A stretch of DNA of 64,000 nucleotides from Diacronema lutheri (taxonomy: Eukaryota > Haptophyta > Pavlovophyceae > Pavlovales > Pavlovaceae): contig JAGTXO010000004.1 in NCBI GenBank assembly GCA_019448385.1, forward strand, positions 930,001-994,000, read 5' to 3'. The notes under the pieces are model-generated. The model was not told the DNA's origin. It saw only the letters and a program-made list of their open reading frames with translations, and searched no databases. Below, piece after piece: positions 1-64,000 of the stretch. Position 1 is the first letter of the stretch. Every line of letters starts with the position of its first letter. The translations under genes were made by a program, and so were the position numbers.

Positions 1-1
1 C

Positions 2-1905
2 GACGCATCATTCCATGTGTCCGTTTCGGCATCTGCCACCATCCACCAGCCCTCGAAAGCCGGCTTGCGCGTGGGCGCCCGTCCGGTGCGAGAAGCGGCT
101 CGCGTCCTCGCGCGGGGCGCCTCCGCGCCAGGCGCCCGGCGCGCGCTCGTCTTGCCGCGCCACCACGCTGATCTGCGCCCAACCCTCGCTCGCCAATTCC
201 CCCGTCGTCCCTGCTGCGCAGCCCGCAACAGCGCGCGCATGGCGCGTGCACGGCGCGGCGCCTTGAGCAAGTTTTACGTCGTCGGTCGGCAGCCTGTGGA
301 AGACGCGTTTGACGGCCCGATGTGGCCGGTGAGAGTGCCCGGCGTGCCGCGTGGTGAGCGCCTGCACGGCTTGCCGGGCTCGGCGCGCGCCCAGCCAGCC
401 TCCCTCCATCCCGCCGCAAACCGTGCGTGCGCACCCCGCACACCCGGCGCTGCGCGGCGCGGCGCAGGCGCGAAAAACGAGGGCAGCGCGTGCTACACGA
501 CCGTCCTTATGCAATCGCTCTTCGCCCTGAACATGCTCCGTGCGATGCTTCGCTCCGCTTCGCGCCGTGCCAACAGCGTCGAGAGGGCGCGTTTTCGGGA
601 CTTTGGCACGCTGATCGAGGACACCAGGGCGCCGACACGGCTGTGTCTTGTGTCCGTCATCGACGTCATCTCGGGCCGTGGCGCGCGAAGGACGCCGCAG
701 GATGCCGCTGAGTTCTTCCGGTTGCTGCTCGGCCGAGTGCCCGGGCTCGCTGCGGCCTTTGAAGCCGACACACGCGTCGGGCCAGTGCTCGAGCAGATCG
801 CCGTGCCTTCAGAGGCCGGCGAGGGCATCGCCGTACTCGTCAGCGTCGGCGGCGATGCGGCGCGCGCGCTTGCACACGCTCTGGGGGGCGCCGCTGGGCC
901 GCCGCGGGATCGCCACACGAACGCGGGCCACTCGGGCGTGCTCACGCCAGCCAGCATTGCTGTCGAGGCGCCGCGCACGACGCGCGGCAATGGCTCGCAG
1001 TGCAAGAACAACCGCGCGCTCGTGTGCGCGCCGCGGCTGCTGCTCGGCGGGCGCGACCACCTCCCCGTCGCCGGCGTGGTGCACGTGGGCGAGGGGCCGA
1101 TGAGCGGGCACCTTGTCGCCATCGTGCTCCGCAACGAGGCTTGGTTTCCGTGCGACGACTACAACGTGCGGCGGCGCGCACGGTCGCTCGGTGCCGCGAC
1201 CGGCGGTCGAGCGCAGCCGCGACCGCCCCGTCCTCCCGCGCGGCACGCGCGCGTGGCCTGAAAGCTCGCGCGCGCGCCTGCCGCACGCACGCGCGTTGCC
1301 CGCGCAGATCTACAACGTGCCTGAGTCCGACGCGCTGGCGTGGGCAAGTGGTGCGAGCATGCTCGTTCACAGCCGGCTCGACGTGGAGCCGTTGGACCCG
1401 GCGCTGGGCTCAGCGTCACCGCCGTCGGCCGCATCGCCTGCGTGGCCGAGCTCGGAGCCCGACGCGCCGACCTTGCCGGCAGCCTGGCCGCGGGTGCGGC
1501 AGATGGCAGCGGTGCCAACAGATGCGACGATCGGCATCGCGGAGACGGCTGCAGACATCTCTACGGCGGCGATCGGCCCAGCTGCGTGCGAGGCCCGCCA
1601 AGTTGTCTCCGTGACGCGCGCATTGCCAACAGCGGTGAGTGCGTCCTCGTCTCCGGCGGCCGCTGTGCCCCCCCCCCCCCCCCCCCCCACACACACACAC
1701 AACTCTCCCTACCTTCTTCCTCCTTTCGCACCTCGCACGCGCACGCCGTCCGCTGTCCGCTGTCCGCGGCCCAAATTGCCTTGCGGAAGCCGAGCAGGCA
1801 GAGCCCTGCTTGGATGGCTCCAGCGCGCATCTTGTGGATGGCGACGCTGTGGGCGAGCACGGACGCTCAAATGTGACCAGTGGCGCGCACGTGCACGTGC
1901 GCTAA
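2..1905 (+). CDS. Ubiquitin-specific protease (USP, peptidase C19), 5' end open
   Basis: Removes ubiquitin from protein conjugates (family role). The Cys box KNEGSACYTTVLMQSL puts the nucleophile Cys at 491-493. It is followed by the QDAAEFF box near 697 and a His box GHLVAIVLRNEAWF with His at 1109-1111, then a DDYN acidic pair. The reading frame is open to the left edge, so the start is unknown; Met at 239 is one option. Two phase-0 introns are inferred: 1166-1307 (GTGCGG...CGCAG) and 1635-1797 (GTGAGT...GAGCAG, with a C21 tract). Splicing restores the USP ending IYNVPESDALAW...ASMLVHSR, which resembles the usual final strand of the fold. The stop is at 1903-1905. The domain is short for a USP and lacks a clear zinc ribbon. 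It precedes a giant gene with SUMO-protease-like modules; any link is inference. Confidence 0.72.
1166..1307 (+). other. Inferred intron 1 of the USP gene
   Basis: Splicing GTGCGG...CGCAG here joins ...DDYN to IYNVPE in phase 0 and carries the USP fold across a frame change. The donor resembles those of the SMC4 introns. This is inferred from the reading frames alone. Confidence 0.5.
1635..1797 (+). other. Inferred intron 2 of the USP gene, with poly-C tract
   Basis: A canonical GTGAGT donor, a C21 run followed by a short CA repeat, a pyrimidine-rich stretch and a GAGCAG acceptor give a phase-0 join to a 35-codon last exon. The poly-C tract sits where other introns of the window carry one. 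Confidence 0.55.
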
Positions 1906-2640
1906 CTGGACGTCGAGCGTGTGCGCCTTGTCCGCACGTGTGCACTCACGTGCGTCTGCGGCGATCTGCCCGGCGTAGTAGTCCGCGCGCGCGGGAGCCG
2001 CGTCGGCAGTAGGAGCAGGATAACGTACTTGCGCCTGACGAGGACGGCGAGAAGTGCGGCTTTTCGCTCGGGGTCTACCATGCCGCCGAGGTTGGCGCTG
2101 GCGCGCGTGAGGCAGTCGGAGCGCGCTGGGCCCGGGTTGAAGGCCTCACCCCGGGGGACGGGAGGATTCAAGGCGCCGAGCCGCTGCGGGTGCGGCGGGA
2201 GGCCCCGGGCGGGTGTGCTAATGCGGCTCGATGGCCGCCTGCCGGGGGGGGGGGGGGGGGAGGGGGGGGGGGGGGGGGCGTTGGGCCGCCCGCGGAAACG
2301 GAGGTGAGCGTGTGGGAGCGGCGCGCGTCGGCGCGCGCGGCTGGCGTGCAGCACGGATAAGTCTTGTGTGGACTTCGCGGGGCGGATCCCGGTGCAGGGA
2401 TTGCCGACGTAGGCCGCGAGCGCGAGCAGGGCGGGGATGAAGACGGATGATGGGGTTGGGGCCAAGGCCGCCGCACCCGCAGCTATCACGGTGGCAGCGA
2501 CCGCCACGGTCAGTGCGAGGCTCGCGTGGCCGCTGCGCGGGCAGCTCGCCCGCCAGGTCCAGGAGGGCCGGCCTGCGGCCTCAGTGCCCAGCGTTGGGCA
2601 TGTCAGCGTCTGCGTCTGCGGGCCCGCCACTGCGATGGCG
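1902..2640 (-). CDS. Unknown membrane-type protein, last two exons only
   Basis: I do not recognise this protein. On the minus strand the reading frame shows a long hydrophobic stretch (LALTVAVAATVIAAGAAALA, then SSVFIPALLALAAYVG) and a second short one (KYVILLLL), suggesting membrane segments. An intron 2354-2184 is inferred: GTGCTG donor, C tracts on the sense strand, and an acceptor at CCCGCAG. It is phase 0 and joins ...STQDLS to RLGALNPP. The last exon is 2183-1902, and its stop codon overlaps the stop of the converging USP gene. Upstream exons were not resolved; another sense poly-C tract at 2701-2682 and coding-like stretches up to about 3240 suggest the gene extends that way. The exact 5' limit given here is approximate. 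Confidence 0.35.
2244..2278 (-). repeat. Poly-G tract (poly-C on the minus strand)
   Basis: G17, A, G17. It falls inside the inferred minus-strand intron 2354-2184. Confidence 0.95.
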
Positions 2641-2681
2641 CATTGAGCCTGGCGCACCAAAACGCAATCGGTCCGCCGATC

Positions 2682-2701
2682 GGGGGGGGGGGGGGGGGGG
2701 G
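2682..2701 (-). repeat. Poly-G tract (poly-C on the minus strand)
   Basis: A G20 run. By analogy with the SMC4 intron it may mark an intron of the minus-strand gene. Confidence 0.95.
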
Positions 2702-4069
2702 CGAGGCGTGCGCGGGGGCTTGGGGTGGGCTCCGGGTGCCGGCGCTGTGCCAGCGGCGGGCTTGGTTGACGCCGTCTCGCCGGGGCCCTTGCGCCTTGCG
2801 GCGCGAGCGTCGCGGAGGGGCGTCGGCTGCGCTGGCTCCGCGTCGGCGGTGGCGTGGGGCAGGCTCTTGTGGAGGGCGGAGCGCTCGCGCACGAGTCGGT
2901 TGCCAAGGCGGGCTGTCTGCGTGCCGTTGGGCTGCGCTTGGGCAGGTAGGACCTGCGGCCTCGGGGGCGGGCGGGTTTTCGTGTTGGGCCAGGCGGCAAC
3001 GCGCACCGGCCGTGTTCGCGGCCGGCAGGCGGACGTCCGCAGCGGGGCGGAGAATGCGGGTGAAGCGCTTGCACGGGCGCGGTTCGCACCTGGCGGCCAG
3101 GCGATCACGAACCGTTGGGTCGCCCGGCTGTTTGGTGGAGCCGAGGGCAGCAAGGATAGCGAGCTTGGCCGCCTCATCGGTGACGAGCGGCACTGTTGCC
3201 CAGCTCTGTACCTCGAAGCCCTGGATGTGCAGGCGTCGGGGAAGTTCCCGGCAGCGTCGCCTGCGTCCGTCGAGAGGCGGACCGAAGTCGCGCCCGTGCC
3301 CCCGTTGGCGACACCGAGCTCTCGCTCGTTCACACCGGCCCGCCGACGCGGGCGCGTGGTGCGCGCGCGTTGGGTGCGTGTCTGCCTCGAGCAGCGTGCC
3401 CAGTCGCAGTGTGGGCGCGTGTCCGTCTGCCTCAAAACGCCACGTGGAGGGGAAGGCGCGGGGCGGGCTCGCCGAGGAGGTGCCGCCGCTCGCTGCCACC
3501 CGGCGCGGGCTCGGGGCAGCCGTCTTCGGGTGCCGCGCTCTTCGCGCCATGCACGAACGTTCCGCCGCGCTCGCAGCGCGCGAGCGCACACACAGAGCGC
3601 GCGGCGACCCCGGCGGGGGCAGTGCGTCCCGGTGGCACTCGCGGGCGCGCGCCTGGCCTGGGCGCAGCTGGGCGCGTTGCCGCCCGCGCAGCGAGCCGCC
3701 CGCGCGCCTCGCCGCGCGCGCGCTTCGTCGCACGCGTGCGCCCTGCATGCACGCGCACAGCGCGCGGCGGCTCGGCGCAGTGCAAGGCAGAGCGTGCTGC
3801 AACGGTTGCGAGGGCGCGCACGCGCGGCGCGGCGCGCCCCTGTGTGGTCGCCTGCGCGCGGCGCGTGGTCCGGACGCAGCTCGGTGGCGTGATGCCGTTC
3901 GTGCAACACAGTGCGCGTGAGAGCCGCACGTGCACACCTGCAGTGCAACGCGGCATTGCGCGCGTTGCGTGGGCGGAGCGCGGCTGGATGTGCTTGAGGT
4001 CGCGCAGCATGCCGCGCGCCGCGCGCTGTGCGGCGCAGCGAGTCGGCCATGCCCCTGGTCCTCGTCTCC

Positions 4070-4089
4070 GGGGGGGGGGGGGGGGGGGG
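4070..4089 (-). repeat. Poly-G tract (poly-C on the minus strand)
   Basis: A G20 run followed by GGT triplets in the unresolved region; possibly intronic on the minus strand. Confidence 0.95.
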
Positions 4090-4608
4090 TGGTGGTGGCA
4101 ACCAGGATCCGCCAGCGCGTGGTGGGCGCCGTCCAACTCCCAGCCAGGATGCGCCCCGTTCTTCCCCGACACTCTCCGTCCAAACCCGCCGCCCAGCCTG
4201 CCGCCGCACCCGCCGCCAACGCCGCCGCGCACCCATCCGCCGAGCTCACCTCGCGCGCGCTCGCGCTCACGCTGCGCGACGAGGCTGCGCAGGCCGGCGC
4301 GCGGCCGTGCAGAGCAGCGCAGGCCGGCGCGCGGCCGCGCGCGCGCGCTCACGTTGCGGCCGCGCAGCGAGCTTTCGCCGCGTCGCAGCCCCTCCGAGCA
4401 GCCACGATGCACGCCCCCGGAGGACGTTGGCCGCGCTCGGAGGCCGCGCTCGGGCGCGCAAAGAGAGGCGGCGCGGGCAAACGAGTAGGCTCGGCGCGCT
4501 GGCGGGTCCTGGTTGTGGGAGAGCGGGGCATTCTCCAGGGCATCATGTAAATTCTCCCAAGTATCATCCGGGCCGCCATCCGGACACTGACGTGCCCACA
4601 GTCTGCAG

Positions 4609-7600
4609 ATGGAGGACTCCGTGAAGGACGCTTTGCCCGGCGGGCGGGGCGGCTCGGACAGTTTCTCGCTGGCCCTCAGCACCATTCTGTCGCCGGGAGA
4701 TACCCACCCCCACGTGGTCCCATCCACTTGCCTCATCGCCCTGCTGCGTTACGCGGATTTCGGCACGAGCAGGGTTAGGGTGGGCGACACGGGGTGCTCG
4801 CAGCATGCGCTCAAGGTGGCGCTGCGCAACCTGCGCAAAGCATGCGCGGATGCGGACCGGTTTGGGCAGGTGCTCGTGGTCGTGCTACCGCTCTGCCTCC
4901 GCGCGTCCAGCGGCCTCGTGCACTGGACGGCGGCGTACCTGCTCCTCGCGCCGCCCGCGCAGCGCGGCGCGCCGCCCGGCGCCGCGCTCGCCCTGCTCGC
5001 CGATTCGCGCACCTTGGGCAACGGCGAATCGGCGTACGCCACGGCGGCCGGCGTGCTCATCAAGAAGCTTGCGCAGCGCATCGGCAGAACAGCGCCGCCC
5101 ATCGATGCCTTCAAGGCGCCCCCGCAGAGTGGGGCCGCGTGTTGCTTCGCCGCGGCAACAGTCGCGGCCGAGGTCGTGGCGAGCGCATCGACGCTCTACG
5201 GCCGCCGCGCGAGTGTCCTTGTCGACATCAAGAAGGCTTTGGACGCGCGCCTCGCGCGCCTCACGACGGCCGCGTACGAGGAGACCCGCGCGCGCACGCT
5301 CCGCGCCGCCATCGGCGCTCTGCTCGGCGACCGCGCCAGGCGCTTCGGCCCGTTCACCCGCGAGGCCGCGCGGCTCGCCGAGGCCGCGCGGCTCGCCGAG
5401 GCGTGCGATGCCAGTGTCGGCGGATCCGCGCCCGACGGGCTGCTGCAGGCCGTCGAGGCGGCGCTGCGCGCGCCCGACGACCGCATCGCACGCACGGCCG
5501 CGCTCGACGCGCTCACGGGCGCTGCAGGCCGCGCGCTGTCGACGGCGGCCAGGCCGCGCGGCGCGGCGGCGCCAAGGCCGCCGTCGCGAGCGCCACCGCC
5601 GCGTGCGCCGCAGCGGCGCGCCGCCTCGGCGTGGGGGCCCCGACCATTCAGCAGCCTCGGCGGGGGCGAGGGCGACGGGGACGATGGCGACGCCACCACC
5701 GCTGACGACGGGGAGGGCGCGGAGGACGGGGACGACGACCCCGCGGGCGCGGCGGCTGCGGCGGTGGCGACGGGCACGGCGGCGACGAGCGCGGTGGCGG
5801 CGGGCGCGGCGCCAACCTCGCCGGCGGCGGCGGACGGCGGTGGCTCGGCGCCGCTCGAACGCCGCTGCGTCTACACTGCGCCTGATGAGGGCGACGCGGA
5901 CGCGCGCGTGTACGACGCCAAGGACCCCGAGCAGCTAAAAGCGGGCAGGGCGCGGCTACGGGCGAACAGCGGGCGCGCGCCCGCCGTGGTCGACACGCTT
6001 TTCGCGCACGCGACGGGCACGATCGTCACGCGGCAGCGCACGGAGGGCGTGACCGGCGCGGGCATGCACCACCTCGCCGCCCCGACGCAGGGCGCGGGGT
6101 ACGGTACCGTCGTGCGGGCCGAGCTGGGCGAGCCCGGCTTCGCGGGGACGACATGGCACATGACGTCGGGCGTGGAGAACCAGCCGCGCGCGGTACGAGC
6201 GGCCGCGCGCGCGTACGCGCACGACGGCTGGGGCGGCGTGTACAATGCGCACGAGGACTTTGCCGCCTTCGAGGGCTTGCCGCGGCTCGCCGCGCCCGAA
6301 TCGCTCGCGGCCATCGCCGGCGGGTCGGCGGACGCGGTGTTCTGCTGGCGGTCCGGCCGGTCCGTCATCGGCGAGGTGACGACGGTTCACTTCAATGGCG
6401 ACCGCGCCGCCGCCATCGACCACGCGCGGGCGCTGCGCGTCAGGCCCGATTGGCGCTCGCAGCCCAGGATCTACGAGGCGGCGTGCGGCGCGGAGGGCAC
6501 GGTGCTGCTCGTGTGGGTCGTGCCCGACCGTCACAAGAACCCGCGGCTGGACTGGGCGCCGATTCTCGTCGTGATCCACCTGCCCGCCGACCCCGACTGG
6601 CTCGCGCGCGCCACGCCGGCGATCGCGAAGGCGCGGCGCGAGGTCGAGGACGGACGCGCGCGCGCGGAGGCGCGCGGCGTGCCGCAGCACCTCGCCTACA
6701 CGCTGAGCCCACGCTTCCGAGGCACCGCGCCGCGCGGAGCCGCGCGCGTGCCGCCGCGCCTCGGCGCGAGCGACGCGCGCGAGGCGCGCGCGCTCGCGGC
6801 GCTCGAGCCGGCGCTCATGTTCGCGCCGGCCTGGCGGCGCGCGGTGCGCGCGGCGAGCCGCGCCCCCGGCAGTGGCGCCGCGGCCGTCGAGCGCGCGCTC
6901 GCGCGCCTGCACAACGCGCTCGAGCCCGATGACGAGAGCGCGCCCGAGTCGACGCGCGTCGCGCCGCTCGCCGCCGCGCTCGAGCAGTCGGCGGGCTGGC
7001 CGGCGGGCACGGCGCACATGGCGGCAAGCGTGACCAAGGGCCCCGGCGTCGGAGATGGCGCAGGTGGCGACGAAGTGACCAAAGTGGAGGAAACGGCGAA
7101 GACGAGCGGCGACGGCTGCACCGGCACGCCTCCTCTGCGCCCGGCCGCGCGCGCGGCCGGCGCGGCGGACGACGGAGGGGCGGCGGTCGTGGCGGGCGTC
7201 GAGGGCGAGCGCGACGCACTCGCCAAGACGGGTGCCGGCGGCTGCGACGACGACGCTCGCGAGCCGCTGTCGGCCGGCAAGCCCGGCGCACTCGCCGCCG
7301 CGGCGACCGTCGGGGGTCTCGGCGAGCTCGTCGGCAGCCTATGCGCGTGGCTGGCGCGCGGCGCGGCTGGCGGCGCCATCGCGGCCATCTCCCCCGGGAC
7401 GGCCGCGCGCGGAGCAAACGGCACGCCGCAGCGCGCCGAGCCGCCGGCCGCCGGCGATCCCGTCGCTCCGCACGCGCGCGTCGCCGCTGCGGCGCCCTTG
7501 GCGGGCAGCGCGGCGGCGCCGTCGTCGGCCGCGCGCGACGCGCAGCGCGGCGTCGCGGGATTCGACGCGGCCGCGCACGCGCACGCGCGCGACGGCAGGC

Positions 7601-10600
7601 GGGCGGCACGGCGGATGCGCGAGCAGGAGGGGGCGGTGCACAGGGCCTTCCGCATGTCCCTCTGGCGCGACGCGACGTTTGTCGAGTTCGTTGAGAAGCT
7701 GCGCCCCGACGGCGGCGCGCAGCTGCTCGCGCGCGAGCCCACGCGGCGCGCGGCGGCGGTGCTGTGCGAGCTCGCGCGCGGCCGCGACGGCGCGAGCGGC
7801 GCGGCCGGGCTGCTGCACGAGATGAGAGCCGCCGATGCGCGCGCGCGCGAGGCCGCCAAAGCGGCGGAGGAAGCGCAGCTTGCGCACGGGACGCTGCGCA
7901 TCGTGGCAACCGTGGCGCTGGGCGGTGCGGTCTTCGCCGGCATGTCAGCGCTGGTCGTTGCTTGCGCGGCGCGCACGGCGACCGGTGCGCTTTTTGGGGC
8001 CCGCCGCCCGCGGGCGGCCGCGCGCGGAGCCGACGACGCGCTCGGCACGCTGCAGCGCGCCAAGCCGCCGCCCGCCGACAAGGGCAAGCGCAGGCGCGCC
8101 AGAGCCAACGACGACCCCGTCGACGCGGCGCGCAAGGCCGTGGGCAAGGCGGAGGGCAACTGCCGCAAGGCAGCCCGCCGGCTGCACCTCGCTGCACTGG
8201 GCGAGGAGGAGGCGCAGCAGCGCGTGCTCGACGCCGAGGCGGCGGAGCAGCTGGCGCGCTCGCGCGAGCCGGCCGGCGGCTGGGTAGGCAGCGCGCGCGC
8301 GCGCGCGCGCGCGCGCCCCGCCGCGCGCGCGCCCGTCGATTGGCGTGCGCGCAGCGCAGAACGGCGCGCCAGCTCCGTCACCTGCGCGCCGCCGCGCCCG
8401 TGCCCCTCGCGCGCAGGGGCGCCCTGCGGACCTGCGGCTGCAACAGGCGCACTTTGGCATGCGCGAAGATGCCGACGCGGATGTGCGCCGCGCGCACGAG
8501 GCGCTGCGCCGGGCGAGACAGGGTGTGGCGTGCGCCAAGGCCAGCGTGCGGCAGATGGAGGCGGCGTTGCTCAACGCGACGCGCTGCGCCACCGCGGTGC
8601 TCGCGCCGCGTGGCGTGCCGGAGGGTGACGAGCAGGCCGCGGCGAGAGAGCAGGCGGCGCTGGACCGGGAGGCGCCGCCGGCCGCGCAACGCGCGGCGCC
8701 GACGGCGCGCTCGCCCTCGGAGCCGCCGTCCGAGTGGGGCCCGCCAGCGGTCGGCCGGCGCCCGACGCCGCGTGCACTGTCGCACGCCGCGGGTCGCGGG
8801 GACGACAACCCGTTTGCGCCGCTCGCAACCGTCAGCGGCGATTGGTCGCCCACGCCGAGCTCGCGCTCGCCGTCCTCGCCGCCGCGGCAGCCGCCGTCCG
8901 ACCGCCGCAGCGCGCAGCGTCGCAGCGCGCGCGCGCGGCCGCCGAGGCCGACCGTTTCGCCCGAGGACGCGCTCGCAGCCGAGCGCCAGGCGCGCGCGCT
9001 GTCGGAGCAGGCGGAGCAGAGGCGCGCCAAAAAGGCCGCCGCCAAGGCCGCGCGCCGCGCCGCGCGCGCCGCCGACAAGCGGACGGCGCGCGTCGTCCAC
9101 GCGTGCGTAAGCGCCGCCTTGCGGCGCGTCTGCACGAGCGTCGCCACGGGCACGCCGCTCGCCGTGCTCCGCGAGCGCGCCGAGGGGCCGCGCGCGCCGA
9201 AGCCCGCGCCCGCGCCGCCACGCCGCGCAGCGGACGGCGGCCGCGCGCTCCGCCACGCGCGCCGTGCGGCCGCCGCGGCGGCGGAGCGCGAGGCGGCGGT
9301 GGCGGCCGACGCCGACGAGCGGTTCGAGCGGCAGCCCTCCGCCGCCCGGTTCGACGGCGGCGATGGCGGCGGAGGCGGCCACGTCGAGGCGAGCGCGCGA
9401 CCGCGCGCCGGCGAGGCCGGCGAGGCTGGCGCGCACGGCGCGCCTGGCGCAGCGGGGACCCCGGCGGCGTCGCTCGCGTCGCGCAGCCCGTGTGATGCGC
9501 GCCGCACGGCACGCCTCCCGCACGCACGCGCCGCAGCCACCTGCGCACGCAACGGCGGCTGGGGTGGCAACGTCGGCGGCGACGTGTGCGGCGGTTGTTT
9601 CGGCGGCGGCGGCGTCCGTCGCGACGCCTGCGGCGGCGGCGACGCCACCTGCGGCTGCGGCGATGGCGGCGTCGGTGCTGGCGCTGGCGAGGCCCCTGCA
9701 CACGGTGCGCCGGCGCGCGCGACGGCGTCGCGCTTGCTGCGCTTGCTCGGCGCGCCACGCGCCGTGCTCGGTGCGATGGCGCACGCCGCGGCCGTGTTGG
9801 CGCGCGGCGTGGCCGCAGCCGTCGCTGGCGTGCGCGCCGCCGCGCGCGCCGTGCGGCGCGCGCGCCGCCGAGCGCCTCGCGCGCGCCGCACGGCTGCGCG
9901 GCGGGCTCGCGGCCCGCCGATGCGCGACGTCGACGGCGCCCTGCGGCCCTCGCCGTCCTGGTTGCGCACACGCCTCGTCTGCGGCCGGCGCCTCGCGCCT
10001 CTGCGCCGCGCGGGCGCGCGCCCGCCGCCCGCACACGCCGCGCCGAGTTCCCGCGCGCGCGCTGCGCAACCCGACAGCGACGCGCCGGCGTGCGCGCCGC
10101 GGCGCTCGGCGCCTGTCGGTGCGCCGCCGCGCGCGCGTGGCCTGCGCGCGGCGCGCGCACGGCGCTTCCTCGACGTCGCCGGCCGCGCGGCGCGGAGCGC
10201 GCGCCTCGGCGCGCGCATCACGCGCCAGCGCACGCCGGGTTCGCCATCGGAGCCCTGCACGGCCGAGAGCGGCGACGGCGCGGGCGCCGGCGGCGTCGGC
10301 GCGGCGGCGCCTGGCGCGGCGACGATGCGCGCCACCGGCGCGCGCGCAGCGCGCGCTGCGGCGGCGGCGGTCGGTGGCGCCTCGCGTCTCGCGCGCCGCG
10401 CGATGGCAAGCGCCGCCGCCGCTGCCACCTCCATCGCCGGCGCTGCCGCCTCCACCGTCGCCGCCGCCGCCGTTGCCATCGGCGCGGCCGTCACGTCACC
10501 GGCGTTCGCCGCGGCGCGCGGCATGGCGGCCGCATGCGTCGCTGCCTGCGCCCGCCCCACCGCCGCGCAGGCGGCCGCGTCGCGCGCGCTCGGCGCGCTC

Positions 10601-12867
10601 TTCGTGCTCGTCGACGCGGCCGACGCGGCGGGCGACAGCGACGCCGCGCTCGGCGCGCTCGCGGCCGCGGTCGACGCGACGGAGCTGCGCCCGCCGCCGG
10701 CCTTTTGGCGCGCGGGCCGCGCCGCGGCGTACGCACCGCGTCCGCCGCCCCTCGACTCGGCGCGGCCGCGCTACAACCGGCGCGCGCGCGCACCTAGCCC
10801 TCCCGTCGCGGCCGCGCGGCGCAATCTCGCGCGCGCGGTGCGCGAGCTCACGCGCGCCGCGCGCGCTGAGCGCGAGCGCGCGCCGGCGCCGCGCGGCGCG
10901 CGCGGCGGCGTGCTCCACGCGCTGCGCGCGTCGCTCCCCGTGCACGCGCGTGCCGCGCTCGGCACGGACGCGGAGCTGCGCGCGGACATCGCCGCGTTCG
11001 CGCGCGCGCGCCGCGAGCTGCACAGCCTCACCGACGCCGAGGTGGCGGCGCTCGCGCGCCCGGACGGGCCGCCGCTGCCCGTGCGGCTCGCGTGCACGGC
11101 GGTCGCGCGCGCGCGCGGCGTGACCGTGCTGCTCGACATCGTGCCGCGCGGCGGCGGCGCGCCCGAGCGGCTCGTGTGCCGCGCCCGTCGCCGCGGCGCC
11201 GCCACGCGCACGCCACGGCCGACAGCCGCCGTTATCGCGCGCGCGCCTTGCATAGCGGCGCGCGTTGGCCACACTGAGCCGGCGCGCGCGTGCGCGGGCG
11301 GATCGATCGGGGTCGCGCGCCTCCGTTCAGCGCGCCGCCGCTCTTGGCGTGGGGCGCGGCTCGACGTGCACACCCGCGAGCGGCTGGCCACACCGGTGCC
11401 AGGCCACGTCGTGGCCTGCGCCGCCGCCTCGGCCATCGGCGCGTGCGTCGCTCGCGCGCGGCTTGGGCTTGCACGGCTGGCGCGCGCGTGGCCCTGCGCC
11501 TCCGCTCCACTGGCCGCTGCTGCTGTCGCCTTCGCGCCTGCCGCCGACGGTGTTTTCTGCGCCCCGCTGGGCGCTCCTGCATCCGCCTTCGCGCCTGCCG
11601 CCGACGGTGTTTTCCCCGCCGCACTAGCCGCTGCTGCATCCGCCTTCGCGCCTGCCGCCGATTTTCCCGCCCCAGTAGTTGCTCCTGCATTCGCCTCCGC
11701 GCCTGCCACCGACGGCGTTTTCCCCGCCCCACTAGCCGCTGCCGCTGCCGCGTCCGCGCCCGCCGCCGCGGGCGCGTCTTCCGCCCCACCAGCCATCGCC
11801 GCCGCGCCCGCCGCCAACGCGCGCACCGCCAACGTGCCCGTTGCCAACGAGGCTACCGCCACCGAACCAGCCGCCCTTGAGCTTCCCCTCCAACCCGCCA
11901 ACTCGGCGCTGCTTGCGTGGGCGGGCGACGCGGCTGCGCGCCGGCTGGCCGCCGCCGCCGCGAGCGCCGGCCTCCCGCAGGCAGAGGTGGAGCGCATCGC
12001 CAGCGGCGACATGCTCGCCTCAACCGTCGACGCGTGCTGCGAGGTCGTGCTGCGCGTGCACGGGCAGGCCGGCGGCGGGCATGTCTGCCACGTGCCGCTC
12101 GCCGCGCAACCCGCGGTGTTTCAGGACGACGCCGAGCGCGCCGCGCTGCTGCACCGCCTGCGCAGCGAGGCGACAACGCAGGCTGTCATCGGCGTGTGGA
12201 GCCCGTCGGACGAGCGCGGCGGCGCGGGCGGTGACGACGGCGCGCAGCTCGCCTCCGGCCATTTCACCGCGTTGCGCCTTGTGCGCGTCGCGCGCGCGGG
12301 CGAGCATCGCTACGACGCGGTGCTCGTCGACACGCTCGCGTCGCCCTGCAGGCAGGCGCTCATGCTCGCCAAGGCGATAACTGCCACGCTGCACGCGGCG
12401 GGTCTCGACATTTCGCGCGTGCGCCGCGCGCTGCTGCTCAACGAGGCGGCGCAGCGTGGCGCGACGTGCGGCCTCGCGATAGTGGGCGCGCTCAACGACG
12501 CGCTCGCCGCGGCGGGCTGCTCGTCCGCGCCGCGCACGTTCAGCGTGGCGGACATGTACGCTGTCGGCGAGCGCCTCCGCGTCGTGCTGACCGGCGCGGC
12601 CAGCGATCGTGCGCCGGGCGGCGTCTGCGCGGTCACGAGCGCGGTGCGTGGCGGGGGCAGCCCCGATCGCGCCGAAACGCCGCCGCAGACGCGCGGCGCC
12701 AAGGCCGCCGCTGGCGTCACCGCCGCCGCCACCGCCGCCGCCACGCCGCCGCCGCCCGCGCTGGGCGCCGCCGCCGCCGCCACCGCCGCCGCCGCCGCTG
12801 CTGCCGCCGCCGTGGCCGCGCCGCCACCGCCGCCACCGCCGCCGCCGGCCGGCGACGCGGGCGACGA

Positions 12868-12937
<70 letters not shown>

Positions 12938-15900
12938 GCCGCGCGCACGTTCTTGAAGCTCGCGCCCAGGGCGCGCGCGGCCGCCTCGGCGCGTGAGGCG
13001 TTGCGCGCCGCGTGTGCGCGCGCGGACGCGGCGGCGTCGTCACACGCGTCGGCGCCGCACGCGCCCGCCGGTGCGCGCCGCCGGCGGCGCGCGGGCGCAG
13101 GCGAGCTGGCGCTCGCGGCTGCGCGCGCGCTCGCCTCGACGGAGCACGGCGATTTGACGGACGACGCGCTCGAGGCCGCCGTCGAGCAGGAGCTGGGCGA
13201 CGAGCGCGGCCAACTGCTGCTGTGCACGCGGGGCGCAGCGGCGCAAAGGCCCGCGCTTTGCCGGCTCCTGAAGCACGCGTGCGCGTCGGCGCGCGCGGCG
13301 AAGCGCGCGCAATTCACGGTGTTCGTCGTGCGCGCGCCCACGCGCGGCGAGCGGGGGGGCGCCGCCGCGAGGCGCGTGGACTCGGTGGTCGAGCTGTCGT
13401 GCGCGCTGCACGAGAAGGCGGGCGCGCTCGGCGGCCTCCAGCGCGTCTGTGTGCGTGGCTTCGCCCTCGAGCGCCGCCGGACACTCGACGCTGGCGCCGA
13501 GGCCGGCGCGTCCGCCATCGGCCAGGACGAGCAGGTCGAGGCAGAGGCGGGCGAGGCGTGCGTCGCCGGCGTGACGATGGCCAAGCAGCTGCGTCAGTTT
13601 GCCGAGCAAGCTGCCCGCGACGACGTGCTCTTCCACGTCGCCGTGTCCGAGGCCGACGCCCACGCCCGGCTGGCGCGCGTTGCGGGTGACGATGTCGGCG
13701 CGTACAGCGTCGTGCTCGCAGTCGCCGGGCTCGTCTGGCTGGCCAAGGCCGACGAGGTTGCGCCGGCGGCCGCCCAGCCCGCCGCCGTGCCGCCCGCCGC
13801 CCCGCCTGCTGCCGCCACGTCCGCCGACGCCGAGCGCGACGCCTCGCCTTCCGACCGCCTGAGCGCGCTGACGCTCGCCGTGCGAGTCGCGCTCGCGCGC
13901 GGCGTGCTGCGCCACCTCCTCGCCGACGCGTCGCCGGGCGCGTCCGCGACCGCTGGCGGTAGTTGCGCGACGCCCGTCGAGGCGGCCACGTCCGCCGCCG
14001 CGCCGCCCGCCACGGGCGTCGTGACGAGTGGCGTTGCGGCGGGCGCTGTGGCGGCCGCACCGGCTGCTGCGGGCGGTGCGATGGCGGGTGCATCGCCCAT
14101 CACGCGGCCGGCGAAGCGCGCGCGGCGCACGCTCACCGCCGCTCCAGCCGCCTCGGCCGTTGCGGCCGCTGGAGGCGCACGCGCGGGCGCACGCGGCGCG
14201 GCCGGCGCGCCTCGCGCGCGCGCCGCGCGCGCGCCGGCCGAGTACGTCTGGCTTGCCATCGCGCGCCGGATGCTGGCGGCGCGACACGCGGCGGCCGCGG
14301 GCGGCGACTTTGTCGCGTCGTGCGTCGCCGCGATGCAGGCCGAGTACGGCGACGGCTGTGCCGTCGTCGTCGGCGACGCGCCTGATGACGCCTTGGTCGA
14401 GGCTGCGGCGGCGGCGCTGCTCGAGGGCAAGCACGCGGCGGTGAGCTTCGGCTGCGTCGACCGGCCGGCGGTGCTCGTCGTGCAGCGCGCCGTGGACGCG
14501 CCCACGTCGCGCGTGCACGGGTGGTGCGCGCACGCGGCGGGCGCCGCCGAGTTTGACGAGGGCGCCGCGCACGGCGTGTTCAACGCGATCGTCGAGCGCG
14601 CGTGGGCGCTGCGTCCGGACCCGGCCGACGGCAGCCCGCCGCCCACGCGCACGTGGGAGGTCGAGCAAATCGCTGGCGACGCGCCCGACCAGGCGGGCGT
14701 GGCCGCGCTGCGCGTGCTCTACGCGCTCGTCGCGGCGCACGGCCGCTACCGCTCGGCCGCCGCGCTCTTTGGCGCGCTCGCGCAGCTGCACGCGCCCGAC
14801 GCCGCCGGCGCGCGCGCGGAGGTCGTCGCGGCGGCGTGCGCGGTGCCGCCCGGCGCGCGGCCGGGCGCCGCGCCGGCGGCCGCGCGGGACGACGCGAGGG
14901 AGCGCGCATGGGACGGCGCTCAGATCGCCGCGCTCGCCGTCGGCGGGGACGCTGCGCGCAGGCGTGTCGCGCCCGTGCGCGCGCTCGTCGACGCGCTCGG
15001 CACGCCACCGACCTCGGCGATCACGGGCGGGCCGGCGGTCCGGCTCGCGGGCGCGGGCGACGGCGGCCACGGTGCACGGTGGGTGGGCGGGCAGGCGGCG
15101 ACGCCCGCCGAGCAGCTGCCGAGGGAGCTGCTGCGCGCCTACCACGAGGCGGTGCTGTGCGTCACGCCCGGCAGCCTCCAGCTCGGCCCGGCGGCGCTCG
15201 ACGCGGTCACGCGGCCGCGCGAAAACGACACGCTGGAAGGCCTCCTCGCGCGCGTCAGCTGGCAGTGCGGCGCGAGGGCGAGCACGTGCGCCATGCTCGC
15301 CACGTTTTCCGAGCAGGCGGGCACCGGCTCGCGCGTCGCGCTCAAGGCCCTCCGCACGAGCTCCGACCTGGCCGGGCTGACGGCGGCTGCGGTCGGGCAG
15401 CAGGCGCCGCAGACGCCGCCGCCGCCGCTTCTCGTGATGCTCGGCCGCTGCCCCAGCCCGCTCGTCGGCGGCGGCCTCTTCCCGCCCGACCGCGCGACGG
15501 GCGAGCCGGCGGTGCACGCGGCGACGTCCGAGCTCGCCGTCGAGCTGCTGCGCGACGCGCGCGCGCTGGCCGGCACGGACGGGCGGCTCGTCGTGCTGTG
15601 CCTCGAGGCGTCCAACCCGCTCTGGTTCTGCCCCAAGGTGCGCGAGCTCGAGCTGCCGCGGACGCGGTCGGACGGCGTGCGCGCGTCCGGCTGCACCTGC
15701 CCTGCGACGTGCAGCGATGCGCGCGGCGCGGCGGGTGGCGCTGCCCGCGGCGCATCGACGCGGCCGGCGGCGCGCGCGATCAACAAGGCGGTGCTCGACC
15801 ACTTCGTCGCGCTTTTCGGCCGCGAGGGCTTCGCGACCTTTGAGTTTGCGGGCGGCGGCGAGGCGAGCTGGCTGTGCGACAGCGCGGCCGGCACGACGAC

Positions 15901-18900
15901 CGTCGCGGCGTGCGCGTCGCTGCCGCCGCGCATGGGCGATGGGCAGCTGGCCATCCGGCGGCACACGCTCGGCACGGGCGCCGACGCGCCGGCGCACGCC
16001 GTCGTCTCGCTCCGCGTCGCGCACGTGAGCCACGCCATCCGCCGCGCGGCGGACGACGGCGGCGCGCGCGCCGAGCGGATGGCGCGCGCCGCGCGCGCGT
16101 TCTGCGATGTGGCGGCCGCGCTGCGCGTCGACGCGATCCTGGCGGAGGTGCCCGAGGACCGCCCGACGGGCACGCCCTTCCTTGGCGGGCTGCTCAAATG
16201 TTGGGACAAACGCAACGGGAGCTGGACGGCGCCAGCCACGCTCGCGCTCGGAGACGTGCGCGAGGTGGCCAAGCGGACGGCCGACGCAGCGGCCGGCCGA
16301 GCGGACGAGGTCCCTGCGGCTGGCCGTCCGCAGGTCGCGGCGCGCGCGTGCGCTGGCGCGATTGGCGGCGGCGCGGGCGCGGCGGGCGCCTCGGACGCTG
16401 CGCCGCGTGCACTGGCGGGCGCGTCGGGTGCGCGCACGGACGGCGGCCCTGCCGACGCACCGCGCCAGCTGGAGAGCCGCTACGGCGAGGCGAGCAAGCT
16501 CGACCTACCCCAAGATTCCACTACGGGCCGCGTCCTCGACGCTCGCGAGGCCCAGGACCGCGCGCGCGTGCCTGCTGCGCCCGACGGCACAGCGCTGCGC
16601 CGCGTGCTCGACGCCGTCGGCGCGGGCGCGCCCGCGCAGCGCAGCCCGCGCTGGCACGACGAGCGATGGGAGGAGGTCACGGGCAGCAAGGTTGGCGACG
16701 TCGTGAACGACAACGCCGGCGTCGCGCACGAGACGCTCACCGACGAGTACGTGCACCGGCGGCGGCGCGAGGTGCGGACCAAGGCGACGACCGCGGGCAT
16801 CCTCGGCGAGGCCGTCGCGCTGCGCAAGCTGGCGGCCGCGTACGGCATCACCGTCGTGTGCAACCTGCCGATGATGCGTGCGGACCCGCACGACAAGAGC
16901 GCGCCGTTCGCCTTCTCGCCGGACGGGCTCGCCATCCTCCCCGAAAACAACGAGCAGGTCCTCGTCGAGGTGAAGACGCTCACCAAGGCGGGCGCCACGG
17001 CGCACGAGGACGGGCCGCCGCAGCCGCACCGCGATCAGCTGCAGCTCGGCATGCACGTCCTCGGCGTGAGCAAAGCGCTCTACGTGCAGTACCTCAGGCA
17101 CGAGGACCGGATCGTCGTGCACGTCGTGACGCGCGGCGCCGGCTGGCTTGCATTCGCGCAGCCGAGGGTGCAGGCCTTCTGGGCGCGCGTCGTCGAGCGG
17201 CGCGCGCGGCTCGAGCGCGCGCGCGCCGACCACCCGGCTGCGAGCCGGCGGCACCGGCGGCAGCAGACGCCGGCCGGGCCGCCGCTCGTGCTCGCGCTGG
17301 ACGGGCGCATCCCCGCCGCGCGCGCCGCCGCGCTGCACGCCGTCGCGCACGGCACCGCGAGCGCGGCGGCGGTGACGGCGGCGGCGGCGACGGGCGACGC
17401 GACGGCGTTGCAAGACGCGATCGCGGCGCTGCGCGCGCCCGTCGGCAATGCGGCGATCGACAGCGCAGCGCGTGCGGAGCGCGCGGCCGTCGAGCGGGCG
17501 ATCGCGTACCTCGGGCAGCCGGCAGGCGACGCCGCCGCCCGCGGCACGGCCGAGGCGGCCGAGGAGGAGAGGACGGTCGACGCCGACATCTGCGCGTTGC
17601 TGCACCAGCTCGGCGCGAGCGTGGCGCACGTGCACGTCGAGGACGCGGATTGCGTCACGCGTGAGCACTGGGGCGGGGCGGTGCTCGCTGCAGCGGGCGA
17701 CCCGTCGAGCGCCCCCGCCATTTCGAGCGTCATCGTCGCGCACATCGTGCGCCTCGCCGGCTTTGGCGTCGAGCTCCCGCAGTCGATTCGCGTCGCCCCC
17801 AGCACGGCCGACTGGCACGAGGGCTGGCTCGACGTGCAGTGCGTGCTGCTGCGCACGCGCCGGCGCGGGCGGCGCGACGACGACTTTGTGGCCGTCGTCA
17901 GGCGCGGTGGGCGCTGGTTTGCGTGCGAGCCCGGCCGCGCGCGGCGGCTGCAGTGGCGGTCGGTCCTGCGCCGCGCGCGCGGCGGCGTCGACGGGACCGG
18001 CGAGGAGGCGTTCGCGGTCGTCTACGTGCGGCGCGGCGACGCGGCCGGCGACGCGGCTGGCGACGCGCAGGCCGAACGGGCGCGCGGCGGGCGCGCGCGC
18101 AGGCGCACGCGCGGCGGCACGCGCAAGCGCAAGCGCGGCGCCTCCGCCGGGCTCGAGGCGGCCGCGCCCGCCGGCGCGCCGGCGGGCGCTGCTCACCGCC
18201 CGCCCGCCAGGCGTGCCACGGTCGCCGCGCGCACCACGCGCTCTGTGACCGACGCGCGGCACTCGGCGCCTGCCGCCACGGTTGCACCTGTCTTCGACTG
18301 GCGCGCCGGCCGCCCGCCCCCTGCCGCCGCCGCCGCCGCCAAGCGCGGCCAGGCGCTCGAGCCGGGGCAGTTCGCGCGGCCGCGTGGGCGCGCGCCATGG
18401 GGCAAGGTCTGGGACAGAGTCTCGGGTGCGTGGGCGGACAAGCCGACTGGTGCTGCCGTCGCCGCCGCGCCGCCGCCGCTGCCGCCCGCCGCCGCGCCGC
18501 CGCCCGCCGCCGCGCCGCCGCCCACCGCCGCGCCGCCGCCCGCCGCCGCGCCGCCGCCCGCCGTCGCGCCGCCGCCCGCCGCCGCGCCGCCGCCGCCGCC
18601 GCCACCGGCGGCGCTCGGCCGCCGGCAGCACGTCGGCGCGGGCGGCAGCGCGGCGGGCCGGCGGCTCGCGGCCATCGCACGGCGGCAGCGCGGCGTGCGC
18701 GCGCCGCCGCCCGCCGCGCGCTTCCTCGCCACGCTGCCGCCACCGCCACGCGACGGCCTCGCGCGCACGAGCAAGCAGGCGCGCGCGAGGCGCAACGCGG
18801 ACGGACGGCCGGCGCACGCGCGCGCGGCCAACGCGCGCGCCTTCTACCGCGGCGTGGAGCTCGGCGTGCACGCGACGCGCGCCATCGTCGACGCGCGCCA

Positions 18901-21900
18901 CGCCGACCTGCCGCAGGCCGTCTTCGTGGCGGAGGCGCGGGCGATCGTCGCGCGCTCCGCCGGCGGCGGCGCGCTGCTCGCGCCGGACGACGTGCGCGAC
19001 CTGTGCGACGCGCAGACGGACGCCGATCGCGCTGCGATCTGGGCGTCGGTGGGCGCGCACGAGGCGACGCGCATCTTCGCGCTCGTCACGCGCAACGCGA
19101 GCTTGGCGGGCGCGGCGCTGCTCGTGCTGCACACGCCGGCGGGCGCGCCGGCGCGCGCGCTCGGGCTCGTGGCGACGCGCTCGCGCGCGCCGTCGACGGG
19201 CGCGCCGCGCGACGCGCACAGGGCGCTGGTGCAGCGGTTGGACGTGCTGATGGACGCGATCGCCGCGGCGCGAGGCGCGTCGCCGCTCGAGCTCGAGCTC
19301 GCGCTCGCGCCCGAGCCGCAGAGCGCGTGCAACGCGCGTGCGGCCGCGCTGCTCTGCCTGCAGGCCGTCGCGGACGCGAGCGGCCGTCCCACCGCTGAGG
19401 ACGCGCTGGCCGCGCTCGACGACGCGCGCGGCATCGACCGGCACTGCCACGCCGTCCGGCAGCAGATCGAGGCGAAGCTCGCGTGGCGGCGCGCCGACGG
19501 CGCCGTCGGCGTTGACGGCGCCGACGGCGCGCCCGCGCTCGCGCCTGCCGCCGCACCGCCGGCGTGCGCGCCGGCGCACGCTGCCGGCGAGGCGGCGGTC
19601 GACCAGGCGATCGTCACGCGGGTGCGCGACGCGCTGCGCGCGTGGGCGACGACTGGCACCGCGCCCAGCGCGGCGGTGCTCGACGACGCCTGCGCCGCGT
19701 ACACGGCGCGCGCACGCGCGCGCAAGGACGCGCGCACGGCGCTGGGCCCGACGCGCGCGGCCGAGCTGCTCGCCGCGGCCGCGCGCGGCGGAGCCGACGG
19801 GGCGGATGCCGCGCGCGCGCTGCTCGGCGGCACGCCGCGCCTGCTCGTCGTGCTCCTCTGCGTGCCCGTCGCCGCGCCGTCCGGCGAGCCGCCGCGCCCG
19901 GTCGGGCTGCTCGTCGCCGACCGGCCGACGGACGACTCGCGCCCGGCCGCGCTCGTGCGCTACGACTTTGCGCCGCTCGACGCGGACGTGGCCGTCGCGG
20001 TCGGCGCGCATGCCGTCGCGCTGGCCAGTGCGATCTGGCCGCTGCTCGCGGCCGAGGGGGAGCCGCGGCCATCGCCCGTCGTGCGCTCGCAGCCGCGCGG
20101 CGGCGACGATGGCGCGCGTGCGCTCGCAACGTTCGCGTGCCTCGACGCGCTGATGACCGCCAGCGTCGGCGCGCACGGCCTCGCGGGCGGCGCGGGCATG
20201 CTGCCCGCGCTGGTCGCGCGAGGCGCCGCGGCCGCCCAGCGCGAGCGGCAGCTGCGCGCGGCCGCCGAGAGGCTGGGCGGCACGGTCGCTGGGTGGCCGG
20301 ACACGGGCGCGAGCGCGGCGGGCGCGAGCGTCGACGAGGAGGCGCGCACGTACGAGGTCGAGGCGGTCGTCGACGAGCGCCGCAAGGCGGGCAAGAAGGT
20401 GACGTTCCAGTTCCGGATCAGGTGGCGGGGCTACGACGAGAGCGCCGACACGTGGGAGCCTGAGGCCAACGTGAGCAGCGACCTCGTCGCCCAGTTCCGC
20501 AAGACGCGCGACGAGCAGAAGCGGCGCGCGGGCGTATCGGGCAGCGGCAGCGGCGGCGCGGGCGCGGCGTCGGCATTGGCGTCGGCGCCGCTTCGCGCGC
20601 ACGGCGAGTCGGGCGCCGCGGGCAAGCGCGCCGCGGCGGGTGCCGCCGCGAGCGCGCGCGACGCCGCGGGCGCGCGCGCGCCGAGCGTTCCCCGCGCGCG
20701 CGGCGTCGAGCGCGCGCGCGTGGACGAGCCCGCTGCGCCGAGCGCGCGCGCCGCCGGCGGCGCGACGGCGCGCACGCGCGGCAGCGTGCTCCCGGGCTTC
20801 GTGGTCAAGCGCTCGACGCTCAACGCGGGGCCGCAGGCGGTGACGGCGCAGCCCGGTGCGCGGAAGGAGCTGCGGCGCATCGCGGCGGCCGTGCACAGGC
20901 TCACGACACAGGCGTACCGCGTCATCAACAAGGTGGTGCGCGACGAGGCTGCGGTGGCGAGCGCGCAGGCCGTCGGCGCGGCGTCGGGCGGCCCGTCGAC
21001 CAGCGTGCACACGTCGACCACGATGGACAAGGGAACCGTCCGTGCGATCTTCTCGGCCATCGGCTGGCACAAGGACGAGAGCACGTACGGTGCAGCGCCC
21101 CGAGGCAAGCCCGCCGAGCAAGCCGCCGCGCAGACCAAGGCGGCGACGGCGCGCGCCGTCGGCGAGATGGCCGAGGGCGTCCAGCCCGTCTGCGCGGTGG
21201 GCCTCACGGAGATCCTCGAGGCGGAGGCGACGCAGGTGTCCACCGCGTGCCTGATGCACCCATCGCGCGTCGTGAACGGGCTGCTCCGCGACGTCGTCCG
21301 CGCGGCAGTCGAGCGCGACGAGGCGCTCGTCGCGCTGCCCGAGATGCAGCGAAACGCGCGCGTGCGCGAGCTGTGCGAGCGGCTGCTGCGCGGCGACGTG
21401 GAGGGCGCGCGCGTCGGCTGCCCCGCCGCGCTCGACCGCCACCTGCCCGACATGGTCCTCCACAAGATCGACTACAAGTGCACGCCCACGAAAAGGTGGA
21501 ACTACGACCGGCACACGACGCGCTACTTCCTCGTGCAGATCCGCACCCTGCAGCACGTGGCCGAGGGGCAGGCGCTGCTCTGCCGGCTCGCGCACATCCA
21601 CACGCAGCTGACCGGACGGCCGCCGCGGTACAATGTGGCGCCGCTGCGCACGCACAATGTGCGCGCGAGGCGTGGCTGCCGCTGCCGCCGCCGAGCGCCC
21701 AAGCGCGCGCGCCGCCGCCGTGCGCGCCGCCCCGCGGCCAGGTTGGTCACGCGCCCGCGCGCTCGCGCGCCGCGCGCTGCGCGCAGGTGCCGCGCAACGT
21801 GCGCCTCGCCGCGAGCGCCATCTGGGTGACGCTTTCGGATGACGAGCGCAAGGAGCTGCGCGCGCGGCTCAAGGCGCTGGACCTGCGCGACCACGATGGC

Positions 21901-23511
21901 GAGCCGATCAAGTGGACAGGCACAAACGGCAACACCCCGCCGATGTCGGACGTGCGCGTCAGGTACGCGGTCTTTGCGACGCGCTTCGACATCTCCAACC
22001 GCGTCTTCGACTACGCCGGGCGCGAGCGGCCGCCGGCCGATCTGCCGTGGCACGCGCGGCGCTCGTGGGTTGGCCTCGCGCCGCTGCCGCGCGTGCCGCT
22101 CCCGGGCCGGCAGCCCGTCAAGTCGGTGGTGACAGATGGCGTCGCCGTGCACGCCGTCGGGACCGTCCTCGTGCCGAAGGCGCAGGCGCCGGCCGGCGGC
22201 TCGGGCGTCCTGCACCGCTGGCGCCGGCCGGACGGGCGCATCGCCGTCGCGCTCGGCTCCGAGCTGCGGCGGGCGATCGACGTCGAGGCGGCGGTCGTCG
22301 TCGCGGCCGACCCGAACATGGGCAACATCACCACCTACTCTGCGCACGTCGGGCGGGCGGCCGTCTGGCGGCAGTTCACGCAGCGCGCGCGCGCGCGCGC
22401 CGCGGGCTTTGCGCGCGAGACGGCCAAGACCAACGCGGCGCGGCGGCGCGTGCGCAAGGACGGGCGCGGCGAGGAGTTCAGCGTGGAGGCGGACGAGGCG
22501 CGGCTTGGCGAGGCGCACAGCGCCAAGGTGCTCGGCGAGGGCGAGTTCCACGCCTTCCACCGCGAGAGCGCGCGGGTGCGCGAGCGCGCCGCCGAGCACG
22601 TGTACGACGCGCCGGCGCGCCGGAAGGAGCGCTGGCGGCGCGACAGCGGCGGGCGGTCCAACGCGGCGCGCGTCGCCGAGGCGCTCATCGCGGCGCACTG
22701 TGTCGACGGCGTGACGCGCGACCGGCTGCTCGTGTGCGTGGGCAAGTGGCTGCGCGACCACAAGGGCGCGCAGCCCAAGGGCGCGCCGCCCGCCTTCCAG
22801 GTGGGGCTGCTGCGCGAGCTGCGGCGGCGCGGCGTCGCGGCCGTCTTCGTGCCCGAGCCGTACACGTCGATGCACTGCTCGATGCCGCGGCTCGCCAAGG
22901 GCGGCAGGCTGCAGCGCTGCGGCGCGGAGCTCGCGCAGAACCCGCGCCTGCCCGTGGCAAAGGGCGGCACGCGCACGGTGCACGCGCTCGTCATCTGCCC
23001 GGCGTGCAACGGCGGCAAGAAGCCCGTGCACCGCGACTACAACGCCGCGCGCAACATCTTCTACGACGTGCACGACATGGCGGCGCACGCGGCCGGGCGC
23101 GACACCACGTCGACGCCTGAGCGCTTTGCCCTCGTGCTCGCCTGGTGGGCGCGCGGCGAGGTGTGGGAGCGTGAGGAGCGCATGGTGCACGGCGAGGGCG
23201 ACGACTGCGACGACGAGTGCGACGGCGACGACGAGGGCGACGACGAGGGCGACGACGACGACGACGACGATGGCAGCGGCGACGGCGGCGGCGGCGAGGG
23301 CGACGGCGACGGCGACGGCGACGGAGGCGGCGGCGGCGACGACGACGATGACGGCGGGGGAGGCGGCGGCGGCGACGGCGGTGGCGACGACGGCGGCGGG
23401 CGCGGCGGCGGTGGCGGCGGCGGCTCTCGCGCCCGCACCCCCGCCCGCGGAGCTGCCAGCGCCAGTGCCGGCGGCGGCAGCGCGCGCGGGCCGAAGCGCG
23501 GCCGGCGTTGA
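4609..23511 (+). CDS. Giant multidomain protein: Ulp1-like protease modules, YqaJ nuclease, chromodomain and Fanzor nuclease
   Basis: Three exons are inferred: 4609-8283, 8417-21658 and 21787-23511, both joins phase 0, giving about 6,213 residues. Order of parts: Ulp1-like module (about residues 35-195); Ala/Asp-rich linker; possible PD-(D/E)XK remnant; a hydrophobic segment near 7900-7980; long Arg/Ala-rich coiled regions; second Ulp1-like module (Cys 2576); Ala and Pro runs; several degenerate papain-like segments; YqaJ-like nuclease (about 3965-4130); Josephin-like remnant; Pro-rich repeat; chromodomain (about 5204-5260); Fanzor (about 5370-6100); acidic Asp/Gly tail ending in a basic patch. 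Composition is extreme in Ala, Arg and Gly. The start Met is preceded by CTGCAG, so 4609 could instead be an exon start. No DDE transposase or reverse transcriptase was seen. Whether it is an active mobile element or a host gene is not decided by the sequence. Confidence 0.7.
4708..5193 (+). other. Ulp1/C48-like cysteine protease module 1
   Basis: Residues about 34-195 show the Ulp1 order of catalytic elements: VHWTAAYLLL with His105, ALLADSRT with Asp132, Gln173 in PPQSGAACC, and Cys178 or Cys179, followed by a small-residue helix. In C48 enzymes this His-Asp-Gln-Cys set cleaves SUMO or related ubiquitin-like tags. Overall similarity is weak, so the fold is inferred from motif order and spacing. 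Confidence 0.55.
8284..8416 (+). other. Intron 1 of the giant gene
   Basis: GTAGGC donor at 8284 and GCGCAG acceptor ending at 8416, 133 nt, phase 0. It joins ...EPAGGW to GRPADLRLQQAH and explains the switch between two long overlapping open frames. It contains an alternating CG run (about 8290-8318). Confidence 0.6.
11520..11745 (+). repeat. Imperfect tandem repeat of about 57-63 nt
   Basis: Four to five copies of a unit beginning gccttcgcgcctgccgccga encode AFAPAADGVF-type peptide repeats in the giant protein. Copies differ by substitutions and one shortened unit. Confidence 0.75.
11920..12590 (+). other. Ulp1/C48-like cysteine protease module 2, catalytic set intact
   Basis: GHFTALRL supplies the His (12260-12262), YDAVLVDTL the Asp (about 12329), and NEAAQRGATCGLAIV the Gln (12452-12454) and nucleophile Cys (12467-12469). 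The CG dipeptide and the spacing are typical of C48 proteases and clearer than in module 1. The module sits after an imperfect 57-63 nt tandem repeat. Confidence 0.6.
12715..12945 (+). repeat. GCC/CCG triplet repeats coding for Ala and Pro runs
   Basis: Nearly pure GCC triplets (about 12866-12935) give an uninterrupted run of about 22 Ala; a Pro run precedes it. The frame is preserved throughout. Confidence 0.9.
16620..17130 (+). other. YqaJ/lambda-exonuclease-like PD-(D/E)XK nuclease domain
   Basis: AQRSPRWHDERWEEVTGSKV resembles the N-terminal QgSpeW...R...iTaS signature of YqaJ nucleases. FSPDGLA gives the active-site Asp (16922-16924). VLVEVKT gives Glu (16967-16969) and Lys (16973-16975). 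HRDQLQLGMHVLGVSKAL matches the downstream Gln-containing helix. The full D-ExK set is present, so activity on DNA ends is plausible. Such domains are common in phages, large DNA viruses and some large transposons (family knowledge). Confidence 0.75.
17570..18050 (+). other. Possible Josephin/USP-like remnant lacking the catalytic His
   Basis: The stretch DDFVAVVRRGGRWFACEPG, followed by EEAFAVVYVRRG, looks like the His-containing strand pair and closing strand of papain-like deubiquitinases, but Asp replaces the expected His. This is a pattern judgement only. Confidence 0.25.
18475..18605 (+). repeat. 18-nt tandem repeat coding for Pro/Ala-rich hexapeptide
   Basis: About six units of gccgccgcgccgccgccc encode repeats of the type AAAPPP with single substitutions (Thr, Val) between the Josephin-like remnant and later segments of the giant protein. 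Confidence 0.85.
20341..20520 (+). other. Chromodomain
   Basis: YEVEAVVDERRKAG then FRIRWRGYDESADTWEPEAN matches the chromodomain core: E-Y-V-V-E-x-I, the YxVKWKGY strand and the TWEP strand, then a C-terminal helix DLVAQFRKTRDE. The aromatic-cage positions (Tyr at 20351, Trp in IRW, Tyr in RGY) are kept, so binding to a methylated histone tail is plausible. It lies about 110 residues before the Fanzor helices in one open frame. Confidence 0.88.
20850..23130 (+). other. Fanzor (eukaryotic TnpB-like RuvC nuclease) domain
   Basis: After the helical N-terminal part (RKELRRIAAAVHRLTTQAYR) and intron 2 come the three RuvC elements. These are AADPNMGN with Asp at 22309-22311, VFVPEPYTSMHC with Glu at 22855-22857, and HRDYNAARNIF with Asp at 23035-23037. 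Between the last two lies a zinc-ribbon-like set (MHC, QRCG, CPAC). Fanzors are RNA-guided endonucleases of eukaryotes and large DNA viruses (established knowledge). All three acidic residues are kept. A guide-RNA gene, normally adjacent, was not identified. Confidence 0.88.
21659..21786 (+). other. Intron 2 of the giant gene, inside the Fanzor domain
   Basis: GTGCGC donor at 21659 and GCGCAG acceptor ending at 21786, 128 nt, phase 0. It joins ...APLRTHN to VPRNVRLAAS, linking the N-terminal helical part of the Fanzor to its RuvC part. Donor and length match the SMC4 introns. Confidence 0.72.
23200..23511 (+). repeat. GAC/GGC-rich triplet region coding for acidic Asp/Gly tail
   Basis: Repeated GAC and GGC codons give an Asp/Gly tail of about 80 residues after the Fanzor domain, ending in an Arg/Lys-rich patch (GPKRGRR) that could act as a nuclear localisation signal. 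Confidence 0.8.
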
Positions 23512-23961
23512 CGCACGGCCGAGCCGCGCAGCGGTCGACGCTTTGCGGGCTCTGCCCAGGTCGCGCGCGGCTGGCGACGCGTGCCGCGCGCGGCACGACC
23601 GTGCACGCCGCCACCCGTGGCCGAGCGCGCCGCACCAGCCGGCCCGCTCCAACCGCCGTGCGGATCACGGACGCTCGCTACGGCTCGTCGGCGCGCGTCA
23701 CCTGCGCCGGCGGCCACGGCGCCGTCTGCTCCGGCCTCGTCGCGAGCAGCCCGACCGCTGCTCGCCGCCCGCACGCCGCCGCAGCAACGCTGCGCGTCGT
23801 GCTCCCCCGCTCGCCAAACGCGAAGAGCTCCCTCACAAGGACGTCCTTCCGAACGGCCCGCGCTGCACTCGGGGCGCGATCGTGCCCCTGATCGGATTTG
23901 GCTTGACCATCTATACGTGAAGACTGCGATTCGGTGAGGCTCTCTCCAGGTCGGACGTCCG
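23512..23961. other. Intergenic spacer downstream of the giant gene
   Basis: 450 nt with no recognisable gene, RNA or repeat. If a Fanzor guide RNA exists, this stretch and the 3' end of the coding region are the places to look, but no structure was recognised by eye. Confidence 0.4.
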
Positions 23962-26085
23962 ATGCGCGCCCTCGTCGTCCTGATCGGCGCGGCCGCCATC
24001 GCGAGCACGCACGGGCGGCCGCGCTTCTCAGGCGGCGATCTGGAGAACGCGACGGTGTGGCGCTCGCTCGTCGCGTGGGCCGTCGAGCGGCAGGTCGTCC
24101 TCGTCACGACCAACGAGCACGGGCTCGTCGATGCGGTCGGCACGCTGCTGCAGCTCCGCTCGCACGGCGTCATGCCGACGCTCGTGCACGCGACGTCCAA
24201 GGCGGTGTGCGACGCGCTGTACGAGGCGGTGCCCGACGGCGCGTGCGCGTGGACTACATGGAAGCCGCCCACGATCGTCGGCGAGTGGAAGCCGCCCAAC
24301 TTTCGCACGGTCCTCTTCGTCGCGCGCAAGTACATTGTGCACCGGCTCGCCGTCGACGAGGGGATCGCCGTGCTGCAGACGGACACGGACACGGTGTGGT
24401 TCGTCAACCCGTTCGCGCTCTTCGATTCACCCGCGCTGCGCGAGTATGACGTGATCGTCCAGCGCGACGCGCCGTTCGCGAACGCGGGCGTGATGTTCGT
24501 GCGCAACGCACGCGCAGGGACGGGCGCCGCGTACGTCGTCGCCGAGCTGCTGCGCACGCTGCAGCGCTTCTCCGGGGAGGACGCGGACGTGCTACGCGCG
24601 GTGCGCGAGGTGCTTCCCGCCGCCGCCGCCGTCGCGCGGAAGGTGGACAACGAGCAGATGCACCTGAACGACATCATTGCATCGGCGGCGCTCGGCCGGC
24701 GCGTCTGGTCCTCGTCGATCAAACGGCTGTACGGCGCGGACGGGAGTGTGTGTGCACACCCCAACTGCGACGAGCCGAGCCGGCGCGCGTACGCGGAGAC
24801 CTCCGCCGCCGTCCACGCCCTGCTCGCCAACACCGGCCCGCTCGACCTCTGCGTGCCGAGCGAGCGCTCTCCTTCGCTCTGTGGCCTCGCACAATGGCGG
24901 CGCGCCGCGTTGAGGGACAGCGGCCTCGCCGTCTCCGTCTCCGATTTGACGGCGCGACGTGGTCTGATGTCGCATGCGCGCGCGAGTAAGCTGCTCATCG
25001 CACCGCCGCTCCTCTTTGCGCACCTCCTCTCCTTCCGCACGATGGTTGCCGAGCAGCGCAGCGCGCGCTGCCGGCAGACCGAGTCGCTGCGCGCGCGGCT
25101 CGGCGCGCGGCTCGGCGCGGCCAACGGCTCGGACGCGTGGGCGTGGGAGGAGCACCGCGCGGCGCCCGTCGTTGCGATGGTCCATCTCGCCGCGCTCTCC
25201 TCCGCCAAGCACCAGCGCGCCGTCGTCGTGCAAGGCCTCGGCAGTTGGGACGCGCGCGCCGACGGTGCGGGCGCGCGGTTTGGTCGCCCGCGCCTGTACG
25301 GCGCCACGATGCGCGTGATCACGCTTGCAAACTTTGACATGTCGGCGCTTGTCAACGCGTCGCGCGGCGACGGCGCCGAGCAGGCGCTCATCCGCCCGCT
25401 GCTCCGCCTCGCGCAGCTGACCGGCCGGAGGCCCGCGCTGCCCGGCTTCCCGTGCGGCGCGGGCGCGAGCGCGACGTCCGTAGACGCGCGCGCCAAGGCG
25501 CGCGTCAACCAGGTGGAGCTGATCGTGCCCAACAGCGACTGCGGCCAGCCGGTGCCCGCCGACGCGTCGCGCACGCCCGCGACGGGTGGCGAGTGCATGT
25601 TCGTCTCGACGTCGCAGTGCCATTCCCTCGTTCTCTCCCAGTTTGAGCTGCGCAGGCTGAGAGCCAACGCGAGCGGCTCGGCCGAGGGCGAAAGCGCGCA
25701 CGCGCGCGCGCCGGACGCGGGCGGAAGTGCGTGGAGCGCGGAGAGGCGCGTGCGGCTGGATGCGCTCGTGCGCGGCGCGCACGGCGCGCACGGCGACGCC
25801 ACCGGCGCGCACGCGCGCGACTTGGACGTGCGCGCGCGGGAGCTGCTCGGCGCGGACCTGGACGTGACCATCGTCACGATTGATGGCGGCGGCGCGCCGC
25901 TCGCGGCGCTGGACGGCGCGCTCGCGGCGCTGCCGCAGTTTGCGGAGCCGTCCGCGCACAACACGCTCGCCGGCGAGCACCAAAGGCCCGTTGAGGCGCT
26001 CTGCCGCGTCGTCATGAGCGGCCTCGCGCGCTCGGCACACGCGGCGCATCGCAAGAGGAAGAGCGGCGCCACGCTGTCAACATAG
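23962..26085 (+). CDS. Nucleotide-diphospho-sugar transferase family protein (DUF271/GT77-like), secretory
   Basis: The protein has 707 residues. The N terminus MRALVVLIGAAAIASTHG looks like a signal peptide or anchor. The core RTVLFVARKYIVHRLAVDEG, then AVLQTDTDTVWFVNPF, carries a DxD motif (DTDT) for metal and nucleotide-sugar binding, followed by FANAGVMFVRN and NEQMHLND, which is the pattern of pfam03407-type Golgi glycosyltransferases. The likely role is sugar transfer to wall or glycoprotein glycans in the Golgi. The C-terminal 350 residues are not recognised. The gene is single-exon as read and converges with the FKBP gene, with 17 nt between their stops. Confidence 0.78.
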   Translation: MRALVVLIGAAAIASTHGRPRFSGGDLENATVWRSLVAWAVERQVVLVTTNEHGLVDAVGTLLQLRSHGVMPTLVHATSKAVCDALYEAVPDGACAWTTWKPPTIVGEWKPPNFRTVLFVARKYIVHRLAVDEGIAVLQTDTDTVWFVNPFALFDSPALREYDVIVQRDAPFANAGVMFVRNARAGTGAAYVVAELLRTLQRFSGEDADVLRAVREVLPAAAAVARKVDNEQMHLNDIIASAALGRRVWSSSIKRLYGADGSVCAHPNCDEPSRRAYAETSAAVHALLANTGPLDLCVPSERSPSLCGLAQWRRAALRDSGLAVSVSDLTARRGLMSHARASKLLIAPPLLFAHLLSFRTMVAEQRSARCRQTESLRARLGARLGAANGSDAWAWEEHRAAPVVAMVHLAALSSAKHQRAVVVQGLGSWDARADGAGARFGRPRLYGATMRVITLANFDMSALVNASRGDGAEQALIRPLLRLAQLTGRRPALPGFPCGAGASATSVDARAKARVNQVELIVPNSDCGQPVPADASRTPATGGECMFVSTSQCHSLVLSQFELRRLRANASGSAEGESAHARAPDAGGSAWSAERRVRLDALVRGAHGAHGDATGAHARDLDVRARELLGADLDVTIVTIDGGGAPLAALDGALAALPQFAEPSAHNTLAGEHQRPVEALCRVVMSGLARSAHAAHRKRKSGATLST

Positions 26086-26102
26086 TTTACTACAAGGGGA
26101 GC

Positions 26103-26726
26103 TCATCCCCGCCCGCCCGGCTTCGACGCGAGGTTGGCGAGCAGATTGCCGAAAGAGCGGCCCGCGCTCTGCGCTGTGCGGCTCACGGCGGCAACGATGC
26201 TCTCGACCGAGTGGTCGTTGCCCTCAGCCTCGAGCACCTCGATGTGCATCTGGTGGACACAGCCGGTGAGCGTCACTTCGAACACGACCTCCTCGAACGG
26301 TCCGATCTTTGGCGGCTTGCCCTTGACGCCGTATGCCATCGTGTGCGGCGCGCGAATCCTCCGCACATCGCCGACGCACATGCCGACCACCGCCTCGTCG
26401 AATGCGCCGAATGCCTTGCCGCTGCCCAAGCGAAAGCTCACAGTGCCAGATTCGAGCACTTCGCCCGGCTCGAACCCGTCCGCGCCGCCCAGCGCCTTGC
26501 GCGCGACGTACTTCGCGCGCACGATCTGGCCGATATCGGCGGGCTTGTTGCGCCAGCTCACCTGCGACGTTGCTTTGAGCTCGCGCCACATCACGTTGGG
26601 CGTCGACAAGCTCAGGCAGCGTACCGGCGCGCTCGTGCGGCGCACCGGCGCGTTCAGGCTCAGGCTGCGCAGAGCGCGCGTCGCGACCCCACCCTGCACG
26701 CACGCCCGCGCAAATCGAGGAAGCAT
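26103..26726 (-). CDS. FKBP-type peptidyl-prolyl isomerase, probably organellar
   Basis: 207 residues. The N terminus is rich in Arg, Ser and Leu without acidic residues (MLPRFARACVQGG...), typical of a mitochondrial or plastid leader. The FKBP fold follows: GQIVRAKYVARKALGG, an SGTVSFRLGSGKAFGAFDEAV strand-helix pair, VGMCVGDVRRIRAP, MAYGVKGKPPKIGPFEEVVFEV. It catalyses cis-trans isomerisation of Xaa-Pro bonds. It is slightly divergent at drug-binding positions. It is divergent with the SNARE gene, with 95 nt between start codons. Confidence 0.85.
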   Translation of the reverse strand: MLPRFARACVQGGVATRALRSLSLNAPVRRTSAPVRCLSLSTPNVMWRELKATSQVSWRNKPADIGQIVRAKYVARKALGGADGFEPGEVLESGTVSFRLGSGKAFGAFDEAVVGMCVGDVRRIRAPHTMAYGVKGKPPKIGPFEEVVFEVTLTGCVHQMHIEVLEAEGNDHSVESIVAAVSRTAQSAGRSFGNLLANLASKPGGRG

Positions 26727-26821
26727 CCTGCGAGCCGGATTTTGAAACGCGGCGGAGGGCGCGGTGAGCTCGGCGGTCGGCGGCGCGCGCCGCGAGCCGG
26801 CGGCGCAGTGCGCGCGGGGAG
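26727..26821. promoter_or_regulatory. Short divergent spacer, likely bidirectional promoter
   Basis: Only 95 nt separate the start codons of the FKBP and SNARE genes on opposite strands. No TATA box is visible. Shared promoter function is inferred from the geometry. Confidence 0.4.
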
Positions 26822-27190
26822 ATGGCTGACTTTTCCAACCGGAAAGGTCGGAAGCCGTACGCCGATGACGACGCGGAGTCCTTCTACATGCACGGCGAGA
26901 AGGCGCAGCTCCTCGAGCAGGAGCAGGAGCAGCGCGAGGCGCTGCGCGCGCTGCAAGGCGGGATCAACCGGATGGGTCAGATGGCACTCGCCGTCAACGA
27001 GGAGCTGGACCACCAGAACCGAATGATCGAGGACATTGACGAGCACATCGACAAGTCCGAATCCTCGCTCTCGACGCTCACCAAAAAGCTCAAGGCCTTG
27101 TCCAACGACTCGGATGGCGGCAAATACTGCACCATCTGCTTTCTGACGGTCGTCCTCGTCGTCCTCTTCTGGCTCGTGATCAACGACTGA
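26822..27190 (+). CDS. Qc-type SNARE (Bet1/syntaxin-8-like)
   Basis: 122 residues: a short acidic N terminus, one SNARE coiled coil (about residues 40-98), and a C-terminal membrane anchor ICFLTVVLVVLFWLVIND with only a few lumenal residues. The zero-layer Gln lies in NEELDHQNRMIEDID, marking a Q-SNARE. The single SNARE motif and short N terminus suggest Bet1 or Qc members acting in ER-Golgi or endosomal fusion. Which compartment cannot be told from the sequence. Confidence 0.88.
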   Translation: MADFSNRKGRKPYADDDAESFYMHGEKAQLLEQEQEQREALRALQGGINRMGQMALAVNEELDHQNRMIEDIDEHIDKSESSLSTLTKKLKALSNDSDGGKYCTICFLTVVLVVLFWLVIND

Positions 27191-27283
27191 GTGCATCAAG
27201 ATAGAGGCGCACGGGCAGTACATGGCGTCGTTGTCGCCCGGCGCCGCCGTCCCCTTCTGGCTCGTTTTCGCCGTCCTCTTCTG

Positions 27284-27309
27284 CCCCCCCCCCCCCCCCC
27301 ACCCCCCCA
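27284..27309 (+). repeat. Poly-C tract
   Basis: C17, then A and C7, in the spacer between the SNARE gene and the convergent gene at 27322-28593. It may lie in a 3' UTR or an unrecognised intron. Confidence 0.95.
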
Positions 27310-27321
27310 CAACAGGCGCCG

Positions 27322-28593
27322 CTACCACAGCGCACTTTTGCCGAGCGGGCCGAGATGGTCGCCGAAGTGCACCTGTGAGAGCGTGTGCTTCTTGGCCGCG
27401 TACGCGGCGCCGTAGTCCTGACGGTGGTGGGGGATGCGGTCCTCGTGCCGGCTGCTTGCGCCGGACGCCGGCGCGGCCTCGGCCGCGTTCACGCCGCCGC
27501 GCTCGCTCGCGGCGGCGTCCTTGGTCGCGCGCTCGGTGGGTTGGCCCGCCGTCTCGGCGACGGCACCTGCGCCGTCGACCAAGGCTCGCGCGTCGTTGTC
27601 GGCGCCGCCGCCGCCGCCGCGCGCATCCGCTCCATCCACTCGCGCAGCGTGCGCGCGCTCGCCGCCGTCGACCGCGCTGTTCTGCCGGCGGTCAGCGCCT
27701 CCGTTCAGGTCATGCTCGCCGGTGATCTTGGCCGTCGGCGGCTTGGGCATCCGACGACGCACCGCGTCGGGGATCGACTGCGCGCCGTGCGCGCGTGGCT
27801 GTGGCCCAAGGATCCGCGCATCAGCTCCTGCCACCAGAAGCACCTTCCTCGCCATGTGCGCCTCGTCGACAGGCGGCGGCTGCGTGAGGCCGCGCAGTTG
27901 GATGCCGCGCGCAAGCTGCAAGCTCTGCCCGTGCGCGTACTCCTCCGCCTCGGGTCTGCGCGGGAAGTATTCGAGGCCGCCCTGCTCGGCCGGCAAATTG
28001 TGCGCGATCCCGAGCGGCGCGCTCGTCGGCGCGCGATACGACGCGTGCTCGATTCGCGTGAGCTTGTCCGCGAGCGCGCGTTTGACGAACGTGCCCGACC
28101 GGTTGTGCAGCTCGGCGTGCTCCGCTGCGCTGCCGTCGAGGTCGAGGCTCGCGTCCGCGGCGGGCGGCGGCGGCGGTAGCTTCATCGGCCGCTCCTTTTT
28201 GATCACAAACTCGGGCACAGGCAACGAGTCGTACAACGCGAACTTGCTCGCGACCTGGAGCGGCGGGCCGCCGTACCACCACGCCGGGCGGTCCCGCGCA
28301 AGGATTGGCGTGCGCGTGCCCCCAAAGCGCGAAGGCATCGCGCCGGCCGCGCCCGCGAGCTCGCTTTCCGACTGGCTCCGCTCGAGCCTCGGCACGCGCG
28401 CCATCTGGCGCGCCTCGGCGTTGATCGCCGCGGTGATGTACACCGACTTGATGTTGTCTATGGACATATGGCCCGAGTCGAACACGTTGACCGGCTCGTT
28501 GCGCATGACCGCCCGCCGCGGCGGCAGCGCGCGCGGTACGAACGTACTCGCGCCTTTGCGCCCATCCGCTCCTCGCGCCATCGCTCTCACCAA
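27322..28593 (-). CDS. Unknown protein, 423 residues
   Basis: I do not recognise this protein. The N-terminal two thirds have an ordinary composition with Tyr and Trp-bearing stretches (PAWWYGGPPLQVASKFALYD, GGLEYFPRRPEAEEYAHGQS), which argues for a real gene. The C-terminal third is low-complexity Ala/Gly/Asp/Arg, then ends in a more complex motif (YAAKKHTLSQVHFGDHLGPL). No membrane segment or signal peptide is seen. It could be a cytoskeletal or ciliary accessory protein, but that is a guess. Confidence 0.65.
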   Translation of the reverse strand: MVRAMARGADGRKGASTFVPRALPPRRAVMRNEPVNVFDSGHMSIDNIKSVYITAAINAEARQMARVPRLERSQSESELAGAAGAMPSRFGGTRTPILARDRPAWWYGGPPLQVASKFALYDSLPVPEFVIKKERPMKLPPPPPAADASLDLDGSAAEHAELHNRSGTFVKRALADKLTRIEHASYRAPTSAPLGIAHNLPAEQGGLEYFPRRPEAEEYAHGQSLQLARGIQLRGLTQPPPVDEAHMARKVLLVAGADARILGPQPRAHGAQSIPDAVRRRMPKPPTAKITGEHDLNGGADRRQNSAVDGGERAHAARVDGADARGGGGGADNDARALVDGAGAVAETAGQPTERATKDAAASERGGVNAAEAAPASGASSRHEDRIPHHRQDYGAAYAAKKHTLSQVHFGDHLGPLGKSALW

Positions 28594-28658
28594 GTCAAAA
28601 CGGACACAAACGGAGGCAGTTCAGTGGCCCGTCACAGACTCACAAATCACAATGAATC

Positions 28659-30455
28659 TCACCCTGCGCCCGAAGGCGGCGGCGGCGGCGGCGGCGGCCG
28701 GGCGCGCCCCAGCATCCGTCGGAGCCAGCCGGCGCGCACGCCGCCCACGCGCTCGCCATTGCCGCCGCCGTCGCGGCGCGCCGTCTGCGCGCGGCGCGCG
28801 TCGTCGTCGGCGGCGAGACGCGCGTCCGCCGCGTCGAGCTGGCGCCGCATCTGCTCCGCGTCGTCGGCGGGCGGCTGTGCGCCACGCTCGGCGCTGCGCG
28901 CCGTGCGCCGCGCCGCGAGATCTGCGCGCACCGCGTCCGCCGCGGCGGCCGCCGGCTCGGCGGGCGGCGGCGCGGCCGGCGGCGGCCGGCGTGCGTTTGC
29001 GGCCTTCAGCTTGTCGCGCAGCGCGGCGTTCTCGGTGCGGATGTGCCCGAGCTGGTTGGAGAGCGCGACGCAGCGCATCCGGAGCATCGCGAGCTCCTCG
29101 CGTTCCACCGCCTGCGCGTCGTAGTGCGCCGGCGGGCCGCGCCAGCCACCGCGGCCTCCGCCGCCGTCGCGTGCGTTGCCGCGCGGCCTGCGCGGAAGAA
29201 GGGCGTGGACGAGCGAGGAGAGGTGCGTGGACGGCGGAAGCAGGTGCGGCAGCGTCAGCTTGTCGAAGAGCTGGAACTTGCACGCGCTCGTCGTCGCCTC
29301 GTAGTGACGGCAGTTGGTGATGCCAAAATGTAACCGATTCGACTCTGCGAGTGAGCGAAGACCAATCCAGTCCTCGCGGTAGAGGGGCTGGTCCTCGAGG
29401 GGCACGAGCGTGTCGGTCGAGTTGTCCGCAAACGCGGCGAACCAGCCGGACTCGCGCGGGATAATGATCGTGTCCGACGTCGAGTAGACGAGGAGCATCG
29501 ACTCGAGCGAGCGGATGTTCGCCGTGTAAGTCGTGTTGCGCGGCGCGCGCTCGTTGTTGATGTCGGCGAGGAAGGACGAGCGCTCGCGGTAGAGGGGGAG
29601 GCGGAAGGGGTCGCGCCAATAGTTTGCGAACGAAAGTCGCTCCTGCAGCATGTCCGTGTACCACATTGGCGACGTGACCCAGTTGATGTGCCGGAGGAGC
29701 GGCTCGTATTCCGGAACGCCAAATTGGCCGCCCTGCGGGCCGAGCCACGAGATGAAGCTGTAGACGCGCGGGCGGTTGTGCCGCTCAATGTACGCGCGGC
29801 AGAGCAGTGCGCCCTGAGAGTAGCCGATCAGGTTGATCCCGCGGCGCAGCCGGCCGTCCGCCTGCAGCACGCGCGCGAGTTCTTCAACTTGCCAGTTCAT
29901 TGAGCGCATGAGCGAGTCGTGCGCGCCCGAGCCGATCTCGACGGCGAGCACGTACGTGCCGCGGATCTCGCGCTCGATCCAGTCGGCGACCTCGCGCATA
30001 AACTCCGCCGTCTGCAGCACGCCGTGCACGAGCACGACTGGCCGCGGCGCGACGCGCTGCAGCACGGCCGCCGCGCCCGCAGCCGTGCCGGCCGCCGCGC
30101 CCGCACGGAGGAGCCCACGCTTGCGCGCGCGCAGCCGGCCGTCGGCGCTCAGCTCGGCAACGTCGGCCTCGTCCATATCGGCCGCGGCGCGCGCGCGCGC
30201 GCCGCCGCGCGCGCCGCCGCCCGCGCGCGCGCCCGCCGCGCCAGGCGCGCGCCGCGGCCATCCGAGCGAGAGCCCGCGCGGCCCGGCCACGCCCGCCGCG
30301 CCGACGAGGATCGCGGGCGCCGCGCCGCCGGCAAAGTCGAGACCCTGTGATGCGCCGAGCCCGTCCGCGAGCATCAGGCCGCTCAGCATCATGGCGAGCA
30401 CCGCGCACCGCGCAACGAGCCGCGCGCGACACGTGCCGCGCCAATCGTCAACCAT
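28659..30455 (-). CDS. Palmitoyl-protein thioesterase family hydrolase with coiled-coil tail
   Basis: 598 residues from Met at 30455. This start begins with MVDDWRGTCRARLVARCAVL and a hydrophobic anchor; a Met 69 nt upstream would overlap the divergent gene. The fold shows RPVVLVHGVLQTAEF, the nucleophile Ser213 in LIGYSQGALLCR, LGPQGGQFGVP, Asp328 in STSDTIIIP and His384 in GITNCRHYEA, which is the layout of PPT1/PPT2 enzymes that remove palmitate from lipidated proteins in lysosomes or vacuoles. After the catalytic domain, about 190 residues form a basic linker, a heptad-like helix (EREELAMLRMRCVALSNQL) and an Ala/Arg-rich end, unlike animal PPTs, which stop near residue 300. Confidence 0.85.
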   Translation of the reverse strand: MVDDWRGTCRARLVARCAVLAMMLSGLMLADGLGASQGLDFAGGAAPAILVGAAGVAGPRGLSLGWPRRAPGAAGARAGGGARGGARARAAADMDEADVAELSADGRLRARKRGLLRAGAAAGTAAGAAAVLQRVAPRPVVLVHGVLQTAEFMREVADWIEREIRGTYVLAVEIGSGAHDSLMRSMNWQVEELARVLQADGRLRRGINLIGYSQGALLCRAYIERHNRPRVYSFISWLGPQGGQFGVPEYEPLLRHINWVTSPMWYTDMLQERLSFANYWRDPFRLPLYRERSSFLADINNERAPRNTTYTANIRSLESMLLVYSTSDTIIIPRESGWFAAFADNSTDTLVPLEDQPLYREDWIGLRSLAESNRLHFGITNCRHYEATTSACKFQLFDKLTLPHLLPPSTHLSSLVHALLPRRPRGNARDGGGGRGGWRGPPAHYDAQAVEREELAMLRMRCVALSNQLGHIRTENAALRDKLKAANARRPPPAAPPPAEPAAAAADAVRADLAARRTARSAERGAQPPADDAEQMRRQLDAADARLAADDDARRAQTARRDGGGNGERVGGVRAGWLRRMLGRARPPPPPPPPSGAG

Positions 30456-30487
30456 CGTGGGTCGTGCGTCGGACGGAGGGCGGTGCG

Positions 30488-32194
30488 ATGGCGGTCGCGC
30501 TGGGCGCGACCGCGACGCTCGCACTGCCGTCGGTGTACGTGTACGAGATGCCGGCGCGCTTCAACGAGGACGTGCTCCGCGCCGTTGTCGTAGCCGGCGA
30601 CGAGTGGTGGCACCCCACTCCCGCGATGCTCCTCAATCGCGGCTTTGGGCCTCGGCTTGACGTCGGCGTCGACGACGACGACGTTGACGAAGGCGGGCTG
30701 TACGACAGCTTCCCGTACGCGCTCGAGCTCGTGCTGCACCAGCGGCTGCTCGCATATTCAGGGCGCGTGCACGACCCGGCGGACGCCGACCTCCTTTGGG
30801 TGCCCTTCTACCCAACGCTCTCTGCGATCGCGCACCGCAAGGACCGGCGCGCGCTCGCCGAGAACGAGCGCGCCGCGCTCCGCTGGCTGCGCGAGCACGC
30901 GCCGCGCTTCTCCGCCGAGCCGCACCGGCACGCGCTCGCGCTGGGTAAGGTGCCAAGCGAGCATCTCGGCGAGGGCAGTGCGCTCTACGGCTCGCGCTGG
31001 CTCCTCTTCCGCGAGCTCGCCAGCGTGAACGTGCTCGCGATTGAGTCGGACGGCGGCTCGCAGCGGCTGTGCGCCGAGAGCGCGCAGATGCGCGCGACAC
31101 TCGCGGCGCAGGCGCTTGGCGGCTTCTCGCGGCGCCAGCTGCACGAGCCAATGGCTCCACTCTCCGACGCCGAACGCGCGCACGCCGCCGACCTCGCGCT
31201 CGTGCTCGCCCAGCCCGACGGCGAGCGCGCGCGCGCCATCGACGTGTGCCTCGTGCGCCACGCGCTGCGCGCGCGCGAGCTTTCGGCGGCACGCGTGTGG
31301 GCGATACCGTACAACGGCGTGTACGCGTACGAGGGCGAGCCAAACGCGTCGAGCGCGCGCACGCCGCCCGTGCCGACGGCCGACGGTCTAGCGCCGTGGC
31401 CTGCCGACGCGCCATTTGAGCGCGCGGCGCGGCGCCTGCACCCGTGGGAGCACGCGCGGCCGCGCACGCTGCTCGCAACGTTTGTCGGCGCGGAGCGGCG
31501 GAACAAGCTGGGCCTGTATGTGCCGCAGCGCGTTGCGGCGGTGCAAAGCTGCCGCGCGTGGGCAGAGCGCGTCGCCAAAGCCGCCGAGCTCGACGATGGC
31601 GGCGAGCCCGGCTGGCGCGTGCGCGTGGACGGGCGCGTCGACGCCGTCGAGCCGGACGCCGCGCCCAACGGCCAGCCGCCGCGCGCGCGCGACGGCGGCG
31701 AGCCGCGCGCGCGCGGCGGCATGTCCGCCGCGCGCATGCCGTGCGTCGTCGAGCCGCGCACCGACCGACGGCGGATCCGCCATCTCTACTCGCGCGCCGT
31801 TTTTTGTTTGCAGCCGCCGGGCGATACGGCGACGCGAAGTGGCATTTTTGACTCCATCGTGTCCGGCTGTGTGCCGGTCCTGTGGAGCAACGAGACACTC
31901 GCGCAGTACGAGCTGCACCTGCCCGAGCCCGAGCGCGTTGCCGTCGTCGTACCCGCCGCGCACGACGACGACGCGCTCCCGTGGCTCGCCGCGCTGCTCG
32001 ACGGCGACGCGCCGCGCGTCGAGCGGATGCGCGAAGCGATCGCGCGCGTCGCGCCGCGCTGCCAGTACAGCCTGCTCGGCGGGCGGCCGGCCGGCACACC
32101 GGCGGGCGAGCCGTGGGACGCGCTCGAGCACGCGCTCGCCGGCATCGCCGCGAGGCGGTGCCTGCGGCGCTCCGGCCGGACGCCCGGCACTTGA
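30488..32194 (+). CDS. Exostosin-like glycosyltransferase (GT47)
   Basis: 568 residues from Met at 30488. GT47 enzymes transfer sugars to wall polysaccharides or glycosaminoglycan-like chains in the Golgi. Diagnostic stretches are SVYVYEMPARFNEDVL at the N terminus, HDPADADLLWVPFYP, and the C-terminal YSRAVFCLQPPGDTATRSG followed by IFDSIVSGCVPVLWS, the nucleotide-sugar-binding signature. No clear type II membrane anchor precedes the domain; the start chosen follows the thioesterase gene by only 32 nt on the opposite strand, so an upstream exon could be missing. An Arg/Asp-rich insertion separates the two conserved blocks. Confidence 0.87.
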   Translation: MAVALGATATLALPSVYVYEMPARFNEDVLRAVVVAGDEWWHPTPAMLLNRGFGPRLDVGVDDDDVDEGGLYDSFPYALELVLHQRLLAYSGRVHDPADADLLWVPFYPTLSAIAHRKDRRALAENERAALRWLREHAPRFSAEPHRHALALGKVPSEHLGEGSALYGSRWLLFRELASVNVLAIESDGGSQRLCAESAQMRATLAAQALGGFSRRQLHEPMAPLSDAERAHAADLALVLAQPDGERARAIDVCLVRHALRARELSAARVWAIPYNGVYAYEGEPNASSARTPPVPTADGLAPWPADAPFERAARRLHPWEHARPRTLLATFVGAERRNKLGLYVPQRVAAVQSCRAWAERVAKAAELDDGGEPGWRVRVDGRVDAVEPDAAPNGQPPRARDGGEPRARGGMSAARMPCVVEPRTDRRRIRHLYSRAVFCLQPPGDTATRSGIFDSIVSGCVPVLWSNETLAQYELHLPEPERVAVVVPAAHDDDALPWLAALLDGDAPRVERMREAIARVAPRCQYSLLGGRPAGTPAGEPWDALEHALAGIAARRCLRRSGRTPGT

Positions 32195-32341
32195 GTCTGT
32201 CGCGCAGGAGTAGGCTCCAATTGACGTTTCACTTGGTCGTTTCTTCTTCCGTTTCCCCAGGGCCATAGTACAATCATCATAGGGAAGGGAGAAGAGAAAA
32301 GTTTTAGCCGCCGTAGGGAAATCCACTAGGCCGACGAGGCG

Positions 32342-34660
32342 ATGATGCAGATGTCGAGCTGCAGGACGTGTGGAAAGCCAACGCCGCTCGAGGAGCTGGC
32401 GAGCGACGAGATGTGCACGGCGTGCTGCCAGAGAGCCTATGGCCTCACCGGCCTCGACGCCGATTGGGATGCTGAGGCCGAGCAGCTGTTTGCGCGCCTC
32501 AACCTGCGCGACGGCGACTCGGCTGGCAAGCACAACGACGTCGACGCCGTATGGCAGCACCCTCGCACGGGTGCCAAGGTGTACATTGGTAATCGGCGCG
32601 CCGCGGCGACGCGCAAGATCCTTCGCGCGCACGCCATCACCTCGATCGTCAACTGCCAGGGCGCCGAGTCGAGCAACTTTTTTGAGGGCTCCGCGGACAT
32701 CACATACTTCCGCATGGACGTGCAGCAATGGCCGTCGGAGGTGCGCGAGGCGCACAACGAGGCGGGCGAGGGCGCCGTTGCCTTCTTCTCGCCCTGCTGG
32801 GACTGGATCGACCAATCGCTCGAGCGCGGCGAGAGCGTGCTCATCCACTGCTACGCCGGCGCGCACCGTGCCGGCACGGTTGGCGTTGCCTTCTTGATGT
32901 ACGCCGCGAGGCTACGGCTGGCCGAGGCGCTACGCCTCGCGCAGCACCAGCGGCCGATCGTCAACCCGTTTGCCAAGCTCCTCAAGCTCTTGCACATGCT
33001 CGACCAGGACCTCGGCCTTCGTGGCGGCGGCGTTGAAACGCCAGCGCCGGTGCGGTTGGCCGATGGCCGCGCGGCAGACGCTGGGCACGAGGCAGCGGCA
33101 AAGGCAACCGCGGCAAAAGAGGCGGCTGAGGCAAAAGAGGCGGCAGAGGAGGCGGAGGCGGCGGAGGCGGCTGAGATGGCGGAGGCGGCTGAGATGGCGG
33201 AGGCGGCTGAGATGGCGGAGGCGGCTGAGATGGCGGAGGCGGCTGAGATGGCGGACGACGGGGCGGAGGATGAGGGGGCGCACACCGAGCCGCGTGCGCA
33301 TGCACAATCCCGAAAACGGGCAGCTCCGCCGCTGCAGCCCCCATCGGCGCGACTGCAGCCGCGGACGCCCACGCAGGCCGAGCACGCGAAGCCACTGACG
33401 CGCGCGCAGAGGGCGCACGGCCGCGGCCGCGCGTCATCGAGCGACGCGGGCACAGCTACCTCGTCCGGCACGCCGCCAAAGGCGCCCGCTGCGCCGGCCA
33501 CGGCCATGATGCCCTCATCAGCCAGCGAGAAGCGCGCGAGCGCCTTTGCGCCGTCCGTTCCGCGCTTCATGCGACCGACGATCAAGTCGGCGGCACAGGC
33601 GCAGCACGGCGCGGGCGCGGGCGCGAATATGAGCACGCGTGTGTCTGCGAGTGGCTTTGCCGATCGAGCCGACTCGGCCAGAAACCGGGCGGCGCTGCCG
33701 CCGTGGAACGCGGGCGCGTGCGCGCAGCCGTCAGCGCCACCATGGGGAGGGCCATGGGTAGGGCGGCGCTCGCGCCACTCGTCGCCCGCCGCGCACAGGA
33801 CGGGCGCGAGCGGCGCTGCGTGCACGTGCGAGGCGAGCTCGACCACATCGCGCGCCCGCGCGCCCTTCGCCTCGGCGCGAGCCGGCGGCCAACCGTCGCG
33901 TACATGTGCACCGAAATGCGGCAGCCAGTTCCATCGAGCGTCCTCGTCGAGCGAGAGCGCGGGAGCGGCGATGCCGAGCGGCGGTGGCTCGCGCGAGTCG
34001 GCCGCGCTGAGCGCGTCGCGCGGCGGCACGCCTGGGCGGCGCGCGACGGCGCCGCGGCGCGAGCAAAGCGCAACGCGCGTGCGCGCGCACACGCAGCGCC
34101 GTGCGACGCGCAGCAGTGACACAGCGAGCGGCGAGGGCGGCTTGCACGCCGACACTGACACGGGCGTGCGGCCGTTGACGGTGCTGGCCGACGGCAACGC
34201 GGCCGCGTCGCCTGCGCTCTTCGCGACCGCTGCGAGTCCGGGCGGATCGCCCGCGCGCCGCGGCATCCGGGGCTTGGCGCCATCCGAGCCCACCGTCGAC
34301 TACACGTTGGCCTCTGCGTCGATGGGTGGGCGCGCGCAGCACGACGCGTCGCGCAGCTCCGCGCGGCCTCTCCGCGCGCCCTCCTCCGATGCGCACGCCA
34401 TTCTCCTGACCGCGTCCGAAGGGTCGTCGCCTTCCGAGCCATCGCCGGGCTCGGAGTGTGCCGCCGAGCCGCTCAGGCACGCACCGCGTGCGCCTGCCAT
34501 ACGCGCGGCCGCTGCACGTGCGCCGCCGTCACAGCCGGGCAGCAAGACGCTGCCAGCACCCGCGGCACCTGCCACTTCGGCCACCGCGGGCGGATGGTGG
34601 GCGTCGCTTACCACAGCCGTTGGTCTCGCAGACGTGCGCTGTCTAAGCATGGGCAGGTGA
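32342..34660 (+). CDS. Dual-specificity protein phosphatase with N-terminal Cys pairs and low-complexity tail
   Basis: 772 residues. Residues about 75-220 form a DSP domain: YIGNRRAAATRKIL, general acid Asp126 in YFRMDVQQW, and the P-loop VLIHCYAGAHRAGTVG with Cys170 and Arg176. It would dephosphorylate Ser/Thr/Tyr residues. Cys7, Cys10, Cys25 and Cys28 form two CxxC pairs that could bind zinc. From residue 275 an 18-nt repeat encodes AAEMAE units, and the remaining 450 residues are Ala/Ser/Arg-rich and look disordered. A frameshift extending the frame cannot be excluded, but the tail keeps one frame to the stop. Confidence 0.82.
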   Translation: MMQMSSCRTCGKPTPLEELASDEMCTACCQRAYGLTGLDADWDAEAEQLFARLNLRDGDSAGKHNDVDAVWQHPRTGAKVYIGNRRAAATRKILRAHAITSIVNCQGAESSNFFEGSADITYFRMDVQQWPSEVREAHNEAGEGAVAFFSPCWDWIDQSLERGESVLIHCYAGAHRAGTVGVAFLMYAARLRLAEALRLAQHQRPIVNPFAKLLKLLHMLDQDLGLRGGGVETPAPVRLADGRAADAGHEAAAKATAAKEAAEAKEAAEEAEAAEAAEMAEAAEMAEAAEMAEAAEMAEAAEMADDGAEDEGAHTEPRAHAQSRKRAAPPLQPPSARLQPRTPTQAEHAKPLTRAQRAHGRGRASSSDAGTATSSGTPPKAPAAPATAMMPSSASEKRASAFAPSVPRFMRPTIKSAAQAQHGAGAGANMSTRVSASGFADRADSARNRAALPPWNAGACAQPSAPPWGGPWVGRRSRHSSPAAHRTGASGAACTCEASSTTSRARAPFASARAGGQPSRTCAPKCGSQFHRASSSSESAGAAMPSGGGSRESAALSASRGGTPGRRATAPRREQSATRVRAHTQRRATRSSDTASGEGGLHADTDTGVRPLTVLADGNAAASPALFATAASPGGSPARRGIRGLAPSEPTVDYTLASASMGGRAQHDASRSSARPLRAPSSDAHAILLTASEGSSPSEPSPGSECAAEPLRHAPRAPAIRAAAARAPPSQPGSKTLPAPAAPATSATAGGWWASLTTAVGLADVRCLSMGR
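33160..33255 (+). repeat. 18-nt tandem repeat in the phosphatase gene
   Basis: About five copies of gaggcggctgagatggcg encode a helical AAEMAE repeat. Confidence 0.92.
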
Positions 34661-34693
34661 AAAAAAAACGTCGTGTTTCAGTGTCAAACGCAC

Positions 34694-36323
34694 TCACAAG
34701 TCGGCGAGCAACTGCGCGACAGGAATTCGACTGCCCGCGCCATCCGCGCCACGGGCGCCAGCAGTCTGCTTGAGCCGTTCAAAGTCGCCGCGCTGCATCG
34801 TCGACCAGATCTCGCGCGCGACGCCGGCGCCGCGGCCGGGCGCGAGGGAGGTAGCGACGTTACCCGCTTTGGGCGGCTGTGCCTTGGGCTTGGCCGCGCC
34901 GTCCTCCCTGTGCCGTCCGAGCAGCAGCTTGCGCCTGCGCTCGTTGTCGTTGGTCGCCTTTCGTAGTGAGACGAAGAAGGCGTGCATCTGCTGCAGGGCG
35001 GCCTCGCCCTCCGCCTCGGTCGAGCCCGTCTCGCCGGTGAGCCTGACGCCGACCTTGCGCAGCGCCGCCTGCATGGCGACCAGCTCCTCGATGAGCTCGG
35101 CCATCCGCCGCTTCCCCAGTTCGTGAAACTCGCGCATTCGCGGCGCGAAGCAGTCACGCCCTGAGTAGGGCTTGCGGTGGCGCGGGTGCTCGTCGCCAAT
35201 GGCGTCAAGCGAGCGGCGGATCGACTCAACCTCGGCCACGACGTCGGCTCGCGCGTGGTGGCTCGCGCGCTCGAGCGCGTCGAGCGCCTTCTCGTGCCGC
35301 GCGTCACGCGCGGCGTCGGGCGAGGCGAGCAGCGCCTTGCGCAGGGCGTCAGCGACGAAATGCAGGAGCGTCAGCGCCGACCCCTCGGCGCTCGGCTTGA
35401 TGGCCGAGAGCTTTGAAAGCACGTCGAGGCGGAAGGCGAGCGCGTTCGCGCGGTACGTGCCCGCGTTCATCGCGTTGCCCACCCTGAGCGTGATTGCGAG
35501 AGCGATCGGCACGACGCTGTCCGCGAGCAAACCGTCGGCGGCGTCGGCGAGCGCGCGCACCTGCCCGCGCACGTCGTTCGCGCGCGAGTCGATGTTGAGG
35601 CGCGTGGCGAAGCAGTCGAGGCGCTCGGCCATGCGCGGCACGCGCGCGAGGCGAAGCACAAGGTTTTCTTCCTCGCTCAGCCCGCGCGCGGCGGCCGCGC
35701 TCGGCGGCAGCGGTGAGGCGGAGCCGTCGGCCGCCGCTTCGGCCGCGCGCGCCTCGAGTCGCGCAAACTCGTCCTCGTTGGGCAAGCAGTCGCGCAGGCG
35801 GAGCACGTCCTCGGCGGCGTTGAAGACCGCCTCGTCAAGCGAGAGCGCCGCATCGAAGATCTCAGCGTACGGCCTGCGGAACTTGCGCGCCACAATTCCA
35901 ATCTGGTTGAGCCGCTTCACGTCCAGGACGGGCTGGGCGCTTGAGAGCGCGCTCGCGCCGACTGCGCCAGTGGCTGCGCCGGCGGACGCCTTGCTCGCGG
36001 CTGTTTTGGCGGGCTGTGCGGCGAACTGCTTGGCGAGCGCCTTCTCCGAGAAGACCGTTTCGTCAAAGTCGGGCAGCTTCTCCCACAGAGAGTCCTTGAC
36101 CTTGCCCGGCGGCAGTTTCGTCCAGTGTAACGGCTTGAGCGCGGTGGCAGGCGCGCCGCCGGGCGGCGGCGGCGGCGGCGGCGGCGGGCCGACGCCAGGT
36201 AGCGGTGGTGGTGGCGGCGGCGGTGGTGGCGGCGGCGGGCCGCTCTTGCGCCCGTTGGGCGGCGGCGGCGGCGGCGGCGGTGGAGGCGGCGGCGCGCTGC
36301 CCTTGCCGCGCGCGCCAGCGGCG

Positions 36324-36372
<49 letters not shown>

Positions 36373-38188
36373 TTGCCTTGCGACCACCCGCCCGTGGTAG
36401 CGGCGGCGGCGGCGGTGGCGGTGGTGGTGGCGGCGGTGGCGGTGGCGGCGGCGGCGGCGGCGGCACATGCGACGCAGGCACGGGCTCGCCGGCGGACGCG
36501 ATGGACGCCGCCGACGAGCCGAAGCTCGCGCTGAGCGCGGCGGCGACCGCGCCGCCCGCCTTCTTGAACCAGCTCTCGCTCGACGGTGGCGTGCTTGGCG
36601 GCGGCCTGTGCGAGACAGCCACCGACCCACTGCCACGCGCGCGCGCCGCGTCCTCGTCGCCCTCGTCGAGGGCACCGGGGTCCGCCCACGCCTCCCAACG
36701 CTCAATTTGAACTTCGGCGCCCGGAACATTCTCGAGGCGCTCTGCGACGCCCGCCGCCCAACCGCCGAGCGAAAGCTCGGCGCGGAGCGCACGCGCGTGC
36801 CCAACGCTCGGCGCGAGATGCACGAGCGCGTTCGCCAGCGTGAGCGCGGCGAGAAGCACGAGGCCGTCCTTCTCATCGACGAGCAGCGCGCACACTGCCG
36901 ACCTGCCCGGGCGGCGAATCGCGGCCTCGACGCGCTCGTGGCCCAAGTGGTCGGCGGTGGCGGCGGCAGCGGCGCCGTCGGCCTTGCCGAGCGTCACAAC
37001 GAACTGCAGCACCTCGAGCGCGCGCATCCGCACGCACGCGTCGCGCTCGCCGAGCAGGTTGACGATCGTCTCGGTCGCGCGCGGCACATTTAAAAGTGAG
37101 CTCGCGCCGTCAGCCGAATCAATCAACTCCTTCAGCGCGCCGAGCGCGGATGCGAGGACCTCCCACTGGAAGGCGGACTTTTTGGCCGCCGCCCCCGCCT
37201 CGGCGATCACGTCGATGATCGCGCCCGCGCCGTCGCCCGCGACGAAGGAGGCGAGGTCAATCTGACCGCCTTGGAGCGTGGACGTGAGGTTCCGAATCGC
37301 CGCGGGCGTCGGCGCGCTCATCAGCATGTGCAGAGAGGCGTTGACGGCGGACGGGCCGGCGCGCTCGCTGCTGCTCTCGCTTGACCGCCGCTCGCTTTCG
37401 CCGTTCGCGCTGCCGTACGCGCCCTCGTTGAGCTGAGATGACGACGAGCGCGTGAGCAGGAGCCGAGGGACTGCCGGCGGCGCGCCGGACGCGCCTGGGG
37501 CCGTGTGCTGCAGATTGGATCGCAGGTCGGTGAAGACGAAATAGAGCATGGAATCGCCGCCCGCGCCCAGCGTGCCTGGCTCGCTCGAGCCGGGCGACGA
37601 GCAGCCCGCGCCCGTTGGGATGCCAAACTTGTCGCCCTGGCGCAGCTCGACGGGCAGGTTGCGCGTCAGCCGGCGCGCGCCCAGCCACGTCCCATTGTTA
37701 CTCATGTCCTCAAGGAGGACGCGCGGGCCGAGGCCGCCCTCAAAGAGCGCGCCCGTCGCCGAGTCGGGCTCAGGTGGCTCGAGCGTCAGCCTGCAGTGCA
37801 CGCCGGAGACCGTCTGCGGCTTGCCGCGCAACGAGAGCGAGCACTGAGAGCTCCGGCCGATGGTGAACTGCGGTCGGGCGCGTGCGCGCGGGACGAGGCG
37901 CGCGTGCGTGCGATGCGTGAGCAGCGCGATCGGCGCGCGTGGGCGCACGCCGTGGCGCGCCAGCACGCGCGCGGCTCGAGCCACGCGCGAGCGCCGGCGG
38001 GGGCGCGCGCTCGAGACGTGCGCGCGTCTGGAACGCGCAACACCACACACCTTGAGGCCGGTGAGCTCCTTTGTGCTCGTCGAGCGGCCGTCTGAGAAGG
38101 ATAAGAGGCCCCACGCGGGCTCGACAGAGCGCGAGAACGGATTCATGCCGCGCGCCGCAGGACGGCCGCCAGGGTGATGGCGGCTCAC
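34694..38188 (-). CDS. Formin with N-terminal FHA domain (FHA-GBD/FH3-FH1-FH2)
   Basis: Actin nucleator and elongator. One in-frame intron is inferred at 38050-37868 (GTGTGT...CCGCAG, 183 nt). Removing it joins LTGLK to FTIGRSSQCSLSL and completes an FHA domain (VSGVHCRL, MSNNGTWLGARRL, LRQGDKFGI), which usually binds phosphothreonine. The resulting protein has about 1,103 residues. Next comes an armadillo-like GBD/FH3 region (about residues 240-460 of the product), a poly-Pro FH1 encoded by GGC-rich plus-strand sequence at 36150-36470, and FH2 starting PLHWTKLPPGKVKDSLWEKL through IVARKFRRPYAEIFDA. Met at 38146 is an alternative start. Confidence 0.9.
36150..36472 (-). repeat. Triplet-rich tract encoding poly-Pro FH1 region
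   Basis: Runs of GGC/GGT triplets on the plus strand (CCG/CCA codons on the coding strand) give repeated Pro stretches of 8-18 residues that would bind profilin-actin. Confidence 0.9.
37868..38050 (-). other. Inferred intron of the formin gene
   Basis: GTGTGTGG donor and CGACCGCAG acceptor, 183 nt. It keeps the frame, so reading through gives a longer ORF, but only removal yields a continuous FHA fold. Confidence 0.7.
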
Positions 38189-38265
38189 CCCGTCAGGTCA
38201 CGAGCGTTTCAGTCGGCAGTTGGCAATCTGGCTGCACCAGTGCAGAGTGTGCGCCATCAGTCCCA

Positions 38266-38600
38266 TCACACGGACTTGGGCCTGAGGCTGAGAGCGAGGC
38301 GCCGCGGCTCTGCGCGTGCTCGTACGGGGCGGCGCGCCACCTTGCCCACGCGCATCCTGACCGACTGGATGTCGCGCGCGTCGCACATGACGGGCGGGCC
38401 GCGCTCAGCGGGCGGAGGGTTCCGTGATTTGGCGGCCGGCGGGCGCACAGAGCGCGCGGCCTCGCGCACGACGATGCAGCCGGCTTGCTCGCGCACGGCG
38501 AGCGCGCGCAGCTGCGCGCCCGCCTCGGGCACGCGGTCGACCTTGGCCGGCCGCGAGAAGTTGGCGAAGTAATGGAAGTGGCGGCGCGCTGCCGGCGAGC
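38266..38600 (-). other. Coding-like stretch of unknown identity upstream of the formin
   Basis: On the minus strand, RRHFHYFANFSRPAKVDRVP followed by EAGAQLRALAVREQAGCIVV and a stop at 38266 has normal amino-acid composition and might be the 3' end of a gene cut off by the sulfatase fragment. It is not recognised. Confidence 0.25.
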
Positions 38601-38601
38601 G

Positions 38602-39440
38602 CGCGCGGCCGCGCGTCGCGCGCGCTCGTGCACATCTGCGACTGGTACGCCACATTCGCGCGGCTTGCCGGCGTGGGCGATGCATCTGGACGCCTGGTCG
38701 ACGCGCGCGCGGCGGCGGCCGGCTTGCCACCGCTTGACTCGCACGATATGTGGGGATCAATTGAATCGGACGGCGGCGCGGGCTTTGGTGATCGGGGCGC
38801 GCGGCGAGGCGCAGCGCGCGCGACACGGCACGCGGCGGAGGAGGAGTCCGACGGCGAGGCGTCGGCCCTCGCCGCCGTACCAAGCGCGAGGCGGCGCGAG
38901 ATCTTTGGCGGCGCCAAGGGCTCCGGCGGCTTCCTGATCCGAGACGATGGGCTGAAGCTCCTTGTAGGCGGCAAGGTCCGGTTCCGCGAGATCGTCGGCG
39001 CGCCCGTCTTCCCGACCGCAGCGGATGCCGCCGCGTGGCGTTCGGGAGGCGGGCGCGGCGGCGCGCTGAATTGCTCGACGGGCTGTCTCTTCGACGTGGC
39101 TGCAGACCCCGCCGAGCGGCACGACCTGGCCACGTCGCCGGCAAACGCGGCCGAACTCGCGGAGCTGCGCGCGCGGCTCGCCGTGCTCGCGCGCACGCAG
39201 TTTGCGCGGCGGCGGATTGCGCGCGGCGCGGCCGACCGCCCGCATGGCGCGGGTGGCGCGGGCGCGGTGGCGTCGGGCAAGGCGCACACGCGCTTTGATC
39301 CGCACGCCGACGCGTGCACGCTTGCGCGCGAGCGGTACGGCGGCACGTGGGGGCCTTGGATTGACGTGCCTGATGCACCGACGCACGCGGCGGCTGCAAG
39401 CGCGCTTCCGCTTCCGGACCGCGCCCTGTCTACTTCCTGA
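38602..39440 (+). pseudogene. Arylsulfatase, C-terminal half only
   Basis: The recognisable part runs from SRALVHICDWYATFARLAG through LPPLDSHDMWGSIES, GSGGFLIRDDGLKLLVGG, GCLFDVAADPAERHDLA and GGTWGPWIDVP. These are the C-terminal blocks of ARSB-type sulfatases (hitDWxPTl...LDGxDxW...LyDlxxDPxE). The catalytic N-terminal half with the CxPxR formylglycine site is absent. The formin gene ends its 5' side at 38188, leaving about 400 nt, too little for the missing 250-300 residues. The fragment's frame is intact to a stop at 39438-39440. It may be a truncated copy, or a gene whose N-terminal exons were separated by rearrangement. Confidence 0.7.
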
Positions 39441-39448
39441 ACGCCGGG

Positions 39449-39449
<1 letters not shown>

Positions 39450-39480
<31 letters not shown>

Positions 39481-39494
39481 GGGGGGGGGGGGGG
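39450..39494. repeat. Long poly-G tract
   Basis: G30, T, G14 directly after the sulfatase-fragment stop. It is the longest homopolymer of the window. Confidence 0.95.
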
Positions 39495-39785
39495 CTGCCT
39501 CGACGACGCCTACTGCGATCGCTACGGCTGCTTCCCCCGCTCTCATCCAACTTGGTTGGGGTTGGGCCCCCCCCCCGCGGGGTGGCGGCGGTCAGGAGGA
39601 GTGTTCGGGCGACGTGGGCGGCGGCAGCGTCCGTCGCAGGGGCCCCAACTTCGGGGTTGTGAATGCCAGCACGGCGCGAGCGACGACGAGTGAAACAGTG
39701 TTCAAAGTCGTCAATTTGGCTAGGACGAAGAGCCCGGCGGCCGCACGCGGACGAGGCCGCGGCGCCCGCCCGGAACGAGCGACGC

Positions 39786-39793
39786 CTCGTAGC
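39786..39793. repeat. Left target-site duplication of the hAT element
   Basis: CTCGTAGC, identical to the right copy at 40931-40938. Confidence 0.88.
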
Positions 39794-40930
39794 CAGGGTA
39801 CGAGTGAAAATTTCACTAGTGAAAATTTTCACGTGAAAATTTCAGTGAAAGTGAAAATGTCTCCAGAAGAGCGGAAATTTTCACGTGAAAATTTAAAGTC
39901 CGGGAGTGGCAGTCCGGGAGTGGCAGGCCCAGTTTGTCACTGAATGCCGGCGACGACCAAGCGGCCGCCTTGGCCGGAGCCAGCGTGCTCGTCAGCCGCT
40001 GACGAGGGAAGCCCTGCAGCTCCATGCCTGGCGGCAGTGAGGGTTAAGTCGGCCGATCGCCTTGCGCAGCCACGGAGAGGCGAGGGCACGGAACGGGAGG
40101 CCCTTCGCGTAGCAAAAGCGCGCCAGGTCCTCGTCGACTTGCGCCACCTCCGTTTGGCTGAGGTTGCGGTGCAGGTAGCTGTCCATGCCCCCCTTGCGCG
40201 GCGGCGGCGGCGGCCGCAGCAGGTGCACGGACTGCGAGGGTGCGAGCGATTTTGAGCTGGCTGTCGCGGCAGGGGTGATGCAAGCGAAGGGAAAGGGCCG
40301 CGAGAGCGGCACCACGCGGAGCGCACCCACTGCCCCCTCCTGCGCGGCCTCCTCCACTGTGCGCGAGACGTCCTCCTGATGTTTGGCGCTCATTCTCGCG
40401 CGCAGCGGCATCGTTGCGATACACTCGTCGCGGTGCGGGTGGTCGTCGGCGCAACCCCAGCCGATGTGCTGTTTCCACCGTGTGGAGTTGCAGTGCTCGG
40501 CGACGAAGCCGCAAATCATGCACACCGCTGCCTTGTCTTGTGCAGTCGGCACGCGCTTGATTCCTTTCCGGTCGAGGGCGCTCGCGAGCGTCGCGCGCGC
40601 GCGCGCGCGCGCGGCTGTCTCGCCCGTCTTGAGGCAGGCCACGCCACCGAGGTCCAAGAAGATCGCCTCGAGACCAGAGTCATCCATACTGATGAGGGAC
40701 GTCTTGTGCTTGTCGACCACGGCGCGCAGGCACGCCGACCAGACGGGCGACCCGTTGCGCGGCATGGCTGCCCGCCTGCGATCCGGTGTTTTTCCCTATC
40801 TATCTACATGCGTACCCACATAGGAGAAGTGAAAATTTTCACCATTTTCACCATTTTCAGTGAAAATTTCAGGTGAAAATTTTCAAGTGAAAACGTCAAA
40901 AAACATTTTCACTGAAAATTTCGAACCCTG
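39794..40930. mobile_element. hAT-family DNA transposon, internally deleted, with 8-bp target duplication
   Basis: The left end is CAGGGTACGAGTGAAAATTT and the right end read inward is CAGGGTTCGAAATTTTCAG, so the termini match at CAGGGT-CGA. The element is flanked by perfect 8-bp direct repeats CTCGTAGC at 39786-39793 and 40931-40938, the length hAT transposases produce. AT-rich subterminal clusters of gtgaaaatttt/ttttcac motifs (39803-39895 and 40829-40922) contrast with the GC-rich surroundings. Inside is a minus-strand ORF for only the N-terminal part of a hAT transposase, so the element is non-autonomous. Confidence 0.88.
39992..40765 (-). pseudogene. hAT transposase, N-terminal fragment with BED zinc finger
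   Basis: 257 residues. The BED-type finger is CMICGFVAEHCNSTRWKQH followed by a Cys four residues later. A later block, LARFCYAKGLPFRALASPWL then GRLNPHCRQAW, matches the start of the hAT core (l..fi...glpF..vesp.f..li..Lnp.y). The catalytic RNase-H-like part and the C-terminal dimerisation domain are missing. The product could still bind the element's ends and act as a competitor, but that is speculation. Confidence 0.8.
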
Positions 40931-40938
40931 CTCGTAGC
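40931..40938. repeat. Right target-site duplication of the hAT element
   Basis: CTCGTAGC, identical to the left copy at 39786-39793. Confidence 0.88.
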
Positions 40939-41241
40939 ACGTAAGTCAGCAGGTAGGGTCACGTGGAAGAACTTGCGGATGTCAGGCGTGACGAACGGAG
41001 CGAGCGAAAGAGTGCACGCAGCGTCGGTCCGTTGTCAGGGCGACGACACAGCGCGCCTCCAGTCACGCGCCCGCGCGCAGCGTCTTCTCCATGCGCTCGC
41101 TTGAGGTGGCGCGCATGGCGCAGGGGGCCGGCGGGCGCTGTTTTGGTGGTGGGGTTTCTCTCGATCTAAATGTTTAACGCTTTCGTATCTACGGGAAGCG
41201 TCGCCTGTATATACTAACGACGCTTTCCGACGGGTCAACAG
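40939..41241. other. Spacer between hAT element and the IBR-like gene
   Basis: About 300 nt without recognised coding content. It becomes relatively AT-rich near 41150-41220, just upstream of the next start codon, which may reflect a promoter. Confidence 0.4.
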
Positions 41242-42009
41242 ATGGGGTCAGGAAGTGCGCGCGGACGCCTGGTCCAGGCACGAGCCATCGCTGAGGGGCG
41301 TGCCGCTGCGGAGCGTGAGGCAGCCGCGGCGCGTGCGGCAGCGGAGGCGGCAGCGGCAGCGGCAGCGGCAGGAGGAGCAGCAGTGGCTCAGCACCGCAAT
41401 GCGTTCCTCAATGTGCTCAACATGGCCTGCCCAAGATGTGGCATGGTCTTTGTCGACTTTGATGGCTGCTGCGCACTTGCATGCCGACGGCCAGGATGTC
41501 GGGCAAACTTTTGCGCATACTGCCTCGAAGATTGTGGGCGAGATGCGCACCCGCATGTCCGACGATGCCCGCATGGGTACGGCTGGTTCCCGAGCCAGCA
41601 GGAATTCGACGCCGCGCAGGTCTGGCGTCGTGAGCGCGCGCTCATCGCATTCCTGGACGGGCACATTGGGCCCAACGCGCGCGCGCGCCGAGAGCTTGTC
41701 GCCTTGGTCGATCGGGATCTGCGGGACCTTGGCATTGATCCCAACAGGGTCCTTGGCATTGATCCCAACAGGGTGCAGCAGCCCGTTGGGATCTTCGCGG
41801 CGGCACGTCGAGCTCAACGTGCGCTGGCTGCTTTCGTCGAGCTGTTTGCAAGGCGCGGCGTGGTTGAGTCTGTCGCGCTTTGTGTCGCTGTCTTCTGCGT
41901 TCCCCTCATTGCACAGTACTGCGCGCAGCTGTGGCGGACCCCGCCCCCCCTTCCCGCCATGTTTCGTGCGCTCGGCGGCGACGACGTGCTGGATTCTCGT
42001 TGGGATTGA
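41242..42009 (+). CDS. IBR/RING-like Cys-rich zinc-finger membrane protein
   Basis: 255 residues. An Ala/Arg-rich helix (residues 8-50) leads to a Cys-His cluster MACPRCGMVFVDFDGCCAL, CRRPGCRANFCAYCLEDCG, DAHPHVRRCP, which has the spacing of IBR-type zinc-binding modules found in RBR ubiquitin ligases. A C-terminal hydrophobic stretch (VALCVAVFCVPLIAQYC) may be a membrane anchor. An exact 24-nt duplication encodes LGIDPNRV twice. There is no full RING1-IBR-RING2 array, so ligase activity is uncertain; it may be only a zinc-binding adaptor. Confidence 0.65.
   Translation: MGSGSARGRLVQARAIAEGRAAAEREAAAARAAAEAAAAAAAAGGAAVAQHRNAFLNVLNMACPRCGMVFVDFDGCCALACRRPGCRANFCAYCLEDCGRDAHPHVRRCPHGYGWFPSQQEFDAAQVWRRERALIAFLDGHIGPNARARRELVALVDRDLRDLGIDPNRVLGIDPNRVQQPVGIFAAARRAQRALAAFVELFARRGVVESVALCVAVFCVPLIAQYCAQLWRTPPPLPAMFRALGGDDVLDSRWD
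41727..41774 (+). repeat. 24-nt tandem duplication
   Basis: Two adjacent exact copies of a 24-nt unit starting ccttggcattgatccc, encoding LGIDPNRV twice. Exactness suggests a recent event. Confidence 0.95.
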
Positions 42010-42126
42010 GGCTGGGTGCGGACTGCGGGGTGGCAGCTGGCTGGACTCCGGGCGACGTGGGCGGCGGAGGCTTGCTGTTGACGGGCGGCGACGCGCTCAT
42101 CGGCGGCGTGTATCTGATGCATGGGC

Positions 42127-42792
42127 TTATCTGATGCATGAATGGATCCGAAAGTCGAGTGTGCTCATTTCGGGCAGCGCCATGTCGTTGCTCGTGCCGG
42201 TGCGAGGTGAGAAGACGCGGATTTGGCGGATGTGCGTGTCGCGCCCGTTCTGGTGGTTGGCGAGCACGGCGAGCTGAATGAAGTAGGTGCGCAGCGGCTC
42301 TAGCGCGCGCTCGTCCTCGGGCGTTCCATCGTCGTATTCGGGCGGCTGCATGAGCGAGATCGTGGTCCAGCCGCTCGGCTCGCTCAGCTCCTCGACCTTG
42401 ATTTGCTGCAGGTCGTGGAACATCGTTCCGGCGCGGATCGCAATCTTGGACGGTGTGTAGCTCTCGTCGAGCTTGTAATCGGTGTAGATGGCGATCTCCT
42501 GGATGCGCATCTTCTTGTGAAACTGGATGTTGACCAGATGAGGCTGCGGGCCATCCGACTGCCAGTACGTGTCCGTAGATGAGTCGCGCAGCTGGTCGAC
42601 GCCGTTCCCCGGCTTTGCGGTCGACAGCGACCAGACAGCCTGGTCGCCAATCTCGCGCAGTTCGGAAGAAAGCTTCGCCGCAGTCGCATCCGCAGGCTCT
42701 GCCGCGGGCGCGGACATCGCGCGCGATGTCCTGCCGAGCGCCCTCCGTAGGCGCGCTCCAGCTCTCGGCACAAAAGATTTTAAAACGTTCAT
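42127..42792 (-). CDS. APC10: Anaphase-promoting complex subunit 10 (APC10/DOC1)
   Basis: 221 residues. APC10 helps the APC/C ubiquitin ligase bind degron substrates in mitosis. The DOC domain covers almost the whole protein: LREIGDQAVWSLSTAKPGNG, LRDSSTDTYWQSDGPQPHLV, IQFHKKMRIQEIAIYTDYKL, DESYTPSKIAIRAGT, and a C-terminal THIRQIRVFSPR. The last residues are Ile-Arg, the IR tail used to dock on the CDC27/APC3 TPR subunit (established knowledge). The first 35 residues are basic and not conserved; Met26 is an alternative start. Confidence 0.95.
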   Translation of the reverse strand: MNVLKSFVPRAGARLRRALGRTSRAMSAPAAEPADATAAKLSSELREIGDQAVWSLSTAKPGNGVDQLRDSSTDTYWQSDGPQPHLVNIQFHKKMRIQEIAIYTDYKLDESYTPSKIAIRAGTMFHDLQQIKVEELSEPSGWTTISLMQPPEYDDGTPEDERALEPLRTYFIQLAVLANHQNGRDTHIRQIRVFSPRTGTSNDMALPEMSTLDFRIHSCIR

Positions 42793-43330
42793 GGCGGCAA
42801 TGGTGGCGCCTGGCGGCCATCGTGCAACAGTAGGGCTCGACGCGTGGCGCTCGCCCGGTGTCCCTCACTCACCAAGCGTGCGCGGAACGCCGTCATTGCG
42901 TGTCGTGCGGCAGTCTTCGCCCAACTGGCAACCCTTGCCGGATGTCGTCGGCGCGTGGCCCGCGGCGCCTGCTCCCGGTTGCGCCTCGCGCGTCGCGCTG
43001 GCCAGCCAGCCACCCAGCCAAGCATCACGTGCGTGGCCGAAAGACGAAGGTTCGGCCCGCACGGATCAACTGGATGACAGCTACGCTCCAGGGCAGAGAG
43101 TGAGAGCTCTCAGCACAGCCCGGCGCGTGCTACGTGCGGGGCGCACACGCTGCTGCGCTGGGAGGGGACGCGTTGCGCGACGGCGCAGCGGAGGCAGTCG
43201 CGCAGCACGCATGTGCAGGCTTTTTGCAGCGCCCGCTGCGGCACTCGTATCTGCGCGCGGCCATCCGCCAGACTTGGGCCAATCTGTGGCCTTGGAGCAA
43301 CATTCGTCGAGGGCAATCGCGCAGGCCGCC
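42793..43330. other. Spacer between APC10 and the JTB-like gene
   Basis: About 540 nt. Open frames exist on both strands, but none shows recognisable protein features. It presumably holds the APC10 promoter and the 3' UTR of the JTB-like gene. Confidence 0.4.
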
Positions 43331-43657
43331 TCACGTATTCAGGTACTGCGATATCCGGTGGTGCTGTATGGACGTGAGCCTCGATTTGCGGCGGTTCGTC
43401 ATCACAAAAGACACGCCAAACACGACGAGCATCAGTAGCTCGAAGCCAATAAAGCCGCCGACGCTGTCCCCGCTCGAGTTGCAGCTCACCGTCTTGGTCG
43501 TGTTGCCCAGGTGTGCGCCCGCGCACGTGAGCTGCTGCGAGAAGCCGGTAGGCAGGCAAAACCACTCGTCCTTCTGCGAGACCGTGCAGGGCGCGCACTC
43601 GCCCACGGCCGTGCACCCCGGATCCTCGGCCTCGTCCACCTGCCCGCCCGTCGGCAT
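43331..43657 (-). CDS. JTB-like small Cys-rich type I membrane protein, 5' exon unresolved
   Basis: At least 108 residues. A lumenal Cys-rich part (GCTAVGECAPCTVSQKDEWF, then CLPTGFSQQLTCAG and a later VSC) is followed by one membrane span (GFIGFELLMLVVFGVSFVM) and a short basic tail. The ExCxPC, CxPTGF and FE-span order resembles the jumping translocation breakpoint (JTB) family, which is linked to cytokinesis and mitochondrial function in animals. In-frame residues before the Met (LPFLA) look like the end of a signal peptide, so a first exon upstream of an acceptor near 43693 is likely. That exon would overlap the 5' end of the divergent nucleotidase gene. Confidence 0.62.
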   Translation of the reverse strand: MPTGGQVDEAEDPGCTAVGECAPCTVSQKDEWFCLPTGFSQQLTCAGAHLGNTTKTVSCNSSGDSVGGFIGFELLMLVVFGVSFVMTNRRKSRLTSIQHHRISQYLNT

Positions 43658-43729
43658 CGCCAGAAACGGGAGGCCGGCCGCCTTCCCCCTGCAGGCTGTC
43701 GCCGACCCGAGCCAAGCAAGTCTGTGAAA

Positions 43730-44935
43730 ATGCGCACACCCATGGCCGCGCTACTCGTCATCGGCGCGGCAGCGGCGGCGCGCATCCCGCTTAGCACGCG
43801 CGCGCGTGCTGTACTTCGCCCTCACGCCCGTTCGCATATCGCTGCGATTGCCGATGGCGAGCTGCAGTACGGGCGCGAGGCCGCCGCCGCAATCGCGCTC
43901 GTGGACAGGGCGGTGCGGTTGTGCCTCGAGCTCTCCGCCGAGATGCAAACGGTCGCGTCGGACGCGCCCGGGGTCGAGATGACGAGCGAGCAGCTCGCAT
44001 CGACCAAGGGTCTCAGCTCGCTCAAGGCGGGTGACAACACGCCCGTGACCGCGGCCGACTTTGCCATCCAGGCGTTCATCTCGTCCGCGCTCGCGAAGTT
44101 CTTCCCCGACGACGCGTTCATGGGCGAAGAAGACAGCGCCGACTTGCGCGCCGACGCGTCGCTTCGCGCGCTCACGCAGCGGCTCTGCGGCCTCGCCGAG
44201 CCCGACATGCTTGCCGCCATTGACCGCGGCGTGCAGCCGCTGCCGGCGGGCAAACGGTTTTGGGTGCTCGACCCGATTGACGGCACCAAGGGCTTTTTGA
44301 CTGGCGCGCAGTACATCGTCGGGCTCGCGCTCGTCGACGGCGTGTCCGGCCAGCCGCTCGTCGCGGCCATGGGCAACCCGCGCCTTCACCCCGAGCCGTC
44401 CATCATGGTCGCAGCGGCCGGCGCGGGCATGCGCATGTTTGTGCACTCTGGAGCAGGCGTCCCTGCGAAGCCTGTCAATTACGAGCTCCGGCTCAACGGC
44501 TGGTCGGAGCGCAAGTACCCGGCCGAGCCGTCCGACGCGCCCGGCATCGCCGGTGAGGATTACCCGCCTTGGCTCGTTTCGCGCCCAATGTCCGAGGGCT
44601 CGCCCCTGCCGTTCGGCGCGCGCAGCCCGCCGGGCGACGTGTGCTGCGGCGCGCTGTGCAAGTACTGGAGCGTGGCCGCTGGCACGCACGCCGGCTTCAT
44701 CCAATTCGTGACTTCGCTCAAGACGTGGGACCACGTCGCGGGGGTGCTGTGCGTGGTGGAGAGCGGAGGGCGAGCGACCGACGCGGTCGGCGCGCCCGTC
44801 GCCTTCTTGGGCCGCGAGGTGCCAGTCGCGGGCGGTGTCGTCTGCTCGGCACGGGAAGCTCCCGACGCGATCCATGAGCGCATGACAAGCTCAGTGCGCA
44901 GCGCTCGCGGCGCGGCGCCGCCTGAGATGCCGTAG
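43730..44935 (+). CDS. 3'(2'),5'-bisphosphate nucleotidase (SAL1/HAL2/CysQ type)
   Basis: 401 residues. Converts 3'-phosphoadenosine 5'-phosphate to AMP and phosphate in sulfur metabolism; it belongs to the lithium-sensitive inositol-monophosphatase superfamily. Metal-binding motifs are present: DNTPVTAADFAIQA, GEED (residues 132-135), WVLDPIDGTKGFL with Asp181, and KTWDHVAGVLCVVESGG with a later TD. The N terminus, MRTPMAALLVIGAAAAARIP then a Ser/Arg-rich stretch, could be an organellar leader, as in plant SAL1. An insertion between residues about 250 and 300 contains YPAEPSDAPGIAGEDYPPW. It is divergent to the JTB-like gene. Confidence 0.88.
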   Translation: MRTPMAALLVIGAAAAARIPLSTRARAVLRPHARSHIAAIADGELQYGREAAAAIALVDRAVRLCLELSAEMQTVASDAPGVEMTSEQLASTKGLSSLKAGDNTPVTAADFAIQAFISSALAKFFPDDAFMGEEDSADLRADASLRALTQRLCGLAEPDMLAAIDRGVQPLPAGKRFWVLDPIDGTKGFLTGAQYIVGLALVDGVSGQPLVAAMGNPRLHPEPSIMVAAAGAGMRMFVHSGAGVPAKPVNYELRLNGWSERKYPAEPSDAPGIAGEDYPPWLVSRPMSEGSPLPFGARSPPGDVCCGALCKYWSVAAGTHAGFIQFVTSLKTWDHVAGVLCVVESGGRATDAVGAPVAFLGREVPVAGGVVCSAREAPDAIHERMTSSVRSARGAAPPEMP

Positions 44936-45006
44936 CTCAGGTCAGAAGGATGTCACGCGTGCATGTGTGTGCTTTGCTGCGATGGCGGCGCCCTGCGGCC
45001 TCTGGC

Positions 45007-46512
45007 TCACGCGCCAACCTGCAGCCCGGCGCGCTCGCGCAGCCACGGCAGCAACGCGGCGAGGAAACGTTCCGGAGTCTCCTCGTGTGGCACGTGCCCG
45101 CAGCCGTCGAGCTCGACGAGCGTCGCGTTCGGCCCGAGCGCCTCGGCGAGGCGCCGGCTGCCGGCGATCGGGGTGACGCGGTCTTTGCTGCCGTGGACGA
45201 TGAGAACGGGCACGTCAAGCTTGCGCAGCAGCGCGATCTGCGAGGCGGTGGTGCGGGTCGAGTCGCCGCCGTCGCGCACCGCCGCCATCGCCTGAGCGAA
45301 GCAGAGCAGCCCGACGTCCCAGCCCTTCGCGAGGCTCGGCCGCCGATACCGGCCGAGCGTCGCATCAGTGATACGCGAGCGGTCGCCCCATGCAGCACCA
45401 AGGCCCCTTGCCCAGAAGCGCGCCGAGTAGACGGCCGAGCGCAGCGCGAGGAGGAAGAGCGGGCGAAGCGCGCGCAGCGCCGCGCCGCGCGCCGTGCTCA
45501 CGACCAGCGCGAGCGCGCTGCTCACAGGCCCGACCGATGCCGCGACCGCCTGCTTGGACGACCGCGCACGCTCAAAGCGCGACGTGAGCGCCGGCGCGAC
45601 GAGCACGAGCGCGGCGCAGCGGCTCGGCGCATCGAGCGCCTGGTCGAGCGAGAGCTGCGCGCCGAGCGAGTGCCCAATCAGCACGCGCGGCGCACCTTCC
45701 ACGCCGCGCTCTACCGCGACCGCCGCGACGAGCCGCTGCGCGAGCGCGCCCTGTTCGGCCGCTCGGTAGCTCGACGCGGCGGCCGGCCGCGCGCTGAGTC
45801 CAAAGCCAAGGCGGTCGTGCGCGAGCGTGAGGGCGCCGAGCGCGTCGGCGAGCGGGCCGAGCACGTCGAGCCATGACAGGCTTGACGCGCCGAACCCGTG
45901 GTTGAGGTGCGCGACCGTGCGGACGGCGCGCGGTGGCGTCGACGGCTTTGGCGCGGGCAGCCGCTGGAGGAAGTGGACGCTCACGTCGTCAACGGAAAGG
46001 AAGCGCGAGTCGCGCGTGGCGAGCTCGCGCGGGTCGAGCAGCTGCGCCTGCCGCGCGGCGAGGCGAAATAGGCGGCGCATGGCCAGGTCGAGGCCGCCGC
46101 CGACGAGTGAGGCCAGCGCGATGCACGGGAGCAACCGCCAGCGCTCGCGCCGGCCGGCCGCAGCGAGCGTCCATGCCGTCGCGAGCGCGATTGTGTGGAT
46201 GAGGGCGGCGATGGCGCGGCTGAGAACGGGTAGCGCAAGCGCGCTGCTGAACGACGGCAGCGCCTCCGCGGGCATGATGCGCGGCACGCTGGGCGCCGCC
46301 GGCGCGCTCGGCGGCGGCGCGGACGGCGACGACTGGCCGAGCGGCGAGCTCGGGGTGAGGGGGAGCGCGCCGGCGTCGGAAAGGCGCACGCGTCGGGCGA
46401 CGAGTGGCGAGCGCGTCAGATGCCAGCTGCGCGCGGCCGCCTGCGCAGGGAACGCCTCCGTCTGAGCGGCAACCATAGCGAGCGCGACGAGTGCACGCAC
46501 CGCTCCGGCCAT
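45007..46512 (-). CDS. Alpha/beta hydrolase, probably plastid-targeted
   Basis: 501 residues. The N terminus MAGAVRALVALAMVAAQTEA is a signal peptide, with Phe at position 21 (TEAF-PAQ) followed by a basic, acid-free stretch. This is the bipartite layout that sends proteins into secondary plastids of red-algal origin. The hydrolase core contains VAHLNHGFGASSLSWLDVLG, nucleophile Ser282 in LIGHSLGAQLSL, Asp444 in IVHGSKDRVTP and His473 in GCGHVPHEE. The substrate is unknown; esterase or chlorophyll-metabolism roles are possible. The gene is divergent with the dehydrogenase gene. Confidence 0.85.
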   Translation of the reverse strand: MAGAVRALVALAMVAAQTEAFPAQAAARSWHLTRSPLVARRVRLSDAGALPLTPSSPLGQSSPSAPPPSAPAAPSVPRIMPAEALPSFSSALALPVLSRAIAALIHTIALATAWTLAAAGRRERWRLLPCIALASLVGGGLDLAMRRLFRLAARQAQLLDPRELATRDSRFLSVDDVSVHFLQRLPAPKPSTPPRAVRTVAHLNHGFGASSLSWLDVLGPLADALGALTLAHDRLGFGLSARPAAASSYRAAEQGALAQRLVAAVAVERGVEGAPRVLIGHSLGAQLSLDQALDAPSRCAALVLVAPALTSRFERARSSKQAVAASVGPVSSALALVVSTARGAALRALRPLFLLALRSAVYSARFWARGLGAAWGDRSRITDATLGRYRRPSLAKGWDVGLLCFAQAMAAVRDGGDSTRTTASQIALLRKLDVPVLIVHGSKDRVTPIAGSRRLAEALGPNATLVELDGCGHVPHEETPERFLAALLPWLRERAGLQVGA

Positions 46513-46578
46513 GCGACTCGGATTATGAGCGCAGGAAATTGCGCCTTGCGACCCACCCGACCCGACCAGCGAGCGAGC

Positions 46579-47829
46579 ATGGGCTTCTCAACGCTGCCAG
46601 GCAAAGTGCTCGGGTACTCGCTCGTCGCGGCGTATGCGCTCGCCTTCGTCATCTTCCGCGCGACGGACGTGGTTGAGGCCTACATTGAGCACGGTGCCCT
46701 GCCCGTGATCACCTCGCTCGGCGCGGTGGCTCTGCTCGCACGGCTCATCGGTGTCAACGTGGCCATTCCCATGTCGGCCGCGGCGTTCGCGTGGTACGTG
46801 GACAGCCGCATGCTCGCGCCGCTGGGCGAGGATGCGAAGCTGCCGGACGGCAGCATCGTCATAATCACCGGTGCGAACGCTGGCGTCGGCCTCGCCACCT
46901 CGCAGGCGCTCGCGCAGCTCGGCGCGTCCGTGACGCTCCTCCTCGGCTGCCGCTCGATGGCAAAGTGCGAGGCGGCGGCGGCGGAGGTGCGCGCCGAGGC
47001 GCCGGGCGCGACGGTCGTGCCCCTCGTGCTTGACCTCGCCTCGTCGCGCTCCATCCGATCCTTCGCCTCCGTCGCCGCGTCGCACGTCCCGGCCGAGGTG
47101 CGCGGCGAACTGATCCTGGTCAACAACGGCGGGTTCGCGCCGACCACCGATTCGCCGCCAACCGCGGACGGTCTCGAGGCGGCGATGGGCGCGATGCACG
47201 TGGGGCACCACTACCTCACGCGCCGCCTCCTCGTGCACGAGGGCCTGCGCGCGCGTGCGCGCGCTGGCGTGCGCGTAGTGAACGTCGCGTCGGCCATGCA
47301 CCACTACTGCAGCCTCGTCCTGCTCGCGGTCGAGCACAAGCTCGTCGCGGCCGAGAGCGCGCCGGTGTGCCTTGCGGAGCGGATGCTTGTCGATCGGCCG
47401 CGCCCGCCGAGCAAGGCGCTCGAGCCGTACGCCGAGGCCAAGCTGAGCAACGTGCTGCACGCGCTCGAGCTCGCGCGGAGGATGGGCGGCGTGGAAGGCG
47501 GTGCGCCCGCGGTCGACGCGATCGCCATCGACCTCGGCTGGGTGGAGACATCGATGCAGCCCTTCATGACGATGACGATGAAGCTCTCGAGTCTCGGCCT
47601 GATGCGCCCCGCCGACATTGGCGTCCGTCCCGTCGTACTCGCGTCGCTCGGAATGCCCGGCTCGCCCGCACCAACGCCCGGAGTCGGCCGCCTCGTCACG
47701 CCGCTCGGCAGGCTCGTGCGCGAGCCGCTCACGTTCGTTCGGACGGAGCCTCAGCTTGCACAGCTCGCCGAGCCGCTGTGGACCATGTCTGAGCGGCTCG
47801 CGGACGAGTGGGACGTCGCCGCCGCGTGA
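46579..47829 (+). CDS. Short-chain dehydrogenase/reductase, retinol-dehydrogenase-like, membrane-associated
   Basis: 416 residues from MGFSTLPGKVLGY; Met at 46525 is the alternative and would leave only 12 nt to the divergent hydrolase start. Two hydrophobic N-terminal segments (YSLVAAYALAFVIF, VITSLGAVALLARLIGVNV) precede the Rossmann fold. The cofactor motif TGANAGVG starts at Thr97, VNNGG replaces the usual NNAG, VNVASAMHH carries the catalytic Ser, and YAEAK gives Tyr284 and Lys288. It oxidises or reduces a lipophilic alcohol or ketone with NAD(P). The nearest architectural relatives are RDH11-14/POR-like SDRs. The exact substrate cannot be told. Confidence 0.86.
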   Translation: MGFSTLPGKVLGYSLVAAYALAFVIFRATDVVEAYIEHGALPVITSLGAVALLARLIGVNVAIPMSAAAFAWYVDSRMLAPLGEDAKLPDGSIVIITGANAGVGLATSQALAQLGASVTLLLGCRSMAKCEAAAAEVRAEAPGATVVPLVLDLASSRSIRSFASVAASHVPAEVRGELILVNNGGFAPTTDSPPTADGLEAAMGAMHVGHHYLTRRLLVHEGLRARARAGVRVVNVASAMHHYCSLVLLAVEHKLVAAESAPVCLAERMLVDRPRPPSKALEPYAEAKLSNVLHALELARRMGGVEGGAPAVDAIAIDLGWVETSMQPFMTMTMKLSSLGLMRPADIGVRPVVLASLGMPGSPAPTPGVGRLVTPLGRLVREPLTFVRTEPQLAQLAEPLWTMSERLADEWDVAAA

Positions 47830-48076
47830 GGCGCGCGTGCGGGGCGGATGCGGGAATTGCTCGCGTCGAGAGCTGGACCGGCGGTCATCCGTCGGCGTCG
47901 CGGCGCGTTGTATATCGCGGGTAGGCTCAAAGCTTGGCAGTGCAGTACGGCAGAGTGTCGGGGGGCTGCCACCGCCCGTTCTTGCTGCTCCGCACCGTGC
48001 TTCCTGCGAAAGGTCATGCCGTCGTCACGCCATGCTGTGAAGTTCACTTCCCGCTCGCCTCCAAATTCAAACCGTC

Positions 48077-51000
48077 ATGGTGGACGACGGCTCGCCCATG
48101 GCGGCGTCCGGGCGACCGAAGCGGCTGATCATCAGCAAGATGGTGCTCGAGAACTTCAAGTCGTACGCGGGCGTGCAGGAGATCGGCCCGTTTGAGAAGT
48201 GCTTCTCCGCCGTCGTCGGGCCGAATGGCTCGGGCAAGTCGAACGTGATCGACGCGATGCTCTTTGTCTTTGGCAAGCGCGCAAAGCAGATGCGCCAGGC
48301 CAAGGTGCGCGGCGGCTGCCCTCTCGCGGCACGCGGGGCGCGCGGCAACGCCGGTCTTAATGGCGCCGTGCCCGCGCCGCATGCGTCTGCTCACGCGCCG
48401 CGCACGCGCGTGCGCGCCGCCGCGCGCGCGCGCGCAGGTCGCCGACCTGATCCACGCGTCCGAGGCCTACCCTGAGCTGCCGTATGCCAGGGTGGTGGTG
48501 CACTTCGTCGACATTTACGACCTTGAGGGCGACGAGTACGAGGTTGTACCCGGCTCCGAGCTCGAGGTCTCGCGCGTCGCGTACCGCGACTCGACGTCCA
48601 AGTACTTTGTCGGCGGGCGGCCTTCAAACTTTACGGACGTGACGGCGCTGTGCAAGCAGCGCGGCGTCGACCTCGACCACAACCGGTTCCTCATCCTGCA
48701 GGGCGAGGTGGAGCAGATTGCGATGATGAAGCCGAAGGCGCCCTCGCCGCACGAAGACGGTCTCCTCGAATACCTCGAGGACCTGATCGGATCGAACAGA
48801 CACGTGGAACCGATCAACGCGCTCGCAGCGGACGTCGACCAGCTCACAGAGCAGCGCGGCGCGATGCTTAACCGGCTCAAGGCGGTTGAGCGCGAGAAGG
48901 ACGCGCTCTGCGGCGCCAAGGACGAGGCCGTCACTTTCGTGCGCAGCGAGCACGAGCTCGCGTGCAAGCGGGCGGTCCTGTATCAGGTCTGCTCGCTCCG
49001 TGCGCGCAGCCCGCGCGCGCGTGCGCGCACTGCGCGGCTCGGCGCTGCATCGGTTGAGCGCGACACGGCACGCGCCGCGCGCTGCGCGTGTCGGACGCGC
49101 AGGTGTACCTTGGCGAGTGCGCCGCCGTGACCGCCGACGTGGGCGGCAAGCGCGCGGCGCTCGAGGCGAAGCTCGCGCATGAGCGCGCAAAGGCGGCCGA
49201 GGTCGAGGCGACGCGCGGCGACGCTGAGGCGCGGAGCAAGGAGTCGGCGGCGGCGCACGCGAAGCAGGCGAAGCGCGCGGAGAAGGCGAAGGCAGAGTTC
49301 AGTCACTTCGAGAAGCGCGACATTGAGGGGCGAGAGTCTCTCAAGTCGCTCAAGGCGCAGGCGAAGAAGGCGAAAGCTGCTCTCGACAAGGAGGCGAAGC
49401 GCGCGGCCGAGCTCGCCGCCGCGGCGGCGCGCGCGGACGAGGACGTGGAGCGGCTCACCGCCGAGGCGGAGACACACCGCGCGGCCGTCTCCGATGCCGA
49501 GGCCAAGGTCTCCAGAATGTACGAGTCGCTCGCCAGCGAGGTGGCACCCCTGCGCGCAACGCTCGACGGGCTCCAGGCCGAGCGCGCGCCGCACGCGCTC
49601 GCAGTCTCCGAGGCCGAGGCGGCGAGCCACGAGCTCGAAGCCGAGGCGGAGCTGCTCAACGCCAAAGCGCGCGTGGGCGCGGCGCGTGCGGAGAAGGCCG
49701 CCGAGGCCGCTGCGCGCGCAGCGCAGGCGCGCGACGCCAAGCGCGCGGCTGCAAGGGACGCGGCCAAGGCGGCGGGCGTGGCCGCGCTCGCCGACAAAGC
49801 TGCGGCCGCAGCGCTCGATGCGGCGGCCGACGCGCTCTCGGCGGCGATCGAGCGGCGGGACAAGGCGCTTGGTGGTGTTGAGGAGGCGCGCGCCGCGCAC
49901 GCCGCCGCGCGAGGCCAGACCGCCGTCATCTCGGCGCTGCTCGCGGCGAACGCGGCGGGCGAGCTGCCGGGCGTGTACGGCCGACTGGGCGGTCTCGGCT
50001 CGATCGGGAGCAAGTATGACGTCGCGATCTCGACGGCGTGTGGCGCGCTCGAGCACATCGTGGTGGACGACACGGACGCGGCGCAGCGCTGCGTCGAGCT
50101 GCTGCGCGAGCGCAAGCTCGGCGTTGCCACTTTCATCCTGCTCGACAAGGTGACGCAGCGCCTCGGCGGCTCGGTCGGCGAGCCCTTTGCGCCGCCGGCC
50201 GGCGCGGCGCGTCTCTTTGACCTCGTCACGCCGGTCGAGCCAAAGTTCGCGCCAGCCTTCCTGCACGCGCTCGGCGAGACGCTCGTCTGCGATTCGCTCG
50301 AAGCCGCGAGCGCGACCGCGTTCGGTGGCAGCCGTCGCTTCCGAACGGTCTCGCTGCAGGGCGACGTTGTCGACGTCTCGGGCGCAATGTCCGGCGGAGG
50401 CGGCGCGCCGAGCAAGGGCCGGCTCTGCCTCGGCGCCGGCGCCGCGGCAGGCAAGAAGGGCGGTAAGGGCAGCGCGCCGCGCGGTGATGGCGGCGCGGGC
50501 GCGCCACTCGTCGCGCTCGAGGCGGACGCGACCGAGGCGGACGCGGCGGTTGGCGAGGCGCGCGCGGCGCTCGCGGCGTGCAAGGAGGCCAAGGCGGCGG
50601 CGAGCAAGGCGTCGCGCGACGCGGCGCTCGACGCGAAGAAGGCGGAGGCGGCCGCGACGTCAGCCGAGTCGCAGGCGGCGGACGCCGAGCGGCAGAGCGC
50701 GGCGGCGGACGGCGACAAGGGCGCGTCGAACCTGTCGGCCGACGATGTGGCACGGCTCGCGCAGCTCGAGGCCGAGTCGGCGGGCGCGGGCAAGGCGCTC
50801 GGCGCGGCGCGCGCGGCGCTGGGCAAGGTCGATGCCAAGATTGGCGCCGTGCAGGCGCAGCTCGACGCGGCGGGCGGCACCGCGTTCAAGGTGCTCAAAG
50901 CGAAGCTCGATGGTGCCCAGGCGTCGCTCGCAAGCGCGACGCAGGGGGCGGGCCGCGCCGGGCTGCAGGCGGAGGCGTCGCGCGCGGCCGCGGCCAAATC

Positions 51001-52608
51001 GGACGCGGCGCAGGCCAAGCTGCGCGCGGACGCGGAGCGGCTTGGCGCGCAGGCAGAGGCAGTCAGCGCGTCGCTGCGCGCGCTCGAGGACGAGGCTGCC
51101 GCTTGCCTGAGCGCGCTTCGCGAGGCGCAGGTCAAGGAGGAGGACGCGGCGGCCGAGCTGCGCACCCATCGCGCGGAGCTCGAGCGCGCCGACGAGATCG
51201 TCGCCAAGGTCCGGTCTGTCGAGGTCGACATTTGCGGGCAGGTGCGCGCGCGCCGCGCGCACGCTTGGGGCCAGCGCGCCGTGATGCCCATACCAACCCC
51301 TCGCCACACCTGCCGCCTCGCACGTGGCGATCGATCGGCGCTGCGTCCGCCGCTCCCCGCGCGCCCAGCTCGACGAGTTCAAGCGCCTTGCCAAGGAGAG
51401 CGAGGCCAAGGCAAAGCACTGGTCGGCCAAGCTCGACTCGCTCCGCGAGCACGTCGCGCAGCTCGGCCGCGAGTTTGGCGCCGAGCTCGCACGCCAGGCG
51501 GCGGGCGCGGCGGATGGCGAGGCAGACGACGACGACGACGGCGACGCAGCCGCGCGCCACGCCGCCGCGCAGGCCACCGTCGCGGCCGGCGGCGCGCACG
51601 GGCTGCACGTCTGCTCCATCGTCGAGCTGAGCGATGACGAAATTGCTGACGTGGATGTGAGGCAGCTGCAGTGCGAGATCGCGGCGGCCGAGGAGGCGAT
51701 CGCAAGGATGGCGCCAAACATGGCCGCGATCGCCGACTACCAGGCCAAGGAGGCCGACTGGCTCGCGCGCCTCGGCGAGTTTGATGCGACGTGCGCGCGG
51801 CGCGACGCGGCGCGCGCGCAGCTCGATGCGCTCAAGCGCGCGCGGCACGCTGAGTTCATGGAGGGGTTCAAGGTGATCTCGTCCAAGCTCAAGGAGATGT
51901 ACCAGATGATCACGCTCGGCGGCGACGCCGAGCTCGACCTCGTCGACTCGCTCGACCCCTTTTCCGAGGTGCGCGCGGCGCTTGATATACCGCGCGACTT
52001 ATGGCTATGGCACAGCAGGCGGGCCCCCAGTCGCACGAGGCACGAGGCCACGTGCTCAACGAACTGCCGCACCGCCCGTCCGCGCTGCGCGGCGCCTTGT
52101 CGACTGCCGCCGCGCAGGGTGTGATCTTCACGGTGCGCCCTCCGCGCAAGTCGTGGAAGCAGATCGGCCACCTGTCCGGCGGCGAGAAGACGCTCTCGTC
52201 CCTCGCGCTCGTCTTTGCCCTCCACCACTACAAGCCGACGCCGCTCTACGTGATGGACGAAATCGACGCAGCACTCGACTTCAAAAACGTCTCGATCGTG
52301 GGCAACTACATCAAGGAGCGCACGCGCAACGCGCAGTTCATTGTCATCTCGCTTCGCAACAACATGTTCGAGCTCGCTGACCGGCTCGTCGGTGCGCGCA
52401 CTCCGGCACGCTGTACGCCCCCCCCCCCCCCCCCCCCCCCCCCCGCCCCCCTCCTTCCCCTTCCCCATCGCACGCTAAGGCACAGGCCGTGCTCACGCCG
52501 TCCCGCTCCGCAGGCATCTACAAGACGGACAACTGCACCAAGTCGGTCGCCATCAACCCCGCCACCATGGCGTCCGCACTTGGCACGCCTGCCGTGCCTG
52601 CGCAGTAG
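48077..52608 (+). CDS. SMC4: Condensin subunit SMC4
   Basis: Six exons: 48077-48304, 48438-48986, 49103-51241, 51369-51968, 52118-52391 and 52514-52608, giving about 1,294 residues, the usual SMC4 length. SMC4 pairs with SMC2 in condensin and drives chromosome compaction by ATP-dependent loop extrusion. Seen: KRLIISKMVLENFKSYAG, Walker A GPNGSGKSN (residues 48-56), FLILQGEVEQIAMMKPKAP with the Q-loop, an Ala-rich coiled coil, hinge residues around ELPGVYGRLGGLGSI, a second coiled coil, MYQMITLGGDAELDLVDSLD, signature LSGGEKTLSSLALVF, and Walker B LYVMDEIDAALD. Introns are 133, 116, 127, 149 and 122 nt; the first four are phase 0 and the last phase 1. All five start GT and end AG, most as GTGCGC. 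Confidence 0.96.
52418..52444 (+). repeat. Poly-C tract in the last SMC4 intron
   Basis: A C27 run 26 nt after the GTGCGC donor of a 122-nt intron whose exon junction (RLVG-IYKT) is fixed by SMC4 conservation. This anchors the idea that C runs belong to introns here. Confidence 0.97.
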
Positions 52609-52684
52609 CAGGAAGAAGGTAGGGGGAGAAATATGCGCGGCCGACGTCGCGACTGTCGCCACGGCGACACGAGCAACGCGTAGC

Positions 52685-53284
52685 TCATGGGCGGATGCGC
52701 CCGCCGCCTCGCCAGTTTGCCTTGCGTGCCGTTCGCACGCATGGCGCGACGGCCGCCACCTCGGCACCGTCACGCCCGCTGAGCGTGCCAGCGCGCGCTG
52801 CACGTCGCTTCACCTTGGAACGCTTGTGCTTCTCGTACTCGCGCTCCTTCCACGCCTCGCTCGCCTGCCAACGGCGGCGCGCCTCGTTGCGCTGCGCGGT
52901 CCACGCCTCCTCCATCGCCCGGACAAACGCGGCCATGTCGTCAATGTCGTTGGGGTCTGGGGGCGGCCGCGCAGCAGCGGGCGAGACGCCGGTCGAGTCA
53001 GGCACAGACAGCCGGTCGAGCCGCCGCATCACCGCATCGAAGGCCGCCTTGACGCGGATGAACTGCTCGGCCGCGTCCGGCGCGTCGCACACGTCTGGGT
53101 GCACGCGCATCGCGGCCTCGCGAAAGGCGCGACGCGCCTCATTCGCCGTGCAATCGCGCGGCACCATCAGGAGCGCGTAGGGATCGGCGGGCTGGTTAGG
53201 CGCGCGCATCCTCACGGCGCATCGCGGGTCCACCGCGACTCGCGCCGCTGCAAGAGCCGAGAGAAGCGCGCATGTAGCCCGCAT
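52685..53284 (-). CDS. J-domain (DnaJ-like) protein
   Basis: 199 residues from Met at 53284, chosen because it starts a signal-like segment (MRATCALLSALAAARVAV); the frame is open further upstream. The J domain is at residues about 33-85: DPYALLMVPRDCTANEARRA, FREAAMRVHPDVC with His62-Pro63-Asp64, then EQFIRVKAAFDAVMRRL. It would stimulate an Hsp70 partner, perhaps in the ER or plastid. The C-terminal part is basic and helical (WKEREYEKHKRSKVKRR). There is no Gly/Phe or zinc region, so it is a class C J protein. Confidence 0.86.
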   Translation of the reverse strand: MRATCALLSALAAARVAVDPRCAVRMRAPNQPADPYALLMVPRDCTANEARRAFREAAMRVHPDVCDAPDAAEQFIRVKAAFDAVMRRLDRLSVPDSTGVSPAAARPPPDPNDIDDMAAFVRAMEEAWTAQRNEARRRWQASEAWKEREYEKHKRSKVKRRAARAGTLSGRDGAEVAAVAPCVRTARKANWRGGGRIRP

Positions 53285-53442
53285 CCCCGTCGGCGCTTTG
53301 TCCGGAACGATGGGCGATTTGGCGGGAACTTTTCGACTCTTTGAGTCGCGGGACGTGAGCCGCGTGCTACGTACGACGCGGCACGGGCATTGGTCAGGCT
53401 GGCTGGGGTGCATGGGCAAGAGGGGCACGGCATGCCGGCTCG

Positions 53443-54036
53443 TCACATTCCCTCCACGTCGAAGCAGTTGTTGACCGAAGAGTCCAGCGACCACGCTGCG
53501 CTCTCATCGGCGGGCACGTGCATGTCGCGCTCGAGCCCGTCCTGGATTGCGACGGTGTGGACCTTGTCTTTGATGAGCCTCGGGTGGGCAATGCATACGT
53601 CCGCAAAGTCGCGGAGCGACGAGATGAGCACGACGCGCACGCTCCGCCGCCGCGCGCCGCGCAGCACACGGACGAGCAGCGCGCCACCGTCGAGAAGCCG
53701 CTGCTCGGCAACATTCTCGTAACCGTCGAGTGCGTACTCGTGCAGGCTCGCAGTGTACGCCTGCCCCATTAAGCCTACGCCGACCGGCACGTCGCGCACG
53801 CCCACGTGGTCGAGCACGCACCGCGCGAGGCGCGCGCGCGCGCGCGGCTGTGCGCCGCTGTTGGCGACGACGGCGAGGAGGCGGACGCGGCGGCGGAGGT
53901 GGAGGGTCGCCGCAATCACAAGCGACTTGGTGTCGTCAGGATCAGAGCCGCAATCAATGACGATTATCAGCGGCGTGCGACCACGTGCGCGCGTCCGCTG
54001 GAGCGCGCCTCGGCCGTCGTCGAGGCGGATCGGCAT
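53443..54036 (-). CDS. Nucleoside-hydrolase-like protein, C-terminally short
   Basis: 197 residues against about 310-350 for the family. The N-terminal strand IIVIDCGSDPDDTKSLVIA carries the acidic metal-binding pattern of inosine-uridine-preferring nucleoside hydrolases, followed by LLAVVANSGAQP..RARLARC, VRVVLISSLRDFADVC and WSLDSSVNNCFDVEGM. The ORF stops where the family normally continues. In another frame, directly after the break, NVTSRHAV resembles the next conserved block, so a frameshift or deletion is possible. It may be a decaying gene or one with an unrecognised exon. It sits between the J-domain gene (same strand) and the TIR-like gene. Confidence 0.55.
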   Translation of the reverse strand: MPIRLDDGRGALQRTRARGRTPLIIVIDCGSDPDDTKSLVIAATLHLRRRVRLLAVVANSGAQPRARARLARCVLDHVGVRDVPVGVGLMGQAYTASLHEYALDGYENVAEQRLLDGGALLVRVLRGARRRSVRVVLISSLRDFADVCIAHPRLIKDKVHTVAIQDGLERDMHVPADESAAWSLDSSVNNCFDVEGM

Positions 54037-54144
54037 CCGCGGGCGTTCGAGCGCATAGAAAAGCGGACCCTTTCGAGCCCTTTACCATATCCCAGATTAT
54101 CGGAACGTGGGCAGATTCCGTGAAATTCAGGCAAACGGCGATTG

Positions 54145-56511
54145 CTACGCCTGTAGCGTGGGCACCATCGCCAGCGGCACCGTGCCGACCGCGTCGGTCG
54201 AGAAGGAGTTGCGCGCCGAGCTCCGACTCGACGTCGGCATGGTCGCCGAGCGCGCGCGCGCCGTTGGATCCGCTAGTCCGGGAGGGGCCAGCGCCTCGTC
54301 CGTGCCCGCGCCGGCCGCCTCACCTGAAATGCGGAGGACGCCCTTGCCGCGCGGCGCGGCCGCCCTTGCGACTTGTGCCGCAGCGGCCGCCTCAAAGCGC
54401 TGCCCCACCAAGGACGACAGAACCGCGCGCAGCTGCGAATTGAATTGGGCGAACCTGCGCCGACGCACGCGCGGAGCGAGGCCGAGGCGCGCGTAACGGG
54501 CGGCCCACCATCAATCAGTCCATCACGCGCGGTTGGGCCTGGACGCGCGCTAGCGCGCTCGTTCTTGGCCGCGGTGGGCGGAGGTCGGGTTGCCTCGCAA
54601 CGACGCAGGACAGCGCGGCGCACCCGCCAAAGCCGGCCTCGATCGTCATGAGAAGCCGTTCCTGGTCCGCGCGCAGCAGGCACGTGGCGTTGCGCGCGTC
54701 GAACTGGCCAAAGTACTCCAGCCACTGCTCCTGCGTCACCGAGGCGTTGCCGCCGCCGACCTCGTGCGTGATGCACGTGAGGAGGCTGAGCTCGATCGCT
54801 TTGGATGTGCCGCCCATTTCCAAAAAGACGCTCAGCTCGATCACGCACCACAATCGGTGAAGGTAGGACGCGCCGCACAACGCGAGCAGCTTGTTGCACC
54901 CGGCGAGGAAGACGGGCAGGCAGACAAGGTTGTCCTCGATGTGCTCCTGGTCAATGCAGCACTTGTCAATCCTGCACACCGAGACGAGGGAGGGTGGCGC
55001 GCGCGCGCGCCGCCAACAGGACTCCACCTCAACGAAGGCCGAGCGCAAGGCCGAGCCGAGCGCCGGGTAGGCGCGCGCGCGCGCGCTCGCGCACACACCA
55101 GCAGCGCGGCTCGCGCTGGTGCTGCGTGATGAACGCCTTGCGCCACGCCTGAAGCGCGTCCCACTTGCTCCGCGCGTTGTCCGACCAGCTGCGGCGCGAG
55201 GAGCAGCAGGCGCGGCGCAACGGGCGCGGGAGGCGTGAGACGCTCGCGAGGCGCGCGCCGCCGCGCCGCTGCGCTCCGCGGCGCGCACGAGTGCGAGACG
55301 AAGACGTCGACGGTGCCAAAGTGCGCCGGCTGCGAGAGCTTGTACAGCCGCGGATTGGGCTTGCCATCGGCGAGGTCGTCGAAGTGGAGTGCATCGAGGG
55401 TGATGTACCGAAAGAGCGAGCGGGCGAGCGCTTGCACCTCGGGCGCGGGCCGGTTGCCAAGGAGGCTGGCAAGGCCGGCGGCGGTGGCAACGGCCTCACC
55501 GCGCGACGCGAGCCATGCCTGCACGCGCGAGCGGTACGTGCCGTGCAGCAGCAGCACGCCGAAGAAGAGCTCGCTCACGATGAGGGCAATCCAGATTCGG
55601 AAGTAGAGCTTCACGTCAGCCGGATTCGCGCCGTCGGCCATCGCCGACCTGCTGCTCGTTGACTCGTCGACGCCGAGAAATTCCACGCCAGAGTCCGCGG
55701 CAAACATGTACATCAGCCCCGCCGACGCCGAGATGACCAGCCGCACGGCCTCGCACGAGCCGAAGGTGACCGCTGACTGGCCGCCCGACTTCCACAGCAC
55801 CTCGAGCCGCGCGCGCGCCGAGAAGGCGCGCACGGCGTAGCGGAGCAACTGGGCGGCGAACATACCGCATACGAGCGCCTCGAAGAGCGAGATGGCCACC
55901 GACGTGCACGCCCACCAGCACGGCACGCGCCCGTGCAGCGCGTGCGAGCACCTACGTGCGCCAGCGACGGGCAGCGCGCGGTAATCGTCCATCGTCGTCA
56001 CGTTGATGATCACCGCGTAGACGAGCAGCAGGCCAGCGAAAATGTAAAGCGTCCAACGGATGAGCACGTCGTCCGCCGGCGTGAGCGCGAGCAAGTACAT
56101 CGCTAGGCCCGCCGGCAGCCCGACGTAGCCGACGTGGAAGGTCCACGAATCGATGATCGCATATGAGACCGTGCCGGCGACGAGCGACACGATGACAATC
56201 ACGAAGCCGGTGCAGATGAGTGGCAGCTGCACGCGTTGCCGAAATTTGCGCCCCGCGTCGTGCGCCGCGTCGAGCCGCATCCGGATGTGCGTGTCCTGGC
56301 AGTGCATCGGCACGCCGTCCGCCTGCGACATCGTTGCGTGCGCGTTCTCGGGCATCACCGAGCAGCGCAAGCTTGGCGAGCCGCGACCGAGGATAAGGCT
56401 GCGACTACTCCTTCCCACCCGGCTGAGGAACGAGCCCACGCCGCTCGTCCTGCTCCACAGCGCGTGGCCATGGGCGCTCTGGGTGTCCTCCAGGGGCCCC
56501 GCTGAGGCCAT
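54145..56511 (-). CDS. Multi-membrane-span protein with TIR-like domain
   Basis: Four exons are inferred on the minus strand: 56511-55289, 55188-55099, 54971-54624 and 54454-54145, about 656 residues. Exon 1 encodes at least six hydrophobic spans (for example LPLICTGFVIVIVSLVAGTV, ALVCGMFAAQLL, WIALIVSELFFGVLLLHG) and ends at DVFVSHS. Splicing gives DVFVSHSWSDNARSKWDALQ, then CWIDKCCIDQEHI, LPVFLAGCNKLLALCG, LHRLWCVIELSVFLEMGG and TIEAGFGGFAQFNSQLR. These are the blocks of a TIR-like family that I recall from protist genomes. The spliced junction codons (TC+C, TG+G, GG+G) all restore conserved residues. The role is unknown; NADase or signalling activity is possible by analogy with TIR domains. 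No catalytic Glu was assigned with certainty. Confidence 0.8.
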
Positions 56512-56683
56512 GGGAGGCGTTGCACGCCGAGGTTCGTCACCGAGAGGCAGAGTGTGCGTTTCTCTCTCTTAATTCCCTGCTATTTTTAGTTATGAATGGA
56601 AATATGGGTACAGAAGGACCGAATATGGCAATATACTGGGAACTGGCAGGGCGAGATCACTGGAAACTGGAAAGAGAGAAATA

Positions 56684-59600
56684 TCAATGTTGAGAAGGGG
56701 AGCGTGCCAGCTCCTCGTAGCGGCGCGCGACGTCCTCCCCCGCCAAGAGCTCGAGCACGAGCGCGCCATCGTCTGTGCACATGAGCACCGCCGCGACGAA
56801 AAGCGGCGGGCACTCGCCGTCCCCACCGCCGCCGCCGCGCGCCGCTGCCGCCGCGCGCACGCCCACGACGACCGCGCCGCACTCGGCGTCGCCAACCGCG
56901 GCCCCGCCCTGCTCTTCGCGGCAGCAGCACTCCCAGCCGAGCAGCCGCCCGTCGCGCGCGAGCGCGGCCGGATCGCTCAGCCTCGCCTCGCGCAGAAAGC
57001 GCGCAAACTCAGCGGGCGCAAGCCGCAGCACGCGGCGCGCGGCGCGCGCGCCGACCATGGCCGCCGCCTGCTGGCAGATTCGCCATGGCCGCGCGGGCGG
57101 CCAGCGACAGCCAGCGGGCATGTGCGCAAATGTCGGGATCCCACCGCCCAGCACGCTGCTCGCCGCGCGAGCGCTCTCGCCCGCGCCGCGCCCTCGCTTG
57201 CGGGCCGCGCGCCGCACGCCTCCAGCGCTTTGCGTAGCGTCGTCGCGCGGCGACGTAGGCGCGTGCGCGCTCGAGCCCGCCGCGCCGCTCGCGCCGCCCC
57301 CGTCGCGCTCCAACGCCGCAGCGTGCGCGCCGCCCTCCCCGCCCCCGTCGCCCCCGCCGCCGACGCGCGCGCGAGGTGCCGCGAGGCGAAGCAGGGCCGG
57401 TGAGACGCTGACGACGAGCGAAGCAAACGCCGCCAGCTCGCCAGAGTCGAGGCCATAACCGTCGTCGCCGCCGACGACTGCGCTCCGCCCGCGCAGCAGC
57501 GCGCCGCGCAGCGCGCCGCTCACGCACACGGCGAGCGCGAGGGGCTCCTCCGATGCTGCCGTGGGCGCAAGAGGAAGCGGCGCATCGCGGGCGAAAGCGC
57601 AGCCAGCGCCGCCATCGTGTCCGAAGTCAAGGCGGAAGAAAGTACGCAGCTCGCGCTCTGCCTGCGCGCTCAGCGACGCCACGGGCACGAAGAGCGCGTC
57701 GGCGGGCGCGGGCAGCGCAACCGCGGGCGACAAGGCGGGGCACGCGTTTCCGTCGTAGTCGTCGCCACCGTCGTCGCGAGCGCCGCGCGCCCATCGCACC
57801 GCGTCCGGTGCGCGGCTGTCCGGTGCGCGGCTGTCCGGTGCGTGGCTGTCCGGTGCGCGGCTGTCCGGTGCGTGGCTGTCCGGTGCGCGGCTGTCCGGTG
57901 CGCGGCTGTCCGGTGCGCGGCTGCGCGCGCGCGGATCGGCGGACCTGCGCGCGATGAGCGCGGCAAAAAAGCCACCGCAGTCCGCCGCCGTCGGCAGCAC
58001 GCGCGCGCAGCGCGACAGGTCCACACGACCGTCCGGACCGCTCGCCGCGCCTCCGCGTGGCGCGTGGCCGTCGCCATCCTCGCCGCCGACAGCGGCCGGC
58101 GCGGTGTCGCCGCCGCGCGCCCTGTCGACGTCCTGCGCCGACTCGCTTGTATGTGAGTACATTGTCACAGCGATGCCGCCGTCCGCGCCTGGCGCGTCCG
58201 CCCGCCCGCCGGACAAACTGCCGCCCGACGCCGCGGCGAGCACGCGCCGCGCTTCGGCCTCCGAACGGGCGTACGCCCAGCGCACGCCGCAGTCGCCGCG
58301 GGCCGAAGCGTGCGCCGCGGCCTCGGCCGGCCCGCCCTCGCCGCCTGGAGCGGTCGCGCACAGCAGTCGTATGGGCACAAGCCACGACGAAACGCCGGGC
58401 GTGAGCGCGGCGCGCGCGCGGAGCGGCAGGTGCTCCGCCGCGCGAAGCAATCCAAATTCGGCCGCCGCCGCGTCAGCGTGTGCCGGCCCGTCGCTTGCGC
58501 GCGGCGCGCGCTCCGCGTGCGCGTTGTTGGCGTGGCGCAGCGCGGCGGCGACGACGGCTTCGCACTCGATCGGGTTGAGCGAGCACGTCGAGTAGCACAG
58601 CCGGCCGCCGGGCGCGAGAAGGGAGAGGGCGTGCGAGAGGATTTGAACTTGCAGCGCGTGGTTGGCCAGTGCGGGCTGGACCGACCAGCGCGCCCACTTG
58701 CGCGCGTTCTTGCGCAGCGTGCCGTCGCCCGAGCATGGCGCATCAACGAGGATGCGCTCAAAGGCGAGGGGCTCGCCCGCGCTGCCGATGGACGGCGGCA
58801 CGTAGCAACGCGCGTCGGCGCACGTGACAACCGCCGCCGCGCTCGGCTGCGCCCAGAGGCGACGGAGCGCGCGCTCGGCGCGGGGCCGCTCCACGTCGTT
58901 GGCGATGAGCACGCCGCGCGCGGACGAGGTGCTCGCGCGATCAGCGCACATCATGTCGAGCAGCTGGCTCGCCTTCGAGCCGGGCGCGCTACACAGGTCG
59001 AGCACGCGGTCGGACGAGCGCACGGGTGCGAGGAGTGCGGGCGGCAGCATGGAAGCCGCCTCCTGCTGGCAGAGCTCGCCAGCGGCCGCCGCGCGCCAGA
59101 CGAGCTCGGCGAGGGGCGGCGTGCAGGGAGGCGGCGGCGCGCCTTGAGCCGGAGGCAGCGCTGCCGAGCCGGGCGCGAGCTGCAGCCCGCACATGCCGTC
59201 CAGCCAGGGGACGGGCGTCAGCGCGGCACCCGCGGCACGCGCGGCGCGCTCGATGTCGGCGGCGGCGACGTGCGACGTCGCGGATGCGAGGTTGAGGCGC
59301 ACGCTGAGCGGCAGCGGCAAGAGAAGCCGATCGCACGCCGCGTCCCACTCCGCCGCCGGGCACAGCCGCTGCGCGCGGTAAAAGTCGCGGAACGCGAGCG
59401 CGCCCGCGCACGTCGCAAGCGAAGCACGCGCGCCCGCTGCGCCCGCCGCGCCGGCGTGGTTGGCGTCGTCGTCCTCCTCGTCGTCGAGCGAGACGACCAT
59501 CCGTCGGGGCGTACCGCTCTGCGGCGCCGCCACGCCTCGCGCCGGCGTCACGAGCGTGACGACGTCGCTCGCGTGCAGCATGTACGAGCCAGGCCGGCGC

Positions 59601-59776
59601 ATGTCGTTCACGAGCAGCCGGCCGTCGCACGCGGCCTGGTGGGCCTGCGCGCGAGAATCGCCGCGCTTGACGAGCTGCTCGCGGAAGGCGCGCGTGGCGA
59701 AACGCTGCAGTCGCTCACCCGCGTCCTCCGCGCTCACCACCTCGCACACGCCGCGCGCGCTTGCAAACGTCGTCAT
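56684..59776 (-). CDS. NSUN-type RNA cytosine-5 methyltransferase with S4-like N terminus
   Basis: About 1,030 residues from Met at 59776; the frame is open to 60082. It methylates cytosine C5 in tRNA or rRNA using SAM. Motifs: DLCSAPGSKASQLLDMM (SAM), ILVDAPCSGDGTLRKN with the releasing Cys, and GGRLCYSTCSLNPIECEAVV with the nucleophile Cys in TCS. Before the domain, a stretch (RLQRFATRAF, then ACDGRLLVN..., ASDVVTLV) resembles an S4 RNA-binding fold. WARWSVQPALANHALQVQIL matches NSUN2-type enzymes. A 15-nt repeat encodes about eight RAPDS units at 57922-57806, and the C-terminal half is largely low complexity, much longer than NSUN2. The C-terminal block EFARFLREARLSDPAALARD may be a separate small domain. 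Confidence 0.87.
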   Translation of the reverse strand: MTTFASARGVCEVVSAEDAGERLQRFATRAFREQLVKRGDSRAQAHQAACDGRLLVNDMRRPGSYMLHASDVVTLVTPARGVAAPQSGTPRRMVVSLDDEEDDDANHAGAAGAAGARASLATCAGALAFRDFYRAQRLCPAAEWDAACDRLLLPLPLSVRLNLASATSHVAAADIERAARAAGAALTPVPWLDGMCGLQLAPGSAALPPAQGAPPPPCTPPLAELVWRAAAAGELCQQEAASMLPPALLAPVRSSDRVLDLCSAPGSKASQLLDMMCADRASTSSARGVLIANDVERPRAERALRRLWAQPSAAAVVTCADARCYVPPSIGSAGEPLAFERILVDAPCSGDGTLRKNARKWARWSVQPALANHALQVQILSHALSLLAPGGRLCYSTCSLNPIECEAVVAAALRHANNAHAERAPRASDGPAHADAAAAEFGLLRAAEHLPLRARAALTPGVSSWLVPIRLLCATAPGGEGGPAEAAAHASARGDCGVRWAYARSEAEARRVLAAASGGSLSGGRADAPGADGGIAVTMYSHTSESAQDVDRARGGDTAPAAVGGEDGDGHAPRGGAASGPDGRVDLSRCARVLPTAADCGGFFAALIARRSADPRARSRAPDSRAPDSRAPDSHAPDSRAPDSHAPDSRAPDSRAPDAVRWARGARDDGGDDYDGNACPALSPAVALPAPADALFVPVASLSAQAERELRTFFRLDFGHDGGAGCAFARDAPLPLAPTAASEEPLALAVCVSGALRGALLRGRSAVVGGDDGYGLDSGELAAFASLVVSVSPALLRLAAPRARVGGGGDGGGEGGAHAAALERDGGGASGAAGSSAHAPTSPRDDATQSAGGVRRAARKRGRGAGESARAASSVLGGGIPTFAHMPAGCRWPPARPWRICQQAAAMVGARAARRVLRLAPAEFARFLREARLSDPAALARDGRLLGWECCCREEQGGAAVGDAECGAVVVGVRAAAAARGGGGGDGECPPLFVAAVLMCTDDGALVLELLAGEDVARRYEELARSPSQH
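57806..57925 (-). repeat. 15-nt tandem repeat in the NSUN gene
   Basis: About eight copies of ggtgcgcggctgtcc (plus-strand reading) with one alternating base encode RAPDS/HAPDS pentapeptides. The near identity of copies suggests recent expansion. Confidence 0.93.
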
Positions 59777-60086
59777 GTGCCCGCCATCCTGGGCCCAGTC
59801 CGAGGCTCCGAGCGCAGCCGAGCGTGGGAGTGGGACGTCTTGGCTCTTGCAGTCACCAACCAGTCGAGGAGGCGGCGGCCGCGGGGACGGGGGGAAGGGG
59901 AGGCGGCGAGGGGTGGCTAGGCGTCCTGCCGCGTCCTTGCCTTCCCGGCCGTCCCCGTTGCCCGCGTACATAGGGTCGACCCCCTGACTTCGGACCGACG
60001 ATGCGTGCACTCTTTCGCTCGCTCCCACGCCCCAGCCCCGTGCACGCCCCCCTGCTGAGTGCTGACCCGCCCGTACGTCCATCGGC

Positions 60087-63022
60087 TCAATCGCGCTTTT
60101 CGCTTGCGCCGCGCGGCCGCCGCGCGGCCGCGCTGTTGCTCGAGCGCGCCTGCAGCGTGGACGGCGGCGGCGGCGGGACGGGCGGCGGCTGTCGAGACGG
60201 CGCGAGAGAGCCCAGGCCCACCCCGGCCATCAGCTGCGAGAAGTCGACGCCGAGTGCGTTGGCAATCAACGCCGGCGCTCGCCATGCGACCTGCGGCAGC
60301 AGCAGCTGGCCAGAGCTGCCGCGCTTGCCGCCGCCACCGCCGGCTGCGGCCGCCGCGCTCGGCACTCGGCTGGACGGCGGCAGCTCGAGCGCGTCGCCGC
60401 GCGGCATGGCCGCCCAGCGCGACGCCCTGCCTCGCTCAGTGAAGCTCAGTTTCGGCGTCGAGACCTCGACGCCGAGGGAAAGGGCCGCGCTCTGGAGCGA
60501 GCGCTCGACCATCGTCTGGTGCGAGATGCGCGGGAGATGCGGCCAGCTCATCCGGGCGCCGCGCGCGAGGAAGCCGCGCATGTCCTCCACTGACGGGTGC
60601 CGCAAGATGCGCCCTGCACGCGCACGGCGCGCGAGCGGCGAGCGGCGAGCCCCGCGCGCGTGGGCACGGCGGCCACGCGAACGGCGCGCGCACGAGCGCG
60701 AACGACGCGCGCACAGGTGAGGTCGGAGAGACGGAGGCGCGGGAAGATGGTCACATCCTGCGGCTTGCCCGCGTACTCCTGCGCGACCAGGTTGTTCAGC
60801 TCCGTTGGCAGGTAGCTCGCCTGAGCGTACTTGTCGAGGCGCGCGCGCACGTCCGCGACAATGTACCGCTGCAGGCGGACGGCGATAGAGCAGGGCGGGA
60901 CGGGATCGTACAAGAAGGGCGCGATGTGCCCGTTCACCTGGCTGACGACAAAGTGCGTGCAGTGGAACTGCGCCGACAGCTCGCGCATTGGGATGTCGGA
61001 CTGGAAGGAGCCATCTCTGAAAAGGAGCCCGGCGGTTTCGAATGCCACGATGGAGCCGTCGCGCGCCTTCGCGAGCAGCGTGCTCGGGCGCATCACGCCG
61101 GGGAGCGCGCACGAGGCCTGCACGGCCGAGCGGACGAGCACGTTGGGCGCAATGATGTGGTTGAGGAGCAGCGTCGCGCCAAGCGACGTGGTCGACGTGG
61201 ACAGGTTCACGAGCCGACCGGTGCGCGCGAACGCCTCGGCGAACGTGAGGTCGCCGCAGATCGGGTGGAGCGCGGCGAGGAACTTGTCCTTCGAGACGAC
61301 GACGCCTGACTCGGCCAGCCGGCGGAGCATCGTCCACGAGTCGTCGAACCAGCACTGCCCGTCGCGCGTCGAGACGTCGTCGCACAAGAAGTCGGGCAGC
61401 TCGTCGTCCGTCCGGCACGCCAGCAGCGCGGCGACGATCGCTCCGCCCGACGTGCCCGACACGACGGAGGGGAGCAGCCCGGCGGCGAGCAGCTCGCGCA
61501 CGAGGCCCATGTGGTACATCGCGATCGCGCCGCCGCCCGAGAGACACAGCGCCGAGCAGCCGTGCGCGTGGCGCGCGGACGCAACGAACGCCGCTTTGCG
61601 CGCCACGCCCCACTCCGCGTCCGCCCACTCCGTGCCGACGACGTGCTCGATCGCGGCGGCGACGGCGCGGACGTACGCGTCGATCGCCGCCTTGGTCCCG
61701 CACCCGCAGAACTCAAAGTTGTGCGGGTCGTTGATGTTTGCAAACTTGCGGTTCACGAGCGACATGAGCAGCTCGGCAAGCGCGTGAGGCGAGCCACACG
61801 CGTCCGCGTCCGCGCGCACGCGCTGCAGCGTCTCGAGCGCGCGGCAGACGAGCGCGTGGTCGTAGTGCGGCGACGGCGCGTGGCGCCACGCCTCGCGGCC
61901 CTCAAACTCGTCGAGCCGCGCGGCGGCCGCAAGCCACTCGCGGCGCGTGTGCGCGCGCGCACACTCGGCACGGAGCGCGACGGACGCTCGGAAGCGGCGC
62001 GGGCGCAGGCAGAGGCCGACGAAGCCGTAGTAGTGGACGGTGTCGAGGAATGCGCGCCCAAACACCAGCAGGAACACCGTGCGCACCGCGACGATCGGCC
62101 CGACGGGGATAAGCTCGACGATCGAGACGAGCACGCCGAGGAGCAGCAGTGCCATTCGAAGGGGAGACGACGGCACGTGGTGGCTGCGGTCGGAGAGCGT
62201 GTAGCGGAAGGTGACAATCGCAATGTTCATCACGGACAGTGCCACGCGCAGCCGGTCGTACGACAGCCCGAAGAACCACCACATCTGCGCGAACGCCCAC
62301 GCGCCCCACGCGACGATCGGGTACCACTCGGACGACGGATCTGCATGCGCGAGCGCGAGCGCGAGCGGCTGCGTGCGCTCGAGGGCGTCGAGGAGGCGGC
62401 AGCACGTGGACGAGAGCATCACCGCCGTGGTCAGGTAGTGCAGCATGTGCACGCCCGGATTGAGCGTCGCGCACGCCAGCCGCCAGACGACGACCGACGT
62501 GACGATCAGCGCCGTGTCGCCGACGCGCACCTGCAGCGATCGGATCGAGTAGGCCGAGTCATTGCGCAGTAAGGTGGAGGAGACGAAGAAGTAGACGAGC
62601 GCCGCGATCACTAGCGCGCCCCCCAACAGCGCCGTCGCGCGGCGCCGGAAACGGATGAGGTTGAACGTGACGATCGAGAAGGCGAGCGCAAAGACGAGCG
62701 TCGTCCACGCCGTCAGCAGCGTCACCGAGGGCACCGACGCGTCGACGAGGCCGGTGAGGACGAACGGCGTGAAGAAGGAGGGCAGCGCGAGGCCTACGAG
62801 CACGAGCCAGAGGAGCGACACATACGCGACGAGCTGCATCGCCCCGGCGCTCCAGCACGTTGACTCGCCCGCGGAAGTTTTTGGCGCCTGACGAACTTTC
62901 TTTCTCTCCACAGTCTCGGGTCTGACGGACTCGGGACTACTCGGGAGTTCATCGCACGCCGCGAATGGGCCCGCGGCCGGCGGCCAGCAGCCGCAACCGC
63001 GGGCGCTCGACGGGTTCCCCAT
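60087..63022 (-). CDS. Patatin-like lipase, SDP1/TGL-type triacylglycerol lipase
   Basis: Two exons: 63022-60715 and 60613-60087 (intron 60714-60614, GTGCGC...GTGCAG, phase 1), about 944 residues. The junction gives DLTWRILRHPS and restores the SDP1 sequence order, followed by GARMSWPHLPRIS. Several hydrophobic spans fill the N-terminal 300 residues. The patatin domain shows the oxyanion SGGGAIAMYHMGLV, nucleophile Ser in SGTSGGAIVAAL, and catalytic Asp in DGSFQSDIPM. It hydrolyses storage lipids or phospholipids on lipid droplets or ER. The start at 63022 (MGNPSS, a possible myristoylation site) or 62839 (MQLVAYVSLL) is undecided. The Pro-rich tail is of low complexity. Confidence 0.85.
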
Positions 63023-63225
63023 TTCACGCGTGCAGTGAGTAGGCCGCCGCGGCGCTCGACGGATGCGCGAACGAGCGTCCGGCGCGCTGCGCGAGGCGCG
63101 CGGCCGCCGCCCGCCGGGTCCGGCCGCCGGCCGTTGGCGTCGGCATCGAAGCGGCTGCGCGTCAGAGCCTCGCCGCGCCGCCCGCCGCCAAATGCCACCG
63201 ACTGCCACAGCGGGTGCGCGGCGGC

Positions 63226-63978
63226 TCAGCGAAAGCCGCCCATGCTGCCATACCCATTATACGCAGGCATCCCGCCTGGCATCCCTGCGTGCGCGCGGCC
63301 GAGAGGGACGAGGGCGCGCGCGGCACGGCGTGAGCAAGGGCACACCGCGTGGCGAGGGCGCACGTCGCGAGCGCGCGCCGTCGTGCGCGCGAGTGCGCGC
63401 CCCACCTGCCTGCTGGCCCATGTGCGGCTGCATCCCACCATACTGCGCCTGCATCCCGCCCTGCATCCCGCCCTGCATCCCGCCCTGCATCCCGCCCTGC
63501 ATCCCGCCCTGCATCTGGCCCGGCATCTGGCCCGGCATCTGGCCCGGCATCTGGCCCGGCATCTGGCCCGGCATCTGGCCCGGCATGCCTGCGCGTGTCA
63601 AGAGCGCACGCCGAGGGCAAGGCGTCGCGGTCGCTGTGAGCGTGACTGGGAAGGTCGGGGTCGCGCGCACGGGCGCGCGCGCGGAGGGGCCAGGCGCGCT
63701 CACCTCCTCCCATGTGCGGCTGCATGCCGCCATACTGCGCCTGCATCCCGCCATATTGCGCCTGCATCCCGCCCGCCATCATCCCGCCTGGCATTCCTGT
63801 GGGATCAGAGTGGGCGCAGGTGCGTCGTGCGGTGAGCATGGTACATACAGGCGGGCAAATTGCTGCGCTCGGTGCGCGGGGGCCGCGGCTCGCTCACCTC
63901 CTCCCATGTGCGGCTGCATGCCGCCATATTGCGCCTGCATTCCGCCCTGCATGCCGCCCGCCATCCCGCCTGGCATGC
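63226..63978 (-). CDS. Met/Gly/Gln-rich repeat protein, 3' exons only, runs off the right edge
   Basis: Four exons on the minus strand: 63978-63898, 63796-63704, 63588-63406 and 63284-63226 (stop), with introns of 101, 115 and 121 nt. Every internal exon starts and ends in phase 1, and each carries versions of [16 protein letters not shown]. The third adds tandem MPGQ and MQGG units. The end reads [19 protein letters not shown]. The gene continues beyond 64000. Function is unknown. MPGGMPGG tails occur at the C termini of some Hsp70s and RNA-binding proteins, and a low-complexity, phase-separating or mineral-associated role is possible; none is shown. Confidence 0.72.
63465..63588 (-). repeat. 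12-nt tandem repeats in a Met/Gly/Gln exon
   Basis: About six units encoding MPGQ followed by about six encoding MQGG, each set nearly exact, inside the third exon of the repeat protein. Confidence 0.93.
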
Positions 63979-64000
63979 CTGCGCGTATGCGATGAGGGTG

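Follow-up and report, generated by a model that had tools for sequence, protein, structure and literature searches.

The window, a 64,000-nt stretch of the genome of the alga Diacronema lutheri (G000:C75:930001-994000; the searched genome comprises 43,492,796 bases in 103 contigs), opens inside a giant mobile element. The left end of this copy lies at window position -7110, that is, 7,110 bp to the left of the window, as placed by comparison of two copies. The part of the element inside the window carries a predicted long gene on the forward strand, whose 3′ portion encodes a chromodomain followed by a Fanzor-type nuclease. The coordinates of these and neighbouring features are collected in Table 1.

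Table 1. Features of the mobile element and its predicted long gene, in window positions.
Feature	Position	Strand	Basis
Giant mobile element, part inside the window	1..23916	+	Full copy G000:C75:922890-953916, 31,027 bp
Ubiquitin carboxyl-terminal hydrolase domain, outside the long gene	467..733	+	Pfam PF00443, E 2.6e-8
Predicted exon 1, frame 1, ATG 4609	4609..8283	+	ORF 4591-8628; GC signal in 22/22 windows
Cysteine-protease-like stretch 1, start of exon 1 (H4921, D5002, C5140/C5143)		+	Motif by eye only
Predicted intron 1, GT donor 8284	8284..8359	+	Frame change in GC plot; donor and acceptor sites
Predicted exon 2, frame 2, ~4,433 codons	8360..21658	+	Open frame 8288-21829; GC signal in 80/87 windows
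Cysteine-protease-like stretch 2 (H12260, D12329, C12467)	11918..12544	+	Motif by eye only
RecE/YqaJ-type (lambda-exonuclease family) nuclease domain, in the long frame	16631..17197	+	
Chromodomain	20345..20518	+	Pfam PF00385 stretch 20351-20503; PDB relatives
Linker, Ala/Arg-rich, 90 codons, without Met	20519..20788	+	Open in the same frame
Fanzor N-terminal part	20789..21658	+	Deduced from its location and length
Predicted intron 2, 128 nt, GT-AG, phase 0	21659..21786	+	Reading frame changes here
Predicted exon 3: Fanzor C-terminal part, then acidic Gly-rich tail; stop 23509-23511	21787..23511	+	
3′ end of the element past the stop, candidate guide-RNA region	23512..23916	+	A guess

The chromodomain and the N-terminal part of the Fanzor share frame 2 (ORF 8288-21829, +), and the RuvC half of the nuclease lies in frame 1 (ORF 20464-23511, +). 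An earlier note on this DNA had placed the chromodomain and the entire Fanzor in one frame, a description that fits the chromodomain and the Fanzor N-terminal part but not the RuvC half, which lies beyond a predicted intron. The two Fanzor halves are predicted to be joined by the GT-AG intron at 21659-21786. ORF 8288-21829 runs for 4,513 codons without a stop; the longest open run in 40 random sequences of 27 kb with the same dinucleotide content was 1,199 codons. Coding signal was scored in overlapping 450-nt windows as the third codon position being richest in GC, and GC by codon position switches frame at ~21650-21690 and again at ~8200-8290. The signal is present throughout exon 1 and in 9/9 windows of exon 3. 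In exon 2, scored from 8288 to 21658, the windows that fail lie at 9488-10087 and 11138-12037 (tandem repeats), with one near-tie at 16238. Because of these failures, the model is more secure between ~11.8 kb and the stop than in its connection to ATG 4609. A long protein is thus predicted at least from ~11.8 kb on; from ATG 4609 it may amount to ~6,200 aa in all, with the upper part less sure. The acceptor of intron 1 is ambiguous, as sites at 8359, 8416 and 8446 all preserve phase. We infer that the long gene is spliced and yields a single translation product.

An in-frame scan finds no methionine between 20198 and 21023, as the earlier note had reported, and Mets 20153 and 20198 are the first since 19250. 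The note had also started a stand-alone protein at Met 20198. That residue was rejected as the visible start of the gene, given that the frame is open back to 8288 and that the coding signal continues upstream.

A chromodomain with an aromatic cage had been claimed at 20341-20520, and the Pfam Chromo profile (PF00385) matches 20351-20503 with 49.1 bits (E 5.2e-13; cut-off 25.1). Its closest relatives in the PDB are CDYL (E 5.6e-11), CDY1 and HP1 (E 5.4e-9). Aromatic residues occupy three positions, Y20351, W20423 and Y20432, which, following HP1, we take to be those of the cage. The domain thus resembles HP1/CDYL-type chromodomains in sequence and in its three cage aromatics, but differs from them in being part of a mobile-element protein. 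The linker that follows has a weak codon signal, not clearly different from that of the predicted intron (GC by codon position 0.84/0.84/0.93 versus 0.81/0.91/0.88 in intron 2), and a splice site or a start could therefore lie inside 20520-20860. Among the copies compared the linker carries 11 distinct non-synonymous substitutions and one synonymous substitution, and no indel.

The C-terminal part of the nuclease matches the TnpB/Cas12f-type domain of Pfam (PF07282, E 1.9e-6, 28.4 bits; cut-off 26.3). The three RuvC acidic residues that had been ascribed to the Fanzor are present (D22309, E22855 and D23035), as are four zinc-finger cysteines (22876, 22918, 22996 and 23005). Fanzor and TnpB proteins have been described by the motif D-X(125,275)-[TS][TS]xx-C4 zinc finger-X(5,50)-RD (PMC3627910, accessible text). 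The protein follows this pattern, with D22309, 184 residues, TS at 22864, the C4 finger, eight residues and RD at 23032. Marks given for Fanzor1 are an alternative RuvC2 glutamate, TDG in the WED domain and, 'near exclusively', DPG in RuvC1 (PMC10711439, accessible text). Here, E22855 stands in EPYTS just 5′ of the zinc finger, a position judged by motif rather than structure, and TDG is found at 22132-22140. The RuvC1 residues read DPN (22309-22317), and we therefore call the protein Fanzor1-like, a variant. Cleavage of DNA under RNA guidance is a predicted activity of the protein.

In the copy of the PDB searched, phmmer with the C-terminal part returned three matches up to E 10, none labelled Fanzor; the best lie at E 0.19-0.2 and include Cas12f1 at E 0.2. 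The NCBIfam TnpB model scores 14.5 bits against a cut-off of 100. The N-terminal part (20789-21658) has no database match of its own, and BLASTP found no similarity between it and the N-terminus of one other Fanzor family.

Upstream in the same long frame lies the RecE/YqaJ-type domain, matched by the RecE-like exonuclease family PHROG 434 (E 5e-17), by TIGR03033 (E 1.8e-6, at 28.1 bits against a cut-off of 68.05) and, just under its cut-off of 22, by Pfam YqaJ (21.9 bits). A Pif1 helicase (E 1.8e-24) is encoded separately in the element, within -3398 to -1341. No transposase, Rep, tyrosine recombinase or reverse transcriptase was recognised among the element ORFs given to Pfam and to motif scans, and those given to Pfam likewise yielded no match to PolB, integrase, capsid or reverse transcriptase genes. 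A loose scan of the element for the HUH pattern gave six matches, two of them in long frames (7567 and 17621), and one for recombinase motifs gave two; all were judged to be chance. Element frames of 120 aa or more contain no [FY]xDD-type motif. The Pfam search covered part of the element's frames, and introns could conceal a transposase. The element, with no transposase recognised, may represent a new kind of giant eukaryotic transposon.

The ends of the element are TATATACGG and CCATCTATAC. At the right end, all 29 other copies fetched by their Fanzor match agree as far as 23916-23920 and then diverge. The left end is the same in 8/8 copies, six of which were fetched by matching that end. 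By eye, the two ends form an inverted repeat in which seven of nine positions agree; the terminal 150 nt of the two sides share no inverted repeat that is exact over 7 to 12 nt. No target-site duplication was seen in the two copies for which both flanks were available. Nine pairs of left and right ends among the matches listed, matched by eye, delimit elements of 12.7 to 31.1 kb, and four of the nine, this copy included, measure 31.0-31.1 kb; one right end was taken from a contig start, and a rearranged copy on C9 was left out. A search for an empty insertion site found none; on its left, this copy borders on the end of another repeat.

Both domains recur many times in the genome. With the Fanzor as query, the best 76 of 457 candidates were scored, and all were listed at 100% (rounded), one with a stop. 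Searches with the domain families considered the best 150 of 306 Fanzor candidates and the best 150 of 260 chromodomain candidates. Sorted by score, these comprise 117 element-type and 33 other Fanzor matches, and 146 element-type and four other chromodomains; two of the 33 fall below the Pfam cut-off, and the scores of a few of the 117 are slightly different. At least 111 of the 146 element-type chromodomains have a Fanzor match downstream on the same strand (partners being drawn from the family search and from 33 places of the Fanzor query), and the spacing in the 111 pairs is constant to ~21 nt. The other 35 have no partner among the matches listed, some of them standing at contig ends. Conversely, at least 90 of the 117 element-type Fanzor matches have a chromodomain upstream. 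None of the 33 other Fanzor matches has a chromodomain within 6 kb among the matches listed, and for one of these Pfam gave no match up to E 1 in 500 codons lying ~1.4 kb 5′ of the domain.

The chromodomain lies in a frame of at least 4,000 aa in 102 of the 146 listed cases; the frames of the other 44 are shorter, eight of them under 1,000 aa. A subfamily copy that is 97.5% identical has kept chromodomain, linker and intron alike. The fusion claimed in the earlier note is supported in so far as the chromodomain comes immediately 5′ of the Fanzor, the open frame that they share has no start codon between them, and the pairing recurs in at least 111 of the 146 listed copies; the weak codon signal of the linker counts against it. 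That the copies are so numerous and nearly identical suggests that the element was active recently.

Variation was examined in 42 loci from 34 copies, each compared with the window (L018, L043-L064 and L066 were left out; L031-L033 with L015, and L038-L039 with L026, each form one copy). Upstream of 20290 the comparison involves six copies, one of these from 17569. Among 295 distinct coding substitutions, 210 are non-synonymous and 85 synonymous, and none creates a stop; random placement of the substitutions, repeated 300 times, produced a mean of 4.0 stops and was free of stops in 2% of cases. The ratio of non-synonymous to synonymous changes (2.47) does not differ from that under random placement (2.69, P 0.27). 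By segment the counts are 3/0 in the chromodomain, 25/8 in the Fanzor N-terminal part and 32/17 in the C-terminal part. Pairwise comparison of copies (dN/dS) showed no clear constraint and no signal of selection, and the copies are too young for selection on amino acids to show.

Small indels in exons measure -9 (L003), +6 (L034), -6 and -9 (L041) and +3 (L065), and L041 also has +6, +4 and +2 next to one another at 11658-11665, where the sequence is a tandem repeat. The remaining small indels fall in the predicted introns: a 4-nt deletion at 8291 in intron 1 of L041, and a 2-nt insertion at 21702 in intron 2 of three copies (C71:180736, C2 and C4:197080). Larger changes are also present. The copy on C2 lacks 4229-12772, and in C9:427349 the chromodomain side is inverted and 20921-21803 is missing; some copies are therefore not intact. 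Additional tandem repeats are present near 11.5-11.75 kb in the copy on C42.

Chromodomains are carried by the integrases of chromoviruses and Polintons, and in the proteins of LTR retrotransposons the partner of the chromodomain is the integrase. The protein described here resembles the latter in placing a histone-reader domain on a mobile-element protein, but differs from them in that the partner is a predicted RNA-guided RuvC nuclease. The accessible text of PMC6338049 names LTR-retrotransposon proteins that bear chromodomains. Fanzor1 nucleases have been found in eukaryotic transposons, including Helitrons (PMC3627910, PMC10432273). As there, the nuclease here is a TnpB-like RuvC protein with the characteristic motif, in a multi-copy element of an alga; in contrast, a chromodomain precedes the nuclease in the same predicted gene, a fusion absent from the accessible text of those papers. 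The Fanzor RuvC insertion (FRI) domain of PpFz1 from Parasitella parasitica binds cyclophilin, according to the accessible text of PMC11423790, and extra domains on Fanzors are therefore already known. Like the present protein, PpFz1 is a Fanzor1 with an additional domain, one that contacts a host protein, but that domain sits inside RuvC, whereas the chromodomain sits before the nuclease.

The element also shares features with Helitron and Helitron2, namely a Pif1-type helicase, a Fanzor passenger and the lack of a target-site duplication (in two copies), but it has no Rep domain recognised among the ORFs given to Pfam, no CTRR end and no exact terminal inverted repeat of 7 to 12 nt. Helitron1 ends in TC...CTRR and Helitron2 in asymmetric terminal inverted repeats (PMC3627910, accessible text); the ends of this element follow neither pattern. 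No chromodomain-Fanzor fusion was found in the literature on Fanzor with chromodomain, haptophyte or Helitron and on TnpB with chromodomain, in the accessible part that excludes most subscription journals and supplements. Likewise, a search for literature uniting YqaJ, Ulp1, transposon and Pif1 found none. No relative was confirmed in viral contigs, none was found in phages, and 333 pattern matches in genome contigs yielded no confirmed relative; the collections searched consist of viral, prokaryotic or phage sequences and are of little use for judging other algae. In the D. lutheri genome paper the main annotated repeats are LTRs and LINEs, and the string 'transpos' is absent from the accessible main text (PMC8379373).

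On balance, we lean towards reading the locus as the 3′ end of the predicted long gene of a young element of ~31 kb, which would encode a RecE-type exonuclease, a chromodomain and a Fanzor1-type nuclease, with cutting biased by chromatin. The anatomy, that is, the domains and their order in the long gene, we hold with considerable confidence; the role in chromatin-guided cutting is put forward tentatively. What the sequence shows is the domains in their order, the number of copies, the recurrent pairing and a recent amplification. In the proposed scheme, the Fanzor would be loaded with a guide RNA that derives from the element's right end, and would cut where the element is absent. The chromodomain would keep the nuclease on chromatin with methylated histones, which would bias cutting to a chromatin state, and the RecE-type exonuclease and the separately encoded Pif1 helicase would assist copying of the element into the break. 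Guide RNA, cutting, histone binding and copying would each follow the behaviour of known families. A guide from the element end and the cutting of element-free sites are discussed for TnpB and Fanzors (PMC10432273, accessible text). A bolder version, to which we give little credence, would see here a self-contained machine of undescribed kind that cuts, resects and copies without a conventional transposase. Specifically, a chromatin-addressed RNA-guided nuclease would open sites free of the element where chromatin is in a chosen state, the break would be resected by the RecE-type exonuclease that belongs to the same protein, and Pif1 would drive break-induced copying of 31 kb.

We consider it rather unlikely that reader and nuclease are parted by proteases of the long protein itself or of the element, which would leave chromodomain and Fanzor on separate fragments and the nuclease without a chromatin reader. 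Such processing would suit the very long frame with its protease-like stretches, the ubiquitin-hydrolase domain of the element and the 90-codon Ala/Arg-rich linker, but neither of the stretches, which were seen by eye, has Pfam or PDB support, and no cleavage site is known. An internal promoter might instead give rise to a protein of chromodomain and Fanzor alone, starting at Met 20153 or 20198, both of which are in frame and 5′ of the chromodomain. This seems improbable, as the coding signal goes on upstream of both residues and the frame of this copy is open for nearly 12 kb upstream.

It is also conceivable, though improbable, that the Fanzor has a transcript and a first exon of its own, or that a splice falls within the linker, so that the chromodomain belongs solely to the upstream protein. 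The linker's codon signal, near that of the predicted intron, would accord with this, as would a Fanzor N-terminal part that has no database match to fix its start. Against it, the same frame runs open through the linker, which has no indel among the copies compared, and the spacing between chromodomain and Fanzor is nearly constant in at least 111 pairs. Mobile elements are known to carry Fanzors as passengers, and the question arises how these are directed in chromatin. A Fanzor paired in nature with a methyl-histone reader would offer a ready-made test of chromatin-biased RNA-guided cutting, and, as the host alga can be cultured and the element appears to have been active recently, the question is directly testable.

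The region past the stop was considered as a source of the guide RNA. The last 300 bases of the element fold slightly better than shuffled sequences (z -1.46), and a search of Rfam with the 3′ end gave one match, far below the gathering score; no guide RNA was recognised, and one here is therefore only a guess. Ten contig ends lie at, or within ~10 nt of, the right end of the element. A telomeric home was thought unlikely, as none of the ten has TTAGGG beside that end, and assembly breaks at a long repeat are therefore the likelier cause. Among the matches listed, C15 and C30 begin with TTAGGG arrays.

At all ten of the contig ends that were read, which were picked because matches fell there (L051–L060, the ends of contigs C80, C83, C1, C5, C6, C10, C12, C3, C43 and C71), the contig stops at, or no more than about 10 nt from, the right end of the mobile element. 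This coincidence suggests that the assembly breaks at the element repeat, and that the real copy number is higher.

The left flank of the copy in the window is itself the end of a different high-copy repeat (window −7400 to −7107; positions 2600–2893 of L043, the stretch holding this end), which occurs in at least 39 further places in the D. lutheri genome at 95% identity or more. Two of the listed places, C27:405629 and C57:80729, carry this junction between repeat and element too, at 96–97% identity. A junction common to three places may reflect a shared target, a nested insertion or a duplication.

Copies of the element also differ internally. The copy at C9:424000–431000 (L040) is rearranged: its segment 17566–20920 runs in the opposite orientation to the Fanzor part, and it lacks about 20921–21803 (window numbering). 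Opposite window positions 11502–11794, the copy at C42:98000–107999 (L041) has additional tandem repeats with a 450-nt spacing, fewer of which are found in the window; the window's frame signal, GC by codon position, also fails in this tandem-repeat region. At window −5112 to −4242 (L043:4888–5758), in the part of the element with the lowest GC content, lies an inverted repeat of 378 nt whose arms are separated by 115 nt.

Immediately to the right of the element end begins an open frame with a sugar transferase domain, and beyond it the frames of two further predicted proteins overlap on opposite strands (see table).

Features right of the element, and example places of a second Fanzor family
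Feature	Position	Strand	E-value
Nucleotide-diphospho-sugar transferase domain, open frame	window 23938–26085		1.2e-7
FKBP-type isomerase	within window 26103–27190	minus	2e-14
Small SNARE-like protein	within window 26103–27190	plus	5.6e-6, slightly under Pfam's cut-off
Second Fanzor family	C1:154701, C9:378667, C69:650235, C85:60775, others

Elsewhere in the genome, family searches returned a second Fanzor family, with at least 13 equal-scoring matches in frames that reach 1,779 aa; among the matches listed, none has a chromodomain within 6 kb. C69:981566–982417 holds a pair of Pfam chromodomains spaced by about 550 nt; the frame containing each is 1,421 aa long, and no Fanzor lies nearby among the matches listed.
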